From: Bradyrhizobium algeriense
GTDB taxonomy: Bacteria > Pseudomonadota > Alphaproteobacteria > Rhizobiales > Xanthobacteraceae
DNA length: 64,000 nucleotides
Direction of reading: 5' to 3'
NCBI RefSeq assembly: GCF_036924595.1
Contig: NZ_JAZHRV010000001.1
Location: forward strand, 5,642,001 to 5,706,000
Numbering within the stretch: the stretch's first letter is position 1; every line of letters starts with the position of its first letter. The notes beneath the pieces are model-generated. The model did no database searches. It saw only the letters and a list, made by a program, of their open reading frames with translations, and was not told the DNA's origin. Positions 1 to 64,000 of this stretch are shown one piece after another. The translations under genes were made by a program, and so were the position numbers.

Positions 1-114
1 CCGGGACGGGCTGCTCCATGCGGCTGAGTGCCCGGCCCGAAGCCACATGGAATGTTCGACCTTCCAGCGAATGCTCCGCATCGCGAGTGCCGACCAGGCT
101 CGGAGGCGTCGTGA

Positions 115-318
115 TCATATGCACTCGCCAAGGCGCCGTACGGCTACGCCTCCGGGCCGGAAAACCCACGGGGCGTAGCGCACGATCGTGACCGCCCGTG
201 CTTCCGACGCGGCGAGCGAGTTCACCAACTGAAAGCGTCGCAGCAATGTCCTGATCAAGAATTTTCGCGCCTCATGGATCTGGTCGTAATGTGACGGCAG
301 GATCGTCCGATGGCTCAT
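115..318 (-). CDS. small hypothetical ORF, 67 aa
   Basis: An open frame of 67 codons starts with ATG and has a purine-rich AAGGGTGG directly before it. The product is basic and has no family I recognise. It would be transcribed divergently from the DUF2285-like gene at 394. It may be the tail of a mobile-element protein or a chance frame; the only support is the frame and the weak ribosome-binding sequence. Confidence 0.2.
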   Translation of the reverse strand: MSHRTILPSHYDQIHEARKFLIRTLLRRFQLVNSLAASEARAVTIVRYAPWVFRPGGVAVRRLGECI

Positions 319-393
319 CCACCCTTGAGGTGAACGGCGAGCTCAACAATAGCTGACAATGCGAGGCTTTCGCTGGCGCTGGAGAGAGCGCCA

Positions 394-615
394 TTGACGT
401 CTTACGACGAGGAGCACCTCATGACGTATCTGCGCTTGCTCGACGCAGATGCAAAAGGTGCGGACTGGTGCGAAATCGCACGAGTGGTGCTGCATCTTGA
501 TCCAGAACATGAACCTGATCGGGCACGGCAGGCGCTCGAGAGCCATTTGTCGCGCGCCAAATGGATGACGGAGTACGGTTATTATCACTTGCTACGTGGT
601 GGCGCGTCGACTTAA
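394..615 (+). CDS. short DUF2285-like protein of integrative elements
   Basis: The 73-residue product is acidic and helical, with a central ADWCEIARVVLHLDP stretch and a RAKWMTEYGYYHLLRGG ending. It resembles the small DUF2285-type proteins common in rhizobial symbiosis islands and integrative elements, some of which are implicated in controlling excision. The frame opens at a TTG eight bases after a GGAGAG sequence; an in-frame ATG at 421 is the alternative. Its location at the edge of accessory DNA fits that family. The function is inferred from resemblance only, with no catalytic motif to see. Confidence 0.5.
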   Translation: MTSYDEEHLMTYLRLLDADAKGADWCEIARVVLHLDPEHEPDRARQALESHLSRAKWMTEYGYYHLLRGGAST

Positions 616-897
616 GGCGACGCTGCCAAATACGCCAGGGCACCATATAGGACGAGCATGAGGCACCCCCCCAGAAGCCTCGCTTGGCATGCGCAATTGC
701 ACCTTTAAGATATGCCCGCCTATCCTGAGAATGTCCGCTGGCCGGGTAGACCGGAAGTCGCCGTGTGCGACCAAACCGACGCGATTGCCCGAAGCGAACG
801 TGCACAGGAAGGAGCGAAATCGAAGGCTGCTACAATCGAACGCGTCGCTAGTCGGCCATCGGCTACATCAGCCCGATCGATGGAGCTAAAAGCAGCT

Positions 898-2127
898 TTA
901 CCCTGTCCATTTTTTCGGGGGAGGATCATGGTTGCCCTTGACAGGTGGCGGGTGAGCCAGTCGACAGCTTACCAGAAATAGCAACCACGCCAATGCGTAG
1001 AGCACGGCTCCGACGAAGGGCAACCGCGTTGTAAGAAGAACCGGTAGAAGCAATCCCCCCAAGGTTGCGCCCAAAGCCGAGGCTAGATAAACTATCGAGC
1101 TAGACAGCGCTATGACTACGCTCTTGCCTTCTGGTTCGACGGCGATAAGCCTACTCTGCTGTGGGGCCCAAGTTGCCCATGCACAAAACGACCAGATAAA
1201 CATAGAAGCCCCGGCCGCTGGTACAGCTTCCATCGTCCATGGCAGGAGCGCCTGGTTCAAGCATGCTATACCAAGGCAGGTGGCAATAGGTCGCTCAGGA
1301 CCAAATCGATCAGCCAACCGTCCACCAAGCTGACTCCCGGCAAGTGCTCCAAGTCCGAAAACGGACAGAAGGCTGGCAATTGCTACCGTACCGTAGCCAT
1401 AGTGGGCCAGGAACGACGCCACGTAGGTGTAGACGATGGACGACGCGGTGGACCACAGCAGACCCGGTCCCAATATAAGCAAAACACGTCGGCGGCCGAG
1501 CGGCGCCAAGCGGGCAAGCAAGCTGGGTTGCGGCTCCGCCTCGACCTGAGAAGGCGACGGTTGTCCCCAGGCGAGTGCGCCCGCTGCTACGATGGAGAGA
1601 GTTGCAACGAGCCAAAACGTTGCATGCCAGCCAAAAGTTTGTCCGACCACAACCCCGAGCGGTACACCCGCTACGAAGGAAGAAGTTAGTCCAAGTGCCA
1701 CCGCGGACAATGCGGCCCCTTTCCGACCAGGGGCCGCCGCAGCGGTTGCGAGTGCATAGGCTGTTGGTGTGTAGAGCGCGGCAGCCACTGCAACCGCCAC
1801 CCGTGCGGCCAGTAGGGCGATATAGGTAGATGACAACGCACAAAGTACATTGGCCGCCGCGAAGCCAAGTAACGCACCAAATACCAACCGATCTCGCCGC
1901 ATCCGCGCAGTGGCTGCAGCGAGAACCGGTGAGCCAAGTGCGTAGGTCAGTGCGTAGGCCGATACCACTTGGCCGGCCGCCTCCAGACTGATGTTAAGAT
2001 CGGATGCGATGTTCGGCAGGATGCCTGCAACCACAAATACGTCAGTACCTATTGCGAATGTTCCAAAAGCCAGCAGCCAGATACGTCGATCAAGAGTGGA
2101 AGCAACGACACTTACGTCATCACTCAT
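898..2127 (-). CDS. MFS transporter, DHA1 (AraJ/NepI-like) family
   Basis: A twelve-segment major facilitator of about 409 residues. The first half carries the cytoplasmic loop motif-like RMRRDRL between segments 2 and 3, and the second half has GGRLADRFG, the equivalent loop. The ATG at 2127 is preferred because the frame upstream of it is charged and non-conserved and because it overlaps the stop of the acetyltransferase at 2120 by eight bases, which indicates translational coupling. It is probably a drug or metabolite exporter of the inner membrane. The pairing with a GNAT enzyme suggests that an acetylated or acetylatable small amine is exported. The substrate is unknown. Confidence 0.8.
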   Translation of the reverse strand: MSDDVSVVASTLDRRIWLLAFGTFAIGTDVFVVAGILPNIASDLNISLEAAGQVVSAYALTYALGSPVLAAATARMRRDRLVFGALLGFAAANVLCALSSTYIALLAARVAVAVAAALYTPTAYALATAAAAPGRKGAALSAVALGLTSSFVAGVPLGVVVGQTFGWHATFWLVATLSIVAAGALAWGQPSPSQVEAEPQPSLLARLAPLGRRRVLLILGPGLLWSTASSIVYTYVASFLAHYGYGTVAIASLLSVFGLGALAGSQLGGRLADRFGPERPIATCLGIACLNQALLPWTMEAVPAAGASMFIWSFCAWATWAPQQSRLIAVEPEGKSVVIALSSSIVYLASALGATLGGLLLPVLLTTRLPFVGAVLYALAWLLFLVSCRLAHPPPVKGNHDPPPKKWTG

Positions 2128-2746
2128 CCCGATTCTTACGAGGCTTATCAAGCTGCCAAGTAAGATGCGAGCGTACCGATGGCCATTCATGCATAACTAT
2201 GCTATAAATACAGCTATCCCGCATTGTGCCATCTTTTGCTCGTTGGTGGGAACGGAGAACTCCGTCGAGTTTTGCTCCGAGCCGCTCTATTGCTTGGCGA
2301 CTTTGATGATTCAGGAAATGCGTGCGAAACTCCACGGCAACGCAGCCAATTTCATCAAATGCATGCGCTAGCAGAATAAGTTTTGCTTCTGTGTTTAGCC
2401 CAGTTCTTTGGGTGCTAAGTGAATACCATGTATATCCAATCTCGACACGTGGGCCTGTTGGATCCAGATTCGCATAAGTCGTCATTCCGACAATACGACC
2501 ACTTGGCTCATGCATAACGGTAAATGGCAGCATTGCGCCGGCTGCCTGAAGTCCAAGCCGACGATTGATCTCTGCTTCCATGTCCTCGGGCGCAGGCGCA
2601 CTCGTGTACCAAAGGCGCCATAGCGCACCGTCACGAACAGCCTCAACTAAACCTTCGCGGTGGTCCTGTGACAACGGCACGAGCCGTACGTTGCGTCCTA
2701 CCAGCGTAGTTGGCTTGATCCACTCATTGCGGCCTGCCGTCATCAT
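2120..2746 (-). CDS. GNAT family N-acetyltransferase (RimJ/RimL-like)
   Basis: The 208-residue protein has the GNAT layout: an N-terminal VRLVPLSQDHREGLVEAV helix region, a central GRIVGMTTYANLDP strand pair, the IGYTW strand, an acetyl-CoA loop region (TGLNTEAKLILLAHAF) and the late VEFRTHFLNHQSRQAIERLG segment typical of RimL-type enzymes. It would transfer an acetyl group from acetyl-CoA to a small molecule or protein N-terminus in the cytoplasm. GGAGCAA precedes a tandem ATG-ATG start. It overlaps the downstream MFS gene by eight bases and lies 141 bp after the PLP decarboxylase gene on the same strand, so it may be the sixth gene of that operon. Confidence 0.75.
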   Translation of the reverse strand: MMTAGRNEWIKPTTLVGRNVRLVPLSQDHREGLVEAVRDGALWRLWYTSAPAPEDMEAEINRRLGLQAAGAMLPFTVMHEPSGRIVGMTTYANLDPTGPRVEIGYTWYSLSTQRTGLNTEAKLILLAHAFDEIGCVAVEFRTHFLNHQSRQAIERLGAKLDGVLRSHQRAKDGTMRDSCIYSIVMHEWPSVRSHLTWQLDKPRKNRDE

Positions 2747-2887
2747 TTGCTCCTTTTTTCGTGCAGGAGAGAAGACTAGTGAATGCTAGTTTCTTGCCTC
2801 TTCCTCCAGTAACGTCGCGACAAAGCTCTCGTCTCGCTGTCGACTGGGGCTCATTGACAACGACTGGGTTGTGCAAAATGAACCTGA

Positions 2888-4465
2888 TCACCGAACTGCA
2901 AACACTCTCTCCGCGATATTCTCGATGTGGTTTAGGATGATCTCTATACTACTGCTACATTGTGCCTGGGTTCCCGGCGCGCTCGAGAGCCCAAGGCGGA
3001 AGAACCTCGGAAGTCCTGTAGTGGAGCCATAGCTGACCAGCATACAATCATTGCTCTCGATCATTTCGTTGCGAACCTTGTCTGGAATCTCGTCAACTAC
3101 ATTCCAATCCGCGGTTCCATGCTCCAAATCCATGACACGTACAGGCAACATCGCCCGAGGAACGTACCAAAAGCAAACTGTCGAGAATGAGCATTTATAG
3201 AGTATGAATCCACTTCCTTTGCTTTCGCGAAGCTGGATTTCAGAGCGGAAGCCCTCAGCCCAGGCTACGCAGTCATCTATCCGCCTCGACAAGCCTGCAT
3301 CGCCCAGTGCCTCACGCATTAGCCAGAGCTTCAAGGCATCTCCGCGGCGGCCACATTGCAGGGTCATCCTGCTAAGGTCTGGCTCCGCATTCCGATTGCC
3401 TGTGGAATTTTGATATAGATAAGGCGCATCCAAAGACATCGCACGTTGCAAGAGCCCTGGATGACGAGCGTGCACCAGGAACGCCACGCACTGGATCGGA
3501 GCGCCAAGCATTTTGTGCGCACTGAAAGTTAGTGAATCCGCTTGGTCCAAACCGTTGAGTAAGTGCTCGTGTCGAGGCGAGAACGCTGCGGCGCCCCCCC
3601 AAGCTGCATCCACGTGCAGCCACAGACCGTATCTGCGCACGACTTCGGAAATTGGAACTAATTGATCAAAGGCGCACAGAACAGTCGTACCCGCAGTAGC
3701 GCACACGCAAAAGGGGGTTTCACCGTGCGCGACGGACTCGATTATGGCTGCTTCGAGGAGATCAACTCGCATACGGCCATCCGTATCAGTGGGTACTTTG
3801 CGCATGTTTGAACGCCCAATACCCAGAGCCATCGCGGCTTTCTCGATTGAGTAGTGCGCACCCTCGCCGCAGAAGGCGACAAGCTGTTTACCGTTAACGG
3901 GCAACCCATCCTCTCGAAGGGCCGGGTTGAATTTGTGAAGCGCAACATAGAGGGCATGCAGGTTACCGAGACTCCCGCCGGGCACAAACGCGCCTTCTGC
4001 GTAACCTGCTCCACCCACTGCGCCAAACCCGAACACGTCCGACAAATATTCCACCGTGACCTTCTCAATCACAGTCAGGGCAGGCGAGAGCTGGAAAACG
4101 TGAACGTTATTATTTAACGCTGCGACGATTACCTCCGCTCCGATACCATACAGGTCAGCGCGGCTGTAAATCTGACTTACAAAGTGTGGATGTGCGGTTC
4201 GGGGACTCCAATCCATAATCTGGCGACATATATCAAGCATCTCTTCGCAAGAAGGGCGAACATCACTGAGCCCGGCCTTGTCAGACCTCTCTCGGTACAG
4301 GACGGAGTGGATTTCTTTTACAGTCGCTGTCTCCGCACGAATCGGAATTTGTGGATTGTTGCGATCCTGGAGATGTCCGAGCACGAGGTTCAGAGAACCT
4401 CTAAGGAACATCAACCCTGGAACTTCGGGGTTTTGGTGCTGAACAAGGTTGATACCTGGTGACAT
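2888..4465 (-). CDS. group II PLP-dependent decarboxylase
   Basis: A pyridoxal-5'-phosphate enzyme of about 525 residues, fold type I, of the group II decarboxylase family (glutamate, aspartate, cysteine-sulfinate, diaminobutyrate, aromatic amino acid). The cofactor aspartate lies in HVDAAWGG at about residue 286 and the Schiff-base lysine in SAHKMLG at about residue 318; an N-terminal PHFVSQ motif and a GGSLGNLHAL cofactor loop are also present. The start at 4465 is chosen because GAAGGAA precedes it and it leaves a 14-base gap to the upstream Ldh_2 gene; an upstream in-frame start would overlap that gene by 49 bases. It is the last member of the five-gene run beginning at 8937. The product is probably an amine from an unidentified amino acid. 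Confidence 0.8.
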   Translation of the reverse strand: MSPGINLVQHQNPEVPGLMFLRGSLNLVLGHLQDRNNPQIPIRAETATVKEIHSVLYRERSDKAGLSDVRPSCEEMLDICRQIMDWSPRTAHPHFVSQIYSRADLYGIGAEVIVAALNNNVHVFQLSPALTVIEKVTVEYLSDVFGFGAVGGAGYAEGAFVPGGSLGNLHALYVALHKFNPALREDGLPVNGKQLVAFCGEGAHYSIEKAAMALGIGRSNMRKVPTDTDGRMRVDLLEAAIIESVAHGETPFCVCATAGTTVLCAFDQLVPISEVVRRYGLWLHVDAAWGGAAAFSPRHEHLLNGLDQADSLTFSAHKMLGAPIQCVAFLVHARHPGLLQRAMSLDAPYLYQNSTGNRNAEPDLSRMTLQCGRRGDALKLWLMREALGDAGLSRRIDDCVAWAEGFRSEIQLRESKGSGFILYKCSFSTVCFWYVPRAMLPVRVMDLEHGTADWNVVDEIPDKVRNEMIESNDCMLVSYGSTTGLPRFFRLGLSSAPGTQAQCSSSIEIILNHIENIAERVFAVR

Positions 4466-4479
4466 CAGTTCCTTCTCAA

Positions 4480-5583
4480 TCAGCACGTCACACCAAAGCG
4501 TCCCGCCATCCTTTGAAGATCGGCCCAAACAGGCAGTGGCAGCGACACGCCATTTAAATGCGCAACTCTGCGCATATTTGTCTCGACTTCCCCCGGCACC
4601 AGAACTCCCGCATTTACATCAGCGGGTCGGGTCTCATGTACATAATCGACAAAGTCGCTCAGCGAACGACTGAGGGCCTCGCCCTCTCCAAACCGCGTAG
4701 GATCGATGTAGATGCCAAGCATCCCACTCCAAAGGCGCCCTTCCTTTGGATTGACACCGGTAGTGCCGGATCCCGTCAGTAACCCAGCTAACACTTCGCA
4801 CATGAAGGCAAGGCCGGAGCCCTTGTGCTCGCCGAAGGCACGGATGGCGCCTGTACCACGCCGTGGATGTGGAAGCTGGCCGTCTGGCGTATCGCCATAG
4901 AGCACCGAAGGGTCACCGCTGACCGATCCGTCTGGCATTATGAGCGCATCATCCGGAACTGGCTTGCCGCCTCTTGCCGCCATCAGCACCTTGCCCTCGG
5001 CCACGGTGGATGTCGCAAAGTCAACTACGACGGGATCCAGCCCGACACGTGGAATGCCAATCGAGAAAGGTGCGGTGGAAAACCGTCGCTGTGTGCCTCC
5101 AAATGGAGCCACCAGCACATGTCCGTTGACGTTTGCAAAATGTATTGAACAAAGCTCTGCTACGGCCGCCCGTTCGGCCCAGTCGCCGAGCCTGCCAAGA
5201 TGGCCGGACCTCTTCACTCCGATTACGGCCACCCCTAATTTACGGGCCTTCTCAATACCAACATCGACAGCGAAGGGTGCCACCGTCTGACCGAAGCCCT
5301 GATGTCCATCGACAACTGCGATTGCGCCTGCATCGACTTCAATTGTTGGGACTTGGTTGGGCTTCAGCTTGCCCTCGCCCATCCAGTCAAGATACCGCAT
5401 TACACGCACTACGCCGTGGCTGTGATGTCCAGCGCAACTTGCGTCTACAAGACCCTCACTCACAGCCCGCGCCTCGTCCGGCGCGCAACCGGCGGCCTTA
5501 AAAATTTGAAAAACAAGGCGGAGGAGGCGATCAACCTCTACCACAACGGAATCTGACGGCCGGCGGGGGTCGCAAGTGTCCAC
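4480..5583 (-). CDS. Ldh_2 family malate/L-lactate-type oxidoreductase
   Basis: The 367-residue protein belongs to the Ldh_2 family of NAD(P)H enzymes, which covers malate, ureidoglycolate and sulfolactate dehydrogenases and also the cyclic imine reductase DpkA. The family signatures are intact: SHGVVR near residue 55 and the catalytic-histidine motif SGHLG near residue 126, then APFGG and VDFATS. It starts with GTG, whose G is also the last base of the upstream cupin stop codon (TAGTG), so translation is coupled. In an operon with a decarboxylase and a BKACE enzyme the substrate is more likely a 2-keto acid or imine than lactate, but this is inference. Confidence 0.8.
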   Translation of the reverse strand: MDTCDPRRPSDSVVVEVDRLLRLVFQIFKAAGCAPDEARAVSEGLVDASCAGHHSHGVVRVMRYLDWMGEGKLKPNQVPTIEVDAGAIAVVDGHQGFGQTVAPFAVDVGIEKARKLGVAVIGVKRSGHLGRLGDWAERAAVAELCSIHFANVNGHVLVAPFGGTQRRFSTAPFSIGIPRVGLDPVVVDFATSTVAEGKVLMAARGGKPVPDDALIMPDGSVSGDPSVLYGDTPDGQLPHPRRGTGAIRAFGEHKGSGLAFMCEVLAGLLTGSGTTGVNPKEGRLWSGMLGIYIDPTRFGEGEALSRSLSDFVDYVHETRPADVNAGVLVPGEVETNMRRVAHLNGVSLPLPVWADLQRMAGRFGVTC

Positions 5584-6002
5584 TAGTCCCCCCCTTGGCT
5601 ATATTCTACCGGGACCGTTCCGATTTGGGCTGGCGAGCATACCTCGAACATTGAAAAGTCGTCGGAATGCTTGATAGCTCGATGTCGGAGGCCTGGCGGC
5701 TGGAGAACGCAAGATCCCATCCGCAACGTTGTAAAGCCGACATCCTCATATTCGAACGTAATCCAGCCTGAGAGAATATACAGAAGGTGGAATTCGAGTT
5801 CGTGATAATGCCAACCGTCGTCCCTTTTACTTCCTGGAACAGCGCGTTGAACGAACGCCTCGTATTTACCTTGCGTCGCATCCTTGACACCGAAGTGACG
5901 ATATTCAAAGCAAGAGCGCAGTCCCCCTGAAACAAAGGGCGATGCATCCGCGTGACTGACAACATGCGCCTGCCCGTCAAACAGTTTCTCACCAACTATC
6001 AT
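5583..6002 (-). CDS. small cupin-domain protein
   Basis: A single-domain cupin of 139 residues. The first cupin motif is visible around GWHYHELEFHLLYILSGW, supplying His, His and Glu metal ligands, and the second around LQPPGLRHRAIKHSDDFSMFEV. The start at 6002 follows GAAGGAAG; an upstream ATG at 6074 lacks such a site. Small cupins can be dioxygenases, isomerases or ligand-binding proteins. It sits between the BKACE gene (68 bp upstream) and the Ldh_2 gene, whose start overlaps its stop by one base. Its catalytic role in this pathway is unknown. Confidence 0.75.
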   Translation of the reverse strand: MIVGEKLFDGQAHVVSHADASPFVSGGLRSCFEYRHFGVKDATQGKYEAFVQRAVPGSKRDDGWHYHELEFHLLYILSGWITFEYEDVGFTTLRMGSCVLQPPGLRHRAIKHSDDFSMFEVCSPAQIGTVPVEYSQGGD

Positions 6003-6070
6003 GGCTGCTTCCTTCTCGTGTGAGCAATTCGGTCTACTCCGGCAACGTCTACCGCGATGAAGTGCGATAT

Positions 6071-7384
6071 TCACCTAGTGGCGGTTCTTGCCTGGATATT
6101 TCGGTAGTAGTCGCAGGAGATCTTCCTTGCAGGCGTTACATTCCGGTATGGGGTAGACAATCCTCTTGAGGAGGATGTTGCCATATGATCAATATTTCCG
6201 AGGCGGACGCTGATTGCGTGCTTGTCGGTCTCAATTTTGGTGCCCTGCCGAAGGATCTCCCGCGCGGCAATCTCGCATAGGCGAACATTGCTTGTGGGCG
6301 AGATGCCTTTTTCCAGGTCCAGTTCATATGGAGTGTCCTCCATACCGCTGCGCAGGATGTCCACGCCGCTGTCCGGTTGTGCTGCCCAGGCTGCGAGACG
6401 CCTCAATGCGCACGCCTTCTGACCTCGGAAACGGCCGACATCAAGTTCTTGCACATGTTGGGCGGCGTGCTGCGGTAGAACTGCAGCACCGACTGAGATC
6501 GTTATAGTGCGGTGCTTCTCGCCCGTGACCAAGTCACGCTCAAGGCTCCTTGCAGCGTCAACAACACCCTTGAACTCCTCATACGTCTCGGGAAACCGCA
6601 ACCGCGGTGAGAAACCAAACAGGATCGTGATATTCAGGCGTCCGTTGCCCCCAAGCCTTATCTCCGGCCGCTCGATAGCCATTCTTGTCATCGCAAGACT
6701 ACGGTCAAATTGTACCCACTCGACTTCGTGCAGCAAATTTTGGATATTTCGCGCATTTATCGCGCGGGAATAAACCTCGATCTGCGCAGCTGGAGAGGAC
6801 GAACCATAGTTGCCGCCGTTGGCAGTGGAATTTGTTTCCAACGCCGCTTTCTCCACATGTGTCGATGGATAATAGGCATGGATGTTAGCTAGAAACTCGG
6901 CGCTTTTTGCATATTCTGAATCAATCTTGCGGCCAAGCTTGCGCTCTAGTTGGCAAATGACTTGTAATTCGATGGCCGCCTGGGTTGTTACGAAGTGGGC
7001 TCCCCCGTACTGGAGAGGTAGCTCTGCCTGACTAACCCTTTCCCACTCGCCCCGGTTTGCGATGTTGTGTAAAACCTCAGCTCCATTACGGCTGGCACCA
7101 AAGCTAATCAGCATATCGGGGCACATGAGGCGGACTAAGTTACTGATACGAGAATAGACTGAATTGCGAGTGGTTTGCTCTCGTGTCTCAAAATTGCGAG
7201 CGTGATAATGGAAATAGCGGCATCCAGCGAAGTAGAGCGAGCATGCTTCTTGGGTAAGATCGTTCTCGCTAACAGGGATGTCATCGCCTCGACAAATACG
7301 ATCGAATATCGGATCCCCAGTTTGGAGATGGTTGTGTGGCGTAAACTTAGCTCCGGTTACCGCAGTTCCCAATATTATTGACAT
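6071..7384 (-). CDS. BKACE (DUF849, 3-keto-5-aminohexanoate cleavage-like) enzyme, long form
   Basis: The N-terminal barrel strands match the beta-keto acid cleavage family: AVTGAKFTPHNH at the start, IPVSENDLTQEA, and YFHYHAR, whose two histidines (about residues 59 and 61) correspond to the zinc ligands of Kce. Family members condense or cleave a beta-keto acid with acetyl-CoA, giving acetoacetate and a CoA ester. At about 437 residues this protein is well above the usual 270-310, so it represents a long variant or has an added C-terminal part after about residue 330. The start at 7384 is fixed by GGAGG five bases upstream, and it overlaps the MFS gene by ten bases. Confidence 0.7.
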   Translation of the reverse strand: MSIILGTAVTGAKFTPHNHLQTGDPIFDRICRGDDIPVSENDLTQEACSLYFAGCRYFHYHARNFETREQTTRNSVYSRISNLVRLMCPDMLISFGASRNGAEVLHNIANRGEWERVSQAELPLQYGGAHFVTTQAAIELQVICQLERKLGRKIDSEYAKSAEFLANIHAYYPSTHVEKAALETNSTANGGNYGSSSPAAQIEVYSRAINARNIQNLLHEVEWVQFDRSLAMTRMAIERPEIRLGGNGRLNITILFGFSPRLRFPETYEEFKGVVDAARSLERDLVTGEKHRTITISVGAAVLPQHAAQHVQELDVGRFRGQKACALRRLAAWAAQPDSGVDILRSGMEDTPYELDLEKGISPTSNVRLCEIAAREILRQGTKIETDKHAISVRLGNIDHMATSSSRGLSTPYRNVTPARKISCDYYRNIQARTATR

Positions 7385-8937
7385 TGATCCTCCGCACTGG
7401 ACGACGATGGAGAAGGGGCAGCCGATTCCGGCGACGCTGATGCCGGGCGCCAGCGTTTCTGCCATTGCGCGGCAGCCCGGGATGCACCCGAGCCAGCTGC
7501 GTGGCTGGGCGGGAGGCAAAAGAGCAGCGCGAGGACGAACAGACCCATCAACGCGGCGTAACCACTGGCCGCGGCGAAGGCGCGGCCATAGGCTTCCGCG
7601 TCGGCGGCGCCGGCCGCACGGGCATGGATGAGCACCGTCGTAAACAGGATGCCGACCAGAGCTACGCCGAAGGTGCCCCCCACTTGCTGTGTGGTACTGA
7701 GCATACCCGATGCCGATCCGATGTTGCCATGAGGGATATCGGCGAGAATGGTGTTGAAAAGCGGCGTCACAAGCAGACCCCGGCCAAATCCGAGCAGCAG
7801 CAGACCAGGAATAAGCGCCTCTGCTTGCATTGGCGCCCCAAGCAGCGCCGTACCGGCGGCGGTGCCACTACCGATCACGACAAGGGCCGCACCGGCCGCG
7901 AGCACTTCTCTCCGCTTCTCGGCTGCTGCTCGCCCGGCGATTATCGAGCCAATCATAAAGGCGGCGGGTACAACGGAAAGAATCACAGCAGCGGCCAACG
8001 GCGATCGACCAAGCCCATCTTGCACCAAGAAGACGTAGGCAAGAAAGAAGGAACTATGGGTAGAATAGTAGACGAGTGCTAATACGACACCAATTGTGAA
8101 AGATGGATTTCGGAACAAGTTAGTCTGCAGCAGCGGCGAGTCCTGCCGAGACGACTTGCCATGTTGGTGCCAAGCGAAAGCGGCCAGGATCGGGACAGCA
8201 ACGCCAAGCATGGCCAACGACCAGACCGGCCACCCGGTGTCCGGCCCTTCGACCAACGGGTAGAGCAAAAGTCCGAGGCCGATAGAGCTCAAGACAACTC
8301 CGGTGACATCTAGCCGCTGGCCGGTCGACACTGCATCCACCGGGATTAGCCAGAGCGCTGCCAGGATCGCCAGCAGACCTATCGGGATGTTCACAAGGAA
8401 GATCGGTCGCCAAGCCAACCCCCAAAAGTCGGCGCTGACCAAGATGCCACCCAGCACCAGGCCCACCCCGGCAGCCAGTCCTAATATCATCCCAAGCGCA
8501 GCAAAGGCTTTGGCACGTGTGCCAGCCTCTGTGAACGCAATGTTGATCAGTGCCAGCGCCTGCGGGAATAACACCGCCGCGGTGAGACCTTGCAGCAATC
8601 GGGCCAAGATAAGTGTCATTGTGGTCGGTGCCAGGCCGCAAAGTGCCGACGTGACGGTGAAGCCGGCGAGCCCAAGAATAAACATTCTCCGCCGACCGAA
8701 CAGGTCACCTACCCGGCCGCCTGTAATCAGCATCACGGCATAGGCCAAGCCATAACCGGCGACCACCAGTTGGGCTTCACCAAAGGTCGCCCCGAACTCC
8801 CGTCGAATATCGGGTATGGCGACATTCACAATCATCATGTCCATCACGGTCATGAAGGGGCCAACCAACACCACGGAAAGGTTAAGCCACAACCGAGCCT
8901 GATTCGCCGGAGCGGTGGAGACGGTCAGTTTTCCCAT
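7375..8937 (-). CDS. MFS transporter, DHA2 (EmrB/QacA-like) family
   Basis: A 520-residue, probably 14-segment drug:proton antiporter-type permease. The loop 2-3 motif GGRVGDLFGRRRMF, the segment-4 LARLLQGL and the antiporter motif C-like GMILGLAAGVGLVLGG are present. It is the first gene of the minus-strand operon and overlaps the BKACE gene by ten bases, so it probably exports the operon product or imports its substrate. The C-terminal tail (last 30 residues) is low-complexity Ser/Pro/Ala. A degraded copy of its 3' part lies immediately upstream at 9080-9361. Confidence 0.8.
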   Translation of the reverse strand: MGKLTVSTAPANQARLWLNLSVVLVGPFMTVMDMMIVNVAIPDIRREFGATFGEAQLVVAGYGLAYAVMLITGGRVGDLFGRRRMFILGLAGFTVTSALCGLAPTTMTLILARLLQGLTAAVLFPQALALINIAFTEAGTRAKAFAALGMILGLAAGVGLVLGGILVSADFWGLAWRPIFLVNIPIGLLAILAALWLIPVDAVSTGQRLDVTGVVLSSIGLGLLLYPLVEGPDTGWPVWSLAMLGVAVPILAAFAWHQHGKSSRQDSPLLQTNLFRNPSFTIGVVLALVYYSTHSSFFLAYVFLVQDGLGRSPLAAAVILSVVPAAFMIGSIIAGRAAAEKRREVLAAGAALVVIGSGTAAGTALLGAPMQAEALIPGLLLLGFGRGLLVTPLFNTILADIPHGNIGSASGMLSTTQQVGGTFGVALVGILFTTVLIHARAAGAADAEAYGRAFAAASGYAALMGLFVLALLFCLPPSHAAGSGASRAAAQWQKRWRPASASPESAAPSPSSSSAEDQCQ

Positions 8938-9079
8938 ATGGAGCTCCGACAGGGCGTGATGTTTGGCAACCTGTACAGCAACAATTGCGATGGGCTGTGC
9001 CCGACAACTACATAGGTATGCGGCAACGACGACATTTACTTGTTCTCGCTATGACTCGCGCTATGCGCCTGCATCCAGC

Positions 9080-9361
9080 CTATAGGCTTAAGGGGGCGCA
9101 AGGATAACCAAACCCATTAATCCAGTGTAGCCGCTGACCTCTGCGAAGGTACGGGCATAGGAGCAGGCTTCCCCGGCATGGATTAAGCACCGTCGCAAAC
9201 AGGATGCAGATCAGAGCGACACTGAAGGCGCCTTCTACTGACCGCATGTCCGATGCCGGTCCGAATGTCAGCGAGCATGATGTTGAAAAGCGGCACCACA
9301 AGCAGACCGTGCCAAGCCCAAACAGCAGTAGCCCCGGGATAAAGCGCTTCTGCCTGCATCG
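9080..9361 (-). pseudogene. degraded second copy of the DHA2 MFS 3' end
   Basis: The minus strand begins at MQAEALIPGLLLFG, matching the neighbouring transporter's MQAEALIPGLLLLG, and goes on with recognisable but scrambled GTFGVALVGILFTT-like and SGYAALMG-like segments. Nucleotide similarity to about 7530-7830 is clear by eye, with many substitutions and several small indels that break the frame. It is a relic of a tandem or recombined copy, not a functional gene. Confidence 0.75.
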
Positions 9362-9538
9362 GCCGTAGCCATCTGCTGTACCCGTCACGATACCTTTAAA
9401 AAGACCAAGTACGCACCGCATGCTTGGGAGGTGATTGAGTGCCGCCGCAAAGTGCATCTCGGATGTGGCCGGCTTGGCCAAACACGTATCGACACCGCCG
9501 GCAAGCCATGCACGCACGAGAAGTTCTGCCCCATTCAT
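9362..9538 (-). pseudogene. N-terminal stub of a thiamine-diphosphate (acetolactate synthase-like) enzyme
   Basis: The first 59 residues, beginning MNGAELLVRAWLAGGVDTC, correspond to the N-terminus of acetolactate synthase-like ThDP enzymes: a NGAE start, KPATSEMHF in place of the usual NPGTSEMHF, and ADGYGR with the region after the ThDP-binding glutamate. Exactly after the ADGYGR codons the sequence switches to the MFS relic at 9361, so the rest of the enzyme (about 500 residues) is missing. The open frame runs through both pieces and would give a meaningless chimera. Confidence 0.65.
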
Positions 9539-9691
9539 CGAAGACCATCCATGCGATCAGGAAACCTACATACCAATCGCTACGCCGACGACTTGGCCGT
9601 TTCAGTCAATGATCCTCCGGGAAAATAGGACGGCCTGCGCTAACACTCTTGGATAACGTTTGCAGTATTTGGTAGAAAATTAACTTGGCCC

Positions 9692-10445
9692 TTGCCGGAG
9701 ACCAGCGTTATCGAAGTGGCACACCGGCATGACGTGCATCCCAATGCTGACGGTTTGGCGGCGGCAGCCCGAACGGGTGCTTTGGGCGCCGGGCAGGCGC
9801 CCCGGCAGGAGGACGAGGTGCACTTTGCGGCGGTTGTATTACGCCTGACGCGACAGGCGGCACGAGCATCCCGTGCAGCATCTGAAGGCCTTCAGCGGCA
9901 TCCTGCAGGCCGATGCCTACAACGGCTACAACGAGTTGTACGATCTCTCGCGCGCGGAGCGGCCGATCACGTCGGCGTTGTGTTGGGCCCGTGCCAGGCG
10001 GCAGTTCTTCGAACTGGCGGGCATCGCCGCCAATGCAAGGCGAGGCAAGAATGCGGGAGCGATCTCGCCGATCGCGCTGGAGGCGGTCGGGCGTATTGAC
10101 GTCCTGTTCGAGATCGAGCGCGGCATCAACGGCGTTGCTGCTGCTGAGCTGACGCGCATCCGTAAGGAGCAAAGCGCGACGCTACTGGAGGCTCTGGAAG
10201 CCTGCGCGAGCAGCATGGCCGCCTATCGCGCTCGGCCTCGGTCGCCGAGCCGATCGACTATATGCTCAAGCGTTGGGACCGGTTCGCCCGCTTCATCGAC
10301 GATGGCCGGATTTGCGTGACCAACAACGCAGCCGAACGAGCCCTGCGCGGCTTTGGGCCGCAAGTCCTGGCTGTTCGCCGGATCAGATCGCGGTGCCGAG
10401 CGTGCTGCCGTCATGGCGACCTTAATCATGACCGCCAAACTCAGA
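9692..10445 (+). mobile_element. internally deleted, frameshifted IS66-family remnant
   Basis: The 5' part encodes an OrfA-like SVIEVAHRHDVHPN segment. After a short scrambled stretch it jumps into the C-terminal half of the IS66 TnpC transposase: HLKAFSGILQADAYNGYN, ALCWARARRQFFEL, SPIALEAVGRIDVLFEIER, then in other frames DYMLKRWDRFARFIDDGRI and NNAAERALRG. At least four frame changes separate these pieces, and TnpB plus the N-terminal half of TnpC are absent. I saw no intact terminal inverted repeats. The element is dead. Confidence 0.75.
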
Positions 10446-10492
10446 TGTCGACCCGCAAGCCTGGCCGAAGCGGCGTGAGCCAAAGAGGACAC

Positions 10493-10866
10493 ATGAGATT
10501 GAGCGGTTTTTCCGCAGCAGAAAAATCGGCCATGACCGCCGCCTGCCAGCTCCTGATCGACGACTTCCTGAAGCCCCCGCTTCCAGCCCCACCATCCGGC
10601 CGACGCAGTTCAACTATCCCGTCGACATCCTCGGCAAGTGGCACGGCACCAAGTATCGCTTCATTCAACGCTACCGCTCCGGTTTCCCGGAGAATCTCGG
10701 CGAAGAGTTTGACGCGCCCTTCGCCCGTCTCGACTGGGTCAGCCGCAACCGCTTCGACCTCCAGTGGCATCGCCACACCGGAGAACGGTTCTGCCTGAAT
10801 CGCGGCCTTACCCTCGCCTAAGCGATTGACACGCTAACGACCGAAGGATTGTTCCATCCCTTTTGA
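10493..10866 (+). pseudogene. DUF3024-like pseudogene
   Basis: An ATG frame encodes MRLSGFSAAEKSAMTAAC and then shifts frame near 10590; the second frame reads IRPTQFNYPVDILGKWHG through RFDLQWHRHTGERF, which resembles DUF3024 proteins. An in-frame TAA at 10819-10821 interrupts the last block, which would otherwise continue AIDTLTTEGLFHPF to the TGA at 10864. DUF3024 genes often lie beside transposase genes in rhizobia, matching its position just after the IS66 relic. One frameshift plus one nonsense codon make it non-functional. Confidence 0.55.
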
Positions 10867-11161
10867 ACATCGCAAGTTCAATTGCCCCGCGGTACTCGCC
10901 TGATGGTTACGCTTTATGCTTGGCGCGGTTCAGCACATGAACAATCACTTGCGGTTACGGACCCAGTGTGGATATGCAACGTTGTATTCGCCATCGCGGA
11001 TCAGCGAAAGGCGCAGCGTTCGCTCCCGAAACTCGCAGGGTGGTCGACCGCAATCCCAAAAATGATTACAAAATGCCAAACGCGGTTCAAGGTCTCCAAT
11101 ATGCGCGGAAGCTTCTTGCGTAAGACAATCTAAAGGAAACGTGTTATCCGGAGACCTCGTT

Positions 11162-12073
11162 ATGGACGATCGTACCAAGTTGTTCGCGCTCCACCAGCAC
11201 GAGCTGAAACTGCTGCCCACGCCGGAAGATGTTCTATTCTACAAAGAACATGGCTACTACGTTTCCGGCACCGTCCTCTCGGAGCAAGAGATCGATCATC
11301 TCCTCGAGGCTGCGAACGCCTACTATGCGGGTCATCGAGATCGGCGCCTTCCGTTCGTTCCCGCCGGGGCCACCTACTGGACGCCCGAAAGCAAAACGAA
11401 ACTTCGACAAAGCAACTACATCACTTATGAATCGAATGTGATGCGCTCTATTCTGCTGAAGCCGCTGATTGGTGCCATCGCTGCCCGACTTGCTGAGACA
11501 CGAGAAACACGATTGTTCATCGATGTTCTTCGCTATAAGGCGCAAGGCCAAGCGAAGGAAACGACAATCGGCTGGCATATTGATCGGCACTATTGGCAGA
11601 TGTTCACGTCCGATGCCATGCTTACAGCCTTCATCCCATTGCATGACTGTTTCGAGGAAGACGGAACGATTATCATGATCGATGGAAGCAACAACTGGCG
11701 TGAAGCGGCGCGCGCCGACGACACCACGGCCCTCCATTTCGCTCAGCGCGATGTTGATGATCTAGAGCGCCGCCTGCACAGCGAAGCCGCGGCCAACAAC
11801 GCTGTTGTCAGGAAGGTTCCTATACGGCTCAAGAAGGGACAGATTAGCTTTCATAACAGCCTCACCTATCACGGCAGCCTTCCTACACAGAATAGCCGGC
11901 CGCGACAGACGATCTCGTTACACTTCCAGGATGCAACGAACCAATATCGGCGTCACGTCTTGGAATCGGGCAAGCTGGCAGGTCACCACACTGCCCAATT
12001 GTGCGCCAAGCAGCCGAACGGCGATCCAGACTATCAGGATCCGGAATTCTTTCCAGTCTTGTGGCGCGAATAG
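11162..12073 (+). CDS. PhyH family Fe(II)/2-oxoglutarate dioxygenase
   Basis: The 303-residue protein is a phytanoyl-CoA dioxygenase-type non-haem iron enzyme. The metal triad is visible as His139-x-Asp141 in WHIDRHYW and His237 in TYHGS, followed by Arg248 in RPRQTIS as the likely 2-oxoglutarate clamp. It would hydroxylate or otherwise oxidise a small molecule, with succinate and carbon dioxide as by-products. The ATG at 11162, after CCGGAGACC, is preferred to the GTG at 11141. Together with the TyrA-like and MFS genes it forms a three-gene plus-strand cassette. The 295 bp upstream hold no gene I can support and presumably contain the promoter. Confidence 0.8.
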   Translation: MDDRTKLFALHQHELKLLPTPEDVLFYKEHGYYVSGTVLSEQEIDHLLEAANAYYAGHRDRRLPFVPAGATYWTPESKTKLRQSNYITYESNVMRSILLKPLIGAIAARLAETRETRLFIDVLRYKAQGQAKETTIGWHIDRHYWQMFTSDAMLTAFIPLHDCFEEDGTIIMIDGSNNWREAARADDTTALHFAQRDVDDLERRLHSEAAANNAVVRKVPIRLKKGQISFHNSLTYHGSLPTQNSRPRQTISLHFQDATNQYRRHVLESGKLAGHHTAQLCAKQPNGDPDYQDPEFFPVLWRE

Positions 12074-12119
12074 GCCACTCATTCCCTCCGTGTCGATGCC
12101 GGTTGATGGAGCTTGGGAG

Positions 12120-13073
12120 ATGGAGGGGAAAACACTGGGCGTGGTTGGCACCGGTCTCATTGGCGCATCGATTCTACGGGCGGTCGAAACAAGATCTCTG
12201 GGATGGACCACCATTGCCTTCGATACAGACGAACAAGCTCTCGCAGTTGTCCGGGAGAATGGCTGGGCCAGCCGCATATGCACTCAGATCGACGAAATGG
12301 CTTCGGCCGACCTCATTGTGGTTTGCGCCCCCCCACGTGATGTCGCCCGGATTGTCGTCGGGCTTGCGGGCGTTATCTCGACCGATTCAATCATCACAGA
12401 TGTGGCCTCTACGAAAGGTCAAATAGTTGCTGACGTCTTTAGTGTCGTTCGGCAAGATTTTCCGTTTATTCCGGGTCACCCGATGGCGGGATCCGAGAGG
12501 TCGGGGCCTGGCAGCAGCAACGCCCTGCTGTTTGAGGGGCGGCCCTGCCTCCTGACGCCAGCGCCTTCAGCTCCCCAAAGAGCTATTGCGGCGGCTTCCT
12601 CGTTTTGGCGAAGCATTGGGGCGGAGACACACCTGATTTCCGCCACAGCTCACGACCGGATAGTCGGTCTCACCTCCCACCTGCCGCATCTGCTCGTTTT
12701 TGCACTTAGTGAGGTCGTCGGCGCGGAAGTCGGACTATCAACTGCCCTGACTCCCTTCGTCGGCAAAGGGTTGGTCGATACCATTCGGATCGGACACGCT
12801 CATCCGGTTATGTGGAAAGACATTTTTCGAGACAACAAGGAGGAACTTCTTAAATGGCTTGGCAGATTTGAAGAAGTCCTTGGTGACTGGCGCCAGCTGA
12901 TTCTGGCGGAAGATCCTGACGGTTTAATGAGCGCCATACGAATTGCGAAGGACAGAGCCGGCGTTATCGTTGAATCTCAGAAAAACGTCGGCGTCGGTTC
13001 GGCGTCGTCGCATAGGTTCGACGTCATGTCGCCCAATAGCTCTACCCTCGTGCCGGCAAGTACGCCCCCGTAA
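12120..13073 (+). CDS. TyrA-like prephenate/arogenate dehydrogenase
   Basis: About 317 residues with an N-terminal Rossmann domain (GVVGTGLIGAS at the start), DVASTKG, the GHPMAGSERSGP substrate motif and LTSHLPHLL in the helical domain. These are the hallmarks of prephenate/cyclohexadienyl dehydrogenases, which oxidatively decarboxylate prephenate to 4-hydroxyphenylpyruvate. The start at 12120 follows GGAG by eight bases. There is no chorismate mutase or aro gene nearby; instead it lies 46 bp after a 2OG dioxygenase and 93 bp before an exporter. A role in a dedicated tyrosine-like or cyclohexadienyl metabolite is therefore more likely than housekeeping tyrosine synthesis; this is inference. 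Confidence 0.8.
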   Translation: MEGKTLGVVGTGLIGASILRAVETRSLGWTTIAFDTDEQALAVVRENGWASRICTQIDEMASADLIVVCAPPRDVARIVVGLAGVISTDSIITDVASTKGQIVADVFSVVRQDFPFIPGHPMAGSERSGPGSSNALLFEGRPCLLTPAPSAPQRAIAAASSFWRSIGAETHLISATAHDRIVGLTSHLPHLLVFALSEVVGAEVGLSTALTPFVGKGLVDTIRIGHAHPVMWKDIFRDNKEELLKWLGRFEEVLGDWRQLILAEDPDGLMSAIRIAKDRAGVIVESQKNVGVGSASSHRFDVMSPNSSTLVPASTPP

Positions 13074-13166
13074 AGCCAGGACCGGCTCCCCTGCGTCTCG
13101 CACCAGGGCACAGTTTGAACGCAGTCGCCTCTGAGTTTTTCCCAATCCGTTAGCGAGAATAAGTCG

Positions 13167-14402
13167 ATGCCGGGAGATGATGGTGGAGGTAGCAGGGAAC
13201 GAAGCGGTCTGACCGCCTATCTTATCCTCATCAGCGTACTTGGGATGGTGCCGATCGATATCTTCCTTCCGGCTGTGCCAGCAATGGCCGATGCCTTTGG
13301 CCTCCCGGCGGCCAGAATACAGGAAGTGTTTCCCGCCTATTTCATCGGTGTTGCGGTGGCACAGTTTTGTTGTGGACCTCTTTCGGATCACTATGGACGA
13401 CGTCCAGTGCTGGTTGGGGCGCTCATCTTAATGTCGGTAGGAGCGCTGATCGCTGCGGTAGCGCCGACATTTTCGATGATGCTGCTGGGTCGGTTTGTTC
13501 AAGGAGTTGGCTGTGGTGTCGCGATCGTTCTCTGGAGGTCCATTGCCTTCGATTTGCTGGACGAGCCGGCAGCGTTTCGAATGATCGCGACTGTGCTTCC
13601 CGCGATTGTCGTATCGCCGGCAATCGCGCCGGTTCTTGGTGGCTTTCTACTGGTGAGTTTCGGTTGGCGGAGCATCTTCGGTGTACTCGCGGCTATTTCA
13701 GTTGGCGCTCTCTTTGTCACGCTGTTGACTTTTGATGAAAGCCTCCAGCACAAAGTGCGGGAACATATTCTCGCGAAAGTTCGATCATCATACCAAAGGC
13801 TCGCCCTCTCGCCATCCTTCTGGCGGCTGATCTGGCTGGTCTGCACGGCCTACTCGGCTTACTTTCTCTATATCGCACAATCTCCATTGCTGTTTACGGC
13901 GCTCGGCTTCCGACCCGAGGTCTTCTCATTGTTCTACATTCCCGTAGCGGCAGGCTTCTTCGCAGGAAGCCGGCTTGCGAGGAACCTGCGCGAAAGCCGA
14001 TCATCGGAATATCTACTGATACTCGGCACTTGCTTGTTTGCAGCAGGCGGAACGATCATTGTCTTGTTTTGCGTGGCCAGGGCCACGCAGACAGCTGCAA
14101 CTCTCATATTCGGATTCTGCCTCGTTGTGATTGGGAACGGAATTACCCTGGCGATCGGCTCCGCCAAGATCATGGCAGAATTTCGCAGCATCGCGGGGAC
14201 GGCCTCAGCGACAATCGGCTTGCTGCAAGCGTTAAGCACCATGGTACTTACGGTTGTTTTGTCACGGATGAACGAAGCGTCAGAGCCGTTCTGGAGCATG
14301 GCGACAATGTTCGGCCTCTGCATTTTGAGCATTGTGGCCGCCTGCCACTCGGCGGTTAATTGCGGGCCAGTTAAAGTGGAAAAAGTAGAAGCGGAGTCCT
14401 AG
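13167..14402 (+). CDS. Bcr/CflA-type MFS exporter
   Basis: A 411-residue DHA1 major facilitator. It shows VPIDIFLPAVPAMADAFG in segment 1, typical of the Bcr/CflA group, and GPLSDHYGRRPVL in the 2-3 loop. Bcr-type proteins export bicyclomycin, chloramphenicol, dipeptides and similar small molecules across the inner membrane. It closes the dioxygenase-TyrA cassette and probably exports the product or provides self-protection. The ribosome-binding sequence is weak (GCGAGAATAAG). Confidence 0.8.
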   Translation: MPGDDGGGSRERSGLTAYLILISVLGMVPIDIFLPAVPAMADAFGLPAARIQEVFPAYFIGVAVAQFCCGPLSDHYGRRPVLVGALILMSVGALIAAVAPTFSMMLLGRFVQGVGCGVAIVLWRSIAFDLLDEPAAFRMIATVLPAIVVSPAIAPVLGGFLLVSFGWRSIFGVLAAISVGALFVTLLTFDESLQHKVREHILAKVRSSYQRLALSPSFWRLIWLVCTAYSAYFLYIAQSPLLFTALGFRPEVFSLFYIPVAAGFFAGSRLARNLRESRSSEYLLILGTCLFAAGGTIIVLFCVARATQTAATLIFGFCLVVIGNGITLAIGSAKIMAEFRSIAGTASATIGLLQALSTMVLTVVLSRMNEASEPFWSMATMFGLCILSIVAACHSAVNCGPVKVEKVEAES

Positions 14403-14830
14403 TCCCTTCGTAAACCATTGTCGGGCGGCAGCTGCGGATTTGGCCGATCGATTTCTTCGAGCACGTAGCGGAGCTTGTTCCGATGTAATCGCCACCGCGC
14501 CACCCTGCCGCCGATGGCCACGTGAGGCGGCTCGTTCCAGCTCCTTGGCGTACTGCTTTGCGCGTCGGCATGATGTCCGCGCTAACTTGGTTTGTCTTTG
14601 GCGGCTGACCCGGAGGCCTACCTGTTCGGCCGGTTCGCCGGCCATCCGGATCAATGCGCGCCTGCCCTGGAACCGGAAGCCCGCCGGCTGATCGCACCGA
14701 TCGCCGTTGCCGCCAAACTTGTCCCGCAGTTCGCCCTCATATGTGCTCACGACTTCCCATCATTCCACGCGAGAGCGTCTTGCGACAGGCGGGAGACCAG
14801 ACGCTTCGAACAAAAATGGGGAAGACGACA
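14403..14830 (+). other. intergenic stretch with no supported gene
   Basis: About 430 bp separate the MFS gene from the remains of the short-chain dehydrogenase. Open frames occur on both strands but none resembles a family I know, and no start is backed by a ribosome-binding sequence. It may hold further decayed gene pieces. Confidence 0.4.
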
Positions 14831-15474
14831 TTAGCTCGGGTAACCCGTCGCAATCGATCGCGTCCGCCAAGCCTCGACGTCACGCCGGACGCTCTCCAAT
14901 TTGGTCTCGACGCGTTCGATCGCGTCAGCCCCCAGCACCAACCTGAGGGGAGGTTCGGCCGAAAGAGTTGCATCTACGATCACACGAGCGGCGGCTACCA
15001 GATCACCGCGCTGCTGGCCGTTGCGCTGCGCCGCGACGGTACGTGTGCGTCCCACAGTTGCCGCGTAGTGGTCGATCGTGAGCCGAGCCCGGCGCATTGA
15101 GCCGTCGGTCAGGAAACCGGTGCGGAAAGCTCCCGGCCGATGTGGGCGAATACATTGACCCGGAATACGGCCTCAACTTCTTCATCGGCCGCTTCCTCAA
15201 CCGCGCCCAGAAAACCGTAGCCGGCATTGTTGACGAGGACATCCAAACCGCCAAAATGCGCTCTTGCGCGCTCGACGGCGCTATTCGTGCTCGAGAGCGG
15301 GACCACGAACAGCTGATCAGGACCGCGCGCTACCCCTTTAAGTGCATCGCTCGCCATGGGATTTCGCACAGCGCCTGCGACACGGCCGCCGCGCCGCAGC
15401 ACTTCCCTCGCTATCTCGAAACCGAGACCGCGTGCCGCACCGGTGATCAACCATGTTCCAACGCTAATCGTCAT
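14831..15474 (-). pseudogene. short-chain dehydrogenase with its catalytic middle deleted
   Basis: The N-terminal part is a convincing classical SDR: TWLITGAARGLGFEIA for the cofactor fold and LVNNAGYG, ending at FRVNVF. The frame then reaches a stop near 15109. From about 15097 downward another frame encodes the C-terminal part (TDGSMRRARLTIDHYAATVG, then EPPLRLVLGADAIERV). The roughly 100 residues between them, which would hold the catalytic Ser and YxxxK, are missing, so a deletion joined the two ends. It lies directly after, and overlaps by about ten bases, the AraC-type gene, suggesting a former regulator-enzyme pair. Confidence 0.7.
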
Positions 15475-16432
15475 ATGTACTTCCTATGGCAGTAACCGCT
15501 GTCGATCGACCGGATACCCGCTGTTTCAAGTTACGCCCAAATGCATAGCAAGCCTTGGACCGACCGGAATTCACGCGGAAACGAGCTGGCGTGAAGCCGA
15601 CCACGGTCTTGAAGTGTCGCGTGAAGTGACTTTGATCGTTATATCCGAATTGAGCGGCGAGTTCGGCGATGGGAGTATCGCTCTCAATCAACAGGCGGCG
15701 CGCCTCAGATATGCGCCGCCAGTTCGCATATGCCATCGGCGTAATTCCGTGCATCTTCTTGAACAAGCGCACGAGATGTGGCGGGCTTACGCAAGCCATG
15801 GCCGCCAAATCGCTTAGAGTATAGTTGCCGAAAGGATTCTCCTTGAGAAATTGCAGCACGCGCTTAAGTCTTTGGTCGGTCGAATTGGCCGGCGGTATAT
15901 GGCATTCTCGTCCGTACCTCTCCAGGATCATAGCGAACAGTGCTAACGTTCGCCCCTGAATGTAAAAATCGGATATTGGATGACGATACATTTCTGGCTC
16001 CTGGCAAAGCCGTAGTAACGGCTCAACTTCCGCCCACAGTTCAGTATCGTGAATGCATGTTGGTGACGACCATTGGCGCGGTAATTCATGCATCTTCCAG
16101 AGATCGGCCAACGTTTCCGGATCGAATAGCAGTGCTGCGTAATTCACCTTTCCCACGCCTTCGGACCAACCGGAAACTTCTATATTCGCAGGTCGGAAAG
16201 AAATCATTTTTGGCAACGTGTGCACCTGCAATGCCGGCCCACCATTGACACTTCGCTCGTAAGAACAGCCACCCGTCAACTCGACGAACAGCGCATGTTG
16301 GGGCGACCGAAATTGCAATTTAGATCTTTCTTTCGAAAGATAGCGTTCAATGACCTCAACCGAAATGGGCCCGCAGTCTATTCTGTGCTTCCCAATGAGC
16401 GGTGCGGCGTAATCCCGAATAGTGTGGGCCAT
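15464..16432 (-). CDS. AraC family transcriptional regulator
   Basis: The C-terminal 100 residues form the double helix-turn-helix of AraC/XylS proteins: YTLSDLAAMACVSPPHLVRL, then PIAELAAQFGYNDQSHFTRH and the closing VGFTPARFR. The N-terminal two thirds would be the effector or dimerisation part and have no family I can name. Several in-frame starts exist; 16432 is chosen because GAGGAACG lies nine bases before it and the protein then starts MAHTIRDY. The only neighbouring candidate target, the SDR gene, is broken, so its present regulon is unknown. Confidence 0.75.
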   Translation of the reverse strand: MAHTIRDYAAPLIGKHRIDCGPISVEVIERYLSKERSKLQFRSPQHALFVELTGGCSYERSVNGGPALQVHTLPKMISFRPANIEVSGWSEGVGKVNYAALLFDPETLADLWKMHELPRQWSSPTCIHDTELWAEVEPLLRLCQEPEMYRHPISDFYIQGRTLALFAMILERYGRECHIPPANSTDQRLKRVLQFLKENPFGNYTLSDLAAMACVSPPHLVRLFKKMHGITPMAYANWRRISEARRLLIESDTPIAELAAQFGYNDQSHFTRHFKTVVGFTPARFRVNSGRSKACYAFGRNLKQRVSGRSTAVTAIGSTYDD

Positions 16433-17067
16433 CACTGGACGTTCCTCTTGCATGCAAATTTCGAAAGCAGAGCACCGCGCTCGACGAGGTCGGACAACAT
16501 TTTGTTGAGCCGCGAGCATAGTTGGATTAGCGATACGCAGACGCCTCCTGTTGACGGTCGTCGAGACACGGCACCGATCACGTTTGCCGCTCAAGCGCAA
16601 TGTGTCGACGGACGGTAAGCCCTTTCACGTGTCGGAAGATAAAAGCAACTACAGGTCACGGCAAGGGCCTTCCGGTTCAAACGGTCGCGGGCGCAAAAGC
16701 GAAGGCCTGACGGTCCCATCTCGAGCTACGGCGCGGCGAAACTTAATCACGAGATTGATGGGTCTCGTTGATACGATAGACATGTGGCTCCGTTGTTCTT
16801 GTCCTCTTCATGTCGCTGAGATCTGAAGACTCCACATCTAGGGATGCGTTGACCGGTTGGACGCTCAAGCATTTCGTAACGAACGGTCCGGCTCATATCC
16901 ATTCGTAGCGTTCGTGTCGTCTGACAGACACTGTAGATGACGTTTTCCTGCCGCCGCCGGGCTTACTCCGATTTCGCGCTGATGCACTTTGTGGATGCAG
17001 GCGCCGCCAGAGCGTTTGCTGCCGCGGCTGAGCGGCGGCGTCAGCGGCGAAGAAGAGGATGATGGTC
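16433..17067. other. long intergenic region between AraC and MobB-like genes
   Basis: About 635 bp without a supported gene. The first 170 bp can be read as an upstream extension of the AraC frame but with atypical composition. The last 130 bp before the MobB-like gene are rich in Ala/Arg codons in one frame (ALMHFVDAGAARAF) and may be the tail of a lost gene. No RNA gene or clear repeat was seen. Confidence 0.35.
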
Positions 17068-17577
17068 ATGAGAGCCTTTAGTTTGGTCGGTGAGCGCCGA
17101 GAGAAATCGGAGCTCGTGCGGCGCCTGGTCGTGGAGCTGACAGGACGAGGTCTGCGTGTGTCCACAATCAAGCGCGTATCGGACGCCTTGGACCTCGAGC
17201 GGCCCGGCAGCGGAACCTGGAAGCATCGTGCCGCTGGGGCGGAAGAAGTGATGATCGCCAGCGCCAGCCGCTTCGCGCTGCTGCGCGAGATGCCAAAGGA
17301 TACGCGGGAACCCGATTTGGGTACCCTGCTGGCGCGGATGGCGCCGGTTGATATCGTGCTGCTGGATGGGTTCCGGCGAAGCTGCTCTCCCAAGGTCGAG
17401 GTTGTCCCATCCAGGCAGAGCTTAGCGCAGTTGGCGCCGAATGACCCGATGGTACTGGCGGTTACGTCTGAGGGGCCGGTGACGGCGCCGGTGCCTTGCG
17501 TGCCGCTGTCAGACAACCGCGCTTTGGCTGACTTCGTGATGGCGCATGCGATGCCGGGCGACCCGCAACCGGAGTGA
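17068..17577 (+). CDS. MobB-like protein lacking the P-loop
   Basis: About 169 residues aligning along the length of MobB, the GTP-binding accessory protein of molybdopterin-guanine dinucleotide synthesis: LRVSTIKRVSDALDLERPG, then TWKHRAAGAEEVMIAS and VDIVLLDGFR for the switch-like LIEGF. The segment that should be the Walker A loop (G-W-S-G-S-G-K-T-T in typical MobB) reads VGERREKSELV, so the GKT/S is gone. GTP hydrolysis as in MobB is therefore doubtful. The start at 17068 follows GAGG; two ATGs at 17059 and 17062 are alternatives. No molybdenum-cofactor gene is adjacent. Confidence 0.65.
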   Translation: MRAFSLVGERREKSELVRRLVVELTGRGLRVSTIKRVSDALDLERPGSGTWKHRAAGAEEVMIASASRFALLREMPKDTREPDLGTLLARMAPVDIVLLDGFRRSCSPKVEVVPSRQSLAQLAPNDPMVLAVTSEGPVTAPVPCVPLSDNRALADFVMAHAMPGDPQPE

Positions 17578-17634
17578 CCACGCGGACTCATCACCGACGC
17601 GAACAGGCTGCCGTCAACACTGCTCACCACGGGG

Positions 17635-18666
17635 TCAACCGCCGTGATCGAGATCCCCCTCAGCAAGACGGGCAAGAGCGCTGCGTACCTTGCGATCGAT
17701 TTCGATCCCGTCTTGGACGAGACGCGCGCGCGTCCTGTAGCTGCGCTCTCCCGGAATGCGGATTTCCTCCACGCCCATTTGACGCGGCGTCGCTTTGATC
17801 ACGTTGATCCGGCGGGTCACCTCTCGCCGGTAGGCTTCGGTAGGCAGAAAGACTTCGGGTTTGAACACGATGAACATAAAGCCACTAATGTCGTCTGCGG
17901 GCCTCGTGGCCGCGGCCAGCGCACCAAGCGCATCCATGGCCAAGGCGAGACCAAAGCCCTTATAGCCTCCCTCAAGCCCGCCGAACGGCAGCAGCGTGCC
18001 TTGTAGGGCAGTATTGGCATCCGTTGTCGGCTGGCCACTTGGCCCGAGGGCAACCCCCTCCGGGATGGTCGCGCCGAGACGGCCCCTTAACTGCAGGTCG
18101 GTCCACATAAACGCTGAGGTGCCCATGTCAATGACAAGAGGATCGCTTGCGGTTGGAAAGCCAAAGGCGATGGGGTTCGTGCCTAGTGCCGCGCGCGTGC
18201 CGCCGAAAGGAGCCACGAGCGGCGGTATGGAGACCGTGTGAATCACCACGAACCCAGCTCGGGCAATCATTTCGCAATAATAGGCGCTACGCCCGGTCAT
18301 CCAGGTATTGGTGAAACATATGATGGCGAGGCCATTTGCCTCCGCCCGCTCAATCGCGTCCTCGGCGGCGCGGTGGGCCACGAGCATCCCAGTATTGTTG
18401 CCGCCGTCGATCATCGCCGTAAGCTGGGTCTCCCGCGACACCGCGATGGGCCGCCGGGGTTGTCGGAATTGAGGCGCGTCGACGACGTTCAAGACCTTCG
18501 GAAGGCCCGCATATTCGTAACCGCACAGCGCGGCGTCCAGCATGTGGTCCGTCATGATACGCGCATCATCATTGTCATATCCAATGCCGCGCAGCGCCGC
18601 CTCACAGCAGTTGCGCGCTTCGGCGACTGTCAGCCGAACTCGATCTTCGATTGTCCTATTGGCCAT
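17635..18666 (-). CDS. divergent Ldh_2-family oxidoreductase
   Basis: A 343-residue Ldh_2 homologue with APFGGTRAALGTNPIAF, VIDMGTSAF and the C-terminal RIPGERS segment. Unlike the paralogue at 4480, the N-terminal SHGxxR signature is replaced by YAGLPK and the SxHxG catalytic-histidine motif by NTWMTG, so at least one catalytic residue has changed. The start at 18666 gives the family's N-terminus; codons upstream are open but non-conserved. It lies 230 bp after the adenylate-forming ligase on the same strand and converges with the MobB-like gene. The reaction is unknown; an altered substrate, an imine or a non-catalytic role are possible. Confidence 0.7.
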   Translation of the reverse strand: MANRTIEDRVRLTVAEARNCCEAALRGIGYDNDDARIMTDHMLDAALCGYEYAGLPKVLNVVDAPQFRQPRRPIAVSRETQLTAMIDGGNNTGMLVAHRAAEDAIERAEANGLAIICFTNTWMTGRSAYYCEMIARAGFVVIHTVSIPPLVAPFGGTRAALGTNPIAFGFPTASDPLVIDMGTSAFMWTDLQLRGRLGATIPEGVALGPSGQPTTDANTALQGTLLPFGGLEGGYKGFGLALAMDALGALAAATRPADDISGFMFIVFKPEVFLPTEAYRREVTRRINVIKATPRQMGVEEIRIPGERSYRTRARLVQDGIEIDRKVRSALARLAEGDLDHGG

Positions 18667-18695
18667 CTCCGCGCCCCCATTGCATTCTTGATTCA

Positions 18696-18893
18696 CTAAC
18701 GCGCGATGAAGCTCGGATGAATCGTCATCGCGCTTTGCATGATCTTTTCGGAAAGCCGCTTCGCACCTTTCGGGTCCTGCTCTGGCCGATTTCGACGTAC
18801 GGCGGCGGCCGCGACTCGCGCGGCATCCTCGGCTTGAATCCTCTTCCCGCCTCGAATCCACGAGATCGCGCGAGGCAACTTGGACCCTTGCAA
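18696..18893 (-). CDS. possible small protein between ligase and Ldh_2 genes
   Basis: A 65-codon frame starting at TTG just after the ligase stop codon encodes a basic, protein-like sequence (IQAEDAARVAAAAVRRNRP, AKRLSEKIMQSA). No ribosome-binding site precedes it and I recognise no family. It could be the tail of a lost gene or a genuine small ORF; the support is weak. Confidence 0.25.
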   Translation of the reverse strand: MQGSKLPRAISWIRGGKRIQAEDAARVAAAAVRRNRPEQDPKGAKRLSEKIMQSAMTIHPSFIAR

Positions 18894-18896
18894 ATG

Positions 18897-20642
18897 TCAG
18901 ATCGTAGCCGGCTCTAGCAGCGTTGCGAACCTAGTGCGCAGTTCGCGCTTGAGCACCTTCCCAGTGACTCCCACGGGGAAATCCTCCGGACGCCGCGCCA
19001 CTTGCACCGCCGCCAACTGCTCAAGACCGACTTTCGACAAGTGCTCATTGAAGAGCGTGAGCAATTGGCCTTCCGTCGGGATCGTCGCGTCGCGCTGGGG
19101 ACGGATGATGGCAATCGGCCTTTGCCCAAACCTATTGTGGCTCGGCACTCCTACGACAGAACAGTCGAGCACGATCGCTGCGAAATCGGCCAGCAGCATT
19201 TCCTCGATCGGCAGGCTGTAAACCGCACCGAACGGGCCATCGATAACATCTACCGTGCGATCAAGATGGTAGAAGCGACCGTCCTCGTCTCGCCGAGCTA
19301 CATCCCCCGTCAACCAGTAGCCCGAGAGCCTGAACCTCTTGCTCATCTCGGGGTCGTTCCAATAGCCAGGCGTAATGGTTGGCGCCTTGAGTGCTAACAA
19401 GCCTGGCGTTCCGACAGGCTGCTCTTCGCCCGCTTCGTTGACAATGATGGCATGTTCGACCACGCCGATCGGCGACCCGATACATCGATCGTTCCGCTCA
19501 GTTTCCATGGTGAAGTACCCACCGAAGAGCGACATCCCCAATTCAGAGGAGCCGAAGCCGTCGATGAATTGCGAGCCCGGCTGCACGGCTGCCGAAGCCT
19601 CGCCGTCAGCCAGCAAGGCTGGCCTGATCAGTCCGGAGGGCCTTCGCCCCATCGTAACGAGACGACGGATATGACCGTAGTGTGCGCTGTCACCCATATT
19701 GATCCAGGTATGGACTGATGAACAGGCCTCGGTCGGCAGTGGATCAGTCGACAACTCAACGAACGTGCGAGGAAATGACAGGACCATCGTCGGCTTGAAA
19801 ACCTTCATGACGGGCTCAACGACCGTACGGCGCCAGTCGGACATGGCGATCATTGGCAGTCCCATGAGCACCGCGGTCAGGAAGTAGCTCAAACCGCCCG
19901 CGTGAGTATGCGGTACCACAGACATAAGACGATCGTAGGGCTCGGCGGGCAACCGGATCAGGCGCTGCTCCTTCCCGATCCAGAACTGCTTGTGCCCGGC
20001 CATGGTTGGCTTCGGGATGCCCGTGGTCCCCGACGAGTGAACGAGTGCAACGATATCATCGTCCGCGTGAGACACGGGAAACGGTGACGGAAGCACCCTT
20101 TCTCCGCCCTGATAGGCGTGCAGCTCCGACACTGCCGAAATGAATCGAGGACGATAATTTGGATTGTTGCGGAAGGTGGCTTTGAAGGCGGTTGGGTCGT
20201 CACACACAAGCCCGACCGCGCCCACGAGTTGGAGATAGCCGCACGCCGGGGCGACTGCCATGCCATTGTTGATTAAGGCGGCGATCGCGCCCAGGGCCGA
20301 AAGCGCGAGGAACTGAAACATTGGTTCAACGCCCTCGCTCACATATATGCCGACGACGTCGCCTTTCCCGACGCCGTTGGCGTGATACCACGCCGCGTAC
20401 CGGTCGCGTATCGCGACAAGGTCGTCGAGACTATAGGCCGTCAGAATCACGTGGCCATGTGCGTCGAAGCTATGCTTGAAGATCAACGGCACACTATGGT
20501 TCGGGTTGAGCCGAACGGCCCAATCCAGGAAGTTACCTGCGCCGAGGGAGCGCTCTTCTATCATCCGGCGTCGTACAGCCATAGGCGCGATCGGCGTCGG
20601 CTCAGTCGTCGTCGGACCATTCACAAATGACTCGGATGCCAC
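18897..20642 (-). CDS. stand-alone adenylate-forming (acyl/aryl-CoA synthetase-like) ligase
   Basis: A 581-residue ANL-superfamily enzyme with all core motifs: phosphate loop LVHSSGTTGIPKP, GFGSSELGMS, LTGDVARRDEDGRFYHLDR, and the C-terminal catalytic lysine in VTGKVLKREL. It would activate a carboxylate as an acyl-AMP and pass it to CoA, an amine or a carrier; no carrier protein is visible in the window. The GTG at 20642 is chosen because GGAGTGT lies six bases before it, exactly as at the aminotransferase gene, and because the preceding ATG frame (to 20672) lies in the conserved duplicated leader. It is transcribed divergently from the EamA gene. Confidence 0.8.
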   Translation of the reverse strand: MASESFVNGPTTTEPTPIAPMAVRRRMIEERSLGAGNFLDWAVRLNPNHSVPLIFKHSFDAHGHVILTAYSLDDLVAIRDRYAAWYHANGVGKGDVVGIYVSEGVEPMFQFLALSALGAIAALINNGMAVAPACGYLQLVGAVGLVCDDPTAFKATFRNNPNYRPRFISAVSELHAYQGGERVLPSPFPVSHADDDIVALVHSSGTTGIPKPTMAGHKQFWIGKEQRLIRLPAEPYDRLMSVVPHTHAGGLSYFLTAVLMGLPMIAMSDWRRTVVEPVMKVFKPTMVLSFPRTFVELSTDPLPTEACSSVHTWINMGDSAHYGHIRRLVTMGRRPSGLIRPALLADGEASAAVQPGSQFIDGFGSSELGMSLFGGYFTMETERNDRCIGSPIGVVEHAIIVNEAGEEQPVGTPGLLALKAPTITPGYWNDPEMSKRFRLSGYWLTGDVARRDEDGRFYHLDRTVDVIDGPFGAVYSLPIEEMLLADFAAIVLDCSVVGVPSHNRFGQRPIAIIRPQRDATIPTEGQLLTLFNEHLSKVGLEQLAAVQVARRPEDFPVGVTGKVLKRELRTRFATLLEPATI

Positions 20643-20869
20643 TGCACACTCCATCGATTGGACGAACTTCATCAGCGAAACAAGGGTGGCATCCTTAAGT
20701 TGCCGTATTGTGTCAGAAACCGTTTAACACGAAAATGGTGGAAAGTCCACGCGGCCTTGTGGTCGCGAGCGCAGTCAACGTGAGGTCAATATTTCGATGC
20801 CCGAAAACGCGCTTCAACCACTGTACCTGATCGCAATTGAGCCACAGGACATTCACGATCAGCATCTTG
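20643..20869 (-). promoter_or_regulatory. duplicated promoter/5'UTR, copy A (ligase gene)
   Basis: This stretch closely matches 27090-27315 upstream of the aminotransferase gene, in the same orientation and with nearly the same spacing. Shared blocks on the minus strand include TTTTCGTG-TAAACG, TGACACAATA, and the end GGAGTGT followed by six bases and GTG. A 16-bp identity (20854-20869) marks the far end. The pattern fits a common promoter with operator and leader. I cannot assign the binding protein; no known nod box, tts box or Pho box is evident. Confidence 0.65.
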
Positions 20870-21278
20870 TATTGACCCAACAAGTGAAGTCGGGCCGCTC
20901 ATGGCTTGCCGCCACTGGGAAGCTGCCTGAATTTGTCCGACCGAGGTCATGACACCGCAGATCGCGATCTCTGAGATACGGAGCGATCTTCACTTTGCAC
21001 GTGACGGCGATCAAGTTCGACCCAACGCAGCGCTTACGAGCCACACGCCGGGATAAGGTTTACAGGGCAGGCGGACAGATTGGCCGAATAGACCAGATTA
21101 TTATTTGCAGATTGCCCGCGCCGGCAAAGCTGCAAAGTATCCTCTTTCGAGCTTCGCGATGCCATGATTAGCCTGCTTGACGATGACAGTGCCTCACCCC
21201 GAACCGTGGCAACTCGCATGTGGCCGCCATTGTCTATCGGGTCTAACCTGGCGACGCATGGCATAGAGAGTCAATTCC
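20870..21278. other. intergenic region upstream of the EamA gene
   Basis: About 400 bp between the duplicated leader and the EamA start. No protein family or RNA gene was recognised; it presumably carries the EamA promoter. Confidence 0.35.
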
Positions 21279-22187
21279 TTGTCGACACCATCAACCTCCG
21301 AATACGTGCGTGGCTCGCTGTACGGCCTTGCGACCGTGAGCATCTGGGTATCATGGATCGTGGCCGCACGGCTGGGGCTCAGGACAAGCCTCACCGCCTG
21401 GGACATCACGGCCATTCGTTGCGGCGTCTCCGGCCTGATCTTGCTGCCGTTTCTGCTTAAGGTGGGCGTTCCCGCTAGACGACTGGGAGGATTGGGGCTC
21501 GCGGCGATCGTGCTGGGCGGCGGGGCACCGATGGTGTTGGTTTCCTACGCGGGCCTACAATTCGCGCCGGCGGCCCACGCAGCATCGCTATTTACCGCCC
21601 TCATACCGCTACTTGTTGCAATCTTGGCCGCTGTCGTGCTTGGCGAGAGCTTCACCGTTGCAAAGCAGATAGGGCTTGCCTTGATCGTTATTGGTGCCTT
21701 TGTCATCGTCGGTGGCGCAGGCGGCACGATCGGATCGCCGCAGAACATTGGCCACGCCCTGTTCATCAGTGCAGCCATGTTGTGGGCCTGCTATACCGTC
21801 GCCATGCGGAAAGCGAGATTGGAAGGACTTCACGCTGCGGCTATTGCGGCGGTCGGATCATTGATAACTTTCGTACCAGCGTACGCCATCATTTCCGGGG
21901 TCAGTCTGTTCAACGCGCCCTGGCGCGACATTGCTTTGCAAGCCCTTGTTCAAGGATTTCTCACGCCCATTATCTCGTACTGGCTTTACGGACGCGCGGT
22001 CAGCATTCTTGGCGCGTCGAGCGGTTCGGCGTTTGCGGCCCTGAGCCCGGCCATGACGGCAATCGTGTCTATCCCGCTCCTCGGCGAATGGCCAGCAACG
22101 AGTGACTGGATCGCGATACTTTTGATTTCGGGCGGTGTCTACGTTGCAAGTGGAGGCTTGGCCTCGGCCCGACGAGCCGGACACTGA
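21279..22187 (+). CDS. EamA/DMT family transporter
   Basis: A 302-residue ten-segment drug/metabolite transporter with the two EamA halves: LRTSLTAWDITAIRCGVSGL and LGESFTVAKQIGLALIVIGA in the first, and the duplicated WLYGRAVSILGASSGSAFAAL / LLGEWPATSDWIAILLISGG in the second. It opens at TTG after an AGAGAG purine run. It converges with the amine-oxidase operon and diverges from the ligase gene, so it sits in the middle of the 17.6-27.1 kb locus and is the only transporter there. Export of the product is a reasonable guess. Confidence 0.8.
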   Translation: MSTPSTSEYVRGSLYGLATVSIWVSWIVAARLGLRTSLTAWDITAIRCGVSGLILLPFLLKVGVPARRLGGLGLAAIVLGGGAPMVLVSYAGLQFAPAAHAASLFTALIPLLVAILAAVVLGESFTVAKQIGLALIVIGAFVIVGGAGGTIGSPQNIGHALFISAAMLWACYTVAMRKARLEGLHAAAIAAVGSLITFVPAYAIISGVSLFNAPWRDIALQALVQGFLTPIISYWLYGRAVSILGASSGSAFAALSPAMTAIVSIPLLGEWPATSDWIAILLISGGVYVASGGLASARRAGH

Positions 22188-22250
22188 GCAGCTTCTCAAC
22201 AGCGAGAGCATGTAAGATTGCCATAATCAACCATTCTTGCAAAAGCGACT

Positions 22251-23594
22251 TCACGATGATCTCTCATACTCCTTGGCGTCGATCCGGCGGTAATGCAGCA
22301 AGGCGAGAGGTGAAACCCAGCGAATGAAGGTCTGGGCTAGAAGGGGAGCCGGCGAGGAGAAGGGCAACGCGATCTTTTCAAGGGGCACACCGATCGAAGC
22401 CTTCGCCAGTTCCCGGCCTACGGCTATAGAAAGCGCCACCGCCCGGCCATTGCAACCGGCCCAGGCAAATGCGTTGGGCCCGATCGAGTGGAATCGCGGA
22501 AAGCGATCTGGAGTCATTCCGATCCGGCCGTTCCAGACAAACTCGATCTTCAGTCCGCGCGTCTGGGGCCACATCCTTTCCAGCCGGGACGAGATCAGCA
22601 GTTTCAGGCGCGACGGCCGGTCGACCGGGTTGACCACCGCGCCGCCGCTGATCAAACGGTGGTCCGCGTCGTATCTCGCGAAGTGAAGGTCCCCGCGAGT
22701 GTCTGACATTGCCAGACGGGTGGGAAGAATGGAGCGGCGGACCGTTTCGGGCAGCGGCTCGGTTGCGGCCAGCCAGGAAGTCACGGGAACGATCTCGCGT
22801 GCGACGTCCGGCAGCAGCGTTTTTGAGATGGCATCGGTGTAGGCGTTGGTCGCGACGATGAGGCTTTTCGCCCGAACTTCCCCGCGAGTTGTTGTCACGT
22901 GCCAGCAATCGGCCTCACGGTCGAGGGACAACGCCGGGGTTTGCGCATATATGCGACCGCCGGCATCTGACGTGGCTTTAGCCATCGCGCGCACGAGCGC
23001 AAGCGGATTGACGATACCGCCGCTGTTGTTGAGAAGCCCGCCGAACCACATTTCCGATCCGATTGCATGCCTCGTCTGCCCGCGGTCCAACACCTCGACC
23101 CGGGCACCCCATTTTCGCCATTGCGCGGCGCGCCGCTCGATGAGGACCATGCGGCCAGGAGTGTGCGCAGGCTGAAGCCAACCGCTCTGCTCGGCTTGGC
23201 GGTCGAGCCCGAAGGTGCTGGCTATTTCGAACAGGCCGTCGGCACAATCGCGCAACAAGGCCACGAAACGTTCACCGCTCGCCCCATAGTTACGAATGAT
23301 GTCGTCAGGATCAGGTCGCGTTAGCGTCGGAATGACGAGCCCACTGTTACGGCCCGAGGCGCCTGCACCAGGTTCTTGGGCCTCTAGGATCGTCGCCTCG
23401 ACGCCTTGCTGACGCAGCATCATGGCGGCAGATAACCCGGTGAATCCAGCTCCTATGATAAGCACATCAGTCTTTATTGTGCCGACCAATTGCGGGAAAT
23501 CGACCCCCGCCGGCGTCACGGTCTGCCAAAGCGGCTCAGTACAGCCCTTGCCCGTGTATGGCGCGACTCCGCAGAGGCCCAGCCGCGTACGCAT
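22251..23594 (-). CDS. FAD-dependent amine/amino-acid oxidase (DAO, PuuB-like)
   Basis: A 447-residue DAO-family flavoprotein. The dinucleotide-binding VLIIGAGFTGLSAAMML is near residue 45, followed by EAQEPGAGASGRNSG, the signature of the PuuB/OrdL gamma-glutamylputrescine oxidase group; FAWAGCNGRAVALS closes the FAD site. Such enzymes oxidise secondary or primary amines to imines or aldehydes with release of H2O2. Its ATG begins one base after the stop of the PaiB gene, a coupled arrangement. It is the fourth gene of the aminotransferase operon and could oxidise the diamine intermediate. Confidence 0.8.
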   Translation of the reverse strand: MRTRLGLCGVAPYTGKGCTEPLWQTVTPAGVDFPQLVGTIKTDVLIIGAGFTGLSAAMMLRQQGVEATILEAQEPGAGASGRNSGLVIPTLTRPDPDDIIRNYGASGERFVALLRDCADGLFEIASTFGLDRQAEQSGWLQPAHTPGRMVLIERRAAQWRKWGARVEVLDRGQTRHAIGSEMWFGGLLNNSGGIVNPLALVRAMAKATSDAGGRIYAQTPALSLDREADCWHVTTTRGEVRAKSLIVATNAYTDAISKTLLPDVAREIVPVTSWLAATEPLPETVRRSILPTRLAMSDTRGDLHFARYDADHRLISGGAVVNPVDRPSRLKLLISSRLERMWPQTRGLKIEFVWNGRIGMTPDRFPRFHSIGPNAFAWAGCNGRAVALSIAVGRELAKASIGVPLEKIALPFSSPAPLLAQTFIRWVSPLALLHYRRIDAKEYERSS

Positions 23595-23595
23595 G

Positions 23596-24333
23596 CTACC
23601 GATCGAGCCCTTGTGAAACGTCGAATCCAGCCACCGCGGTGTCGGGATTGGTACTACCGACGTCCTCAGTACTGGTCATCGCCGACCCGTACGCCGTGGG
23701 CGGCAGCGCTTCGTCCACCTTCGGCTTCCGGCCGAATGACAAGTCTTCCACCAATGGTCGCGCCGAAAGGCCTACCCGCTCCACCAGATGCGCCGTGGCG
23801 GCGTCGCGATCGGCAGGACTCTTTTCTTGGGAGAGCTTGAAGCGACCTTCCATTTGCTCGATCTCGACGAGAATCCGGCCGATGAGAGGGGCAAGCGTGC
23901 GAACACGCGAATCCTCCTTGTCGAGCACCCAGCCATCTTCGTGGCGCTCCGACTCCTGCGCTAGGCGCGCAATGTCGTCCAAGATGCCCAATCCTGGTAT
24001 CTCAACTTGGCAGCGCCCCTCCACATGCACTGCGACGTAATTCCAGGTCGGCAACTGGCGCGTCACATAGACGCTCGGAGAGATGTACGCGTTGGGCGCC
24101 TGAAAGACGACGTAGACCGAAGCTCCGTCGAGGTCGGCAAGCTGGGGGTTGTTGCGGTCCATGTGACCACGCAGCCGCCAGCTTCCGCCAACCCCTTGCT
24201 CGACCACGAACGGAATATGGCTTGCGCGGAATTGCCCGTCAGCACGGCTGACAATGAGCCCGAGCGGATATGCCTTAATAACGGGGATCACGCGTTCAGG
24301 ATCGTCCTCGCGATAGTTCGGATAGTGATACAT
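23596..24333 (-). CDS. PaiB/FMN_bind_2 family protein
   Basis: The 245-residue product begins MYHYPNYREDDPE and has LIVSRADGQFRASHIPFVV, RQLPTWNYVAVH and MEGRFKLSQEKS, the signatures of the split-barrel FMN-binding family that includes Bacillus PaiB, often labelled a negative transcription regulator. Many members bind FMN and may be enzymes. It lies eight bases after the N-monooxygenase gene and one base before the DAO gene, so it is a true operon member; a direct flavin-dependent step in the pathway is as likely as regulation. Confidence 0.75.
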   Translation of the reverse strand: MYHYPNYREDDPERVIPVIKAYPLGLIVSRADGQFRASHIPFVVEQGVGGSWRLRGHMDRNNPQLADLDGASVYVVFQAPNAYISPSVYVTRQLPTWNYVAVHVEGRCQVEIPGLGILDDIARLAQESERHEDGWVLDKEDSRVRTLAPLIGRILVEIEQMEGRFKLSQEKSPADRDAATAHLVERVGLSARPLVEDLSFGRKPKVDEALPPTAYGSAMTSTEDVGSTNPDTAVAGFDVSQGLDR

Positions 24334-24341
24334 GGCTGACC

Positions 24342-25658
24342 CTAAGAGGCTTGCGGGAGCGATGATTGATTTTCTAGCGCGGCTTCGAGCGACGCGGCAA
24401 TCAAGTCGCTTCGCAGCGACAGAAGGCTGAAGGAGCCGGCGTCACCCATGCCGTGGCTCGTTTCGCACAATCCGTTGAGAAAGACGGGAGGAACCGGAGG
24501 ATCGGAGCGCTTCGGGTGCAGTCGGTAGTCGCGCGCGACCTGCAGCACACCGGCATGATCGGTCAGCAGGCGGCCAGCAAGGGAGGCTAGGATGGGCGGA
24601 AAACGTTCTTGCGCCGCTCCCGGTCCGAGATTGCGGAAGCCGGTCGCAAGGATCACGATGTCGGCATGCAGCTCGCTCTGCTCATGCCGGTGGACCTCCT
24701 CAAGACTAAGCCGCAAACCACTTATGACGTCACCAGCCGACACGATCGTGGTATTAGTCAGGATCCGAACTCTCTCTACGCCGTCCAGCTTCTGTTCGTA
24801 GATCGTAAGATACAATTTTCGAATGACGTCACTATCCGCCGAGGAATAGTTAGTCCGCTTCAGCTGCTCGTCAATCAGGGCCTTGCTTGCGGGCGACGCT
24901 TCGAAATAATAGTCCACATGGCCCGGGAAGTAGACACGATCGCTGAACGGGCTGGTGTCCTTGAGCGCAAAGCCAAAGCTACGCTGAACGCTGACGATGT
25001 CCGCTTCTGGGAATCGGGCCGATAGATCGAGGATCAACTCCACCGCACTCTGGCTGCCGCCAACAACGCAAATGGTTCCCGGCACGCCATGATGTCGCCG
25101 GTACTTTTCAAGCGCCGGAAGATAGCGTGTGAGATGAAATACGCGCTCGCTTTCCAACCCTTCGAACGCTGGCGGCACGAGCGGCGTTCGCCCCGGCGCG
25201 ACGACAAGGCTACGCGCCCGATAGACCTCGCCACTTGAGGTCGAGATCACATATTGCGCTTCGCCGCATCTGCTCTCGATCTTGATGTCAGTCACGGTGC
25301 GGCCATAGTGAACCCAGCGGTCGAAATGCCGCGCAACCCATGTCACATATTGCGCATACTCCTTGCGCAGCGGGAACTCGACTCCGAGATTGAGATACTC
25401 GAACAAGCGACCATGCTTGTGGAGGAAGTTCGTGAACGAGTATCGGCTCAGGGGGTTGCGCGGCGTGACTAGATCCCGCAGCGGGTTGTTTTGAATGTCC
25501 GAACCGCTCAACAACATCGCGGGCTGCCAAGCAGGAGCGTCCATCATTTCAAGAAATGCGACCGAGCGACGCGTGCGACGCTCCTCCAGCGCGGCCGAGA
25601 GAGCAATATTTGCGGGCCCGAATCCGATGCCGACAATGTCGAATGCAGCTTGTGTCAT
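24342..25658 (-). CDS. L-lysine/L-ornithine N-monooxygenase (SidA/IucD/PvdA/RhbE family)
   Basis: A 438-residue class B N-hydroxylating flavoprotein. The FAD motif is atypical but clear, VGIGFGPANIALSAALEE at residues 10-27; the NADPH site is CVVGGSQSAVELILDL near residue 205; the C-terminal LATGFRN closes the substrate pocket. The family hydroxylates the side-chain amine of lysine, ornithine or related diamines using NADPH and O2, usually for hydroxamate siderophores. No siderophore synthetase (IucA/IucC or NRPS) is present here, so the N-hydroxy product must go elsewhere. It is the second gene of the operon, 159 bp after the aminotransferase. Confidence 0.85.
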   Translation of the reverse strand: MTQAAFDIVGIGFGPANIALSAALEERRTRRSVAFLEMMDAPAWQPAMLLSGSDIQNNPLRDLVTPRNPLSRYSFTNFLHKHGRLFEYLNLGVEFPLRKEYAQYVTWVARHFDRWVHYGRTVTDIKIESRCGEAQYVISTSSGEVYRARSLVVAPGRTPLVPPAFEGLESERVFHLTRYLPALEKYRRHHGVPGTICVVGGSQSAVELILDLSARFPEADIVSVQRSFGFALKDTSPFSDRVYFPGHVDYYFEASPASKALIDEQLKRTNYSSADSDVIRKLYLTIYEQKLDGVERVRILTNTTIVSAGDVISGLRLSLEEVHRHEQSELHADIVILATGFRNLGPGAAQERFPPILASLAGRLLTDHAGVLQVARDYRLHPKRSDPPVPPVFLNGLCETSHGMGDAGSFSLLSLRSDLIAASLEAALENQSSLPQAS

Positions 25659-25817
25659 TGATGCTGACTCAGCTCTTGGTTACCGTGCGACATGGGATGG
25701 CCGCCGGAAGGAGAGGATTTACTCGTCTCGGGCGGGCCGGCGACGATTATTCAGTGCAAGCTGGGGCCTGACGACGGGCTTCGTCGGACAGGAGACGAAA
25801 TTGAGAAAACGAGCGTT

Positions 25818-27089
25818 TCAGACTGCGACTTCGAGTCGAGTGGAAACGATTTCATCCAATGCAGCGCACCTGACCCTCTCCAAGCCGTCGCTAAGGGCTG
25901 GCTCCGGTATCGTCAGCGGGGGCATGATCTTCAAGACTTCGTCCCATGGACCGCATGTTTCGACGATAACACCAGCAGCAAGTGCCCGACGCGCAACGGC
26001 TCGGGCAAAGCTACGATCCTGCCATGCGACGCCCTGAAGCATCCCGACGCCGCGAACCGCACCTCCCGTCGCTTGCGCGATCTCTCGCAGCCGCTCGCAC
26101 ATCAGCTTGCCCTTGCTCTCGATCGATTGCTCAAGCGAAGCATCGCGCCATTGGGACAAAGCCTCCGCGCCCGCCACAAACGCTAGATTGTTGCCACGGA
26201 ACGTTCCGTTGTGTTGTCCTGGCTCCCAGACATCGTGTTCTGGACGCATCAGCACGAGAGCCATCGGGAGGCCCAACCCGCCGATTGATTTAGCAAGGCA
26301 GACGATGTCGGGATATAGGTCGGCTCGCTCGAAGCTGAAGAAGGGGCCGGTTCGTCCGCAACCTGTTTGAATTTCGTCGACGATCAAGAGCGCGTTGTGC
26401 CGCCGCGCAAGATCCTGCAAACCACGAAGCCACTCGACGCGTGCTTCATTCAGCCCGCCCTCGGCCTGAAGCGTTTCCACGATAAAGGCGGCAGGCGCAT
26501 CGAAACCGCTGCCGGGATCATTCAGCGCTTGGTCGAGGTAGGCGAGCGTGTCGACGCTCGGGCCGAGATAGCCATCGAAAGGAAATCTGTCCACCCCGAC
26601 GAAAGGCATGCCGGCGCCGCTCCGCTTGCGTCGCGCGCTAGAAACGGCGAGCGCGCCGAGCGACATGCCGTGAAAGCTATTGGTGAAGCTGACAACATTG
26701 GTTCGGGAGGTTACGCGCCGCGCGAGCTTGAGCGCCGCCTCGATGGCGTTCGTTCCGGTCGGACCAGTGAACTGCATGCGATAATCAAGGCCGCGTGGCG
26801 CAAGAATCGTCTCCTGAAACTCGCGGATGAAATTCCGCTTCGCGTCAGTGTAGAGATCTAGCGAATGTAGGACTCCATCCGCTTGCATATATTCGATAAC
26901 GGCCTGTTTCAGTGCGGGATTGTTGTGCCCATAATTGAGAGCGCCTGCACCGGCAAGAAAGTCGATATAAGAGTGGCCGTTTTCGTCTGTTAGCAAATGA
27001 CCCGACGCAGTCCGAAATACGATAGGAATGTCGCGAGAATAAGAGCGAACTTGCGATTCGTGTTGTTCAAAGATTGTTTGAGACCCCAC
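25818..27089 (-). CDS. class III diaminobutyrate-2-oxoglutarate-type aminotransferase
   Basis: About 423 residues, closely EctB-like: FEQHESQVRSYSR at the N-terminus, GAGALNYGHNNP, FTGPTGTNAIEAALKLARR, DEIQTGCGRTG with the cofactor aspartate, and LAKSIGGLGLPM with the PLP lysine. EctB/RhbA enzymes make L-2,4-diaminobutyrate from aspartate semialdehyde, using glutamate as amino donor. The GTG at 27089 is preferred to the ATG at 27122: GGGAG lies six bases before it, the resulting N-terminus matches EctB, and the upstream codons belong to the duplicated leader. No EctA or EctC gene is nearby, so ectoine is not the product. Confidence 0.85.
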   Translation of the reverse strand: MGSQTIFEQHESQVRSYSRDIPIVFRTASGHLLTDENGHSYIDFLAGAGALNYGHNNPALKQAVIEYMQADGVLHSLDLYTDAKRNFIREFQETILAPRGLDYRMQFTGPTGTNAIEAALKLARRVTSRTNVVSFTNSFHGMSLGALAVSSARRKRSGAGMPFVGVDRFPFDGYLGPSVDTLAYLDQALNDPGSGFDAPAAFIVETLQAEGGLNEARVEWLRGLQDLARRHNALLIVDEIQTGCGRTGPFFSFERADLYPDIVCLAKSIGGLGLPMALVLMRPEHDVWEPGQHNGTFRGNNLAFVAGAEALSQWRDASLEQSIESKGKLMCERLREIAQATGGAVRGVGMLQGVAWQDRSFARAVARRALAAGVIVETCGPWDEVLKIMPPLTIPEPALSDGLERVRCAALDEIVSTRLEVAV

Positions 27090-27315
27090 CGTACACTCCC
27101 ACGATTGAACCGATTTCATCATCAGAACACAAGCGTCGCGTCTTTACGTTGCGTTATTGTGTCATGCTTCGTTTAGCACGAAAACGGTCGAGTGTCGACG
27201 CGGCACTGATTGTCGGTGCCGCCGCCAACGAGGACCACTCATTTCGATGAAACAAGACGCCCGAGGCGCCGTGCGCGATAGCGTTGACCCGAGGCCAATC
27301 ACGATCAGCATCTTG
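27090..27315 (-). promoter_or_regulatory. duplicated promoter/5'UTR, copy B (aminotransferase gene)
   Basis: Partner of 20643-20869. The closest 110 bp (27096-27206) match at roughly seven positions in ten, including TTTTCGTG-TAAACG, TGACACAATA and the GGAGTGT ribosome-binding block; a 16-bp identity ends the match at 27300-27315 and a 9-bp ATTTCGATG block lies at 27241. Because upstream DNA is conserved as well as the short stretch that could be coding, the conservation is best read as regulatory. Confidence 0.65.
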
Positions 27316-27640
27316 CACGGCCCGCACGAGCGATGTCAGAAAAGCGCCTGGTCGAAGTTGCTGGCGTGAAATGCACACGAGGCAGTGATGATGTTCTGAC
27401 TCTTGCGTCACTTGTTTATCCCGATCAATCGGCCGCGACATCTAGCGCAAGAATATCCGAGCGAGGATTGAATCAGGCGCCCGCTGTAAAGCCGGTGATG
27501 ATGTTGCGATGTTGTGCTCGTGTTCGCGCTCATGAATGCGCTGGCGCAGCGGCGAACTAATTGATGTGTGTCAGAAATGCCGTCTCGTAACGACGGGACA
27601 AATGTGGCCTTCACCAAGGCGAGGGAAAAAGGTTGCGATG
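27316..27640. other. intergenic region, no gene supported
   Basis: About 325 bp between the duplicated leader and the DUF3102 gene end. The short frames in it have no recognisable family or start signal. Confidence 0.35.
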
Positions 27641-28339
27641 CTACGCAAATACTAAGGAACTTTCCGCCGCACAACGAAACTGTTGTGCAAGATTTTCCGC
27701 TAGGTCGGGATCGGAAAGGAGCATCTCGCTAGTTAATATCTCGCAAACCCTAGCAAAATCGACCGCCGCCAGCTTTCGCGCCAGCAGCCCTGCAAGCTCA
27801 GCTATAGGCGTGGGACAAGACAGGGCTCTATCGTAGGTCGGCTGCTCGGTTGTCTTATCAAGGACCGGCTGCGCATCGACGTCATTCGCGGAGGATTTTG
27901 CAGCCCTCTTCTGTTGGAGGGTTCTCAGCTCTTGACGCACGGCTGAGGCTGCAATTTTCTCGCCGGCCTCAACGCGCTCGAGCACCTCAAGAACAAATTC
28001 TTCAGGAACGCCGCTGGACGAAAGCACATACAGCGCCGAGGGCGGCAAATGCGCAACTGCTGCGCTTTTGCCGGATGCCCAATGAGCCACGCGCATATAT
28101 GCCTGGGCTGTGCGCGCGGGAAAGCCAATTTCAGCTTCCACCCACCGGAGAAAAACCCCGTGAGATAAGTGCCGCTTCGATTCGGTGAGCGCCTTACCGA
28201 TCTGAATAATCGAATTTGCGCATTGCCGGCGAATACGATCTGCCTGGCCGCGCAAAAAGTTTTCTACTGAAGGGGATAGATCTTCATAGCTAAAACTGAC
28301 GTCAGGCGAGATCGCAGTTGTTGCGCCACTACGATGCAT
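27641..28339 (-). CDS. DUF3102-domain protein
   Basis: A 232-residue protein whose first 110 residues match DUF3102: a helix with ADRIRRQCANSIIQIGKALTESK, then LSHGVFLRWVEAEIGFPARTAQAYMRVA and SAAVAHLPPSALYVLSS. Such proteins occur on plasmids, phages and islands and have a helix-turn-helix look; the role is unsettled. The C-terminal half is charged and probably helical. The ATG at 28339 (MHRSGATT) is preferred over frames extending to 28540, which run into AT-rich non-conserved DNA. It is downstream of, and co-directional with, the aminotransferase operon but separated from its promoter, so probably unrelated. Confidence 0.6.
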   Translation of the reverse strand: MHRSGATTAISPDVSFSYEDLSPSVENFLRGQADRIRRQCANSIIQIGKALTESKRHLSHGVFLRWVEAEIGFPARTAQAYMRVAHWASGKSAAVAHLPPSALYVLSSSGVPEEFVLEVLERVEAGEKIAASAVRQELRTLQQKRAAKSSANDVDAQPVLDKTTEQPTYDRALSCPTPIAELAGLLARKLAAVDFARVCEILTSEMLLSDPDLAENLAQQFRCAAESSLVFA

Positions 28340-28964
28340 GCGCGTCGGCCTCCACACTACAGACCTATGTTTGAGCAGGGCGTCCAACGCACTGTCGATA
28401 GTCAGTGAGAAGCATACTTCCATACATAGAAGCTGAAAGCAATGTTCAGTTGATTGAATAGAATAATCAACTTTTGGTATGTTGCAAGCAACGGCGTATT
28501 TGTTTGAGGCGAGACCCAAATCCTGTCGACCTTCTTTCATTCCAAGTTTTATTCTAGCAATCGTTATGTTTGTAGAAATATATTGTGCGCGAGTGCCGGA
28601 CTGAAGGCCTAGACATCTCCTTCACGCCGAGAAATTGTTAGACTAAACTCTGAATGTTCGGGGTCGAATCGGCGACTATGAATTCGTCGCGATCTCCGCA
28701 TGCGCGTTGCGGACGCACGAGGGCGATGCGTTTCAGGAAAACATCTCGACCTTATTCCGCCCTCAACGGACTCCTGGAGAAAATGGCGCCGCGCCGATGC
28801 TTGGCAGCTGACGATGTCGGTCAGAAGCTGCCCTGCTAAGTAAGAGCGACAATCCCCTTCTCAGGTAGTAGGTCGCATCCGCAGGCCGCTCGTGTGCTTG
28901 GCAAGAACCGGTCGAGACCCTCGACAGCTTCCTCCAGCTTTCCGTTCGCACCAATGCGCTCCCC
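28340..28964. other. AT-rich intergenic region with decayed pieces
   Basis: The first 300 bp upstream of the DUF3102 gene are visibly richer in A+T than their surroundings and probably hold its promoter. Around 28670-28810 one plus-strand frame (DYEFVAISACALRTHEGDAF) looks protein-like but has no start and stops after about 45 codons; it may be a fragment of a phage or island gene. Confidence 0.3.
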
Positions 28965-29221
28965 TCACCTTGCCCCAGATCAGCAGCTTAGATGGCGACG
29001 GCGAAACCCATCAGCTTGTCGGGTTCGTACCAGTGGCCGAAGGACGCGATTCGGTACTGCGTCTGAGCCTGGATCTCCGCGGTCTGAGCCACGATCTCTC
29101 CAGCAGCCCGATCGGACGCGATCTTGTTATCGACGTTTCCAGCCTTGAGCTAGGCGTTGTAGGCATCCAGCAGACCGCGAATTACCGGCCCACCGAGGAA
29201 GCCGATGATGGCAGTCCACAT
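28965..29221 (-). pseudogene. remnant of a phage lysis-region (holin-like) gene
   Basis: The minus strand starts MWTAIIGFLGGPVIRGLLD and continues, after an in-frame TAG at 29150-29152, as KAGNVDNKIASDRAAGEIVA, QAQTQYRIASFGHWYEP and DKLMGFAVAI. A TAA at 28988-28990 follows, and a shifted frame gives KLLIWGKV, the expected ending. This layout (hydrophobic start, helical middle, WYEP-KLMG, LLIWDKV) is that of small proteins in lysis cassettes of rhizobial prophages. One nonsense codon and one frameshift make it a relic. Confidence 0.55.
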
Positions 29222-29242
29222 GGTTTCAGTCCCGTTTGAGTT

Positions 29243-29315
29243 TGGGACCGGTGTAGGGAGTCGAACCCTCAGAGCTTGGCTTTGGAGACCAGTCCACGCC
29301 CGCGCGCTCACCGAC
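29243..29315 (-). tRNA. tRNA-like sequence with a Trp (CCA) anticodon, probably degenerate
   Basis: Read on the minus strand, a 73-base stretch can be arranged as a tRNA: acceptor GTCGGTG with CACCGGT followed by C-CCA, an anticodon loop CTCCAAA (CCA, Trp) on a stem with one mismatch, and a T-loop TTCGACT on a GGG/CCC stem. The D-arm is about three bases short and the outer T-stem and anticodon-stem pairs are mismatched. It ends 22 bases before the phage remnant. It could be a phage-borne tRNA or a decayed copy; I do not think it is the chromosomal tRNA-Trp. Confidence 0.3.
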
Positions 29316-29559
29316 GTATGAATGACGTTCCTCAGCCCGATTTCTTCACGCGACGAAGTGACCAGTCGTCGGGACGCGATGGGCTTATGCGTGCGCCTTG
29401 CGGCTTTGGGGTCTGTTGGCCGGGCAGCCCCCGTGCGCCCGAGTGGTTTATTTGTCAGCGATGCTGCCGGTTAATTCGTCGCAGATCCTGCAGCGTGAAC
29501 TTTTTGATCCTCTATCGGACTAACTGAATGGCGTGTGCAGTCATCGATTGGAGGCTCCA

Positions 29560-30457
29560 ATGCCCTATTCCAATGCGTGCCCACTTATTGCCGCCTTAAC
29601 CGTTAGCTTTATCGCCGTATCGTCCAGCGCAGCAGTTGCGTGCGGCAAGTGGGATATTGGATGCGAGATACGTGAAACGGTTAAGGCGCCCGGCCACAAA
29701 CTCGGTCAGGCAGGAAAGAACGCTGAACGCACCTGGAATCAGGCCAGGACTGATCTTAGCAATGGATTAAATCGTATCGATCCTCGTATCACTCAGATGG
29801 GTCGTGATTTCGACGCACTGCGCCTCAAGTTCCAGAGCGAGGTTTTCACAGGACCTGCACTTGAGCAGTGGATCCGGGAGTCCCGCGACACGGCCCGGAG
29901 GAACGCTCAACCCGTTCCACAGGAAGTACGCGATGTCCTGCGCGGATGGTATCCCGACGAGTTGTTCAACGACGTGCGATGGAAAATCGGAGACGGTGGG
30001 GCCGTCAATCTAGCAAATGCCAGCTTGAAATACGGGACGGCCGAAGCCATCACGCTTATCGATACCATAGTATTTAAGGGACAATGAGACCGCTTCCAAC
30101 TTTGCGGTCTGGGCTCACGAGATGAAACATATTCAGCAGTACGCTGAGTGGGGTGTGCACTCGTTTGCCGTCCAGTACATGAGAAGCTGGAACAGCGTCG
30201 AAAACCCAGCTTACGAAGTGCAGGCGCGATTTGTGGCGGCATGGAATCAACAGAGCGGGACCGCAGCTACGACTCAACCTCCACCGGCAGCTGCAACTCA
30301 ACCCCCGCCCGCGGCTGTATTTGGCAATCGTTGCTCGATCCCAGGCGGAGGATGGCAATGGGCTCAGCCGGCTCCGTTAGGAACGCCTTGCTCTACGATA
30401 GCGTACATGGGGATTGAGGGTCGGCCCACGCAGGTTTACGGTCAAATCACTCAGTAG
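29560..30457 (+). pseudogene. DUF4157-like secreted protein split by a one-base frameshift
   Basis: The first frame (29560-30087) has GGAGG before its ATG and an N-terminal signal peptide ending near SSSAAVACG, then a helical region and WKIGDGGAVNLANASL, ending AITLIDTIVFKG-stop. The second frame continues exactly where homologues would: NETASNFAVWAHEMKHIQQY, with the HExxH-type HEMKH motif, VHSFAVQYMRS and a Pro/Thr-rich stretch before two cysteines. One extra G in the GGG at 30078-30080 explains the break. It is either a pseudogene or a sequencing error; restored, it would be an exported protein of about 300 residues with a metalloprotease-like site. Confidence 0.65.
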
Positions 30458-30696
30458 CCCACGGCGCTGTTGAGCTGTGCTGTTGATTGGTGCCCGTCAC
30501 TGGATCCGGCGACGGGCTGTGCTCGCATTCGCGAGCGCGCGGCATGACGCATGGCCTCATTTAACCGGCCACCCTTATGTCGTCAGGTGACTGTCGGGCG
30601 GCACCGCGGAAACTGGTCAATGAAGTCGCCACTACTCCTTGCTTCGCCCACCCGTGCAGTTTATCCTTGGTTGTGGGAACAGAAGGAGACACGTTG

Positions 30697-30993
30697 ATGC
30701 GTGCCAGTTCTTTGATCCTCGCCTTGGTTATGCAGACGGTCGTGACGGCGTCTCTTGCGCAGGACGCCAGCAAAGTTGTGGACACCAATAGATCTGTCAG
30801 AAGGCCGGTCCTGGAAGAGCACAAGGCCTTCGTGACAGAATTCGAAAACACCTTGAGGAAATATCCAAAGGCCTCCGCGCGCTACAAACTGTCAGACTTC
30901 GGTGACAATCCGGTATGGAGCTGCCCATGGGATTGTCAGGGCTGGCCCGATGGTTTCGTTGATTGCAGGCCGGTTTGTGAACAACAACGATAG
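30697..30993 (+). CDS. small secreted hypothetical protein
   Basis: The 98-residue product starts MRASSLILALVMQTVVTASL with a signal-peptide cleavage site after SLAQ-like residues, and AGAAGGAGAC lies seven bases upstream. The mature part is charged, then ends with a cysteine-rich tail (VWSCPWDCQGWPDGFVDCRP) having four cysteines, probably disulphide-linked in the periplasm. I recognise no family. It lies 240 bp after the DUF4157 relic and 29 bp before another small gene. Confidence 0.5.
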   Translation: MRASSLILALVMQTVVTASLAQDASKVVDTNRSVRRPVLEEHKAFVTEFENTLRKYPKASARYKLSDFGDNPVWSCPWDCQGWPDGFVDCRPVCEQQR

Positions 30994-31022
30994 CTTTTGA
31001 CGAATCCAGCAAGGAGTGACGA

Positions 31023-31337
31023 GTGTCAAAGTATCCATCTCTGGAAAATCTCAACCGCGAACAATCGGATGCCCTGGAAAAGGGCTCGTTCTTGATCATT
31101 AGCGCACGGAAAGAGGCGGCGGCGATGCTGCGGCGGGCAGGGGTAGAACTGCCTGAAGACGGCTTCGGGTTCAGGAGTCCGTGCTTCGCACACGAAGATG
31201 GGCACGGCCGATGCGGATGCCGCGATTACGAGGGCGACGGCGGGACCTGCTTGACGCGGGTCACCGTCGATCCTGGCACCACACCGGTCCCCGTGCGGAG
31301 TTGCGGCCATCCAGCATCAAAACACCGTGGCACGTAG
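31023..31337 (+). CDS. small Cys/His-rich hypothetical protein
   Basis: A 104-residue frame opens at GTG with AAGGAGTGA close upstream and 29 bp after the preceding gene, so the two may be co-transcribed. The C-terminal half has several cysteines and histidines (PCFAHEDGHGRCGCRDYEG, later a TCL and SCGHPASKH), which could bind a metal. No signal peptide is seen. The family is unknown. Confidence 0.4.
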   Translation: MSKYPSLENLNREQSDALEKGSFLIISARKEAAAMLRRAGVELPEDGFGFRSPCFAHEDGHGRCGCRDYEGDGGTCLTRVTVDPGTTPVPVRSCGHPASKHRGT

Positions 31338-31723
31338 CGTTGGATTTTCGCCACATGGCTGATGGGCCGGCTCAAGGGCGACGGGCCCCTCAAACGCATA
31401 CAAACGAAACCTCGATAGTTAGTGCATCGCGCCATCGCGCTGTGAGCAGCCGCAACATCGTGTACACTTGTCAAGCCGACTCACGAATTTTGGGTTTTGG
31501 CGGAAATCGACTCAAGATTCTTTGCTTTTTCGACTCACGATTTTTTGGCAGCCCACGGGAACTCAATGAGTTCGGCGACTCGCTTTTGGTTGGTCCCGAC
31601 ATTCGGCGGGCTACGCGTGGCGCGGCCACGCGGGGCCGAAGGGTGAAGCGTGGTGTCCGGCGTAGCTTGACCAAAGCGAAAGCGAAGACGGACTGGAGCG
31701 GCGAGGGGCGGACCGCGCTGCGC
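31338..31723. other. non-coding region before repeat R1
   Basis: About 385 bp with no supported gene. It includes three short similar blocks around GACTCACGA / CGACTCAAGA (31479-31542) and a GC-rich stretch typical of rhizobial intergenic DNA. Confidence 0.35.
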
Positions 31724-31909
31724 TCCCAACTAAAATATTGAAAACAACCCCATGCAAAGTAGCAGGTGGTCGCTGGCACGGATGCCTTACCCCGCGAAAA
31801 CATTTTGACACGTCCGGCAGATCAGCGGCACTATTGCATCGTCGCGCAATTCGTTAAACGCTCATGGCCCCACCCAGCAGCAGGCTCTTCGGCGCGATTG
31901 CAGGCAAAA
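31724..31909. repeat. dispersed ~186-bp repeat, copy R1
   Basis: Matches 37668-37854 in the same orientation at about 80-85 per cent with small indels. Shared runs include AACAACCCCATGCAAAGTAG, ACATTTTGACACGTC and CTCTTCGGCGCGATTGCAGG. It encodes no protein. The integrase fragment lies about 115 bp downstream. Confidence 0.75.
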
Positions 31910-32024
31910 CCTGTACAAACGTGCATGACCTCGATCAAGAACCGCTGATTTTGCTTGGTTTCCCGACAGAGCCCGCTGCCGGACTTGATGCATTGGTTGC
32001 GGGCAAGCTATCACGTGCCTCTTG

Positions 32025-32173
32025 AGCGGCTTCTATCACCGTCTGGCGATCGGCCGGCGCGCTACGAACAAGCGTCAGCCCACCGTGCCGCTGCCGGACC
32101 GTCTGCTGGTCCACATGCGGCGCTGGTACGACAAGACCCGACGAAGCGGTGGCTTCGGCTTCTTCGGCAACTA
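32025..32173 (+). pseudogene. fragment of a tyrosine integrase
   Basis: An open frame without a start reads GFYHRLAIGRRATNKRQPTV, then PLPDRLLVHMRRWYDK, before a TAG at 32171-32173. In rhizobial site-specific recombinases this block (KRQ-P-PLP-RLLAHLRRW) lies ahead of the catalytic His-x-x-Arg region, which is absent here. Only about 49 residues remain. It supports past integration of an element in this part of the window. Confidence 0.6.
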
Positions 32174-32529
32174 GACGCTGGCGCTGGCATTCGACCGCAA
32201 CACTCCGCGCGCCTATCCGAAGATCGAGGGTCGCCCCTGCCCCAGCGGAACGTTCCAGAGCGGCGACGCCTGCAAGGCCTTCCGATGATCGGCGGCCTTC
32301 GGGTCGAACTGGTGGCAGACCAGGATGCGGATGCGGGCACAGGCATCCCCCAGGACGTCCTTAAATTAGGGTTCATTAAGAATTACGGCGGCGTGGGCTG
32401 ATCAGCGGGCAAACTGCGTGCTCTCGCCATCCCGGCAGGTGACTTGATCGATCAGGCTACCATCATCGATGGGACACGAGCGAAATTCACTGCAGCGCAT
32501 TCGGCTTTGGGCCATCGACGAATGAGAGG
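32174..32529. other. non-coding region after the integrase fragment
   Basis: About 355 bp. It may contain more decayed integrase or phage DNA but no frame resembles a known family. Confidence 0.3.
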
Positions 32530-34040
32530 CTAACCAATCCTCGGCAAATTACTAGGGCGCTTACTCATCAAATCGAACCTGACTAGCGCGGCTTGCTCGA
32601 TGTCCGCCATCGCCGATAGCGACTGAGTTTTGCATTGCAGCAGAATTTCGCGATGTGCACAGGCACGTATGATTTGGGTGGTTGTCGCCGCCCACGTGAA
32701 AAAGCAGATCAGAGCAGATTTAATCAGAGAAAAGTTTTTCTTCTCCATTCCCACTGATCTGTATCCGCTTCCCCGCCCTCCTCTCAAAAACCGCTCGATG
32801 CGGTAGGGCATTGGATCGGTGAACGGTGTTTCGCCGATCATCATTTCGGCGAGCAGACGGCCAGTCACGGGACCGAGTGTGAAGCCCAGATGATGGTGAC
32901 CAAAATCGACCCACAGTCCCTTCAAACCTGCGACAGGTCCAATCACTGGCAGCATGTCCGGCATGCACGGGCGGCGGCCGAGCCAGGGTTCCGCCTTCGC
33001 GCGCTCGGCGAGCGGAAACAGGCCCTGTGCGGCGGGCTCAACGCGGTCGAGTTGCACCGGCGTCGGCGCCGAATCGCGAAGGGCGAATTCGGCGCCCGTC
33101 ATCAAGCGAATGCCCTGGGTCATGGGCGCGAGCGCGTAGCCGATTTCGCTATCGATCACCGGTCGGTTCAGCACCGCGTTGCCGCGCGTCTTGTAGTGCA
33201 TGTGATAGCCACGCTTGACACCCATCGGCACCGGCCGACCGAGCGCCGCCATTGCGTCGCCCGCCCAGGGGCCGAGCGCGACCACCGCCTCGCGCCCCGC
33301 GATCAGACCATTGGCAGCGCACACCTGCCAGCCGTCGCTGTTCGTCGCGGCCTCAAGTGTGCGGGCTTCGCCGCGCAAGAACTTACCACCGCGACGCACG
33401 AAAAGTCGGCGTAGGCGCGCCCGACCATGCCCGGATTGGCCACACTCGCCGCCTGAGTCATGAACAGCGCGCCCGCGAGGCCCGTCTGCAAGTGCGGCTC
33501 CATCTCGGCGACCTTGGCGCCGTCAACCACATCAAAATTTACACCAAACTGATCACGATCGATCTTCTTTTTTGCGATTGCCACATCAAAGGCTCCTTGG
33601 GTGCGATAGAGCCGCAGATAGCCAGTGCGCCGCATCGTGGCCGCGATGTCCGCTTCGCCCATAAGCGCGTCATGCTCGGCGATGCATCGCTCGATCAGCG
33701 GCTTGAGGGCCGCTGACATGCGCGCGATGCCCTCAGGCGTCGAAGCCCGCCAGTAGCGGAACAACCAGGGCGCCATCTTCGGTAACGCGCTCCAGTGCAG
33801 GTTCGCCTCGGGCAGCATGTTGAGTGCGTATTGCCCGATCTTCCAGGGATCGTGAGGGAAGGCATACGGCACAACGCCATCGCGCTGGATCAGACCCGCG
33901 TTGCCGTAGGATGTCTCGCCAGCGGCGACGCCGCGGTCGATCAGCACCACATCGCGCCCGCGCTGCTGCAGGTGCAGCGCCGCCGAAACGCCGACCATCC
34001 CGGCACCAAGAACGATCACGTCAGTCTTGATGTCAGGCAT
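32530..34040 (-). pseudogene. D-amino-acid dehydrogenase (DadA-like) broken by a frameshift
   Basis: The N-terminal frame has TDVIVLGAGMVGVSAALHLQ (FAD motif), TSYGNAGLI and GYLRLYRTQGAF, and runs to QAASVANPGMVGRAYADF near 33400. There it shifts by one base in a T-run; the second frame carries on with VRRGGKFLRGE, VKRGYHMHY, RPCMPDMLPVIGPV and FGHHHLGFTLGP, the FAD-closing end of DadA. The C-terminus runs about 80 residues past the usual DadA end into non-conserved sequence, so the stop codon has also been lost. DadA deaminates D-amino acids to keto acids. It is probably a pseudogene, unless the shift is a sequencing error. Confidence 0.7.
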
Positions 34041-34171
34041 GGCTGAGTTTGGGCCTCTCACTGAGGCTGGCCAAGTGCAGACGAATGCAACGCGTTCACG
34101 TGACCAATTCCTCCGCTATTGCTTTCCTAACGTTGTGGCGCTCGGTCATGCGTGTCCGTCCGTTCCGACAA

Positions 34172-34735
34172 TTAGAGACCGTCCGAGCACAATGAAGCAT
34201 TTGGCGTCTTCGTCCTGTCTTTAGCAGGCCACTGCTCGGAAAGAGGCGGCAACGCCGTTTCCTTGCCGCTGATGCGCTCAGCCATAATGGCATACACGGT
34301 GATGACATCGATCCGAGGGAAGAAGCCCTTGGGTCGAAGAGTCTCGGGCTTGCCGTATTTTGCCATCAGCGCTTCGCAGAACCGCTGCTTGATGTCCCGG
34401 TCTTCGACGACTCGTATCCGGCCGAAGAGGCACACGCTTCGATAGGCCAGACCTGAATCGCATTCAAATCGGCCATAATCAAAGACGCCTTCCTGCTCAT
34501 CGACCTCGAAACAAACGCGCCGCTCCTTCTCGATGTTTGCGCGCAGATGTCCGCGTGCACTCGTGGTGTGCAGGTACAATTCTCCGTCCATCCAAAGATA
34601 GAGCAGCGGGATGCAATAGGGGAAACCGTCTTCGCTCACGCTCGCAAGACGGCCACTGAAGCCGCGTGCCAGCGTTTCCAGCGCATGTTCATCCGACATC
34701 ATTCTGTCTGCGCGGCGGACTTGCGGTGAACTCAT
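34172..34735 (-). CDS. pyridoxamine-5'-phosphate-oxidase-fold (PPOX) flavoprotein
   Basis: A protein of about 187 residues with the FMN split-barrel of the PPOX/NimA group: GRLASVSEDGFPYCIPLLYL, GELYLHTTSARGHLRANIE, RRVCFEVDE and a SVCLFGRIRVVED strand. Members reduce nitro compounds or bind flavin; the physiological substrate is usually unknown. It is divergent from the MocR gene, with 166 bp between the starts, the classic arrangement of a MocR regulator and its target. The ATG at 34735 is used; a GTG at 34747 is possible. Confidence 0.75.
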   Translation of the reverse strand: MSSPQVRRADRMMSDEHALETLARGFSGRLASVSEDGFPYCIPLLYLWMDGELYLHTTSARGHLRANIEKERRVCFEVDEQEGVFDYGRFECDSGLAYRSVCLFGRIRVVEDRDIKQRFCEALMAKYGKPETLRPKGFFPRIDVITVYAIMAERISGKETALPPLSEQWPAKDRTKTPNASLCSDGL

Positions 34736-34901
34736 GAGGACGCGCACTCCGCGTCGCCATTCGGGCGAACGTGCATTTTCGAATTCCTATGTTGTGCGAA
34801 ACAGGATAGGAAAATGGTGGTCCTACGCAAAGGGCCACGCGACACCCATGAAGCATACCACTTGGTCAAACCGACCGCCGGTCGTTTTCGAGAGGATTTT
34901 T

Positions 34902-36371
34902 GTGAAGAGCAGACAGAGCTGGGCAGAGCTTTATGCATTTGAGGTGGACCGCGCCGCAGACACGCCGGTGTTCCGCCAGATTTATCTGCAGCTGCGATCA
35001 GCAATCCTTTCAGGAATGCTTCGTCCCGGAGCGAAGCTGCCGTCGACGCGCGAACTCTCTGTTCAGCTCGGTGTTTCGCGGTCTGCGGTCGTCTCGGCTT
35101 TCGAAGAGCTTCTCGCTGAAGGATATGCATCCGGCAAGAAGGGGGCCGGGACCTTCATCGCGGCCGATCTTCCTGAACCTTTCGCGGCGACTCACGGCGG
35201 TAACAAGCAGCGGACAGCGGTTGCCAAATCGCCAGTGTCGTCGCCTGACCTTGGCGGTTTCGTCGATGTGACGATGCAGAGCGACGAGCGTCCGTTTAAT
35301 TTGGGACGCACGCTCGTCGATGCCCGCACCGCCGAGTTGTGGCGAAAACTTAGTGCGCGCATGCTGCGGTCTTTTGGGCGGCAGCACCTTGGCTATGGCG
35401 ATCCGCACGGCATGCCAGAACTGCGCAAATCCGTTTGCGACTATCTCCAGGCCGCGCGTGCCGTACGGTGCGAACCCGAACAGGTCGTGATCACGGCGGG
35501 CACACAGCAAGCCGTCGATATCGTGACCCGTGTCATGCAAGGATCGGACAGGCAAGTCTGGATCGAGGATCCCGGATACGCCTTGACCCGCCTAGCGCTT
35601 GTCGCAGCGGGCGCGAAGGTTTGCCCCATACCGGTCGATCAGCATGGCGTCAATGTCACCGAAGGCATCCGTCGCGCGCCGAAAGCGCGTGCTGTTTTCA
35701 TCACGCCGTCGCACCAGTTTCCCAAAGGCGTCGTCCTGTCGATGGCGCGCGGCCTCGAACTTCTTGCCTGGGCGCGCGAGTCGGGCGCGTGGATTGTCGA
35801 GGACGACTACGCTAGTGAATTCCGCTATGGTGGCCGGCCGCTCGCTTCGCTCCAGGGCCTCGATGAGGCCGAGCGTGTCATCTACATCGGAACTCTCAAC
35901 AAGGCGCTTTTTCCAGGACTTCGGCTCGGCTACGCCGTGGTACCCCTTTCACTGGTGCGAGCCTTCATGACCGCGCGCTATCTGATGGACCGCCAGCCGT
36001 CGAGCCTTTGCCAAACGGTCGCCGCCGCCTTCATGGAAGAGGGACATTTCGCAGCTCACATCCGAAGAATGCGGGAGATGTACCGCGACCAGCGCGACGC
36101 GCTGGCCGCTGCGCTCGGGCGCCGCCTCGGCGACTACTTGACGGTCGATCCACCGGACCAGGGCATGCATCTGGTTGCTTACACGCGGCGCGGGCTATCG
36201 GACGTCACGATCGAACGGGCAGCACGGGAACACGGCGTCGTCGTTCGTGCAATGAGCCGCCTGTATGTTGACGCACCGGAGCAATCGGCGCTGATGCTGG
36301 GCTTCAGCGGCTATCCGCATCAGATCATTGCGCCGGCGATTGCCCGGCTGGCTCGGGCCTTTGAACGATAG
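34902..36371 (+). CDS. MocR/PdxR-type regulator (GntR HTH fused to aminotransferase-like domain)
   Basis: About 489 residues. The N-terminal winged helix contains FRQIYLQLRSAILSGMLRPG and LPSTRELSVQLGVSRSAVV; the remainder is a fold type I aminotransferase-like domain with ITAGTQQAVD, EDPGY, IVEDDYASEFRYGG and the PLP lysine in TLNKALFPGLRLGY. MocR proteins sense PLP or amino compounds and control vitamin B6, GABA or D-amino-acid genes. The GTG at 34902 with GAGAGGA before it is chosen over upstream starts that add a poorly conserved extension. The divergent PPOX gene and the nearby DadA relic are the likely targets. Confidence 0.85.
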   Translation: MKSRQSWAELYAFEVDRAADTPVFRQIYLQLRSAILSGMLRPGAKLPSTRELSVQLGVSRSAVVSAFEELLAEGYASGKKGAGTFIAADLPEPFAATHGGNKQRTAVAKSPVSSPDLGGFVDVTMQSDERPFNLGRTLVDARTAELWRKLSARMLRSFGRQHLGYGDPHGMPELRKSVCDYLQAARAVRCEPEQVVITAGTQQAVDIVTRVMQGSDRQVWIEDPGYALTRLALVAAGAKVCPIPVDQHGVNVTEGIRRAPKARAVFITPSHQFPKGVVLSMARGLELLAWARESGAWIVEDDYASEFRYGGRPLASLQGLDEAERVIYIGTLNKALFPGLRLGYAVVPLSLVRAFMTARYLMDRQPSSLCQTVAAAFMEEGHFAAHIRRMREMYRDQRDALAAALGRRLGDYLTVDPPDQGMHLVAYTRRGLSDVTIERAAREHGVVVRAMSRLYVDAPEQSALMLGFSGYPHQIIAPAIARLARAFER

Positions 36372-36573
36372 GCATTCATCGCGCCGTTTACGTCGGCATG
36401 TTCTCTTCGGGTCAGTCGAGACCGGGGCAAGCCGACGACGGGCCCCGCCATGAGCGCTGTGCCCGAAAGCGGAAGTAACCCAGAAAATGGACCCCGCCAC
36501 CGTCATAGCCATCACCGGCTGGTAACATCCGATATGGTGTCGCTTATACTCACTATGCATATGGATTCGAACA

Positions 36574-37206
36574 ATGAGCCTGACGACCTACTCGCTATAC
36601 CTAGCCGCCGTTGCCGTGTTGGTGCTGTCACCCGGCCCAACCATGCTCATGTGCATGACGACTGCTCTGAACGAAGGCAAGTCAAGCGCCCTCGCAGCTG
36701 CGATCGGCAGCATCGGCGCTGTCCTCGGCGTCATGACGCTTTCAGCACTGGGCCTCGGTGCATTGCTCGCGGCATCAGAGCTTGCCTTCACCGTGGTCAA
36801 GGTGATCGGGGCTATCTATCTCATTTGGCTTGGCATCAGGACGTTCTGCAACAACGCTGAAGCTATCGATATCAAGAGAGCCGCGACGGACACTGGCCGA
36901 TGCTTGCGCGCACACTATGTCAGAGGCCTCTTGGTAGGGTCTAGCAATCCCAAGGCCATCCTGTTCTTCACCGCGTTCTTCCCGCAGTTCTTAAACCCAA
37001 TCGAACCGTTCGCACCCCAATATTCGGTCCTCGCCCTCACATTCATCGCATGCGAGTTCAGCGTGCTGGCGATGTGTGCCTTCGGCGTCTCCGCGGTCGC
37101 CCCCTTCCTACGGTCCAAATGCCACATGCGTTGGATCAATAAGGTAACAGGAGGGCTATTCGCAACGATGGGTGGCCTCTTGTTGTTCAGCCGCCGTCAC
37201 GCCTGA
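36574..37206 (+). CDS. LysE/RhtB family amino-acid exporter
   Basis: The 210-residue membrane protein begins MSLTTYSLYLAAVAVLVLSP with the family motif SPGPTMLMCMTTALNEGK, and has VKVIGAIYLIWLGIR and SNPKAILFFTAFFPQF, which are diagnostic of LysE/RhtB. It has about six hydrophobic segments. It would export an amino acid or analogue by proton antiport. It follows the MocR gene by about 200 bp on the same strand and may belong to the same regulon. Confidence 0.85.
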   Translation: MSLTTYSLYLAAVAVLVLSPGPTMLMCMTTALNEGKSSALAAAIGSIGAVLGVMTLSALGLGALLAASELAFTVVKVIGAIYLIWLGIRTFCNNAEAIDIKRAATDTGRCLRAHYVRGLLVGSSNPKAILFFTAFFPQFLNPIEPFAPQYSVLALTFIACEFSVLAMCAFGVSAVAPFLRSKCHMRWINKVTGGLFATMGGLLLFSRRHA

Positions 37207-37546
37207 ACATTGACCGGAAGGATTACCCGCTTCGGGCCCGGCATCTGGAACGAAAGACAGCTTTCTGAAATGAAACATCCGTTCCGGGTCATTCGCGATC
37301 TGGTCGCGGCAAAAAAGTCCAGCCATGTCCGCTATGCCGCCGAAGACGGAAGTAGATTCAGAGCATTGGCGGCAACGTATATGCATGGCGGGTTGATCAC
37401 AAATGACGGAATCAGCTGTTCTCCTTTGTTCTACTGCTTCTCTCAGGGTCCCGGTTGGGTCCCGCATGACCGGGAACGAAGCAGAAGATCGAAAATACTC
37501 GAGAGAAAAAACCCTTATAAAGCAAGGGCGTTCTGTGCGGTTGGAA
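37207..37546. other. non-coding region up to the tRNA fragment
   Basis: About 340 bp without a supported gene. Just before the tRNA fragment a 6-bp inverted repeat (GCGTTC at 37528, GAACGC at 37544) forms a possible hairpin that overlaps its first bases. Confidence 0.35.
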
Positions 37547-37593
37547 CGCTCATAACGGTCTGGTTGCAGGTTCGAGTCCTGCCGGGCCCACCA
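37547..37593 (+). repeat. tRNA 3' fragment, direct repeat 1 (att-like)
   Basis: A 47-bp sequence identical to 45817-45863. It runs from the second half of an anticodon stem through the loop CTCATAA (anticodon CAT, Met or Ile2) to a perfect T-arm (GCAGG-TTCGAGT-CCTGC), the acceptor CGGGCCC and an encoded CCA. The 5' half of a tRNA is not present upstream. This is exactly the segment that tyrosine-integrase elements use as attachment core. Identity stops abruptly on both sides. Confidence 0.85.
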
Positions 37594-37667
37594 GCCTTCT
37601 ACGGCTCGGCAAGCCATCCTGCGATCATCAACGGGAAAGACAGCCGCAAGGCCGACGTGGTTCGCGG

Positions 37668-37854
37668 TCCCAACCAAAATATCGAAAACAACCCCATGCA
37701 AAGTAGCAATGGTCGCTGGCATGGATGCTTGCAATCCCGCGAGAACATTTTGACACGTCGGGCAAATCAGGGGCACTATTCAATGATCGCGCAATTTGAA
37801 AAACGCCCATGGGCCTGCCCGACAACGGGCTCTTCGGCGCGATTGCAGGCAAAA
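37668..37854. repeat. dispersed ~187-bp repeat, copy R2
   Basis: Partner of R1 at 31724-31909, in the same orientation. It lies 75 bp after the left tRNA fragment and before the phosphonate genes. Shared runs are listed under R1. No coding potential was seen; it may be a species-specific intergenic repeat family. Confidence 0.75.
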
Positions 37855-37876
37855 ATCCTTACCCACAACTGAATTG

Positions 37877-37934
37877 CCCCGACCTCCTTCAATCGGGGTT
37901 GAGCCAAGTCTCTCAAAAAAGCATGAGCGGCTCA
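37877..37934 (-). terminator. possible terminator after the phosphonate operon
   Basis: Reading from the phnY end, TGAG-CCG-CTCA is followed by TGCTTTTTT, a short hairpin plus T-run (37915-37934). A second stem, CCCCGA / TCGGGG (37877-37898), lies just beyond. Both are weak, but the position 9 to 66 bp after the last gene fits termination. Confidence 0.3.
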
Positions 37935-37942
37935 GCAACAAC

Positions 37943-39394
37943 TTAACCCTGCCAGGGCAGCGAGTACGTCCGGACGTTGGTGAACCCTTTCATGGCCTCC
38001 ACAACTCCCTCCTTGTAGCCCTGCCCGGAGTCCTTGATGCCGCCGAACGGCGACATCTCGGTGCGATAGCCCGGCACCTCCCACACGTTCACGGTGCCGA
38101 CCTCAAGTTCGTTGATGAAGCGCGTAATGTAATCGAGGCGATTTGTGCAAACTCCGGAAGACAGCCCGTAGGCTGTCGAATTGGAAATGCGGATCACCTC
38201 TGCGATGTCGTTCGGACAGCGAATCATCGGGATCACTGGTCCAAACGTCTCCTCATGCACGAGTTCGCAATCGTACGGCACGCGGTCGACGACGGTTGGG
38301 GCATAGAGGGCGCCCCGGCGATCGTTGCCGTGAAGCAGCTCGGCGCCCTTCGTCACCGCGTCATTGACACGGTTCTCGAACAGAACAGCGGATCGTTCAT
38401 TGATGACCGTGCCAACATCGGTTTCCGGATCGGCCGGGTCGCCGCATTTCAGCTTCCTGGCCTTTTCGAGCACGCATTTCGAGAATTCATCGGCGATCTT
38501 CTCGACGACGAGAATGCGCTTCACCGCTGTGCAGCGCTGGCCCGAATTCTTCGTCGCGCCCTGCACGGCCAGCTCGGCCGCCTTGTCGAGGTCGGCGTCC
38601 TCCATGACGATCAGCGGATCGTTGCCGCCGAGTTCGAGCACGATACGCTTGTAGCCTGCGGTGCGGGCGATGTGCTTGCCGACCCGAACGGAGCCCGTGA
38701 AAGTAACCAGGTCTGCGTCCGGATCCGTGATCATCGCATCACCCATCGTGGACGGATTACCCGTGACCACGGAGAGCATCTCAGGCGGCAGTCCCGCTTC
38801 GTAGAGCACGTCCGCGAGTGCGAGTGCGGTCAGCGGAGTCAGCTCAGTCGGTTTGAGAACGACCCGGTTGTTCGTTGCGATCGCAGGCGCGAGCTTGTGG
38901 CTCACCATGTTGAGCGGATGATTGAATGGCGTGATCGCCGAGATGACGCCCAGCAACGGGGTCCGCAGCGTGTGGATACGGCGCGCCTTGCCGTTCGGCG
39001 AGATGTCGCAGGCATAGGACTCGCCGTCGTCCTTGACCGCGAGTTGTGCGGCGAACGACCAGACGTCGTAGGCGCGCGTCGACTCGTAGATCGCGTCCTT
39101 CCAGCAGAGGCCGGACTCCGCGGATATGATACGCGCGAAGGATGCGCGCCGACCGCGCAGCAGTTCAGCAGCCTTCTGCAGAATTTGCTGACGCTCGAAG
39201 CGCGACAGTTTTGGCTTGAACGCTTTCGCCTTGCCAAACGCTTCGCGCACGTGTTCAGGGCGCGCTGCCGGCACGGTGCCGACGAGCGACCCGTCGTAGG
39301 GATTGCGGACCTCGATCACATCGTCGGTCGTGACGTGTTTGCCGGCAATGCGCAACGCCTCTCGCTTTGCCGCGTAACTGAAAGGCACGTTCAT
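37943..39394 (-). CDS. phnY: phosphonoacetaldehyde dehydrogenase
   Basis: A 483-residue NAD(P)-dependent aldehyde dehydrogenase. It shows [18 protein letters not shown] for the cofactor site, [29 protein letters not shown] with the general base, and the catalytic cysteine in [11 protein letters not shown]. Phosphonoacetaldehyde dehydrogenase oxidises phosphonoacetaldehyde to phosphonoacetate. That assignment rests on the tight pairing with phnA: the start lies 11 bp after the phnA stop, with GAGGATCG before the ATG, the same gene pair as in S. meliloti phnWAY. No phnW (2-aminoethylphosphonate transaminase) is seen in the window. It is the last gene of the islet operon. Confidence 0.85.
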
Positions 39395-39405
39395 GGCATC
39401 GATCC

Positions 39406-40650
39406 TCAGGCTACGAGATTCAACGCGACGTCGAAGACGTCGAAATTGCGGAGCGTACGGCCGGCAGGAACCACGATCTTTCGATTCGCGATCATCGGCA
39501 CGGTCTGCTCCGTGAGACCGCCGTGCGAACGCAGCGGCTCAGTTAGTCCCGACAGATCGTGCTTGGCGGCGGAGGTGCCGAGCACCTTGTGTTTCGACGA
39601 CAGCACGACGACGTCGCCAATACGGTCGGCCGGAAGCTCGAACCGCTTGCACGCCTCTTCCGCCGGGATCGCAACCTCGACCCCCGCGATAGTCTTGATG
39701 TGATCGAGCACGGCTTGCCGCTTGTCGTTATCGACGTAGACAGTCGCGAAGGAGCCGAGCGCACCATGATGCGCGACGTACGGGTCTGTGATCGGCAGAA
39801 TCACGCGCGTCATCCCGGCACCGAATTTCCCGTCAAGGATCTCCTGCAGGTAGATGACGTCCGGCTCGCCGTTTGCCAGATGTTTGTCGTTCATGCCGTG
39901 ATCGGCGGTCATCACCAGCACGCAGCCCAGCGCATCGAGCTCTCCGACGTAGCGGTCGAACATCTTGTAGAAGCTGTCGGCGATCGCAGAACCCGGCGCC
40001 GCCTTGTGCTGCACGTAGTCCGTGGTCGAAAGATACATCACGTCCGGCCGGAAGGTCTTTAGCAGCTTGACGCCGGCCGCGAAGACGAACTCCGACAGAT
40101 CGGCCGAATAGACTTCCGGCAATTTCATGCCGACGAATTCGAGCACGTTTTCGATGCCGTTTTCGGCCATGTTGGCCTTGTCGGCCTTCTCCGACGAGAA
40201 CGCGATGGCGGTCCCCTTTTGGAAGTCGAGGCCCTTCCCCAGCAGCGTGCGCAACTTGTCCTTCGCGGTCACCATGGCGACCTTGCTGCCGGCCTTCTGG
40301 AACTCGGCGAGGATCGTGGGTGCGCGCAGGAAGCGGGCGTCGTTCATCATTACTTCCTGCTTTGCCTCGCGGTCATAGAAGAAGTTGCCGGCGATGCCGT
40401 GCACGGCCGGCGGTCGGCCGGTGATGATCGACAGGTTGTTCGGGTTTGTGAAACTCGGGATCACCGACAGCGCGAGCGTGTTTGTGCCGGTCTTCAGTAT
40501 CCGTTCGAGGTTGGGGCAGAGTCCCTTCTCGATAGCGCGCTCGATATAGCCGGGCTCGGAACCGTCGATACAAATGACGACGGTCGGGGTATTGGGGACG
40601 CGATAGCTGCGGCCATTCGTCGTCACGGAAGCGGGAGTACGTGTGAGCAT
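39406..40650 (-). CDS. phnA: phosphonoacetate hydrolase
   Basis: A 414-residue alkaline-phosphatase-superfamily enzyme that hydrolyses the C-P bond of phosphonoacetate to acetate and phosphate. The metal and nucleophile positions known for the S. meliloti enzyme are all present: Asp29 in CIDGSEPGY, the Thr68 nucleophile in PSFTNPNN, the TTDYVQH and MTADHGMND motifs, and a late histidine in RSHGGLTE. The residue numbers 29 and 68 match exactly. Its start has GGAAAGGATGAG upstream, and it follows phnE by 115 bp. It is cytoplasmic. Confidence 0.9.
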
Positions 40651-40765
40651 GGCTCATCCTTTCCAGTGTTGCGCCACGCGGTGACGCTCTAAGGGGTACC
40701 TTTTTCCCGGCAATACCGAGAGGCGGATAAAGTGGCCGGCAATGTTCGGTGCCGGCCGAGTTGCG

Positions 40766-41563
40766 TCAGCGGATCATCGAGCGGACGCGGGAGGAAAGGA
40801 GGTCGGTGACCAACACCATCGCAAGGATGACCAGGATGCAGGTCGCCGTGTCCTGATATTGGAACAGCTTCATCGAGGACACGAGTTCGAAACCGATGCC
40901 GCCCGCGCCGACCATGCCGAGCACGGTGGATTGGCGCACGTTGGTCTCGAGACGGTAGAAGATGGTACCGAGCCAGGCCGGCAGCACTTGCGGCAGCACG
41001 CCGAAGAAGAAGGTCTTGAACGGGCCGGCGGCCGCCGAGCGGAACGCTTCGAGCGGACCTTCGTCGATGTCTTCCATGGCTTCGGCAAAGAACTTGCCGA
41101 GCATACCCGCGCCGTGGATGGCGAGAGCGAGCACGCCGGCGAACGGGCCGAGGCCGATGGCGGCGACGAAGATCAGCGCCAGGATAATCTCGTTGATGCC
41201 GCGCATGCAGTTCAGCACTTGGCGGGTGAAGTGATAAATCGCCGGATGCGGTGAAAGGTTGCGAGCCGCAAAAAAGCTGATCGGCAGCGAGATCGCCACG
41301 CCGAGCAACGTTCCCCAAATCGCGACCTGCAGGCTTTCCAGCGCGGGCCGCCAGAGCTTCTCAATGAACTCCGGATTCGGCGGCATCATGCGGACCAGAA
41401 AGTCCCACATATAAGGGATGCCGTTCCAGAGATTGGCCGCGTTGATCTGCGATCCGACTGCAGCCCAATAGAGGAAGCCCACGATCACCAGACCGAGGAC
41501 GCCGGTGCCCCACCAGCCGAAGCGGCCCTGAGGCGGACGAAGAACGAGTTGGTAGCTGGACAT
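40766..41563 (-). CDS. phnE: phosphonate ABC transporter permease
   Basis: A 265-residue inner-membrane permease of the PhnE type, with about six membrane segments. The coupling EAA-like loop appears as DEGPLEAFRSAAAGPFKTF, followed by VLPQVLPAWLGTIFYRLETN and GMVGAGGIGFEL, the PhnE signature. The ATG at 41563 follows GGAG by seven bases; the frame upstream overlaps phnC and is discounted. It works with PhnC and PhnD to import phosphonates. Confidence 0.9.
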   Translation of the reverse strand: MSSYQLVLRPPQGRFGWWGTGVLGLVIVGFLYWAAVGSQINAANLWNGIPYMWDFLVRMMPPNPEFIEKLWRPALESLQVAIWGTLLGVAISLPISFFAARNLSPHPAIYHFTRQVLNCMRGINEIILALIFVAAIGLGPFAGVLALAIHGAGMLGKFFAEAMEDIDEGPLEAFRSAAAGPFKTFFFGVLPQVLPAWLGTIFYRLETNVRQSTVLGMVGAGGIGFELVSSMKLFQYQDTATCILVILAMVLVTDLLSSRVRSMIR

Positions 41564-41576
41564 GGTCGTCTCCTGC

Positions 41577-42398
41577 TCAGGCGGATGCCGCAAGGGCGAT
41601 GGGATCGAGCGAATTCGACACAAGGCGTGGGCCGGCATTCGGCCGCAACACGCGGGCGACGCCCGGATCTTCTAATCCCGGATAGATCTGGTGCACGACG
41701 TCGACAGTGAGGTGGTCCGGCGTATCGTCGAACACCACTTTGCCGCCCGAGAGACCAACGATGCGCTCGCCAAATTCGACTGCGTAGTCGACCTGATGCA
41801 GATTGCAGATGACGGCGATGCCTTCTTCCTTGCAGATCGCCTTGAGATAGGCGAGCACGACACGCGAGGTTTTCGGGTCGAGGCTGGCCACCGGCTCGTC
41901 GCACAAGATGACCGCCGGGCGTTGGGCCAGCGCACGGGCAATGCCGATGCGCTGCTGCTCGCCGCCGGAGAGCTGGTCGGCGCGCGCCATTGCCTTGTGT
42001 GTCAGCTCGACGCGCTGAAGACATTCCATTGCGATCTCGACGTCCTTCGTCGGGAAGATTTGAAGCGCCGAGAGGATCGACGACATCCCGGCCATGCGAC
42101 CGACCAGGATGTTCTTGAGTACGGTGAGCCGCTTTACCAGGTTGTGGTGCTGGAAGATCATCGCGACCGGGCGCAAGCGTCCGCCGGCCGCGCGTTTGGA
42201 GTCAAAGATCGTGCCGTCGATGACGATCTGGCCGGCGTCCGGCGGCGTGAGGCCGTTGATGCAACGGAGCATGGTGGATTTTCCGGCGCCGCTCGGCCCC
42301 AGCACGACGAGGAATTCGCCTGACTTGACTTCGAGGTCGATGCCCTGGAGCACCGGCTTCCCACCGTAAGATTTCTTCAAACCTGCGATCTTGATCAT
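41577..42398 (-). CDS. phnC: phosphonate ABC transporter ATP-binding protein
   Basis: A 273-residue ABC ATPase: Walker A GPSGAGKST, Q-loop in IFQHHNLVKRLTVLKNILVG (a PhnC hallmark), signature LSGGEQQRIGIARAL, Walker B ILCDEPVASLDP, and the H-loop in CNLHQVDYA. It energises PhnDE. The start is 13 bp before phnE begins and 51 bp after phnD ends. The C-terminal 25 residues after VDVVHQIYPG are variable. Confidence 0.9.
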   Translation of the reverse strand: MIKIAGLKKSYGGKPVLQGIDLEVKSGEFLVVLGPSGAGKSTMLRCINGLTPPDAGQIVIDGTIFDSKRAAGGRLRPVAMIFQHHNLVKRLTVLKNILVGRMAGMSSILSALQIFPTKDVEIAMECLQRVELTHKAMARADQLSGGEQQRIGIARALAQRPAVILCDEPVASLDPKTSRVVLAYLKAICKEEGIAVICNLHQVDYAVEFGERIVGLSGGKVVFDDTPDHLTVDVVHQIYPGLEDPGVARVLRPNAGPRLVSNSLDPIALAASA

Positions 42399-42449
42399 CT
42401 GAGCAGTCCTATGCCGGAGGGTTGGTTACGGCGGGTCAGCGCAGCGGGC

Positions 42450-43325
42450 TCATTTCATCTTTTTCAGATCGAGATTGAGCGCCTTTGCGGTATCCCGAAT
42501 CACATCGTAGGCCGCATCGTTGGTTTCGACGAAGCGGTTGAGCTTGCCCTGGTCGGCCCAGGTGATGTCCTTGATGTTCAAGAACGCGGTCTTGATCTTT
42601 GCCTTCAGTTCCGGTGTCAGATTCTTGCGCCACACCGTCGGCGATTCCGGGATCGGGTCAGAACTCCACACGACGTGGATGTCCTCGCGCTTGACGAGAT
42701 TCTTCTGCACTGCGGCGTCGAAGATGCGGTCAGCGATGGTGGCCGCGTCGACACGCTTGTTGGCGACCGCCAGTGCGTTGGCATCGTGCGAGCCGGTGAA
42801 AAGAACGCGGCCGAAGAACTTCTCCGGGTCGATTCCGAGCTTGAGCAGGCCGGCCTTGGGGAAGAGATGGCCGGAAGTCGAAGACGGATCGACGAACGCG
42901 AAGGTCCTGCCCTTCAGATCGTTGATGTCCTTGATGCCACTGTCTTTCCGTGTGATGATCTGGCTGTGATAGAAAGTACGTCCGGACTTTTGTGTCTCGG
43001 CGGTAGCAAACGCCTCGATGTTGGCCACGGAGGCGCCGAGCACATAGGAGAACGGGCCGAGATAGGCCACCTCGATATGACCGGCGCGCATCGCCTCGAT
43101 GACGCCGTTGTAGTCGGCGGCAACGAACCCCTGCACCTTCATGCCGAGATTCTTTTCGAGCGCATCGAGCAGCTGCTGGCTCGACGCCAGCATCGCGCGA
43201 GAATCTTCTGATGGAATGAGACCGACGCGGATCACCCCCTCTGCACGCAACACATTCGGCATGGCGACCAAGGCGCCGGCCGCAGCAACGGACCCGACGA
43301 GCATTTTCCGACGCGTGATGTTCAT
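42450..43325 (-). CDS. phnD: phosphonate-binding periplasmic protein
   Basis: A 291-residue solute-binding protein with a twin-arginine-like signal (MNITRRKMLVGSVAAAGALV, cleavage near LRAEG). The mature part shows IRVGLIPSEDSRAML, GFVAADYNGVIEAMRAGHIE and YLGPFSYVLG, and then FVDPSSTSGHLFP, the PhnD phosphonate-pocket motif. The ATG at 43325 has AGGAGG five to ten bases upstream. It delivers alkylphosphonates to PhnE. It lies 82 bp after the alcohol dehydrogenase gene. Confidence 0.9.
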   Translation of the reverse strand: MNITRRKMLVGSVAAAGALVAMPNVLRAEGVIRVGLIPSEDSRAMLASSQQLLDALEKNLGMKVQGFVAADYNGVIEAMRAGHIEVAYLGPFSYVLGASVANIEAFATAETQKSGRTFYHSQIITRKDSGIKDINDLKGRTFAFVDPSSTSGHLFPKAGLLKLGIDPEKFFGRVLFTGSHDANALAVANKRVDAATIADRIFDAAVQKNLVKREDIHVVWSSDPIPESPTVWRKNLTPELKAKIKTAFLNIKDITWADQGKLNRFVETNDAAYDVIRDTAKALNLDLKKMK

Positions 43326-43407
43326 GTTTTCCTCCTGTGATTCCGTTGGTCTTTTTGACCATTGCCGGTGGTTTGTGATGGGCGCGTTCGCCTTTAGGTC
43401 TGTTTCA

Positions 43408-44499
43408 CTACGCTGCCTTGACCGTCTGCCTTCCAATGAAATTCCTGCCGCGCTCGCCTTCCAGCGCCTTCTCGACCAGGCGTGTCCATTCCGCCGGCGA
43501 AACGCCGTAGGTGGCAGGATCAGTCTTGACACCGATCCCCTCGAGGAAAGACCGCAGCTTGCGGACACCTTCGCTGAGGTCCGGGCCAAAGATGCGGCGC
43601 AGTGCGGCGTCGCAGTCGGGGCTGTTGCCTATTGCCCACCCCATCACGATCGGCAGCGAGAACGAACAGGCGATGCCGTGGATCAGTCCGATCTTCAGCG
43701 TGATGTCGTAGGAGATGTTGTGGGCCAAAGCCGTCTTGGTCTGCGAGAAAGCGAAGCCGGCGAGCAGGCTGCCGCGCGCCTGACGGGTGCGCAGATCGAT
43801 ATCGCCGAGATTGTCGAGCAGGCGCGGCAGCGTTTCGATGATCTCGCGCGCGGCCTCGACCGCGAAGCCGGCCGAGACCGAGTTGGCGTTGACGTTCCAG
43901 ATGCTCTCGAGCGCATGTGACAGGGAGTCGAGACCGGTCGCCAGGGTCAGCCCTCGCGGCGCCCCAAGGATAAGCTGCGGATCGAGCACGGCGGCTTCGG
44001 GATAGAGCAACGGATGCGCCAGCGAATACTTGCTGCCGTTGGCCGAATCCCACACGGTTGCCCAATGGGTGACTTCGCTGCCTGTTCCGGAAGTAGTCGG
44101 CACCGCAATGATCGGCACGATCGCCGACATGTCCAGCGGGGCCTTCTCGGTAAGATGGCGGCGGACATTCTCGAAGTCGCCCTTGCTTGCAGCCAGCACC
44201 TTGGCGGCATCCATCATCGAGCCGCCACCGAGGGCAACGATGACTTCAGGCGCTTGCGTTGCAGCGCCGAAGACACGGCAGGAATTCACCAGATCGGCGC
44301 AGTCCGGGTTGGTCTCGATATTGTCGATGACGGCAACCGGCTCGCCCGCGACCTTTGTAAGGCGCGCCGCCAGATCGTTGAAAATCGATTGATTATAGGT
44401 CACGAGGGCATAGCGGCGCTTGCCAATCAGACCTCCGACTTCATCGAATGTCCCTGCGCCGAAGCGAACTTTTACGGGATTCCAGTAGGCCCACCGCAT
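43408..44499 (-). CDS. iron-type alcohol dehydrogenase, candidate phosphonate alcohol/aldehyde oxidoreductase
   Basis: A 363-residue group III (iron/metal-dependent) alcohol dehydrogenase: GGGSMMDAAKVLA for NAD(P), PTTSGTGSEVTHWA, metal-binding DSLSHALES and LIHGIACSF. It resembles the PhpC/FomC-type phosphonoacetaldehyde reductases, which interconvert phosphonoacetaldehyde and 2-hydroxyethylphosphonate. As the first gene of a catabolic operon with transporter, PhnY and PhnA, it could oxidise imported 2-hydroxyethylphosphonate to phosphonoacetaldehyde. That role is inferred from position and family, not shown by unique residues. It is divergent from the LysR gene, 136 bp away. Confidence 0.7.
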   Translation of the reverse strand: MRWAYWNPVKVRFGAGTFDEVGGLIGKRRYALVTYNQSIFNDLAARLTKVAGEPVAVIDNIETNPDCADLVNSCRVFGAATQAPEVIVALGGGSMMDAAKVLAASKGDFENVRRHLTEKAPLDMSAIVPIIAVPTTSGTGSEVTHWATVWDSANGSKYSLAHPLLYPEAAVLDPQLILGAPRGLTLATGLDSLSHALESIWNVNANSVSAGFAVEAAREIIETLPRLLDNLGDIDLRTRQARGSLLAGFAFSQTKTALAHNISYDITLKIGLIHGIACSFSLPIVMGWAIGNSPDCDAALRRIFGPDLSEGVRKLRSFLEGIGVKTDPATYGVSPAEWTRLVEKALEGERGRNFIGRQTVKAA

Positions 44500-44635
44500 A
44501 ACATTCCACCCTTGATCGCGCCTGAAGCGCTGCTACTTCCGCGCTTCTCGTGAGCGCTCGTTGTGGTCCGGACCATTGCTGAACGCTGTTACATCGACAA
44601 ATTGATTTTTTCAGAGAAATAGATAGATTTGTTCT
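44500..44635. promoter_or_regulatory. divergent promoter region with palindromic operator candidate
   Basis: The 136 bp between the alcohol dehydrogenase and LysR starts contain a perfect 12-bp palindrome TGGTCCGGACCA at 44564-44575, and near the LysR start an AT-rich TTGATTTTTTCAGAG stretch. A LysR regulator divergent from its target usually binds such a region. No Pho box pair was found. Confidence 0.5.
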
Positions 44636-45514
44636 ATGCGATATACCCAGATTCGCTCCTTCCATGCTGTGGCGACTGCAGGCGGCTTCAATGCCGCGTC
44701 GGATGCAGTTCACATCACGCAGCCGACGCTGACAGCCCAGGTCGGCGCGCTGGAGGAGGAGTACGGCGTCGAGCTCTTCATCAAGAAGGGCCGCCGCCGC
44801 GAGTTGACCGACACGGGACGGCAACTACTGGCGATTACGTCGCGCCTGTTTGCCGAGGAAGAAGAAGCGGTCGCATTCCTGGAGCAGTCGCGCGAGCTCA
44901 AGACCGGTCGGCTTTCGATTGGCGCGGTCGGCCCCTATCACGTCACCGAGATGCTTGCGGCCTTCAATCGCGCCTATCCGGGGATCGAACTCGCCGTGAA
45001 GCTCGGCAACTCGCACGAGGTCCTCGATGATCTTCTTGACTACAAGAGCGACATCGCGGTGCTAGCGCACATTGATGAGGACGATCGTCTTCTCACTCTT
45101 CCATATAGACGCCATCCAGTCGGCGTCTTTGTGCGCACCGATCATCCGCTGGCGAAGCAGAAGAGCGTCAAGATCTCCGAACTCGAAGGCGAACCACTAA
45201 TTATCCGTGAGACCGGCTCTACGACGCGACGCGCGTTCGAGCAAGCGCTCGCTAAGGCAAAGATCAAGCCGCGCATCGTCATGGAGATCGGAAGCCGCGA
45301 GGCGATCCGCGAAGCCGTCATTCGCGGGTTGGGCATAAGCTACGTCTCCGAAGCCGAGTTCGTTCCAGACTCTTCTCTGCGCCTCATCCCAATCAGTAAT
45401 GCGGGAATCTTCACCTATGCGCATGTTGTGATCTTGCGGAAACGCGAAACCAGCCGGATCATCCGCGCGTTTCTCGAAGTCGTGCGTAAGACAAAGGTTT
45501 CCAATACAAAGTAG
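44636..45514 (+). CDS. LysR-type regulator of the phosphonate operon
   Basis: A 292-residue LysR protein: helix-turn-helix FNAASDAVHITQPTLTAQVG at residues 18-37, then LFIKKGRRRELTDTGRQLL and a two-lobed effector domain starting near GRLSIGAVGPYHVTEML. LysR regulators commonly control 2-aminoethylphosphonate and phosphonoacetate genes in response to the substrate, even when phosphate is sufficient. Divergent placement makes the islet operon its target; an aminophosphonate or related effector is the likely signal. Confidence 0.85.
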   Translation: MRYTQIRSFHAVATAGGFNAASDAVHITQPTLTAQVGALEEEYGVELFIKKGRRRELTDTGRQLLAITSRLFAEEEEAVAFLEQSRELKTGRLSIGAVGPYHVTEMLAAFNRAYPGIELAVKLGNSHEVLDDLLDYKSDIAVLAHIDEDDRLLTLPYRRHPVGVFVRTDHPLAKQKSVKISELEGEPLIIRETGSTTRRAFEQALAKAKIKPRIVMEIGSREAIREAVIRGLGISYVSEAEFVPDSSLRLIPISNAGIFTYAHVVILRKRETSRIIRAFLEVVRKTKVSNTK

Positions 45515-45816
45515 CGTCGTTAGAGGTAATTGGGTTGAGCGGGAGTAATTGCCTGGAGAGCACTATTGGCCGAGCAATGACCGCTTTGGCTCAGAAACAG
45601 AAGAGGCTTGGCTTGCGCAGGCGACTTGCGTCTCTCGCGCGATGGCGAAGGCTTCCTACACCACGCATTGTTCGCCCACTCCAAGATTCACACATCCGAG
45701 GCGGGACTGCGGACCGCACCAGTCTCGCACCAGAAACGATTTGAACAAACCGCAGCGAACGCAACCGAACTCGAACGAAAATGTAGAAGAATCAACGAAG
45801 CCGACCATTGTCCTCC
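45515..45816. other. right end of the phosphonate islet, no gene supported
   Basis: About 300 bp between LysR and the right tRNA fragment. The short frames here have no recognisable family. A CGCACCAGAAACG run at 45729 recurs approximately at 45911, on the other side of the tRNA fragment. Confidence 0.35.
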
Positions 45817-45863
45817 CGCTCATAACGGTCTGGTTGCAGGTTCGAGTCCTGCCGGGCCCACCA
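45817..45863 (+). repeat. tRNA 3' fragment, direct repeat 2 (att-like)
   Basis: Identical over 47 bp to 37547-37593, in the same orientation, and again lacking the 5' half of the tRNA. Together the two bracket the phosphonate genes with 8.27 kb from repeat to repeat. If the intact tRNA gene lies to the left, this copy is the outer edge of the accessory region. Confidence 0.85.
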
Positions 45864-46189
45864 AAAATCAATTCACTTGGCAGGTTTCATTTCGCCCCCT
45901 CTGAGGCACCGCACCAGAAACGCCTATCTTCATTGCTCCTCGACGTACTTCAGCAGTCGACAAACTACCGGTGCGCGAGTGATCTGGCTACGATGTCTCC
46001 ACTTGATCGTAGATTTGGTGGCTTCATCGCAAAAAAGGCGAAACACCGCGATGACTACGTTTCGCAAGTGTCCGCTTGCTCGATAGCAGTCTTCGCACCG
46101 GTGTCCGGGCCAAACTCTGTGGAAGAGGGAGTTTTGCAGAGAACGGCTCTCCTTTGGGTACTCCCTGGTCGTAAGCGAAACGCCGCCGT
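45864..46189. other. junction region, no gene supported
   Basis: About 325 bp from the tRNA fragment to the end of the polyol dehydrogenase gene. No family, RNA gene or integrase was found. Confidence 0.35.
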
Positions 46190-47206
46190 CTATGGATAGA
46201 TGATCGCCTTGATAATCCCATCGCGGCGCGCGACCTGTTGCTCAAATGCCAGCGGCGCCTGGTCGAGCGAGAAGCGATGCGTGGCCAAGGGTGCAAGCCT
46301 GACCCGGCCGCTCTGCGTTAATGCGATTGCTCGCGGATAGACCTCCGGCATGCGACGCGAAAATTTGATCGACAGGCCTTTGCGACGCGATTCGGCGCCG
46401 CTCAGGACGTATTGATTGTTTTCCGGAATGCCGACGATGACGACGCGGCCGCCGATACGGGCACTGCGCGCCGCGTGCTCGAAACCGTGCGAGGAGTCGG
46501 TCGCCTCGACCACGAGGTCGGCGCCGCGGCCGTCGGTCGCCCTCGCGACCTCTTCCTGGCTGCGGCAAGCAACGTCGGCGCCGAGATCGCAGGCCAGCGC
46601 CGTGCGTTCATCGACCGGGTCGATCGCGACGATCTTGCCGGCACCGGCCAACCGCGCCAGTTGCACCAGCAGCAAACCTACCGGCCCGCAGCCGAGCACC
46701 GCAACCGTTTCCATCAGCCGCGGGCGCGCCAGGTCCATGGCGTGGATCGCAACTCCGAGCGTCTCCAGGATAGCGGCAGCGGCCGGATCGATACTGTCGG
46801 GCACGATATGCACGGCGGACTTCGGCACGCAGACGAACTCGGCCATCGCGCCGTCGTTCGGCGCGTAGCCCAGGAAGCGCACGTTCGGGCACAGGTTGGT
46901 GTGGCCGCGGTGGCACCATTCGCAGCGGCCGCAGGAAATCGCGGGGTCCACCGCCATCAGCGCATCCGCCGGCAACCCTGCCCGTCGCGCGGTGTCGGGG
47001 GTCAACGTGCCCGAGAATTCATGGCCGAGCACAAACGGATTGATCCGGGTCGGGCCGGTGGTGCCGCCTTCGAGATAGGAATGCAAGTCGCTGCCGCACA
47101 CGCCGACGGCCTTGACCCGCACAATCACCTCGTCCGCCGCCGGCGTCGGCGCCGGAATGTCAGTGACGCGGATGTCGCGAATGTCGTGAAGAACCGCTGC
47201 GCGCAT
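46190..47206 (-). CDS. zinc-dependent medium-chain polyol/alcohol dehydrogenase
   Basis: A 338-residue MDR enzyme: catalytic-zinc motifs GVCGSDLHSYLEGG and GHEFSGTL, the structural-zinc loop CGRCEWCHRGHTNLC, and the NAD fold VLGCGPVGLLLVQLA. It resembles the sorbitol, xylitol and threonine dehydrogenase group and would oxidise a polyol or sugar alcohol. The ATG at 47206 (MRAAVLHD) is used. It follows the xylulokinase gene by 105 bp, and that gap carries a copy of the 30-bp operator-like motif, so it probably has its own promoter under the SorC regulator. Confidence 0.8.
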   Translation of the reverse strand: MRAAVLHDIRDIRVTDIPAPTPAADEVIVRVKAVGVCGSDLHSYLEGGTTGPTRINPFVLGHEFSGTLTPDTARRAGLPADALMAVDPAISCGRCEWCHRGHTNLCPNVRFLGYAPNDGAMAEFVCVPKSAVHIVPDSIDPAAAAILETLGVAIHAMDLARPRLMETVAVLGCGPVGLLLVQLARLAGAGKIVAIDPVDERTALACDLGADVACRSQEEVARATDGRGADLVVEATDSSHGFEHAARSARIGGRVVIVGIPENNQYVLSGAESRRKGLSIKFSRRMPEVYPRAIALTQSGRVRLAPLATHRFSLDQAPLAFEQQVARRDGIIKAIIYP

Positions 47207-47264
47207 GTCCAAGCCTTGATCCCTGCATGTCGTTGGCACCACGACGGGCAACCGTCGGCACCAT

Positions 47265-47294
47265 ACATATGTCCTTTCACAATTACAAATGTTC
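47265..47294 (+). promoter_or_regulatory. SorC operator candidate, copy 1
   Basis: A 30-bp segment matching 56254-56283 (read on the minus strand) at 24 of 30 positions. Both contain ACATATGTC near one end and TACAAATG near the other; each of these is close to the palindrome ACATNTGT. It lies 59 to 88 bp upstream of the dehydrogenase ATG. Confidence 0.55.
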
Positions 47295-47311
47295 TACCAG
47301 CCGCCGAAGGC

Positions 47312-48769
47312 TCAGGAACCTCGCATTTTTGCATAGTGCTGCCGGTAGATCGCCCGCCGTTCCTGCAGGCCGGCGCGGGATGGCGCGTCCGGCTCGAGTG
47401 TGATCGTGGCGTTCCTCTCCGCCTCCCCAGTCAACGCGCCACCGCTGGCTTGCCGCGCCAAACGCGCGGCGCCGAGCGCCGGCCCGAGCGGGGCGAGTGG
47501 CGGCAACTGCAAGGGGCGATCGATCACCGTGGCGATGATCCGTCCCCAGAAACGGCTGCGCGCTCCGCCGCCGATTAGCGCGATCGTTTCAATGGGCGCG
47601 CCGGCTTCCGTGAGCGCGTCGTGGCAGTCGGCCATCGCAAAGGCGACGCCTTCCAATACAGCGCGGCCGATATGAAGCGGGCCTGCCGCGGCGCGCAGGT
47701 TCGACAGCGTAGCGCTGGCAAGCGGATCGTCATGCGGGGTTCGTTCGCCGCTGAGATAGGGCGAGAACACCGGGATCTCCGCCGGCGAAAAATTCGCGGC
47801 CTCGATCTCGGCGAGGAACCGCTCGATCGACGCGACGCCGAGGATACAAGCGATCCATGTCAGCGCGCTTGCAGCGCTCAACACGCATCCGTGCTGGCCG
47901 AACAGACCAGGCACGGCGTGCCGGTGGGTGTGCATGCCTTGGCCTCGGGCCGGCACGAAGCGATCATTGGCGACGAAATAGACGCCTGACGTGCCAAGGC
48001 TGATGAAGGCGTTGCCGGCCCGAACCACGCCGGCGCCGACCGCACCCGCCATGTTGTCGCCCGCGCCGCCGGCGACCGGAAGATGCACCCGCAACCCGAA
48101 GCGCTGCGCCAGCTCCGGCCGCAGCGTGCCACCAATCATGCCGCTCTCGACTAGCTCTGGCAGGACATCGGTCGCGATCCCGCACGCTTCGGCAAGCCGC
48201 GGCGACCACACGCCGGCCCGCGTATCCATCAACAGCGTCGCAGAGGCGTCGGCACGATCGGATACGGCGTCGCCAGTGAGGCAGAGCCGTACATAATCCT
48301 TGGGCAGCAGGATCCGGCGCGTGCGGCGGATCGCATCCGGCTCATGGCGCGCCAGCCACAGGATCTTCGGCGCGGAAAAGCCGGGCATCGGCCGGGCACC
48401 GGCGAGTTCGGCGAAATCGGGGAGCCTGGAGTCGAGCTCGGCGCATTCGGCCGCCGCCCGCCCGTCATTCCACAATGGCGCTGGCCGGATTGGCCGGCCG
48501 GAAGCGTCGACCAGCGCGACACCGAGCATTTGACCCGACAGGCCGATCGCTGCGATACCGGACATCAGCTTCGGATGGTCGGCGGCGAGACGATCGAGAA
48601 CGGCAGCCGCCGCCGTCCACCACGCGTCGGGATGCTGCTCCGACCATAGCGGTCGCAGACGATCGATCGAGAGCGGCGCCTCGGCGCTCGCCTGCTCTCG
48701 GTCCTCGGCGTCTACGATGATCGCCTTGACGGCGGAGGTCCCGATGTCGAGCCCGAGATACAAGCTCAC
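47312..48769 (-). CDS. xylB: FGGY carbohydrate kinase, xylulokinase-like
   Basis: A 485-residue sugar kinase: YLGLDIGTSAVKAIIVD phosphate loop, IGLSGQMLGVALVD, APLWNDGRAAAE, GGAGDNMAGAVGAG and ISLGTSGVYF, all typical of D-xylulose kinase. It phosphorylates a ketose such as xylulose with ATP in the cytoplasm. Its start overlaps the SorC stop by four bases (ATGA). With the dehydrogenase it could convert a polyol to ketose phosphate. The exact sugar cannot be read from the sequence. Confidence 0.8.
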   Translation of the reverse strand: MSLYLGLDIGTSAVKAIIVDAEDREQASAEAPLSIDRLRPLWSEQHPDAWWTAAAAVLDRLAADHPKLMSGIAAIGLSGQMLGVALVDASGRPIRPAPLWNDGRAAAECAELDSRLPDFAELAGARPMPGFSAPKILWLARHEPDAIRRTRRILLPKDYVRLCLTGDAVSDRADASATLLMDTRAGVWSPRLAEACGIATDVLPELVESGMIGGTLRPELAQRFGLRVHLPVAGGAGDNMAGAVGAGVVRAGNAFISLGTSGVYFVANDRFVPARGQGMHTHRHAVPGLFGQHGCVLSAASALTWIACILGVASIERFLAEIEAANFSPAEIPVFSPYLSGERTPHDDPLASATLSNLRAAAGPLHIGRAVLEGVAFAMADCHDALTEAGAPIETIALIGGGARSRFWGRIIATVIDRPLQLPPLAPLGPALGAARLARQASGGALTGEAERNATITLEPDAPSRAGLQERRAIYRQHYAKMRGS

Positions 48770-49713
48770 CGCCGCTTGCCGATCAGCTTGAATGCGCCGG
48801 CCGCGGCCTTTTCATCCGTCACCAGCACCTTGCCGATCCGCCCCTGCAGGGCCGCCGCAATGATCGGCGCCTTGTTGGTCCCGCCGGCAATCAACATTAC
48901 GGTCGGCGCCCGCGCGAGCTTTTCGATCGGCAACGCGATGGCGCGCGCGTTGATGCCGTGGCTGATCTGCCGGCCCGACTGGTCGAGGTACTGTCCGAGC
49001 ACGTCGCCGACGGCGCCGGCACCGCGCAGATCCTCGATGCCGACGTCGGGAGGAAGTCCGTGGCGCACCAAGAGCGAGCGCGGCGAGAGATCCCCCATGC
49101 TGAGCAGCGCGAGATCGATCCGGTCGACGCGGTCCAAGACCTCCGCATAGACTTCCTGGGCCATGAAGGTGTCGCGCGAGCGCCGGCTGCTGGCATAGAT
49201 CGGTGCCGCCAGGTAACTACATTTGGCATGCAGCCGGCGCGCCAGCTCGCCCGCGATCTCGAAAGTATTGAGTTCGAGCCCGCGCGAGAGCCCGCCCATC
49301 ATCGAGACGATCCAGAGGTCGGGATACTCCGCAGGTGTGACGTGACGGATGGTTTCGCGCAAGGTCGCGCCCCAGCCGATGCCGATGGTGCGCGGCTTCT
49401 TCTCTTCCAGGAATTTCGACAGGTAGGCCCCCGCCGCCATTCCGATCAGGCTCGCCACCAGTTCGGGGTTTTCCGGGCTCGGGATCACCACCGCATCGTC
49501 GAGCCCGCATTGCTGCCGCAACTGATGCTCAAGCTCAGTGCAGCTTGCGAACGTCGAATTGAGCCGGATACTGACGATGCCACTGTGGCGCGCCTCCGAG
49601 AGCATGCGGTTGACCCGCGCGCGCGTCAGTCCGAGCCGCTCGCCGATCTCGGCCTGGGTCAGGTTCTCCATGTAGTAGAGCCAGGCGACCCGCAGGATGG
49701 TCTGGTCACTCAA
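48766..49713 (-). CDS. SorC-family sugar-responsive transcriptional regulator
   Basis: A 315-residue protein: an N-terminal helix-turn-helix (YYMENLTQAEIGERLGLTRA, then RVNRMLSEARHSG) and a C-terminal sugar-phosphate-binding domain with GIGWGATLRETIRH, MMGGLSRG and VMLIAGGTNKAPII. SorC regulators bind phosphorylated sugars and control polyol operons. The start overlaps the IMPase stop by four bases, and its own stop overlaps xylB. It is the obvious ligand sensor of this operon and the candidate binder of the two 30-bp motifs. Confidence 0.85.
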   Translation of the reverse strand: MSDQTILRVAWLYYMENLTQAEIGERLGLTRARVNRMLSEARHSGIVSIRLNSTFASCTELEHQLRQQCGLDDAVVIPSPENPELVASLIGMAAGAYLSKFLEEKKPRTIGIGWGATLRETIRHVTPAEYPDLWIVSMMGGLSRGLELNTFEIAGELARRLHAKCSYLAAPIYASSRRSRDTFMAQEVYAEVLDRVDRIDLALLSMGDLSPRSLLVRHGLPPDVGIEDLRGAGAVGDVLGQYLDQSGRQISHGINARAIALPIEKLARAPTVMLIAGGTNKAPIIAAALQGRIGKVLVTDEKAAAGAFKLIGKRR

Positions 49714-50543
49714 TGTGTAATCTCCTGCAGCAGCCTCAGAAGCTCGTCATGGATGTGACCATTTGAGGCGATCTTTTCCAAATCGTCAAACTGCGAATCG
49801 GCGCCGGCGACCGTGGTCACGCGTCCGCCCGCTGCGCGCACCAGCGGCATCGCGGCGGCATGCGAGACAAGATCGGCCTTGATCGACACAAAGGCATCGA
49901 GCCGGCCGGCCGCAATCCATGTCATTTCGAGCGCGCCCGAGACGACGATGCGGACACCGCGCACCGCCGAGCCAAGCCGCTCGATAATGGCCGCGGCCGT
50001 CCGGACTTCGTCGGGCTGGTAATGCGAGGTCAGGATCACCGACACCACCGCGTCTGCAAGCGCGCGCGTGTGCGACACCCGCACCGGCTCGCCATTCACC
50101 GTCGCCAGCGCGCCCCGCACGTAGCGGCCGCGGATATCGGCCAGCGGCGACTCGATCAGGCCGACCAACGATTCGCCGCCATCATGATAGGCGGCGCTGA
50201 CCGAGAACCACGGCAGACCGACAGCGTAATTCACGGTACCGTCGAGCGGATCGATGATCCAGCGCGACGGGCTTGCGCCACCGCTAAAACCCCTCTCCTC
50301 CGACAGGATCGCCGCCCCCGGTGTCAGTGCTCTTAGCCCATCGATCACGATCCTCTCCGCGGCGAGATCGGCATCCGTAACGATGTCACGCAGTTCCTTG
50401 CGCGCTGTCGCAAGCGGCGCGCGCTGCATTGCAACCAGCGTCGCGGCCGCCTCTGCTACCACCGGCTCGGCGCCGCGCATCAGCGCCATTAAATCCTTCT
50501 CAGCAGACATCGGCATCAAGCTCTGTTGGTGGAAGCTGTTCAA
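49710..50543 (-). CDS. inositol-monophosphatase family phosphatase
   Basis: About 277 residues of the IMPase/FBPase fold: ILSEERGF with the first metal glutamate, IIDPLDGTVNYAVGLPWFS, the family signature, and ALEMTWIAAGRLDAFV near the end. It dephosphorylates a sugar or polyol phosphate with Mg2+. The frame starts at TTG right after the phoD stop, with AAGG upstream; internal ATGs at 50516 and 50510 are possible starts. Placement beside GDPD and PhoD suggests stepwise dephosphorylation of an imported organophosphate. Confidence 0.8.
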   Translation of the reverse strand: MNSFHQQSLMPMSAEKDLMALMRGAEPVVAEAAATLVAMQRAPLATARKELRDIVTDADLAAERIVIDGLRALTPGAAILSEERGFSGGASPSRWIIDPLDGTVNYAVGLPWFSVSAAYHDGGESLVGLIESPLADIRGRYVRGALATVNGEPVRVSHTRALADAVVSVILTSHYQPDEVRTAAAIIERLGSAVRGVRIVVSGALEMTWIAAGRLDAFVSIKADLVSHAAAMPLVRAAGGRVTTVAGADSQFDDLEKIASNGHIHDELLRLLQEITH

Positions 50544-50544
50544 T

Positions 50545-52089
50545 TCAGGCTGCCTTCACGCCGGGCACGCCATCCTCGACCACGAAGGTTGCGAGCCGAC
50601 GCACCGCGCTGTGCGCGTCCTTGACGTCGTCGACCGCCTCGAAGCCGACCGTGCAGGATCGCGAATCGAGCTCCATAACCGCGTAACCGCGCTTCTCGCC
50701 ATTGGCATAGATCAGTTCCGGGTTGCCGGCGAGCGCGCTGCGCACGGCGCTCTCGCCTGGCCCTTGCGAGGTGATCGAGGTGCCGACGAATTCGGCCGCG
50801 ATGGTCGACTCGCGCGGTCGCGAACACTCGCGCTTGAGATCGGCAGCAAAGTAAGCGTGGCGGTCACCGCCGATGACGACCGGATTGCGCACCTTGTGTG
50901 TGACGACCGAATCGAGCAGGCGGCGGCGGGCATTGGGATATCCATCCCAGCCATCCATCCAAAAGCGGTCACCGCTCTCGGCGTCCTTTCGCTTGGCTTC
51001 AGCCATCAAGGTCTGCTGCGCCACGACGGTCCAGCGCCCGCGCTTGTCTTGGAACCGTGCATCAAGCCATTGCTCCTGCGGACGCCCGAGCATGCTACGC
51101 ATCTCTTCCGTGCGCTCCGGGCAGTCCTGTACCCATGTCGGACGTCCGCCATTCACGCAGGCTGGCGCGGAGCGATATTGACGGTCATCGAGCAGCAGCA
51201 TGTCCAGCATGTCGCCGAAACGATAATGCTCGTAGATGGTCGCGTTTGGGCCATGCGGACGCGCCGACGGCGGCAACGGCATGTGCTCGTAATAGGCCTG
51301 ATAGGCGGCGGCCCGGATTTTCAGGAAATGCTCCGGATCGCGCGTCGTGTAGGAGCGATCATTGGCATAGTCGTCCGCTACCTCGTGGTCGTCCCAGACC
51401 GACAGCCACGGAAAGGCGGCGTGCGCGGCCTGCAGGTCGGCGTCGGATTTGTAGAGTGCGTAGCGATTGCGGAATTCAGCAAGCGTTGTCGGAATCCCGA
51501 CGCCGTGCTGGCGGACGTGGCGCGAGCCCCAGGACTTCTCGTAGATGTAGTCGCCGAGATGCACGACCAGATCGAGGTCGCGCGCGGCCATGTCACGATA
51601 CGCGGCGTAGTAGCCCTGCTCGTATTGCTGGCAGGAAGCGAAGGCAAAACGGAATCGGCTATTGCCCCCGGCCGGCGCGGTGCGGGTGCGCCCGACCGGG
51701 CTCACCGCCGACCCGGCGCGAAACCGGTACCAGTAGACGCGGCCCGGCCGCAGGCCTTTCGCCTCGGCATGCACCGAATGCGCAAGCTCCGCGGTCGCGC
51801 GAACGACGCCGTGTGCTGCGATGCGCGCAAATCCTTCATCCTCCGCAACCTGCCACTCGACCTCGACCGGCGAAGCCGGCATCCCGCCCTCCTCGAGCGG
51901 TCGCGGCGCGAGGCGTGTCCATAGGATGACGCTGTCCTCGCGCGGGCAGCCGGACGCAACGCCGAGCGTGTATGGATCCGTGCTGAACGTCACCGGCGCA
52001 CCGCGCACGATCCCGAATGGCGAAGCCACCGCAGCGCTGGCCAGCGAGCCGGTGAGGAATCGCCGGCGTGGAATCATGAGGCTGCTCAT
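50545..52089 (-). CDS. phoD: PhoD-type alkaline phosphatase/phosphodiesterase, Tat-exported
   Basis: A 514-residue enzyme with a twin-arginine signal (PRRRFLTGSLASAAVA) and the PhoD layout: an N-terminal beta domain (DPYTLGVASGCPREDSVILW), then the metallophosphatase core with VVHLGDYIYEKSWG, SVWDDHEVADDY and GGDRHAYFAADLK. PhoD enzymes hydrolyse phosphate mono- and diesters in the periplasm with Ca2+/Fe3+. The ATG overlaps the GDPD stop by four bases. It releases phosphate or simpler phosphoesters for the transporter encoded upstream. Confidence 0.9.
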   Translation of the reverse strand: MSSLMIPRRRFLTGSLASAAVASPFGIVRGAPVTFSTDPYTLGVASGCPREDSVILWTRLAPRPLEEGGMPASPVEVEWQVAEDEGFARIAAHGVVRATAELAHSVHAEAKGLRPGRVYWYRFRAGSAVSPVGRTRTAPAGGNSRFRFAFASCQQYEQGYYAAYRDMAARDLDLVVHLGDYIYEKSWGSRHVRQHGVGIPTTLAEFRNRYALYKSDADLQAAHAAFPWLSVWDDHEVADDYANDRSYTTRDPEHFLKIRAAAYQAYYEHMPLPPSARPHGPNATIYEHYRFGDMLDMLLLDDRQYRSAPACVNGGRPTWVQDCPERTEEMRSMLGRPQEQWLDARFQDKRGRWTVVAQQTLMAEAKRKDAESGDRFWMDGWDGYPNARRRLLDSVVTHKVRNPVVIGGDRHAYFAADLKRECSRPRESTIAAEFVGTSITSQGPGESAVRSALAGNPELIYANGEKRGYAVMELDSRSCTVGFEAVDDVKDAHSAVRRLATFVVEDGVPGVKAA

Positions 52090-52847
52090 GATGGCGCGGC
52101 CGCGGATATCATCTCGCGCCGGATATTCACCGCGAGATCGGGCCGGTCTGTTGTGATCTGCCGCACCGGCTGCGCCAGCCAGTGGGCGATCTCCTGCGGC
52201 TCGTTCGTCACCCAGGCACCGAGCCGGCCGCGACCCAGAACTTTCAGCGCCAGCGGCTGCGCCAGCGCCAGCAGCGACTTCTCGATCGCCACGATGCAGT
52301 CGGGAATGGCGGCCAGACGGTCGAGCGCCGTCGCCATGCCGCCCATCATCTCCGCCGACCGGCGGTCCAGCGAGACCAGCACCCGCGCCTGCGGGTTCAG
52401 CCGTCGCACAATCTCGATCGCGCCAGGCACGAAGCAGGTGAGCACGGCGCGTTGCTCGAGTCCGCGCCGCTTCACCGCGTCGACCAGACGCTCTTCGATG
52501 CCCGGATAGGGATTGCCGAAGGCGTCGGTCTTGATCTCGATGTGAAGTTCGAGCGGTGAATCGCTGAACAGGTCGAGCACGGCATCAAGCGTCGGAATGC
52601 ATTCCTCGCCGGCGTCGCGCAGGCGCGTCGCGGTCAATTGCTTCAACGTACGGACCCCGACCAGTCCGGTGTCATGCGTGGTGCGATCGAGCAGCGGATC
52701 GTGAATGACAACGAGCCCACCGTCGGCGCTCTGGTGAATATCGAACTCGACCGCTTCGACGCCAAGTCCGCATAGATTGCGGAAGCCGAGCAGACTGTTC
52801 TCCGGCCAAAGGTCGCGAGCGCCGCGGTGTCCGGCGATGAAAACCAT
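52086..52847 (-). CDS. ugpQ: glycerophosphodiester phosphodiesterase
   Basis: A 253-residue GDPD TIM barrel without a signal peptide: IAGHRGARDLWPENSLLGF with the His-Arg-Gly site, VEFDIHQSADGGLVVIHDP with the metal glutamate/aspartate and second histidine, and LELHIEIKTD. It cleaves glycerophosphodiesters to sn-glycerol-3-phosphate and an alcohol in the cytoplasm. Location between the ugpE-like permease (9 bp gap) and phoD (4-bp overlap) matches the classical Ugp transport-hydrolysis pairing. Confidence 0.85.
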   Translation of the reverse strand: MVFIAGHRGARDLWPENSLLGFRNLCGLGVEAVEFDIHQSADGGLVVIHDPLLDRTTHDTGLVGVRTLKQLTATRLRDAGEECIPTLDAVLDLFSDSPLELHIEIKTDAFGNPYPGIEERLVDAVKRRGLEQRAVLTCFVPGAIEIVRRLNPQARVLVSLDRRSAEMMGGMATALDRLAAIPDCIVAIEKSLLALAQPLALKVLGRGRLGAWVTNEPQEIAHWLAQPVRQITTDRPDLAVNIRREMISAAAPS

Positions 52848-52856
52848 ACTTCGTCC

Positions 52857-53777
52857 CTATTTGCTGCTGTCGATAAGCCCTTTGAGGAACCAGCGCTGCA
52901 ACAGCAATATCACCAGCGTCGGCGGCAGCATCGTAAGCAGCGCGCCGCTCATGGCGATGTTCCAGGCCGGCTCGCTGTCGGAGCGCGGGATTAGGTTCTT
53001 CAGCGCGATCACGGCGGTCGCCATGTCCTTGTCGGTGGTGAACAGCAATGGCCACAGATACTGGTTCCAGCCGAACAGGAACAGGATGATCGCGAGTGCG
53101 ATGATGTTCGAGACCGACAGCGGCAGCAGGATGCTCCAAAAGAAACGCAGCGGCGACGCGCCGTCGAGCCTTGCGGCCTCACACAATTCATCCGGCACGG
53201 TGAGGAAGAATTGCCGGAACAGGAAGGTTGCGGTGGCCGACGCTATCAGCGGCAGGATCAGCCCCGGATAGGTATTGACCATGTTCCATTCCAGCGTGAT
53301 CGTAACATCGTGACCGCTGATCCATTTCCAGAGATCGGCAACGTGAAGCATATCGGCGAGCCATTGCAGCGGCAGCGCGGCATTCGCCACCGCTTCGAAC
53401 GTCGGCACGATCCGAACCTCGATCGGCAGCATCAGCGACATAAAGATCAGCCAGAACGCCAACATCCGGTAACGGAAGCGGAAATAAGTGATGGCGAAGG
53501 CGGAGAGTAACGACACCGCGATCTTGCCGGCGGTGATGCCAACCGCCACCACAATGGAATTGAGGAACGTGCGGCTGAAATCGGCCTTGGCCCATGCCGC
53601 CTGCAGATTGGCGACAAACTGGCCTCCCGGCAGCCACGGCAGCGGCACCTTCTGCACTTCGGCGATCGTCAGCGACCCCGCGACAAACGCAAAGTAAAGC
53701 GGCACGCACACCAATAGCGCACCGGCGATCAGGATCGCGTGGCAGATCGTGTCGAGGACGGGCGCGCGTTCCACCAT
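52857..53777 (-). CDS. ugpE: Ugp-like ABC permease (UgpE/MalG type)
   Basis: A 306-residue six-segment permease of the carbohydrate uptake CUT1 family. The EAA loop is CEAARLDGASPLRFFWSILL, and LPWLPGGQFVANLQAAW in the first periplasmic loop is typical of UgpE. It pairs with the permease starting at 54864, four bases upstream. The substrate (glycerol-phosphate or a phosphodiester) is inferred from the adjoining GDPD gene. Confidence 0.8.
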   Translation of the reverse strand: MVERAPVLDTICHAILIAGALLVCVPLYFAFVAGSLTIAEVQKVPLPWLPGGQFVANLQAAWAKADFSRTFLNSIVVAVGITAGKIAVSLLSAFAITYFRFRYRMLAFWLIFMSLMLPIEVRIVPTFEAVANAALPLQWLADMLHVADLWKWISGHDVTITLEWNMVNTYPGLILPLIASATATFLFRQFFLTVPDELCEAARLDGASPLRFFWSILLPLSVSNIIALAIILFLFGWNQYLWPLLFTTDKDMATAVIALKNLIPRSDSEPAWNIAMSGALLTMLPPTLVILLLQRWFLKGLIDSSK

Positions 53778-53781
53778 GCGG

Positions 53782-54864
53782 TCAGACCCCGTAGTTGACC
53801 TTGTGGTCGAAATAGCGGAATTGCAGCAGCGTGCAGATCAGCGCGAACGTCATCAGCAGCACCGACTGCGCCGCCGAGGAGCCCAGGTCGAGATTGATGA
53901 AGCCGTCGACATAGACCTTGTACACCAGGATGTTGGTCGCGCCGGCCGGCCCGCCATGGGTGACCGCATCGATGATGGCGAAGGTTTCGAAGAAACCGTA
54001 GATGAAGTTCATCACGGCGAGGAAGAAGACGGTTGGTCCAAGCATGGGAAGCGCAATCAGGAAGAAACGCCGTATCGGCCCGGCGCCGTCGACGGCAGCC
54101 GCTTCCATCAGCGAGGCCGGCACCGCCAAAAGGCCGACGGCCAGGAAGATGTAGTCGTAGCAGATGTGCTTCCATGACGCCGCCATGATCACAAGCCACA
54201 GCGCATCGTTCGGATTTCGGTTGGGATCCCAAGAAATCCCGAGCGCGTGCAGCATGTGTGCGAGCGGGCCAACGACCGGATTGAACAGGAACGCCCACAG
54301 GATGCCGGCGATCGCGGGCGCGATCGCATAGGGCAGCAGGATAAGGGTCCGGTAGACGGAACGTCCGCGCACCACCCGGTCGCTGGCGAATGCCAATACC
54401 ACGGCGACCGCAAGCGTAATCACATTCTGCGTCACCGTGAACCAGATCGTCGTGACAATCGACTGGCGATATTCGCCGCTTGCGAACAGCGCCTTGAAAT
54501 TGTCGAACCACACAAACTGGACGTTGCTGCCGAACGGATCGCTCAGCAGCACAGACTGCATCAGCGCGCGCAGCGACGGGATGAAGAAGAAGCAAACCAG
54601 GATCAGCAACTGCGGCAGCAGCAATAGCGTCGGCAAGCCGGCCTCACGGCCGAAATTCGCCCGCTTCAGCCCCGGCTCGCGATCGGGCTGGCCGCGCTTG
54701 GGCGTCCGCGCCCTGATGGGCCGGGGCGTCACTGGGCTATGCTCGGCAACGGTTGCGCCGGGCGATGGGTGCTGCGATCTGACCAGGCCGGAAGGCTGCG
54801 CTACCTGCACCGCGGGCGATTCCGGCCAGATCGGCGAGCTTGCGATCGGCGAGCTTGCATTCAT
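53782..54864 (-). CDS. ugpA: Ugp-like ABC permease (UgpA/MalF type) with N-terminal extension
   Basis: A 360-residue CUT1 permease: LLLLPQLLILVCFFFIPSLR opens the first segment only at about residue 79, and the EAA loop is MEAAAVDGAGPIRRFFLIAL. The first ~75 residues are Pro/Ser/Arg-rich, polar and unlike UgpA, so either the true start is internal or the protein has a cytoplasmic extension. The annotated ATG overlaps the ugpB stop by four bases, supporting the long form. It forms the channel with the UgpE partner. Confidence 0.8.
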   Translation of the reverse strand: MNASSPIASSPIWPESPAVQVAQPSGLVRSQHPSPGATVAEHSPVTPRPIRARTPKRGQPDREPGLKRANFGREAGLPTLLLLPQLLILVCFFFIPSLRALMQSVLLSDPFGSNVQFVWFDNFKALFASGEYRQSIVTTIWFTVTQNVITLAVAVVLAFASDRVVRGRSVYRTLILLPYAIAPAIAGILWAFLFNPVVGPLAHMLHALGISWDPNRNPNDALWLVIMAASWKHICYDYIFLAVGLLAVPASLMEAAAVDGAGPIRRFFLIALPMLGPTVFFLAVMNFIYGFFETFAIIDAVTHGGPAGATNILVYKVYVDGFINLDLGSSAAQSVLLMTFALICTLLQFRYFDHKVNYGV

Positions 54865-56198
54865 TTCGGCTCGCGGCCCGCCTCGGCGTCTTTTCCGGCG
54901 TTAAGCTTCTCGAACTGCCGTAGGATTTCGTTGCCACGCTTGACGGCGTCATCCATCGCCTGCTGCGGCTGCTTCTGGCCGGTGAACACCGCTTCGACCT
55001 CGCTGCGCTGCGCCAGCATCGTCTGCACGAAATTGCCGAAACGGAATCCGCGCGAATTGTCGTTGGGCGTGCCGCGCGAGAGCTGCAGCACCGCGATCTC
55101 GCGAGTCGGATGCTCCTTGTAGTAGCCACGCTCGCGCGCCAGCGCATAGGCTTTGCTGGTCGCCGGGACGTAACCGGTCACGCCATGCCACCACACTTGC
55201 GTCTCCGGTTGAGCGACGAAATCGAGGAAAGCGGCGACCGCGTCGTAGCGCTCCGGCGTATGGCCTTTCATCACCCAGATCGCGCCGCCGCCGATGGTGC
55301 TGTTGAGCGGCGGATTGATATCGTTCTCGTGCGGCAGGAAGGTGGCGCTCCACTCGATCTTGGCGTTGCGCTCGATATTGCCGTGCGACGCGGTCGAGTT
55401 GACGAAGGTCGAACAGCGTCCGGAGGTGAACAATTGCTCCGGGCTTAAACCCTGGCCGGCGATCTGCAGGACGCCATCGTCAAGCCATTTCTTCAGGCGC
55501 GCGACTTGCGAGACCACCTTGGTCTTGTTGTACACGAATTCGGTGCCGAGCCCACCGAAGCCGTTGGCGAGCGTGCCGTAGGGCTGGTTGTTGATGGCGC
55601 TGTAGTTCTCCAGCAGGCTCCAATAGAAATCGCCCGGCAGTACCGTGCCGCACTCGCTGACGCCCTTGGCCTTGATGGCATAAAGCTGCGCCTCCAGCTC
55701 CTGCCAGGTGTCAGCCGGCTTGTCGAAGCCCGCTTTGCGGAAATGCTCCTTGTTGTACCAGAAGATCGGGGTCGAGGAGTTGAACGGCATCGCCGACATC
55801 CGGCCCTTATAGCTCCAGAAGCTCGCCACCGGCTTGATGAAGTCGGGCCAGTCGATCTTGTAGCCCTTCTGATCCAGGAGATCCTGCACCGGCACGATCG
55901 CGCCGGAGAGCAGCATCGTCAGGTAGCCGCGCTCGGCGATCTGCACCATTTCGGGCGGGCGCTTGGCGCGATAGGCCGCGATTACGCCATTGGTCACCTC
56001 GTCGTAATTGCCCTTGGCGACCGCGACGACGGTGTATTTGTCCTGCGAGGCGTTGAATTTCTCGACAAGTTCGTTGAGCCGGTCGCCCAGCACGCCGCTC
56101 ATGGCGTGCCACCATTGCACCTCGACGCGTGCCGCCTGCGCAGGTGCTGCCAATGCCAAAACCCCCAACAAAACCGCCATGAATGCCGTTTTCTTCAT
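54861..56198 (-). CDS. ugpB: Ugp-like periplasmic solute-binding protein
   Basis: A 445-residue CUT1 solute-binding protein with signal peptide MKKTAFMAVLLGVLALAAPA, then VEVQWWHAMSGVLGDRLNEL, the UgpB hallmark (WWHAM-GALG), and PFNSSTPIFWYNKEHFRKAG. The ATG at 56198 follows GGAGGATTACCC. UgpB binds sn-glycerol-3-phosphate and glycerophosphocholine-like diesters. It is the first gene of the long operon running to xylB; a SorC operator candidate lies 56 to 85 bp upstream. Confidence 0.85.
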   Translation of the reverse strand: MKKTAFMAVLLGVLALAAPAQAARVEVQWWHAMSGVLGDRLNELVEKFNASQDKYTVVAVAKGNYDEVTNGVIAAYRAKRPPEMVQIAERGYLTMLLSGAIVPVQDLLDQKGYKIDWPDFIKPVASFWSYKGRMSAMPFNSSTPIFWYNKEHFRKAGFDKPADTWQELEAQLYAIKAKGVSECGTVLPGDFYWSLLENYSAINNQPYGTLANGFGGLGTEFVYNKTKVVSQVARLKKWLDDGVLQIAGQGLSPEQLFTSGRCSTFVNSTASHGNIERNAKIEWSATFLPHENDINPPLNSTIGGGAIWVMKGHTPERYDAVAAFLDFVAQPETQVWWHGVTGYVPATSKAYALARERGYYKEHPTREIAVLQLSRGTPNDNSRGFRFGNFVQTMLAQRSEVEAVFTGQKQPQQAMDDAVKRGNEILRQFEKLNAGKDAEAGREPK

Positions 56199-56253
56199 GG
56201 GTAATCCTCCCTCCCGCGGTCCGGCAAGCCGGCGCCTCAAAAAACCCGTCCGC

Positions 56254-56283
56254 GATCATTTGTATTTCTACAATGACATATGT
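56254..56283 (-). promoter_or_regulatory. SorC operator candidate, copy 2
   Basis: Reads ACATATGTCATTGTAG... on the minus strand, matching copy 1 (47265-47294) at 24 of 30 bases. Its position upstream of ugpB and that of copy 1 upstream of the dehydrogenase would put both promoters under the same regulator, most simply the SorC protein encoded between them. Confidence 0.55.
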
Positions 56284-56453
56284 GTCGGTATGATGAAAGG
56301 GCCCGGGTGCGGTGATTTTTGGGCGACTTCAGCGCCGCTCGCTAAGTCCGGTTGGTCCGTGCGCAAGGTGCCTGGCACGATCGACCGCGAGCACGGCCGG
56401 GCATTGGCTCAGGAAGGCCCCCTACTCGATCGCTGGAGTGACGCGCCATCTGC

Positions 56454-57293
56454 TCAATCAGCGAGTTCGATGAGGATGGGTTGATGATCGGAGGCGTCGG
56501 TCTTGCCGTTGACTTCGACGCGGCGGACCAGACCGGTCAAATCTTCTGTCGTGAAAATAAAATCGCGACAGTCGGGGCCATCAACCCACTGCGCATGATC
56601 GTAAAGTCCGCAGGTCGGCGATCTCGATTGGCCCGGGTGACAGATGGTCCATGCGTCCCGATAGTTGAGGCCGGAACGCACCGATTGATGAATCAACGCG
56701 TGCTGCGAGTCAGACACATCGAAGTTGAAATCACCGCACAGTAGGCTCGACGCTGCCACCGTCTGACCTCCGTAAGGGTCGTTGTGTTGTGAATCGGACA
56801 CTTTGGGGCTCGTCGAGGCTTCCTGCTGCAGGTCCAGCAGCCGGGTAATCTGGGCTTCGCGCTGGCCTGCAGAGTGATATTCGAGATGCGTGTTGACGAT
56901 CCGCAGAGCGCCGAACGCGGCCTGAACCGTGACCTCCAGCGCGTGACGGCGCATGCTGCGCATGGCACCTGCTCCCGGCCACGGCAGAAGGTGATTGGCA
57001 ATCTGCAAGATCGGCAAGCGCGACAGCGTCATGTTCCCGAATTGGTGTAATACGTTCGCGCCGTCCATCGTTTCGATAGCCGGTCTAAACACCGGCAGAT
57101 AACCGGGTAGCAGTGCAGCAATTTGCGCACTTTGATCCATATCGCCATCGAGTTTGGAAAAACCGGAAGATACCTCCTGGAAACAGAAGACATCGGCGTC
57201 GGCCATTTCCTTCGCGACGGCAACGATCCGCGCCAGGTCGGTCACGCCATCGCAACCCTTTCCGCACTGGATATTCCACGTGACCAACCGCAT
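56454..57293 (-). CDS. endonuclease/exonuclease/phosphatase-fold phosphodiesterase
   Basis: A 279-residue EEP enzyme without a signal peptide: LVTWNIQCGKG, FCFQEVSSG with the metal glutamate, VNTHLEYHSAGQR, LCGDFNFDV and a closing SDHQPILIEL with the catalytic Asp-His. The superfamily covers DNases, sphingomyelinases and inositol-polyphosphate phosphatases. Its ATG shares one base with the permease stop (TGATG), so it is the last gene of a Ugp-like ABC operon. A small imported phosphodiester or phosphomonoester is a better guess than DNA. Confidence 0.75.
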   Translation of the reverse strand: MRLVTWNIQCGKGCDGVTDLARIVAVAKEMADADVFCFQEVSSGFSKLDGDMDQSAQIAALLPGYLPVFRPAIETMDGANVLHQFGNMTLSRLPILQIANHLLPWPGAGAMRSMRRHALEVTVQAAFGALRIVNTHLEYHSAGQREAQITRLLDLQQEASTSPKVSDSQHNDPYGGQTVAASSLLCGDFNFDVSDSQHALIHQSVRSGLNYRDAWTICHPGQSRSPTCGLYDHAQWVDGPDCRDFIFTTEDLTGLVRRVEVNGKTDASDHQPILIELAD

Positions 57294-58102
57294 CAGCGGA
57301 TACCCGCGCGCATGAAGGATTGGACGAACTGCCGCTGGAACAGCAGGAACGCGAACAACAGGGGCGCCATCGTCATTACAGTCGCGGCGGTGATGATCGA
57401 CCAGTCTACGCCGGTTTCCGGTGCGCCGAACACCGCCAACCCTACCGTCAGAGGTCGCGCCTCGACCGAATTCGTGACGATCAGCGGCCACAGGAAATTG
57501 TTCCAGTGATAGCTGACCGAAACGAGACCGAACGCGACATAGGTGGGCCGCGCCAGCGGAACGTAAACCCGCCAGAGGATCTGCAACGGCCCTGCCCCCT
57601 CGACCCGGGCCGCTTCCACCAGCTCCAGCGGAACACTCTTGAATGTCTGGCGTAACAGGAAGATGCCGAACGCGCTCGCGAGATACGGCAGCGCGATCGC
57701 CGGAATGGTGTCCAGCAATCCGAGCTTTCCGATCATGCGGTAATTCTCGACAATCAGTACGTCGGGCATAATCATCAATTGGAGCAGGACGAGCGCAAAC
57801 GCGATGCCGCTGCCTTTGAACTTGAAGCGCGCGAAGGCGTAGGCCGCCAGCGTTGAGAGGACGAGCTGTCCGATCAGGATCAGAACAACCAGGATGACCG
57901 TATTCAAGTAGTAACGACCGAACGGCGCCTGATGCCATGCCCGCGCAAAATTCTCCAGCGTCCAGGGCGCAGACAGGCTGAACGACGTTGCATAAGCGGC
58001 AGGATGCAGTGCGCTCCAGAACGCGTAGGCCAGCGGCGCAAGCCACAGCAGCGCCAAAAGCCACGCGGCAACTGCCTCAAGAGGATGTGTCCGCCCGTTC
58101 AT
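57293..58102 (-). CDS. CUT1 ABC permease (UgpE/MalG type), second system
   Basis: A 269-residue permease: PWTLENFARAWHQAPFGRYY in the periplasmic loop, EAARVEGAGPLQILWRVYVP as the EAA loop and six membrane segments. Start and stop overlap its neighbours by four bases and one base, so translation is coupled from the upstream permease to the EEP enzyme. It forms the pore with the 58099-59016 permease. Confidence 0.8.
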   Translation of the reverse strand: MNGRTHPLEAVAAWLLALLWLAPLAYAFWSALHPAAYATSFSLSAPWTLENFARAWHQAPFGRYYLNTVILVVLILIGQLVLSTLAAYAFARFKFKGSGIAFALVLLQLMIMPDVLIVENYRMIGKLGLLDTIPAIALPYLASAFGIFLLRQTFKSVPLELVEAARVEGAGPLQILWRVYVPLARPTYVAFGLVSVSYHWNNFLWPLIVTNSVEARPLTVGLAVFGAPETGVDWSIITAATVMTMAPLLFAFLLFQRQFVQSFMRAGIR

Positions 58103-59016
58103 TGATAGTGGATCCTGCGATCAAGATAGCCGAACTTGATCAATGCGACGGTGCTCAGCAAGACCAGCAGCACCACGGTCAGCGTTGCTGCATAGGCCGA
58201 ATCCTGGAACGTGAATGCAACTTCATAGATGTAATACAGCAGCAACGTACTTGCGTTATTGGGGCCGCCTTTGGTCATGATGACAAGGTGATCCACCAAC
58301 TTGAATGAATTGATGACCGCGTTGATGGCAACAAATAACGTGGTCGGCATCAGTAACGGGAAGGTGATCCGCCGGAACGTGTACCAGCGGCTCGCTCCTT
58401 CCACGGCCGCCGCCTCCTCGAGATCAGGCGAAAGCTGCTGAAGCGCGGCGAGATAGAAAATCATGAAGAAGCCGGCCTCCTTCCAGATCACCATGACGAT
58501 CAGACAGCCCATCACTGTGCTTGGATCGCCAAGCCAATTCCAGCCCCCGAAACCGAACAATCCGCGCAACTGATCGAGCAATCCATAGTCCGGCGTATAG
58601 AAAAACAGCCAGATGTTTGCGACCGCTATCATCGGCAGCACGGTGGGCGTGAAATAAGCGAGCCGCAGGAAGCCGCGTCCTCGCATATTGCGGTTGACCC
58701 AGATCGCCATCAGCAGCGCCAGCGCGATCGACGTCGGAATGGTACCGAGCGCGAACCAGAAATTGTTGGCTAATGCTCTCCAGAAAATCGGATCGGCTGC
58801 CATCGAGTGATAACTGTCAAGGCAGACGAAGGCCTCGGTGCCATTCCGGCGCGTGATAAAGAAGGAATGCCGGATTGTCGCCAATATCGGGTAGTGCGTG
58901 AACGCAAGCAGCAGCACGGCCGCCGGCAACAACAGCAGCCAGGCGTTCACTGCGTTCCACCACGCGTGCGATCTCGCCTGGCGCGCAACTGATGACATGA
59001 CGAGTTGATCGGACAT
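58099..59016 (-). CDS. CUT1 ABC permease (UgpA/MalF type), second system
   Basis: A 305-residue permease: LLLPAAVLLLAFTHYPILAT first segment, GTEAFVCLDSYHSM loop, EEAAAVEGASRWYTFRRITF as the EAA loop. It lacks the N-terminal extension seen in the first system. It lies 49 bp after the binding-protein gene and overlaps the next permease by four bases. Confidence 0.8.
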   Translation of the reverse strand: MSDQLVMSSVARQARSHAWWNAVNAWLLLLPAAVLLLAFTHYPILATIRHSFFITRRNGTEAFVCLDSYHSMAADPIFWRALANNFWFALGTIPTSIALALLMAIWVNRNMRGRGFLRLAYFTPTVLPMIAVANIWLFFYTPDYGLLDQLRGLFGFGGWNWLGDPSTVMGCLIVMVIWKEAGFFMIFYLAALQQLSPDLEEAAAVEGASRWYTFRRITFPLLMPTTLFVAINAVINSFKLVDHLVIMTKGGPNNASTLLLYYIYEVAFTFQDSAYAATLTVVLLVLLSTVALIKFGYLDRRIHYQ

Positions 59017-59065
59017 TGGCTTATTGGGCCGAGTGGCGGCGAATCCCTACCCGGCCCCCTTCTTT

Positions 59066-60343
59066 TTATTTATACGCGCGGAGTACGCGGTCGGCCTGCT
59101 GCTGAGCAGCAGCAAGTGCCTCCTGCGGCTTCTGCGCGCCGGTGACCGCCGCCTGCACGGCATCTCCCACAAACTTGTAGATGCGGCCATTTTCGTGAAC
59201 CGACAATTCCGGCACGGCATGCTCAAGCTGATCACGGGCAACGGTCGCGGCAGGGAAACCCTTTGCATACGCCTCCATCGCCGGGGTCTGATAGGCCGCC
59301 GGAGAAACCGCGACGTAACCGGTTTTCATGCTCCACTCCGCTGCGCGCTCAGGAGCTGTCATCCACTGGATGAATTTCACGGCGGCCTTCTGCTGCTCGG
59401 GGGAAGCGCTCTTGAATATGTAGAAATTGCCACCGCCGGTCGGCGAACCGCGCCGCTCCTTGGCAGGCAGCATGGCAACGCCAAAGTTGAACTTGGCAGC
59501 GTCCTTGACCGCAGTCAGGTTACCAGTGGTGTGCCACATCATCGCGGTCTTGCCTTCGAGGAAATCGGTGCGCAGCGTCGCCCAGTCGATGGTGCCAGTC
59601 GGCATCACATTATGCTTGCGCGACAGGTCGACCCAATAATCCAACGCGCCCACCGTCTTTGGTGCCGTGAGATAAACCTCGTTACCGGGTTCGTTCATCA
59701 ATTTCTGGCCGTTCTCGATGGCAAGCGCCTGCAGCATCCAGTAGGCGTAGCCGGTTGTCGGAATTTCGACGCCCCAGCGCGTGGTGTTGCCCGATGCATC
59801 CTTCTTGACAAGTTTCTTGGCCATTTTGGCCATTTCGTCCCAGGTCGCAGGTGCCTTTTCCGGATCGAGGGCCGCTTCCTTGAAGGCGTCCTTATTCCAG
59901 TACAGCACGATCGTCGAGCGCTGGAACGGAATGCTCCAGGTCTTGCCGTCGATCTGTCCGTTCGCCATGAACGCCGGATAGAATTCCTTGAACCACGACT
60001 TGTCAGTGACAAGACCATCCATTGGCACAATTGCGTTCTCGTCCATAAGTGTGAAGACGTCGGTCGACAGCAGCACCGACAATTGCGGCGGTTGACCGCC
60101 CTTCATTGCCGTCATCGCCTTGGTCATCGTATCGGTGTAGTTGCCGGCGTAGACCGCGGTCACTTTGATGTCCGCATTCTCTTTCTCGAAACGGGAGACC
60201 ATGTCGTCGATGATCTTCGTCACCGGTCCGCCCACCGCGACCGGATAATACATGGTCAAATCGACAGCCGCAGCGGGACGCGCGCCCAAAAGTAGCACCG
60301 CGAGTGCAGTCGCCGCCAGCATTGTTCGTCGAACCAATATCAT
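59066..60343 (-). CDS. UgpB-like solute-binding protein, second system
   Basis: A 425-residue CUT1 binding protein: signal MLAATALAVLLLGARPAAAV, then LTMYYPVAVGGPVTKIIDDM, with IPFQRSTIVLYWNKDAFKEA, FNFGVAMLPAKERRGSP and GGGNFYIFKSASPEQQKA. It is related to but clearly distinct from the first UgpB (no WWHAM motif; YYPVAVGG instead), so it probably binds a different ligand. It lies 50 bp after the ATPase gene. Confidence 0.8.
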   Translation of the reverse strand: MILVRRTMLAATALAVLLLGARPAAAVDLTMYYPVAVGGPVTKIIDDMVSRFEKENADIKVTAVYAGNYTDTMTKAMTAMKGGQPPQLSVLLSTDVFTLMDENAIVPMDGLVTDKSWFKEFYPAFMANGQIDGKTWSIPFQRSTIVLYWNKDAFKEAALDPEKAPATWDEMAKMAKKLVKKDASGNTTRWGVEIPTTGYAYWMLQALAIENGQKLMNEPGNEVYLTAPKTVGALDYWVDLSRKHNVMPTGTIDWATLRTDFLEGKTAMMWHTTGNLTAVKDAAKFNFGVAMLPAKERRGSPTGGGNFYIFKSASPEQQKAAVKFIQWMTAPERAAEWSMKTGYVAVSPAAYQTPAMEAYAKGFPAATVARDQLEHAVPELSVHENGRIYKFVGDAVQAAVTGAQKPQEALAAAQQQADRVLRAYK

Positions 60344-60393
60344 GTCGTCCTCCCATGTTACTTTTTTGCCGCGCCGAGACCGTCGTTTCAGTT

Positions 60394-61410
60394 TCAGCCA
60401 GTTGCAATACGCCGTGCCTCATTGAGCATCGGCTCCAGCCGCCGTTCCGATTTCTGGTCAAACTGATGTTCATGGCCGGCGTCCCAGGCAAGCCTGACGT
60501 CATCGCCTGGCTGAGCCTTGCTGAAACCGTCCTGCCGCACCGAAACCGGCTGACCCGCGATTTCGCACAGAATGATGCTGTCGGCACCCAGATGCTCGAC
60601 GGTCTTTACGCGCGCGGCTTGACCGTCCTGCGCCACGATCTGAATATGCTCTGGTCGAATGCCGATGAGGCGGTCGCCCTGCGAGATCAAGTTCATCGGC
60701 GGCGTTCCGATAAATCGCGCCGTGAATGCCGTCGCTGGCCTATTGTACAATTCTTCCGGTGAGCCGTTTTGCTCGACACGGCCGTCGCGCATCAGCACGA
60801 CGCGATCTGCCATAGTCATGGCCTCGGTCTGATCGTGCGTCACATAGACCATCGTCATTCCAAGTCGCTGCTGCAGCGCCCGAATCTCGGTCCGCATCTC
60901 GTGACGCAGCTTGGCGTCGAGATTTGAAAGAGGTTCGTCCATCAGGCAAACCCGCGCCTCGGCGATGATGGCGCGTCCGAGTGCGACACGCTGGCGCTGA
61001 CCGCCGGACAGCTGAGACGGCTTGCGCTCGAGCAAACGTCCGAGGCCGACGATATCCGCAACACGCTTGAGCCGCGCATCGCGCTCGGCGCGGGACACAC
61101 GCCGCACGCGCAGGCCGAAGACAATATTCTCCGCCACGCTCAGATGCGGAAACAGCGCATAGGACTGGAACACCATGGAGATTTTGCGCTGGGCCGGCGT
61201 GAGATTGGTTACGTCCGTGCCGCCGATCGCAATTGTGCCCCCGTCGAGCTGCTCAAGACCTGCAATCAGGCGAAGCGTCGTGGATTTGCCGCAACCCGAT
61301 GGACCGAGCAGCACCAGTAGCGAGCCTTCCTCCGCCGTGAGACTCACGTCGTCGACGGCCCGCATGGGACCCCAATTCTTGGAAACGTGATCCAGCGTAA
61401 TCGCCGACAT
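60394..61410 (-). CDS. ugpC: MalK/UgpC-type ABC ATPase
   Basis: A 338-residue CUT1 ATPase: Walker A GPSGCGKSTTLR, signature LSGGQRQRVALGRAI, Walker B VCLMDEPLSNLDAKLR, an H-loop VTHDQTEAMTMADR and a C-terminal regulatory OBD domain (IGIRPEHIQIVAQ). It leads the second Ugp-like operon. The first system (53782-56198) has no ATPase of its own in the window, so this subunit could serve both; MalK-type proteins are known to be shared. Confidence 0.85.
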   Translation of the reverse strand: MSAITLDHVSKNWGPMRAVDDVSLTAEEGSLLVLLGPSGCGKSTTLRLIAGLEQLDGGTIAIGGTDVTNLTPAQRKISMVFQSYALFPHLSVAENIVFGLRVRRVSRAERDARLKRVADIVGLGRLLERKPSQLSGGQRQRVALGRAIIAEARVCLMDEPLSNLDAKLRHEMRTEIRALQQRLGMTMVYVTHDQTEAMTMADRVVLMRDGRVEQNGSPEELYNRPATAFTARFIGTPPMNLISQGDRLIGIRPEHIQIVAQDGQAARVKTVEHLGADSIILCEIAGQPVSVRQDGFSKAQPGDDVRLAWDAGHEHQFDQKSERRLEPMLNEARRIATG

Positions 61411-61730
61411 GATCTATCCGGTTCAACGTTGTGCTGCTGCCGCGCACGTTAAGTCGCGCGAAAGCGTCTTGGTCCGTTGCTTCTTTTGTCCTGACATCAT
61501 TCTCAATCAGCCAGCCAGCGCAGGCGAGCGATCCGGCCGTGACGAGGACCTGTTCTACGGTTGGTCGACCGTTCCCGCGCCCATCGCCCGGGAAGCCTTC
61601 CAAGGCTTTTCTCCGCGCACGCGCATTATCTATTCCTCCGATGTTCATCTGAACACAGAGTGCGAGCGAATGAAATAGAAATTGCGCAATTTATGTTCGA
61701 ATGATACTTTTTGACGACAAGAAGGATTTC
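61411..61730. promoter_or_regulatory. divergent promoter region between ugpC-like and DeoR genes
   Basis: Three palindromic candidates lie here: GTTCATCTGAAC at 61643-61654, ATTGCGCAAT at 61681-61690, and TTATGTTCGAATGATA around 61691-61706, whose ATGTTCG resembles the half-site of GlpR/DeoR operators. The DeoR regulator encoded just after probably binds here to control both directions. Confidence 0.5.
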
Positions 61731-62519
61731 ATGCTCACAACCGTCACCAAGCGACAGGCCCGTATTTTGGAGATCGTGCGCGAGCAGGGCTTCGCCTCGA
61801 TCGAACATCTTGCCGGGCATTTCGTCGTCACGCAGCAGACCGTTCGCCGCGCGGTGAATCAGCTATGCGACCAAGGCCTGCTGCGACGGATCCACGGCGG
61901 CGTCGGCCTTCCAGTTCAGAACCAGAATCTTGCTTATGGAAGCCGGCAGGGATTGAACCCCGACGCCAAGCGACGGATCGCTCATGCGGTATCGAATTTC
62001 ATTCCCGACGGCGCATCACTCATGATCGGCCTCGGGACCACGCCCGAATATGTCGCGCAGGCGCTGTCCAATCGTCAGGATTTGAGGATCATTACCAACA
62101 ACCTGAACGTGGCAGCGGCGTTCGCGCGCAATCCAGACGTCGAAATCACGATCGCCGGGGGGACACTGCGTCCCCTCGACCGTGACATCGTCGGCGACGC
62201 CGCAGTACGGTTTTTTTCTGGTTTCAAGGCGGATTTCGGAATTTTCGGGGTCGGCGGCATAGATCAAGATGGCGCCCTGCTCGATTTTCACTCGGATGAG
62301 TTTCAGGCGCGTCAGGCCATCGTTGCCAATTGTCGGATCGCCCTGCTGGTCGCCGACGTCAGCAAGTTTGGCCGCAACGCTACAGTGCGCGGCGGCCATC
62401 TTGGCGAATGCCATCATTTCTTCACCGACAAGCCATTGCCGGCAGGGTTTCGTTCGATCGCCGAACAATACGCGGATCGGATACATACCGCCAGCGATGG
62501 CGCCGTAGACGCCGCGTAA
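61731..62519 (+). CDS. DeoR/GlpR-family repressor
   Basis: A 262-residue DeoR protein: the N-terminal helix-turn-helix IEHLAGHFVVTQQTVRRAVN and LRRIHGG, and the effector domain with MIGLGTTPEYVAQAL, ITNNLNVAAAF, VGDAAVRFFSGFKADFGI and LLVADVSKFGR. GlpR-type members sense glycerol-3-phosphate or other sugar phosphates. The ATG at 61731 follows AAGGATTTC. It is divergent from the second Ugp operon and 45 bp upstream of the Na/Pi transporter gene, so it may control both. Confidence 0.85.
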   Translation: MLTTVTKRQARILEIVREQGFASIEHLAGHFVVTQQTVRRAVNQLCDQGLLRRIHGGVGLPVQNQNLAYGSRQGLNPDAKRRIAHAVSNFIPDGASLMIGLGTTPEYVAQALSNRQDLRIITNNLNVAAAFARNPDVEITIAGGTLRPLDRDIVGDAAVRFFSGFKADFGIFGVGGIDQDGALLDFHSDEFQARQAIVANCRIALLVADVSKFGRNATVRGGHLGECHHFFTDKPLPAGFRSIAEQYADRIHTASDGAVDAA

Positions 62520-62564
62520 GTCAGACGGCTCAGTTCGTCGACTTGTTCCAGGAGAGCATCGATC

Positions 62565-64000
62565 ATGTCCCCGCTGATTTCCCTGATCGATCTCGCCGGC
62601 TCGATCGCGCTTCTGCTTTGGGGCACACACATGGTGCAGACCGGCGTGCAGCGCGCGTTCGGCTCGAAATTGCGCTCCATTCTGGGTCGTGCCTTGCGTA
62701 ACCGCCTTCGCGCCTTCCTCGCCGGCGTGGGCGTTACTGCTCTGCTCCAAAGCAGCACCGCCACCGGACTGATGACGGCCGGCTTCGCAGCAGGAGGTCT
62801 GGTGGGGTTGGTCCCGGCTCTCGCGGTCATGTTGGGTGCCAACGTGGGGACGACCCTGATCGTGCAAGTTCTCTCGTTCGATGTCGTGCTGATCTCTCCA
62901 GCACTCATTCTGCTCGGCATGGTGATGTTCCGCAGGGATTCGCGAACCCAAGCACACGATCTCGGTCGCGTGTTCATCGGCCTTGGCTTGATGCTGCTTG
63001 CGTTGCACCAGCTTCTTAGTCTCATGACTGGCTACGAGGATTCACCCGTCTTGAGCATGGTGTTGGGCGCCGTTTCCGCCTCGTGGCTTCTGGACGTATT
63101 TCTGGCGGCTTTGCTGACTTGGGCTGCCCATTCGAGCGTCGCCATCGTCCTGTTCATCATCTCGTTAGCGATGAAGGGCGTGGTTCCTGCTGACGCCGCG
63201 TTTGCTCTTGTTCTCGGTGCAAATCTCGGCACGGCCATCAATCCCCTCTTGGAGGGTCCCCGAGGCGACGATCTGGCGGCAAAACGGCTTCCAATAGGCA
63301 ATCTGATCGGACGTATCCTGGGCGTTGCCATAACGATAGGTTTTCTCGGCCCGATCAGTTATTTCATGGCCGCGATCGAGCCAACCAGCGCGCGTGCAGT
63401 GGCCGATTTTCACACCCTTTTCAATGTTGCGGTGGCTGCCGTATCCCTGCCGCTTCTGGGGCCCTATGCGTCGCTGTTGCGCCGCTGGCTCCCAGAAAAC
63501 ATCAACCCGGCTGACCCGGCACGGCCACTCTATCTCGATTCCGCGGCTAAGGAGACACCCATCGTCGCGCTCGGCGCAGCATCTCGCGAGGCGCTACGGC
63601 TTGCCGACGTGCTTGAGGAAATGCTCCAAGGAGTGAACGCGGGACTAGCGAAGGGAAACCGAAGATTGCTGGTTGAGACCCGCCGGCGTGAAGACGTGCT
63701 GGATAAGCTGAATATCGCAATCAAGGCCTACCTTACGTCGCTTGATCCAGAAGAGTTAAATCCCGCGGATCATCGTCGTCTGAATGAGATTTTGACATTC
63801 ACGATGAATATTGAGCAGGCCGGCGACGTAGTCGACCGAAATTTTTTGCCGCACGCCTCCAAGAGGCTCAAGCGAGGCCTGGTGTTTTCCGAGGAGGAGC
63901 AAAAGGAGCTGACCGCCATGATCGAGCGCCTATCCGTCAATCTGAAAACGGCAGCATCGCTACTCGTCACTGAAGATCAGCGGACCGCTCGCCTGCTGGT
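62565..64000 (+). CDS. Na/Pi cotransporter family protein with PhoU-like tail (3' end outside window)
   Basis: An open frame from ATG at 62565 (GGAGAG upstream) to the window end, 478 codons so far. The two inverted NptA/YjbB repeats are visible: TALLQSSTATGLMTAGF with ALAVMLGANVGTTLIVQVLS, and TWAAHSSVAIVLFIISLA with AFALVLGANLGTAINPLLEG. The part from about residue 340 is soluble and helical (LNIAIKAYLTSL, EILTFTMNIEQAGDVVDRN), matching the PhoU-like domain. Members move phosphate with sodium, possibly as exporters. It may be co-transcribed with the DeoR gene. Confidence 0.85.
   Translation, partial: MSPLISLIDLAGSIALLLWGTHMVQTGVQRAFGSKLRSILGRALRNRLRAFLAGVGVTALLQSSTATGLMTAGFAAGGLVGLVPALAVMLGANVGTTLIVQVLSFDVVLISPALILLGMVMFRRDSRTQAHDLGRVFIGLGLMLLALHQLLSLMTGYEDSPVLSMVLGAVSASWLLDVFLAALLTWAAHSSVAIVLFIISLAMKGVVPADAAFALVLGANLGTAINPLLEGPRGDDLAAKRLPIGNLIGRILGVAITIGFLGPISYFMAAIEPTSARAVADFHTLFNVAVAAVSLPLLGPYASLLRRWLPENINPADPARPLYLDSAAKETPIVALGAASREALRLADVLEEMLQGVNAGLAKGNRRLLVETRRREDVLDKLNIAIKAYLTSLDPEELNPADHRRLNEILTFTMNIEQAGDVVDRNFLPHASKRLKRGLVFSEEEQKELTAMIERLSVNLKTAASLLVTEDQRTARLL

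What the first reader, a model, noticed from the sequence alone, without database searches (positions are those of the whole stretch)
17635..27315. Uncharacterised N-hydroxy-diamine pathway: EctB-like aminotransferase, SidA-like monooxygenase, PaiB, PuuB-like oxidase, ligase, EamA
Seen: a coupled operon of class III aminotransferase, N-hydroxylating monooxygenase, FMN split-barrel protein and DAO amine oxidase (27089 to 22251), plus a ligase and divergent Ldh_2 gene (20642 to 17635) led by the same promoter type, with one exporter between. Known: EctB/RhbA enzymes make diaminobutyrate, and SidA/IucD enzymes hydroxylate diamine side chains. No IucA/IucC synthetase, NRPS, EctA or EctC is present. 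Inference: an N-hydroxylated diamino acid is oxidised further (oxime, nitroso or N-N product) and perhaps activated by the ligase; this does not match a siderophore or ectoine pathway I know.
Basis: partly seen in the sequence, partly recalled or inferred. Interest (0 to 1): 0.78.

Follow-up and report, generated by a model that had tools for sequence, protein, structure and literature searches.

The report
Predicted nitrogen–nitrogen ring-forming gene cassette
A bacterium related to Bradyrhizobium carries a compact gene set that most likely turns a common amino-acid intermediate into a small ring with a rare nitrogen-nitrogen bond, by a route known so far only as a test-tube side reaction of a related enzyme; its activity is not yet shown.

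Summary
The genes are real and intact. EctB, a SidA-like N-hydroxylase, a PaiB-family protein and a DAO oxidase form a minus-strand operon (27122-22251). A ligase (ANL) and an Ldh_2 gene follow an upstream region 71% identical to EctB's over 230 bp; its core motif occurs only twice in the 8.1-Mb genome. No NIS synthetase or NRPS condensation domain was found in the genome. SidA lies in a clade paired with diaminobutyrate (DABA) aminotransferases: 75 of 80 named relatives hold one; 38 hold a MetRS-like (hydrazine-synthetase-type) gene, 22 a PaiB, one doubtful overlap. Best reading: aspartate semialdehyde → DABA → N4-hydroxy-DABA → pyrazolidine-3-carboxylate (5-aza-proline) → pyrazoline or pyrazole acid. 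KtzT and PAI2 do this cyclisation in vitro as a non-native activity (PMC11705231). Against: three PZS pocket residues differ, one matching the dehydratase NohD; the fold match cannot separate synthase, dehydratase and regulator; the Rieske gene of 21 of 22 PaiB loci is missing here; ANL, Ldh_2 and EamA are in none of them. Activity is inferred. Similar clusters occur in Pseudomonas, Photorhabdus, Chromobacterium and Burkholderiaceae.

The parts
25818..27122 (-). EctB-type diaminobutyrate--2-oxoglutarate transaminase: aspartate semialdehyde to L-2,4-diaminobutyrate
   Evidence: TIGR02407 593.7 bits over cut-off 552.2, NF006733 618 over 438; PLP-site motifs present; 77% and 73% to L047 and L041
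24342..25658 (-). SidA-like FAD/NADPH N-hydroxylating monooxygenase, predicted DABA N4-hydroxylase
   Evidence: PF13434 285 bits; in a clade of 84 rows of which most sit with a DABA aminotransferase; no NCBIfam cut-off reached
23596..24333 (-). PaiB/FMN_bind_2 family protein, predicted heme N-N cyclase of N4-hydroxy-DABA (the step that is inferred)
   Evidence: PF04299 128 bits; PDB matches NohD, PZS, PaiB; tree; residue map H57, N62, T96, K166, E170, K171 kept, D59, L94, R143 changed
22251..23594 (-). DAO-family FAD oxidase, predicted oxidase of the cyclic imino/hydrazino acid
   Evidence: PF01266; best NCBIfam L-pipecolate oxidase AmaA 250 bits, cut-off 600 not reached; fold nearest glycine oxidase, L-proline dehydrogenase, sarcosine oxidase, also NikD
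21279..22187 (+). EamA-family exporter between the two units (role inferred)
   Evidence: PF00892; not found in the 22 PaiB loci
18897..20672 (-). AMP-forming ligase (ANL), closest named family the ATP-dependent diazotase AvaA6, cut-off not reached
   Evidence: NF058622 325 bits of 975 against 153 for the next model; relatives beside CreE/CreD-like or aminohydroxybenzoate genes; shared leader
17635..18861 (-). Ldh_2-family NAD(P)H oxidoreductase, downstream of the ligase; lacks the SHG motif
   Evidence: PF02615 268 bits; PDB matches include delta1-piperideine-2-carboxylate reductase at lower rank; motif check
27086..27315 (-). Leader of the EctB operon, similar to the ligase leader
   Evidence: 71% over 230 bp, E 3.6e-17; alignment; no Rfam match
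20639..20869 (-). Leader of the ligase gene, similar to the EctB leader, reaching into the first codons
27155..27182 (-). Core motif TTCGTGNTAAACGN5TGACACAATA, site 1
   Evidence: 2 sites in 8.1 Mb with up to 3 mismatches
20706..20733 (-). Core motif, site 2

Best explanation
A biosynthetic cassette for a five-membered N-N ring. EctB makes L-diaminobutyrate (DABA) from aspartate semialdehyde; the SidA-like enzyme hydroxylates its N4; the PaiB-family protein, acting with heme as piperazate synthases do, lets the alpha-amine attack the activated N4 with loss of water to give pyrazolidine-3-carboxylate (5-aza-proline); the DAO oxidises this cyclic imino-acid analogue to a pyrazoline or pyrazole-3-carboxylate. 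The ligase and Ldh_2, under the same kind of leader, would modify the acid further, and EamA would export it. Shown: the genes, their families, conservation of the core, the shared leader. Inferred: each substrate and product, and the roles of ligase, Ldh_2 and EamA.
Against: At three positions that matter in PZS (N63, A100, Y150) the window has D59, L94, R143; R143 equals the Arg of NohD, a dehydratase that was turned into a PZS by A59N/V96A/R144Y changes among others (PDB titles). A PaiB regulator keeps His, Asn, Thr and Lys and has no N-N activity (PMC13274692 passages). The branch joining this clade to PZS+NohD is weak (94/76). Fold scores for NohD, PZS and PaiB are tied within about 1 Z (18-19.3). 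The Rieske gene (21 of 22 PaiB loci) and HpaB (18 of 22) are absent from the window, and the genome's Rieske and HpaB relatives are distant. ANL, Ldh_2 and EamA are in 0 of 22 PaiB loci. DAO is found in 15 of 22, not in Photorhabdus, Mycetohabitans, L122 or L070. 18 of 80 loci have the aminotransferase with neither MetRS nor PaiB.
Confidence: 0.5

Rival explanations
1. PaiB is a NohD-like N-hydroxylamine dehydratase: it dehydrates N4-hydroxy-DABA (or another hydroxylamine) to an imine that hydrolyses to an aldehyde; no N-N bond forms.
For: Best phmmer PDB hit is NohD (6.8e-24); R143 and a bulky residue at L94 resemble NohD; highest Z rows are NohD forms (tied).
Against: With DABA as substrate the hydrolysed imine is aspartate semialdehyde, EctB's own substrate, so the pathway would run in a circle (inference). 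NohD groups with PZS, not with this clade (100/98); K171 and E170 differ from NohD's L and D.
Confidence: 0.22
2. PaiB is only a regulator or a flavin/heme accessory; N4-hydroxy-DABA is oxidised by the DAO to an oxime, nitroso or nitro product, as the first reader also allowed.
For: PaiB regulators bind heme and share four key residues (PMC13274692 passages); some SidA-EctB loci have neither MetRS nor PaiB (18 of 80), so hydroxy-DABA may have other fates.
Against: PaiB sits inside the SidA operon (8 bp and 1 bp gaps) and beside SidA in 21 of 80 loci; it lies apart from 27 stand-alone PaiBs in the tree.
Confidence: 0.15
3. Ordinary hydroxamate siderophore or ectoine locus.
For: SidA/IucD-type and EctB/RhbA-type enzymes serve such pathways (family knowledge).
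Against: No IucA/IucC and no NRPS condensation domain in the genome; SidA groups apart from PvdA and from the siderophore-like SidAs of the family.
Confidence: 0.05
4. The window locus is a decaying or rebuilt remnant: the core enzymes remain but the original product needed Rieske and HpaB steps that are gone.
For: Rieske and HpaB genes absent, while L047 and L041 carry them with MFS and flavin reductase between PaiB and DAO; IS66 and truncated genes nearby.
Against: All seven ORFs are uninterrupted with motifs mostly intact and two units share a leader.
Confidence: 0.08

Closest known systems
KtzI-KtzT (and PipS, SbPZS, LnzB) piperazate pathway
   Same: N-hydroxylase plus PaiB-family heme enzyme side by side; heme His, Thr-Lys dyad kept
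   Different: DABA aminotransferase in the operon instead of ornithine supply; predicted 5-ring not 6-ring; N63/A100/Y150 replaced by D/L/R; no NRPS
Actinopyridazinone pathway (Apy11 DABA N4-hydroxylase, Apy9 hydrazine synthetase, Apy10 oxidase)
   Same: DABA N-hydroxylation (predicted here), FAD oxidase of the same broad superfamily
   Different: No MetRS-like gene in the window or the 12-kb and 20-kb flanks; intramolecular rather than intermolecular N-N bond predicted
NohD N-hydroxylamine dehydratase
   Same: Same fold and heme site; Arg at the PZS Tyr position
   Different: Different clade; acid at 59 and Lys at 171; EctB context makes dehydration futile
AvaA6/CreM ATP-dependent diazotases
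   Same: Nearest named family of the ligase (325 bits)
   Different: Far below the cut-off of 975; no CreE/CreD-like pair seen between 17.6 and 27.3 kb
NikD / L-proline dehydrogenase / L-pipecolate oxidase flavoenzymes
   Same: Fold of the DAO; act on cyclic imino acids (NikD aromatises one; recalled)
   Different: 16-20% identity; substrate untested

Membership tests
Piperazate synthase (PZS) | PaiB/FMN_bind_2 fold with heme-ligand His and Thr-Lys dyad | tested here: met
   H57, T96, K166 aligned to His61, Thr102, Lys173; fold
Piperazate synthase (PZS) | Pocket residues Asn63, Ala100, Tyr150 of the four solved PZSs | tested here: not met
   D59, L94, R143; so it is not filed as a PZS
Piperazate synthase (PZS) | Lies in the PZS clade | tested here: not met
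   Sister group of PZS+NohD with weak support 94/76
Piperazate synthase (PZS) | N5-hydroxy-ornithine to piperazate activity | not testable with these tools
   needs enzyme assay
DABA transaminase EctB | TIGR02407 cut-off | tested here: met
   593.7 against 552.2
Apy11-type DABA N-hydroxylase | Groups with SidAs paired with DABA aminotransferases | tested here: met
   clade 99* by SH-aLRT, quick tree; 75 of 80 loci with EctB-type gene; Apy11's own sequence was not held
Apy11-type DABA N-hydroxylase | Substrate specificity for L-DABA | not testable with these tools
   -
MetRS/cupin hydrazine synthetase pathway | MetRS-like gene beside the hydroxylase | tested here: not met
   no hit in window or flanks
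Hydroxamate siderophore (NIS or NRPS) | IucA/IucC or condensation domain in the genome | tested here: not met
   0 matches each; both rang in control genomes
Ectoine pathway | EctA and EctC | not tested
   no genome-wide search made; none among the ORFs scanned with Pfam
NohD dehydratase | Clade and active-site residues | tested here: inconclusive
   shares Arg143 and a bulky residue at 94, not Ala59 or Leu172; different clade
PaiB-type stand-alone protein | Groups with stand-alone PaiBs | tested here: not met
   27 such rows form a clade without it, 98/94; the regulator 2ol5 itself sits on an open fork
ATP-dependent diazotase AvaA6 | NF058622 cut-off | tested here: not met
   325 against 975

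The most novel reading that the evidence does not exclude
A dedicated, fully enzymatic route from aspartate semialdehyde to an aromatic pyrazole-3-carboxylate in rhizobia: DABA, N4-hydroxy-DABA, heme-catalysed closure of a pyrazolidine, and DAO-catalysed aromatisation, the acid then activated by a diazotase-like ligase. The PaiB subfamily with Asp59, Leu94 and Arg143 would be a new class of five-ring N-N cyclase used across alpha-, beta- and gammaproteobacteria.
Probability: 0.25. Interest if true: 0.82.

Novelty: new variant of a known kind. Interest (0 to 1): 0.66.

Why it matters
Enzymes that join two nitrogens are few, and a 2024 review states that no confirmed enzyme directly forms aromatic N-N heterocycles such as pyrazoles (PMC11705231, passage). 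If right, the KtzT side activity on N4-hydroxy-DABA has a dedicated natural counterpart, spread over Bradyrhizobium, Pseudomonas, Photorhabdus, Chromobacterium, Paraburkholderia, Mycetohabitans and Azohydromonas loci. The product class, a proline analogue or pyrazole acid, would be a testable candidate for a signalling or antimetabolite role near plants or insects (inference). It also gives three positions (59, 94, 143) with which to ask what separates a heme N-N cyclase from a dehydratase.

Tried and rejected
Siderophore and NRPS use: no synthetase in the genome. Pseudoiodinine as product of the Pseudomonas cluster: its psd genes are of other kinds (PMC9911603 passages). KinJ-type heme enzymes (PMC12154649): abstract and a term search, no PaiB or DABA. 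Symbiosis-island reading: one weak NifH-family match only, 28 bits. RNA element in the leaders: no Rfam match up to E 0.5. An unannotated ORF between EctB and SidA in L047 and L041 looked like a MetRS tail; no Pfam match and no clear alignment, so dropped. Rieske, HpaB, MFS or flavin-reductase remnants in the window: no significant hit. DAO tree did not settle whether window and Pseudomonas-type DAOs are one line. DAO had no PDB hit by sequence at 1e-10. Papers: 10 searches used; none of the listings showed a pathway with this gene set. That is a statement about an open-access library and listings, not about all literature. The NohD paper (JACS 2025) was not held; I know it by its title in a reference list and by PDB titles.

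Full report
What is there. The window lies in a single 8.1-Mb contig (G000:C1:5642001-5706000). The seven genes of the finding are intact ORFs with the domains given in the parts list. EctB, SidA, PaiB and DAO run on the minus strand with gaps of 159, 8 and 1 bp. The ligase and Ldh_2 run on the minus strand further down; EamA lies between the two units on the plus strand.

The shared leader. The EctB upstream region matches one other place in the genome, the ligase upstream region: 71% over 230 bp, E 3.6e-17; the next places have E 0.1 or more. The similarity reaches into the first codons of both genes. A core motif has exactly 2 sites with up to 3 mismatches in 8.1 Mb, none in the reversed control. 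This ties ligase and Ldh_2 to the operon. It is the only tie: ligase, Ldh_2 and EamA were found in 0 of the 22 PaiB loci and 0 of the other 58.

Who shares the core. A scan of named genomes with the SidA alignment returned 233 confirmed relatives, of which the best 80 were kept. L047 has SidA 76%, EctB 77%, PaiB 72% and a DAO split over two frames; G095 (L041) has 70, 73, 58 and 61%. The other 78 SidAs are 42-54% identical. A DABA-type aminotransferase lies within 1.5 kb in 69 of 80, within 4 kb in 72, and somewhere in the locus in 75. In 22 more distant SidA loci (28-39%) of the window's family it is in 0, but only 1.5-kb flanks were held. 38 of 80 loci hold a MetRS-like gene, tested by Pfam in two of them (L051, L067); in L051 a cupin gene is also present. 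22 of 80 hold a PaiB. One locus (L117) has both by my threshold, through a 22%-identical match that may be an ordinary MetRS; 10.5 would be expected if independent (relatedness not corrected). 18 loci have the aminotransferase and neither; 3 have none of the three.

The wider PaiB cluster. In the 22 PaiB loci a Rieske oxygenase is found in 21, HpaB in 18, TauE in 19, an AFG1-type ATPase in 17, a tautomerase in 17 and a DAO in 15. The annotated Mycetohabitans rhizoxinica copy reads TauE, HpaB, Rieske, diaminobutyrate transaminase, SidA, PaiB, ZapE, tautomerase. The window lacks HpaB and Rieske without remnants; the genome's nearest Rieske is 34% over part of the length and its HpaBs are 36 and 28%. 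In L047 and L041 an MFS gene and a flavin reductase lie between PaiB and DAO; in the window PaiB and DAO are 1 bp apart. So the window version is shorter and may stop earlier or be diverted by the ligase and Ldh_2.

Why N-N closure rather than dehydration. EctB makes DABA from aspartate semialdehyde; dehydration and hydrolysis of N4-hydroxy-DABA would return the same semialdehyde (inference from known reactions). PaiB and MetRS-like genes avoid each other among the DABA-hydroxylase loci, as alternatives would. KtzT and PAI2 are reported to convert N4-hydroxy-DABA to 5-aza-L-proline, and Apy11 to hydroxylate DABA but not lysine or ornithine (PMC11705231, one section and passages).

Verdict. A dedicated five-ring variant of the hydroxylase plus PaiB-family N-N pair is the best-supported reading (0.5). 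The dehydratase reading stays open (0.22).

Noticed in passing
window 901-9538 (-): A second small-molecule gene group: MFS, GNAT, a PLP decarboxylase closest to DABA decarboxylase RhbB (200 bits, cut-off 900), Ldh_2 with its usual motif, cupin, MFS, truncated TPP enzyme.
   Followed up: partly
window 11141-14402 (+): PhyH dioxygenase, prephenate-dehydrogenase-like and Bcr/CflA efflux genes in a row.
   Followed up: no
window 9873-10798: IS66-like transposase remnants; near-identical stretches on Bradyrhizobium plasmids.
   Followed up: no
L047:14750-14843: The DAO gene of Bradyrhizobium sp. BR 10289 is split over two frames: frameshift or sequencing error.
   Followed up: no
L047:9304-9987 and L041:13536-13886: Unannotated ORF conserved at 36% between EctB and SidA, no Pfam match.
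   Followed up: partly
L061, L064, L073, L076, L077, L080, L082, L083, L085, L094: Ten Pseudomonas loci with SidA and a DABA aminotransferase but neither MetRS nor PaiB within the held flanks; an EamA exporter follows in L064 by Pfam.
   Followed up: partly
L161: Streptomyces plasmid cluster holding both an HpaB 49% identical to L041's and a relative of the window ligase, with Ada and methylguanine methyltransferase genes.
   Followed up: no
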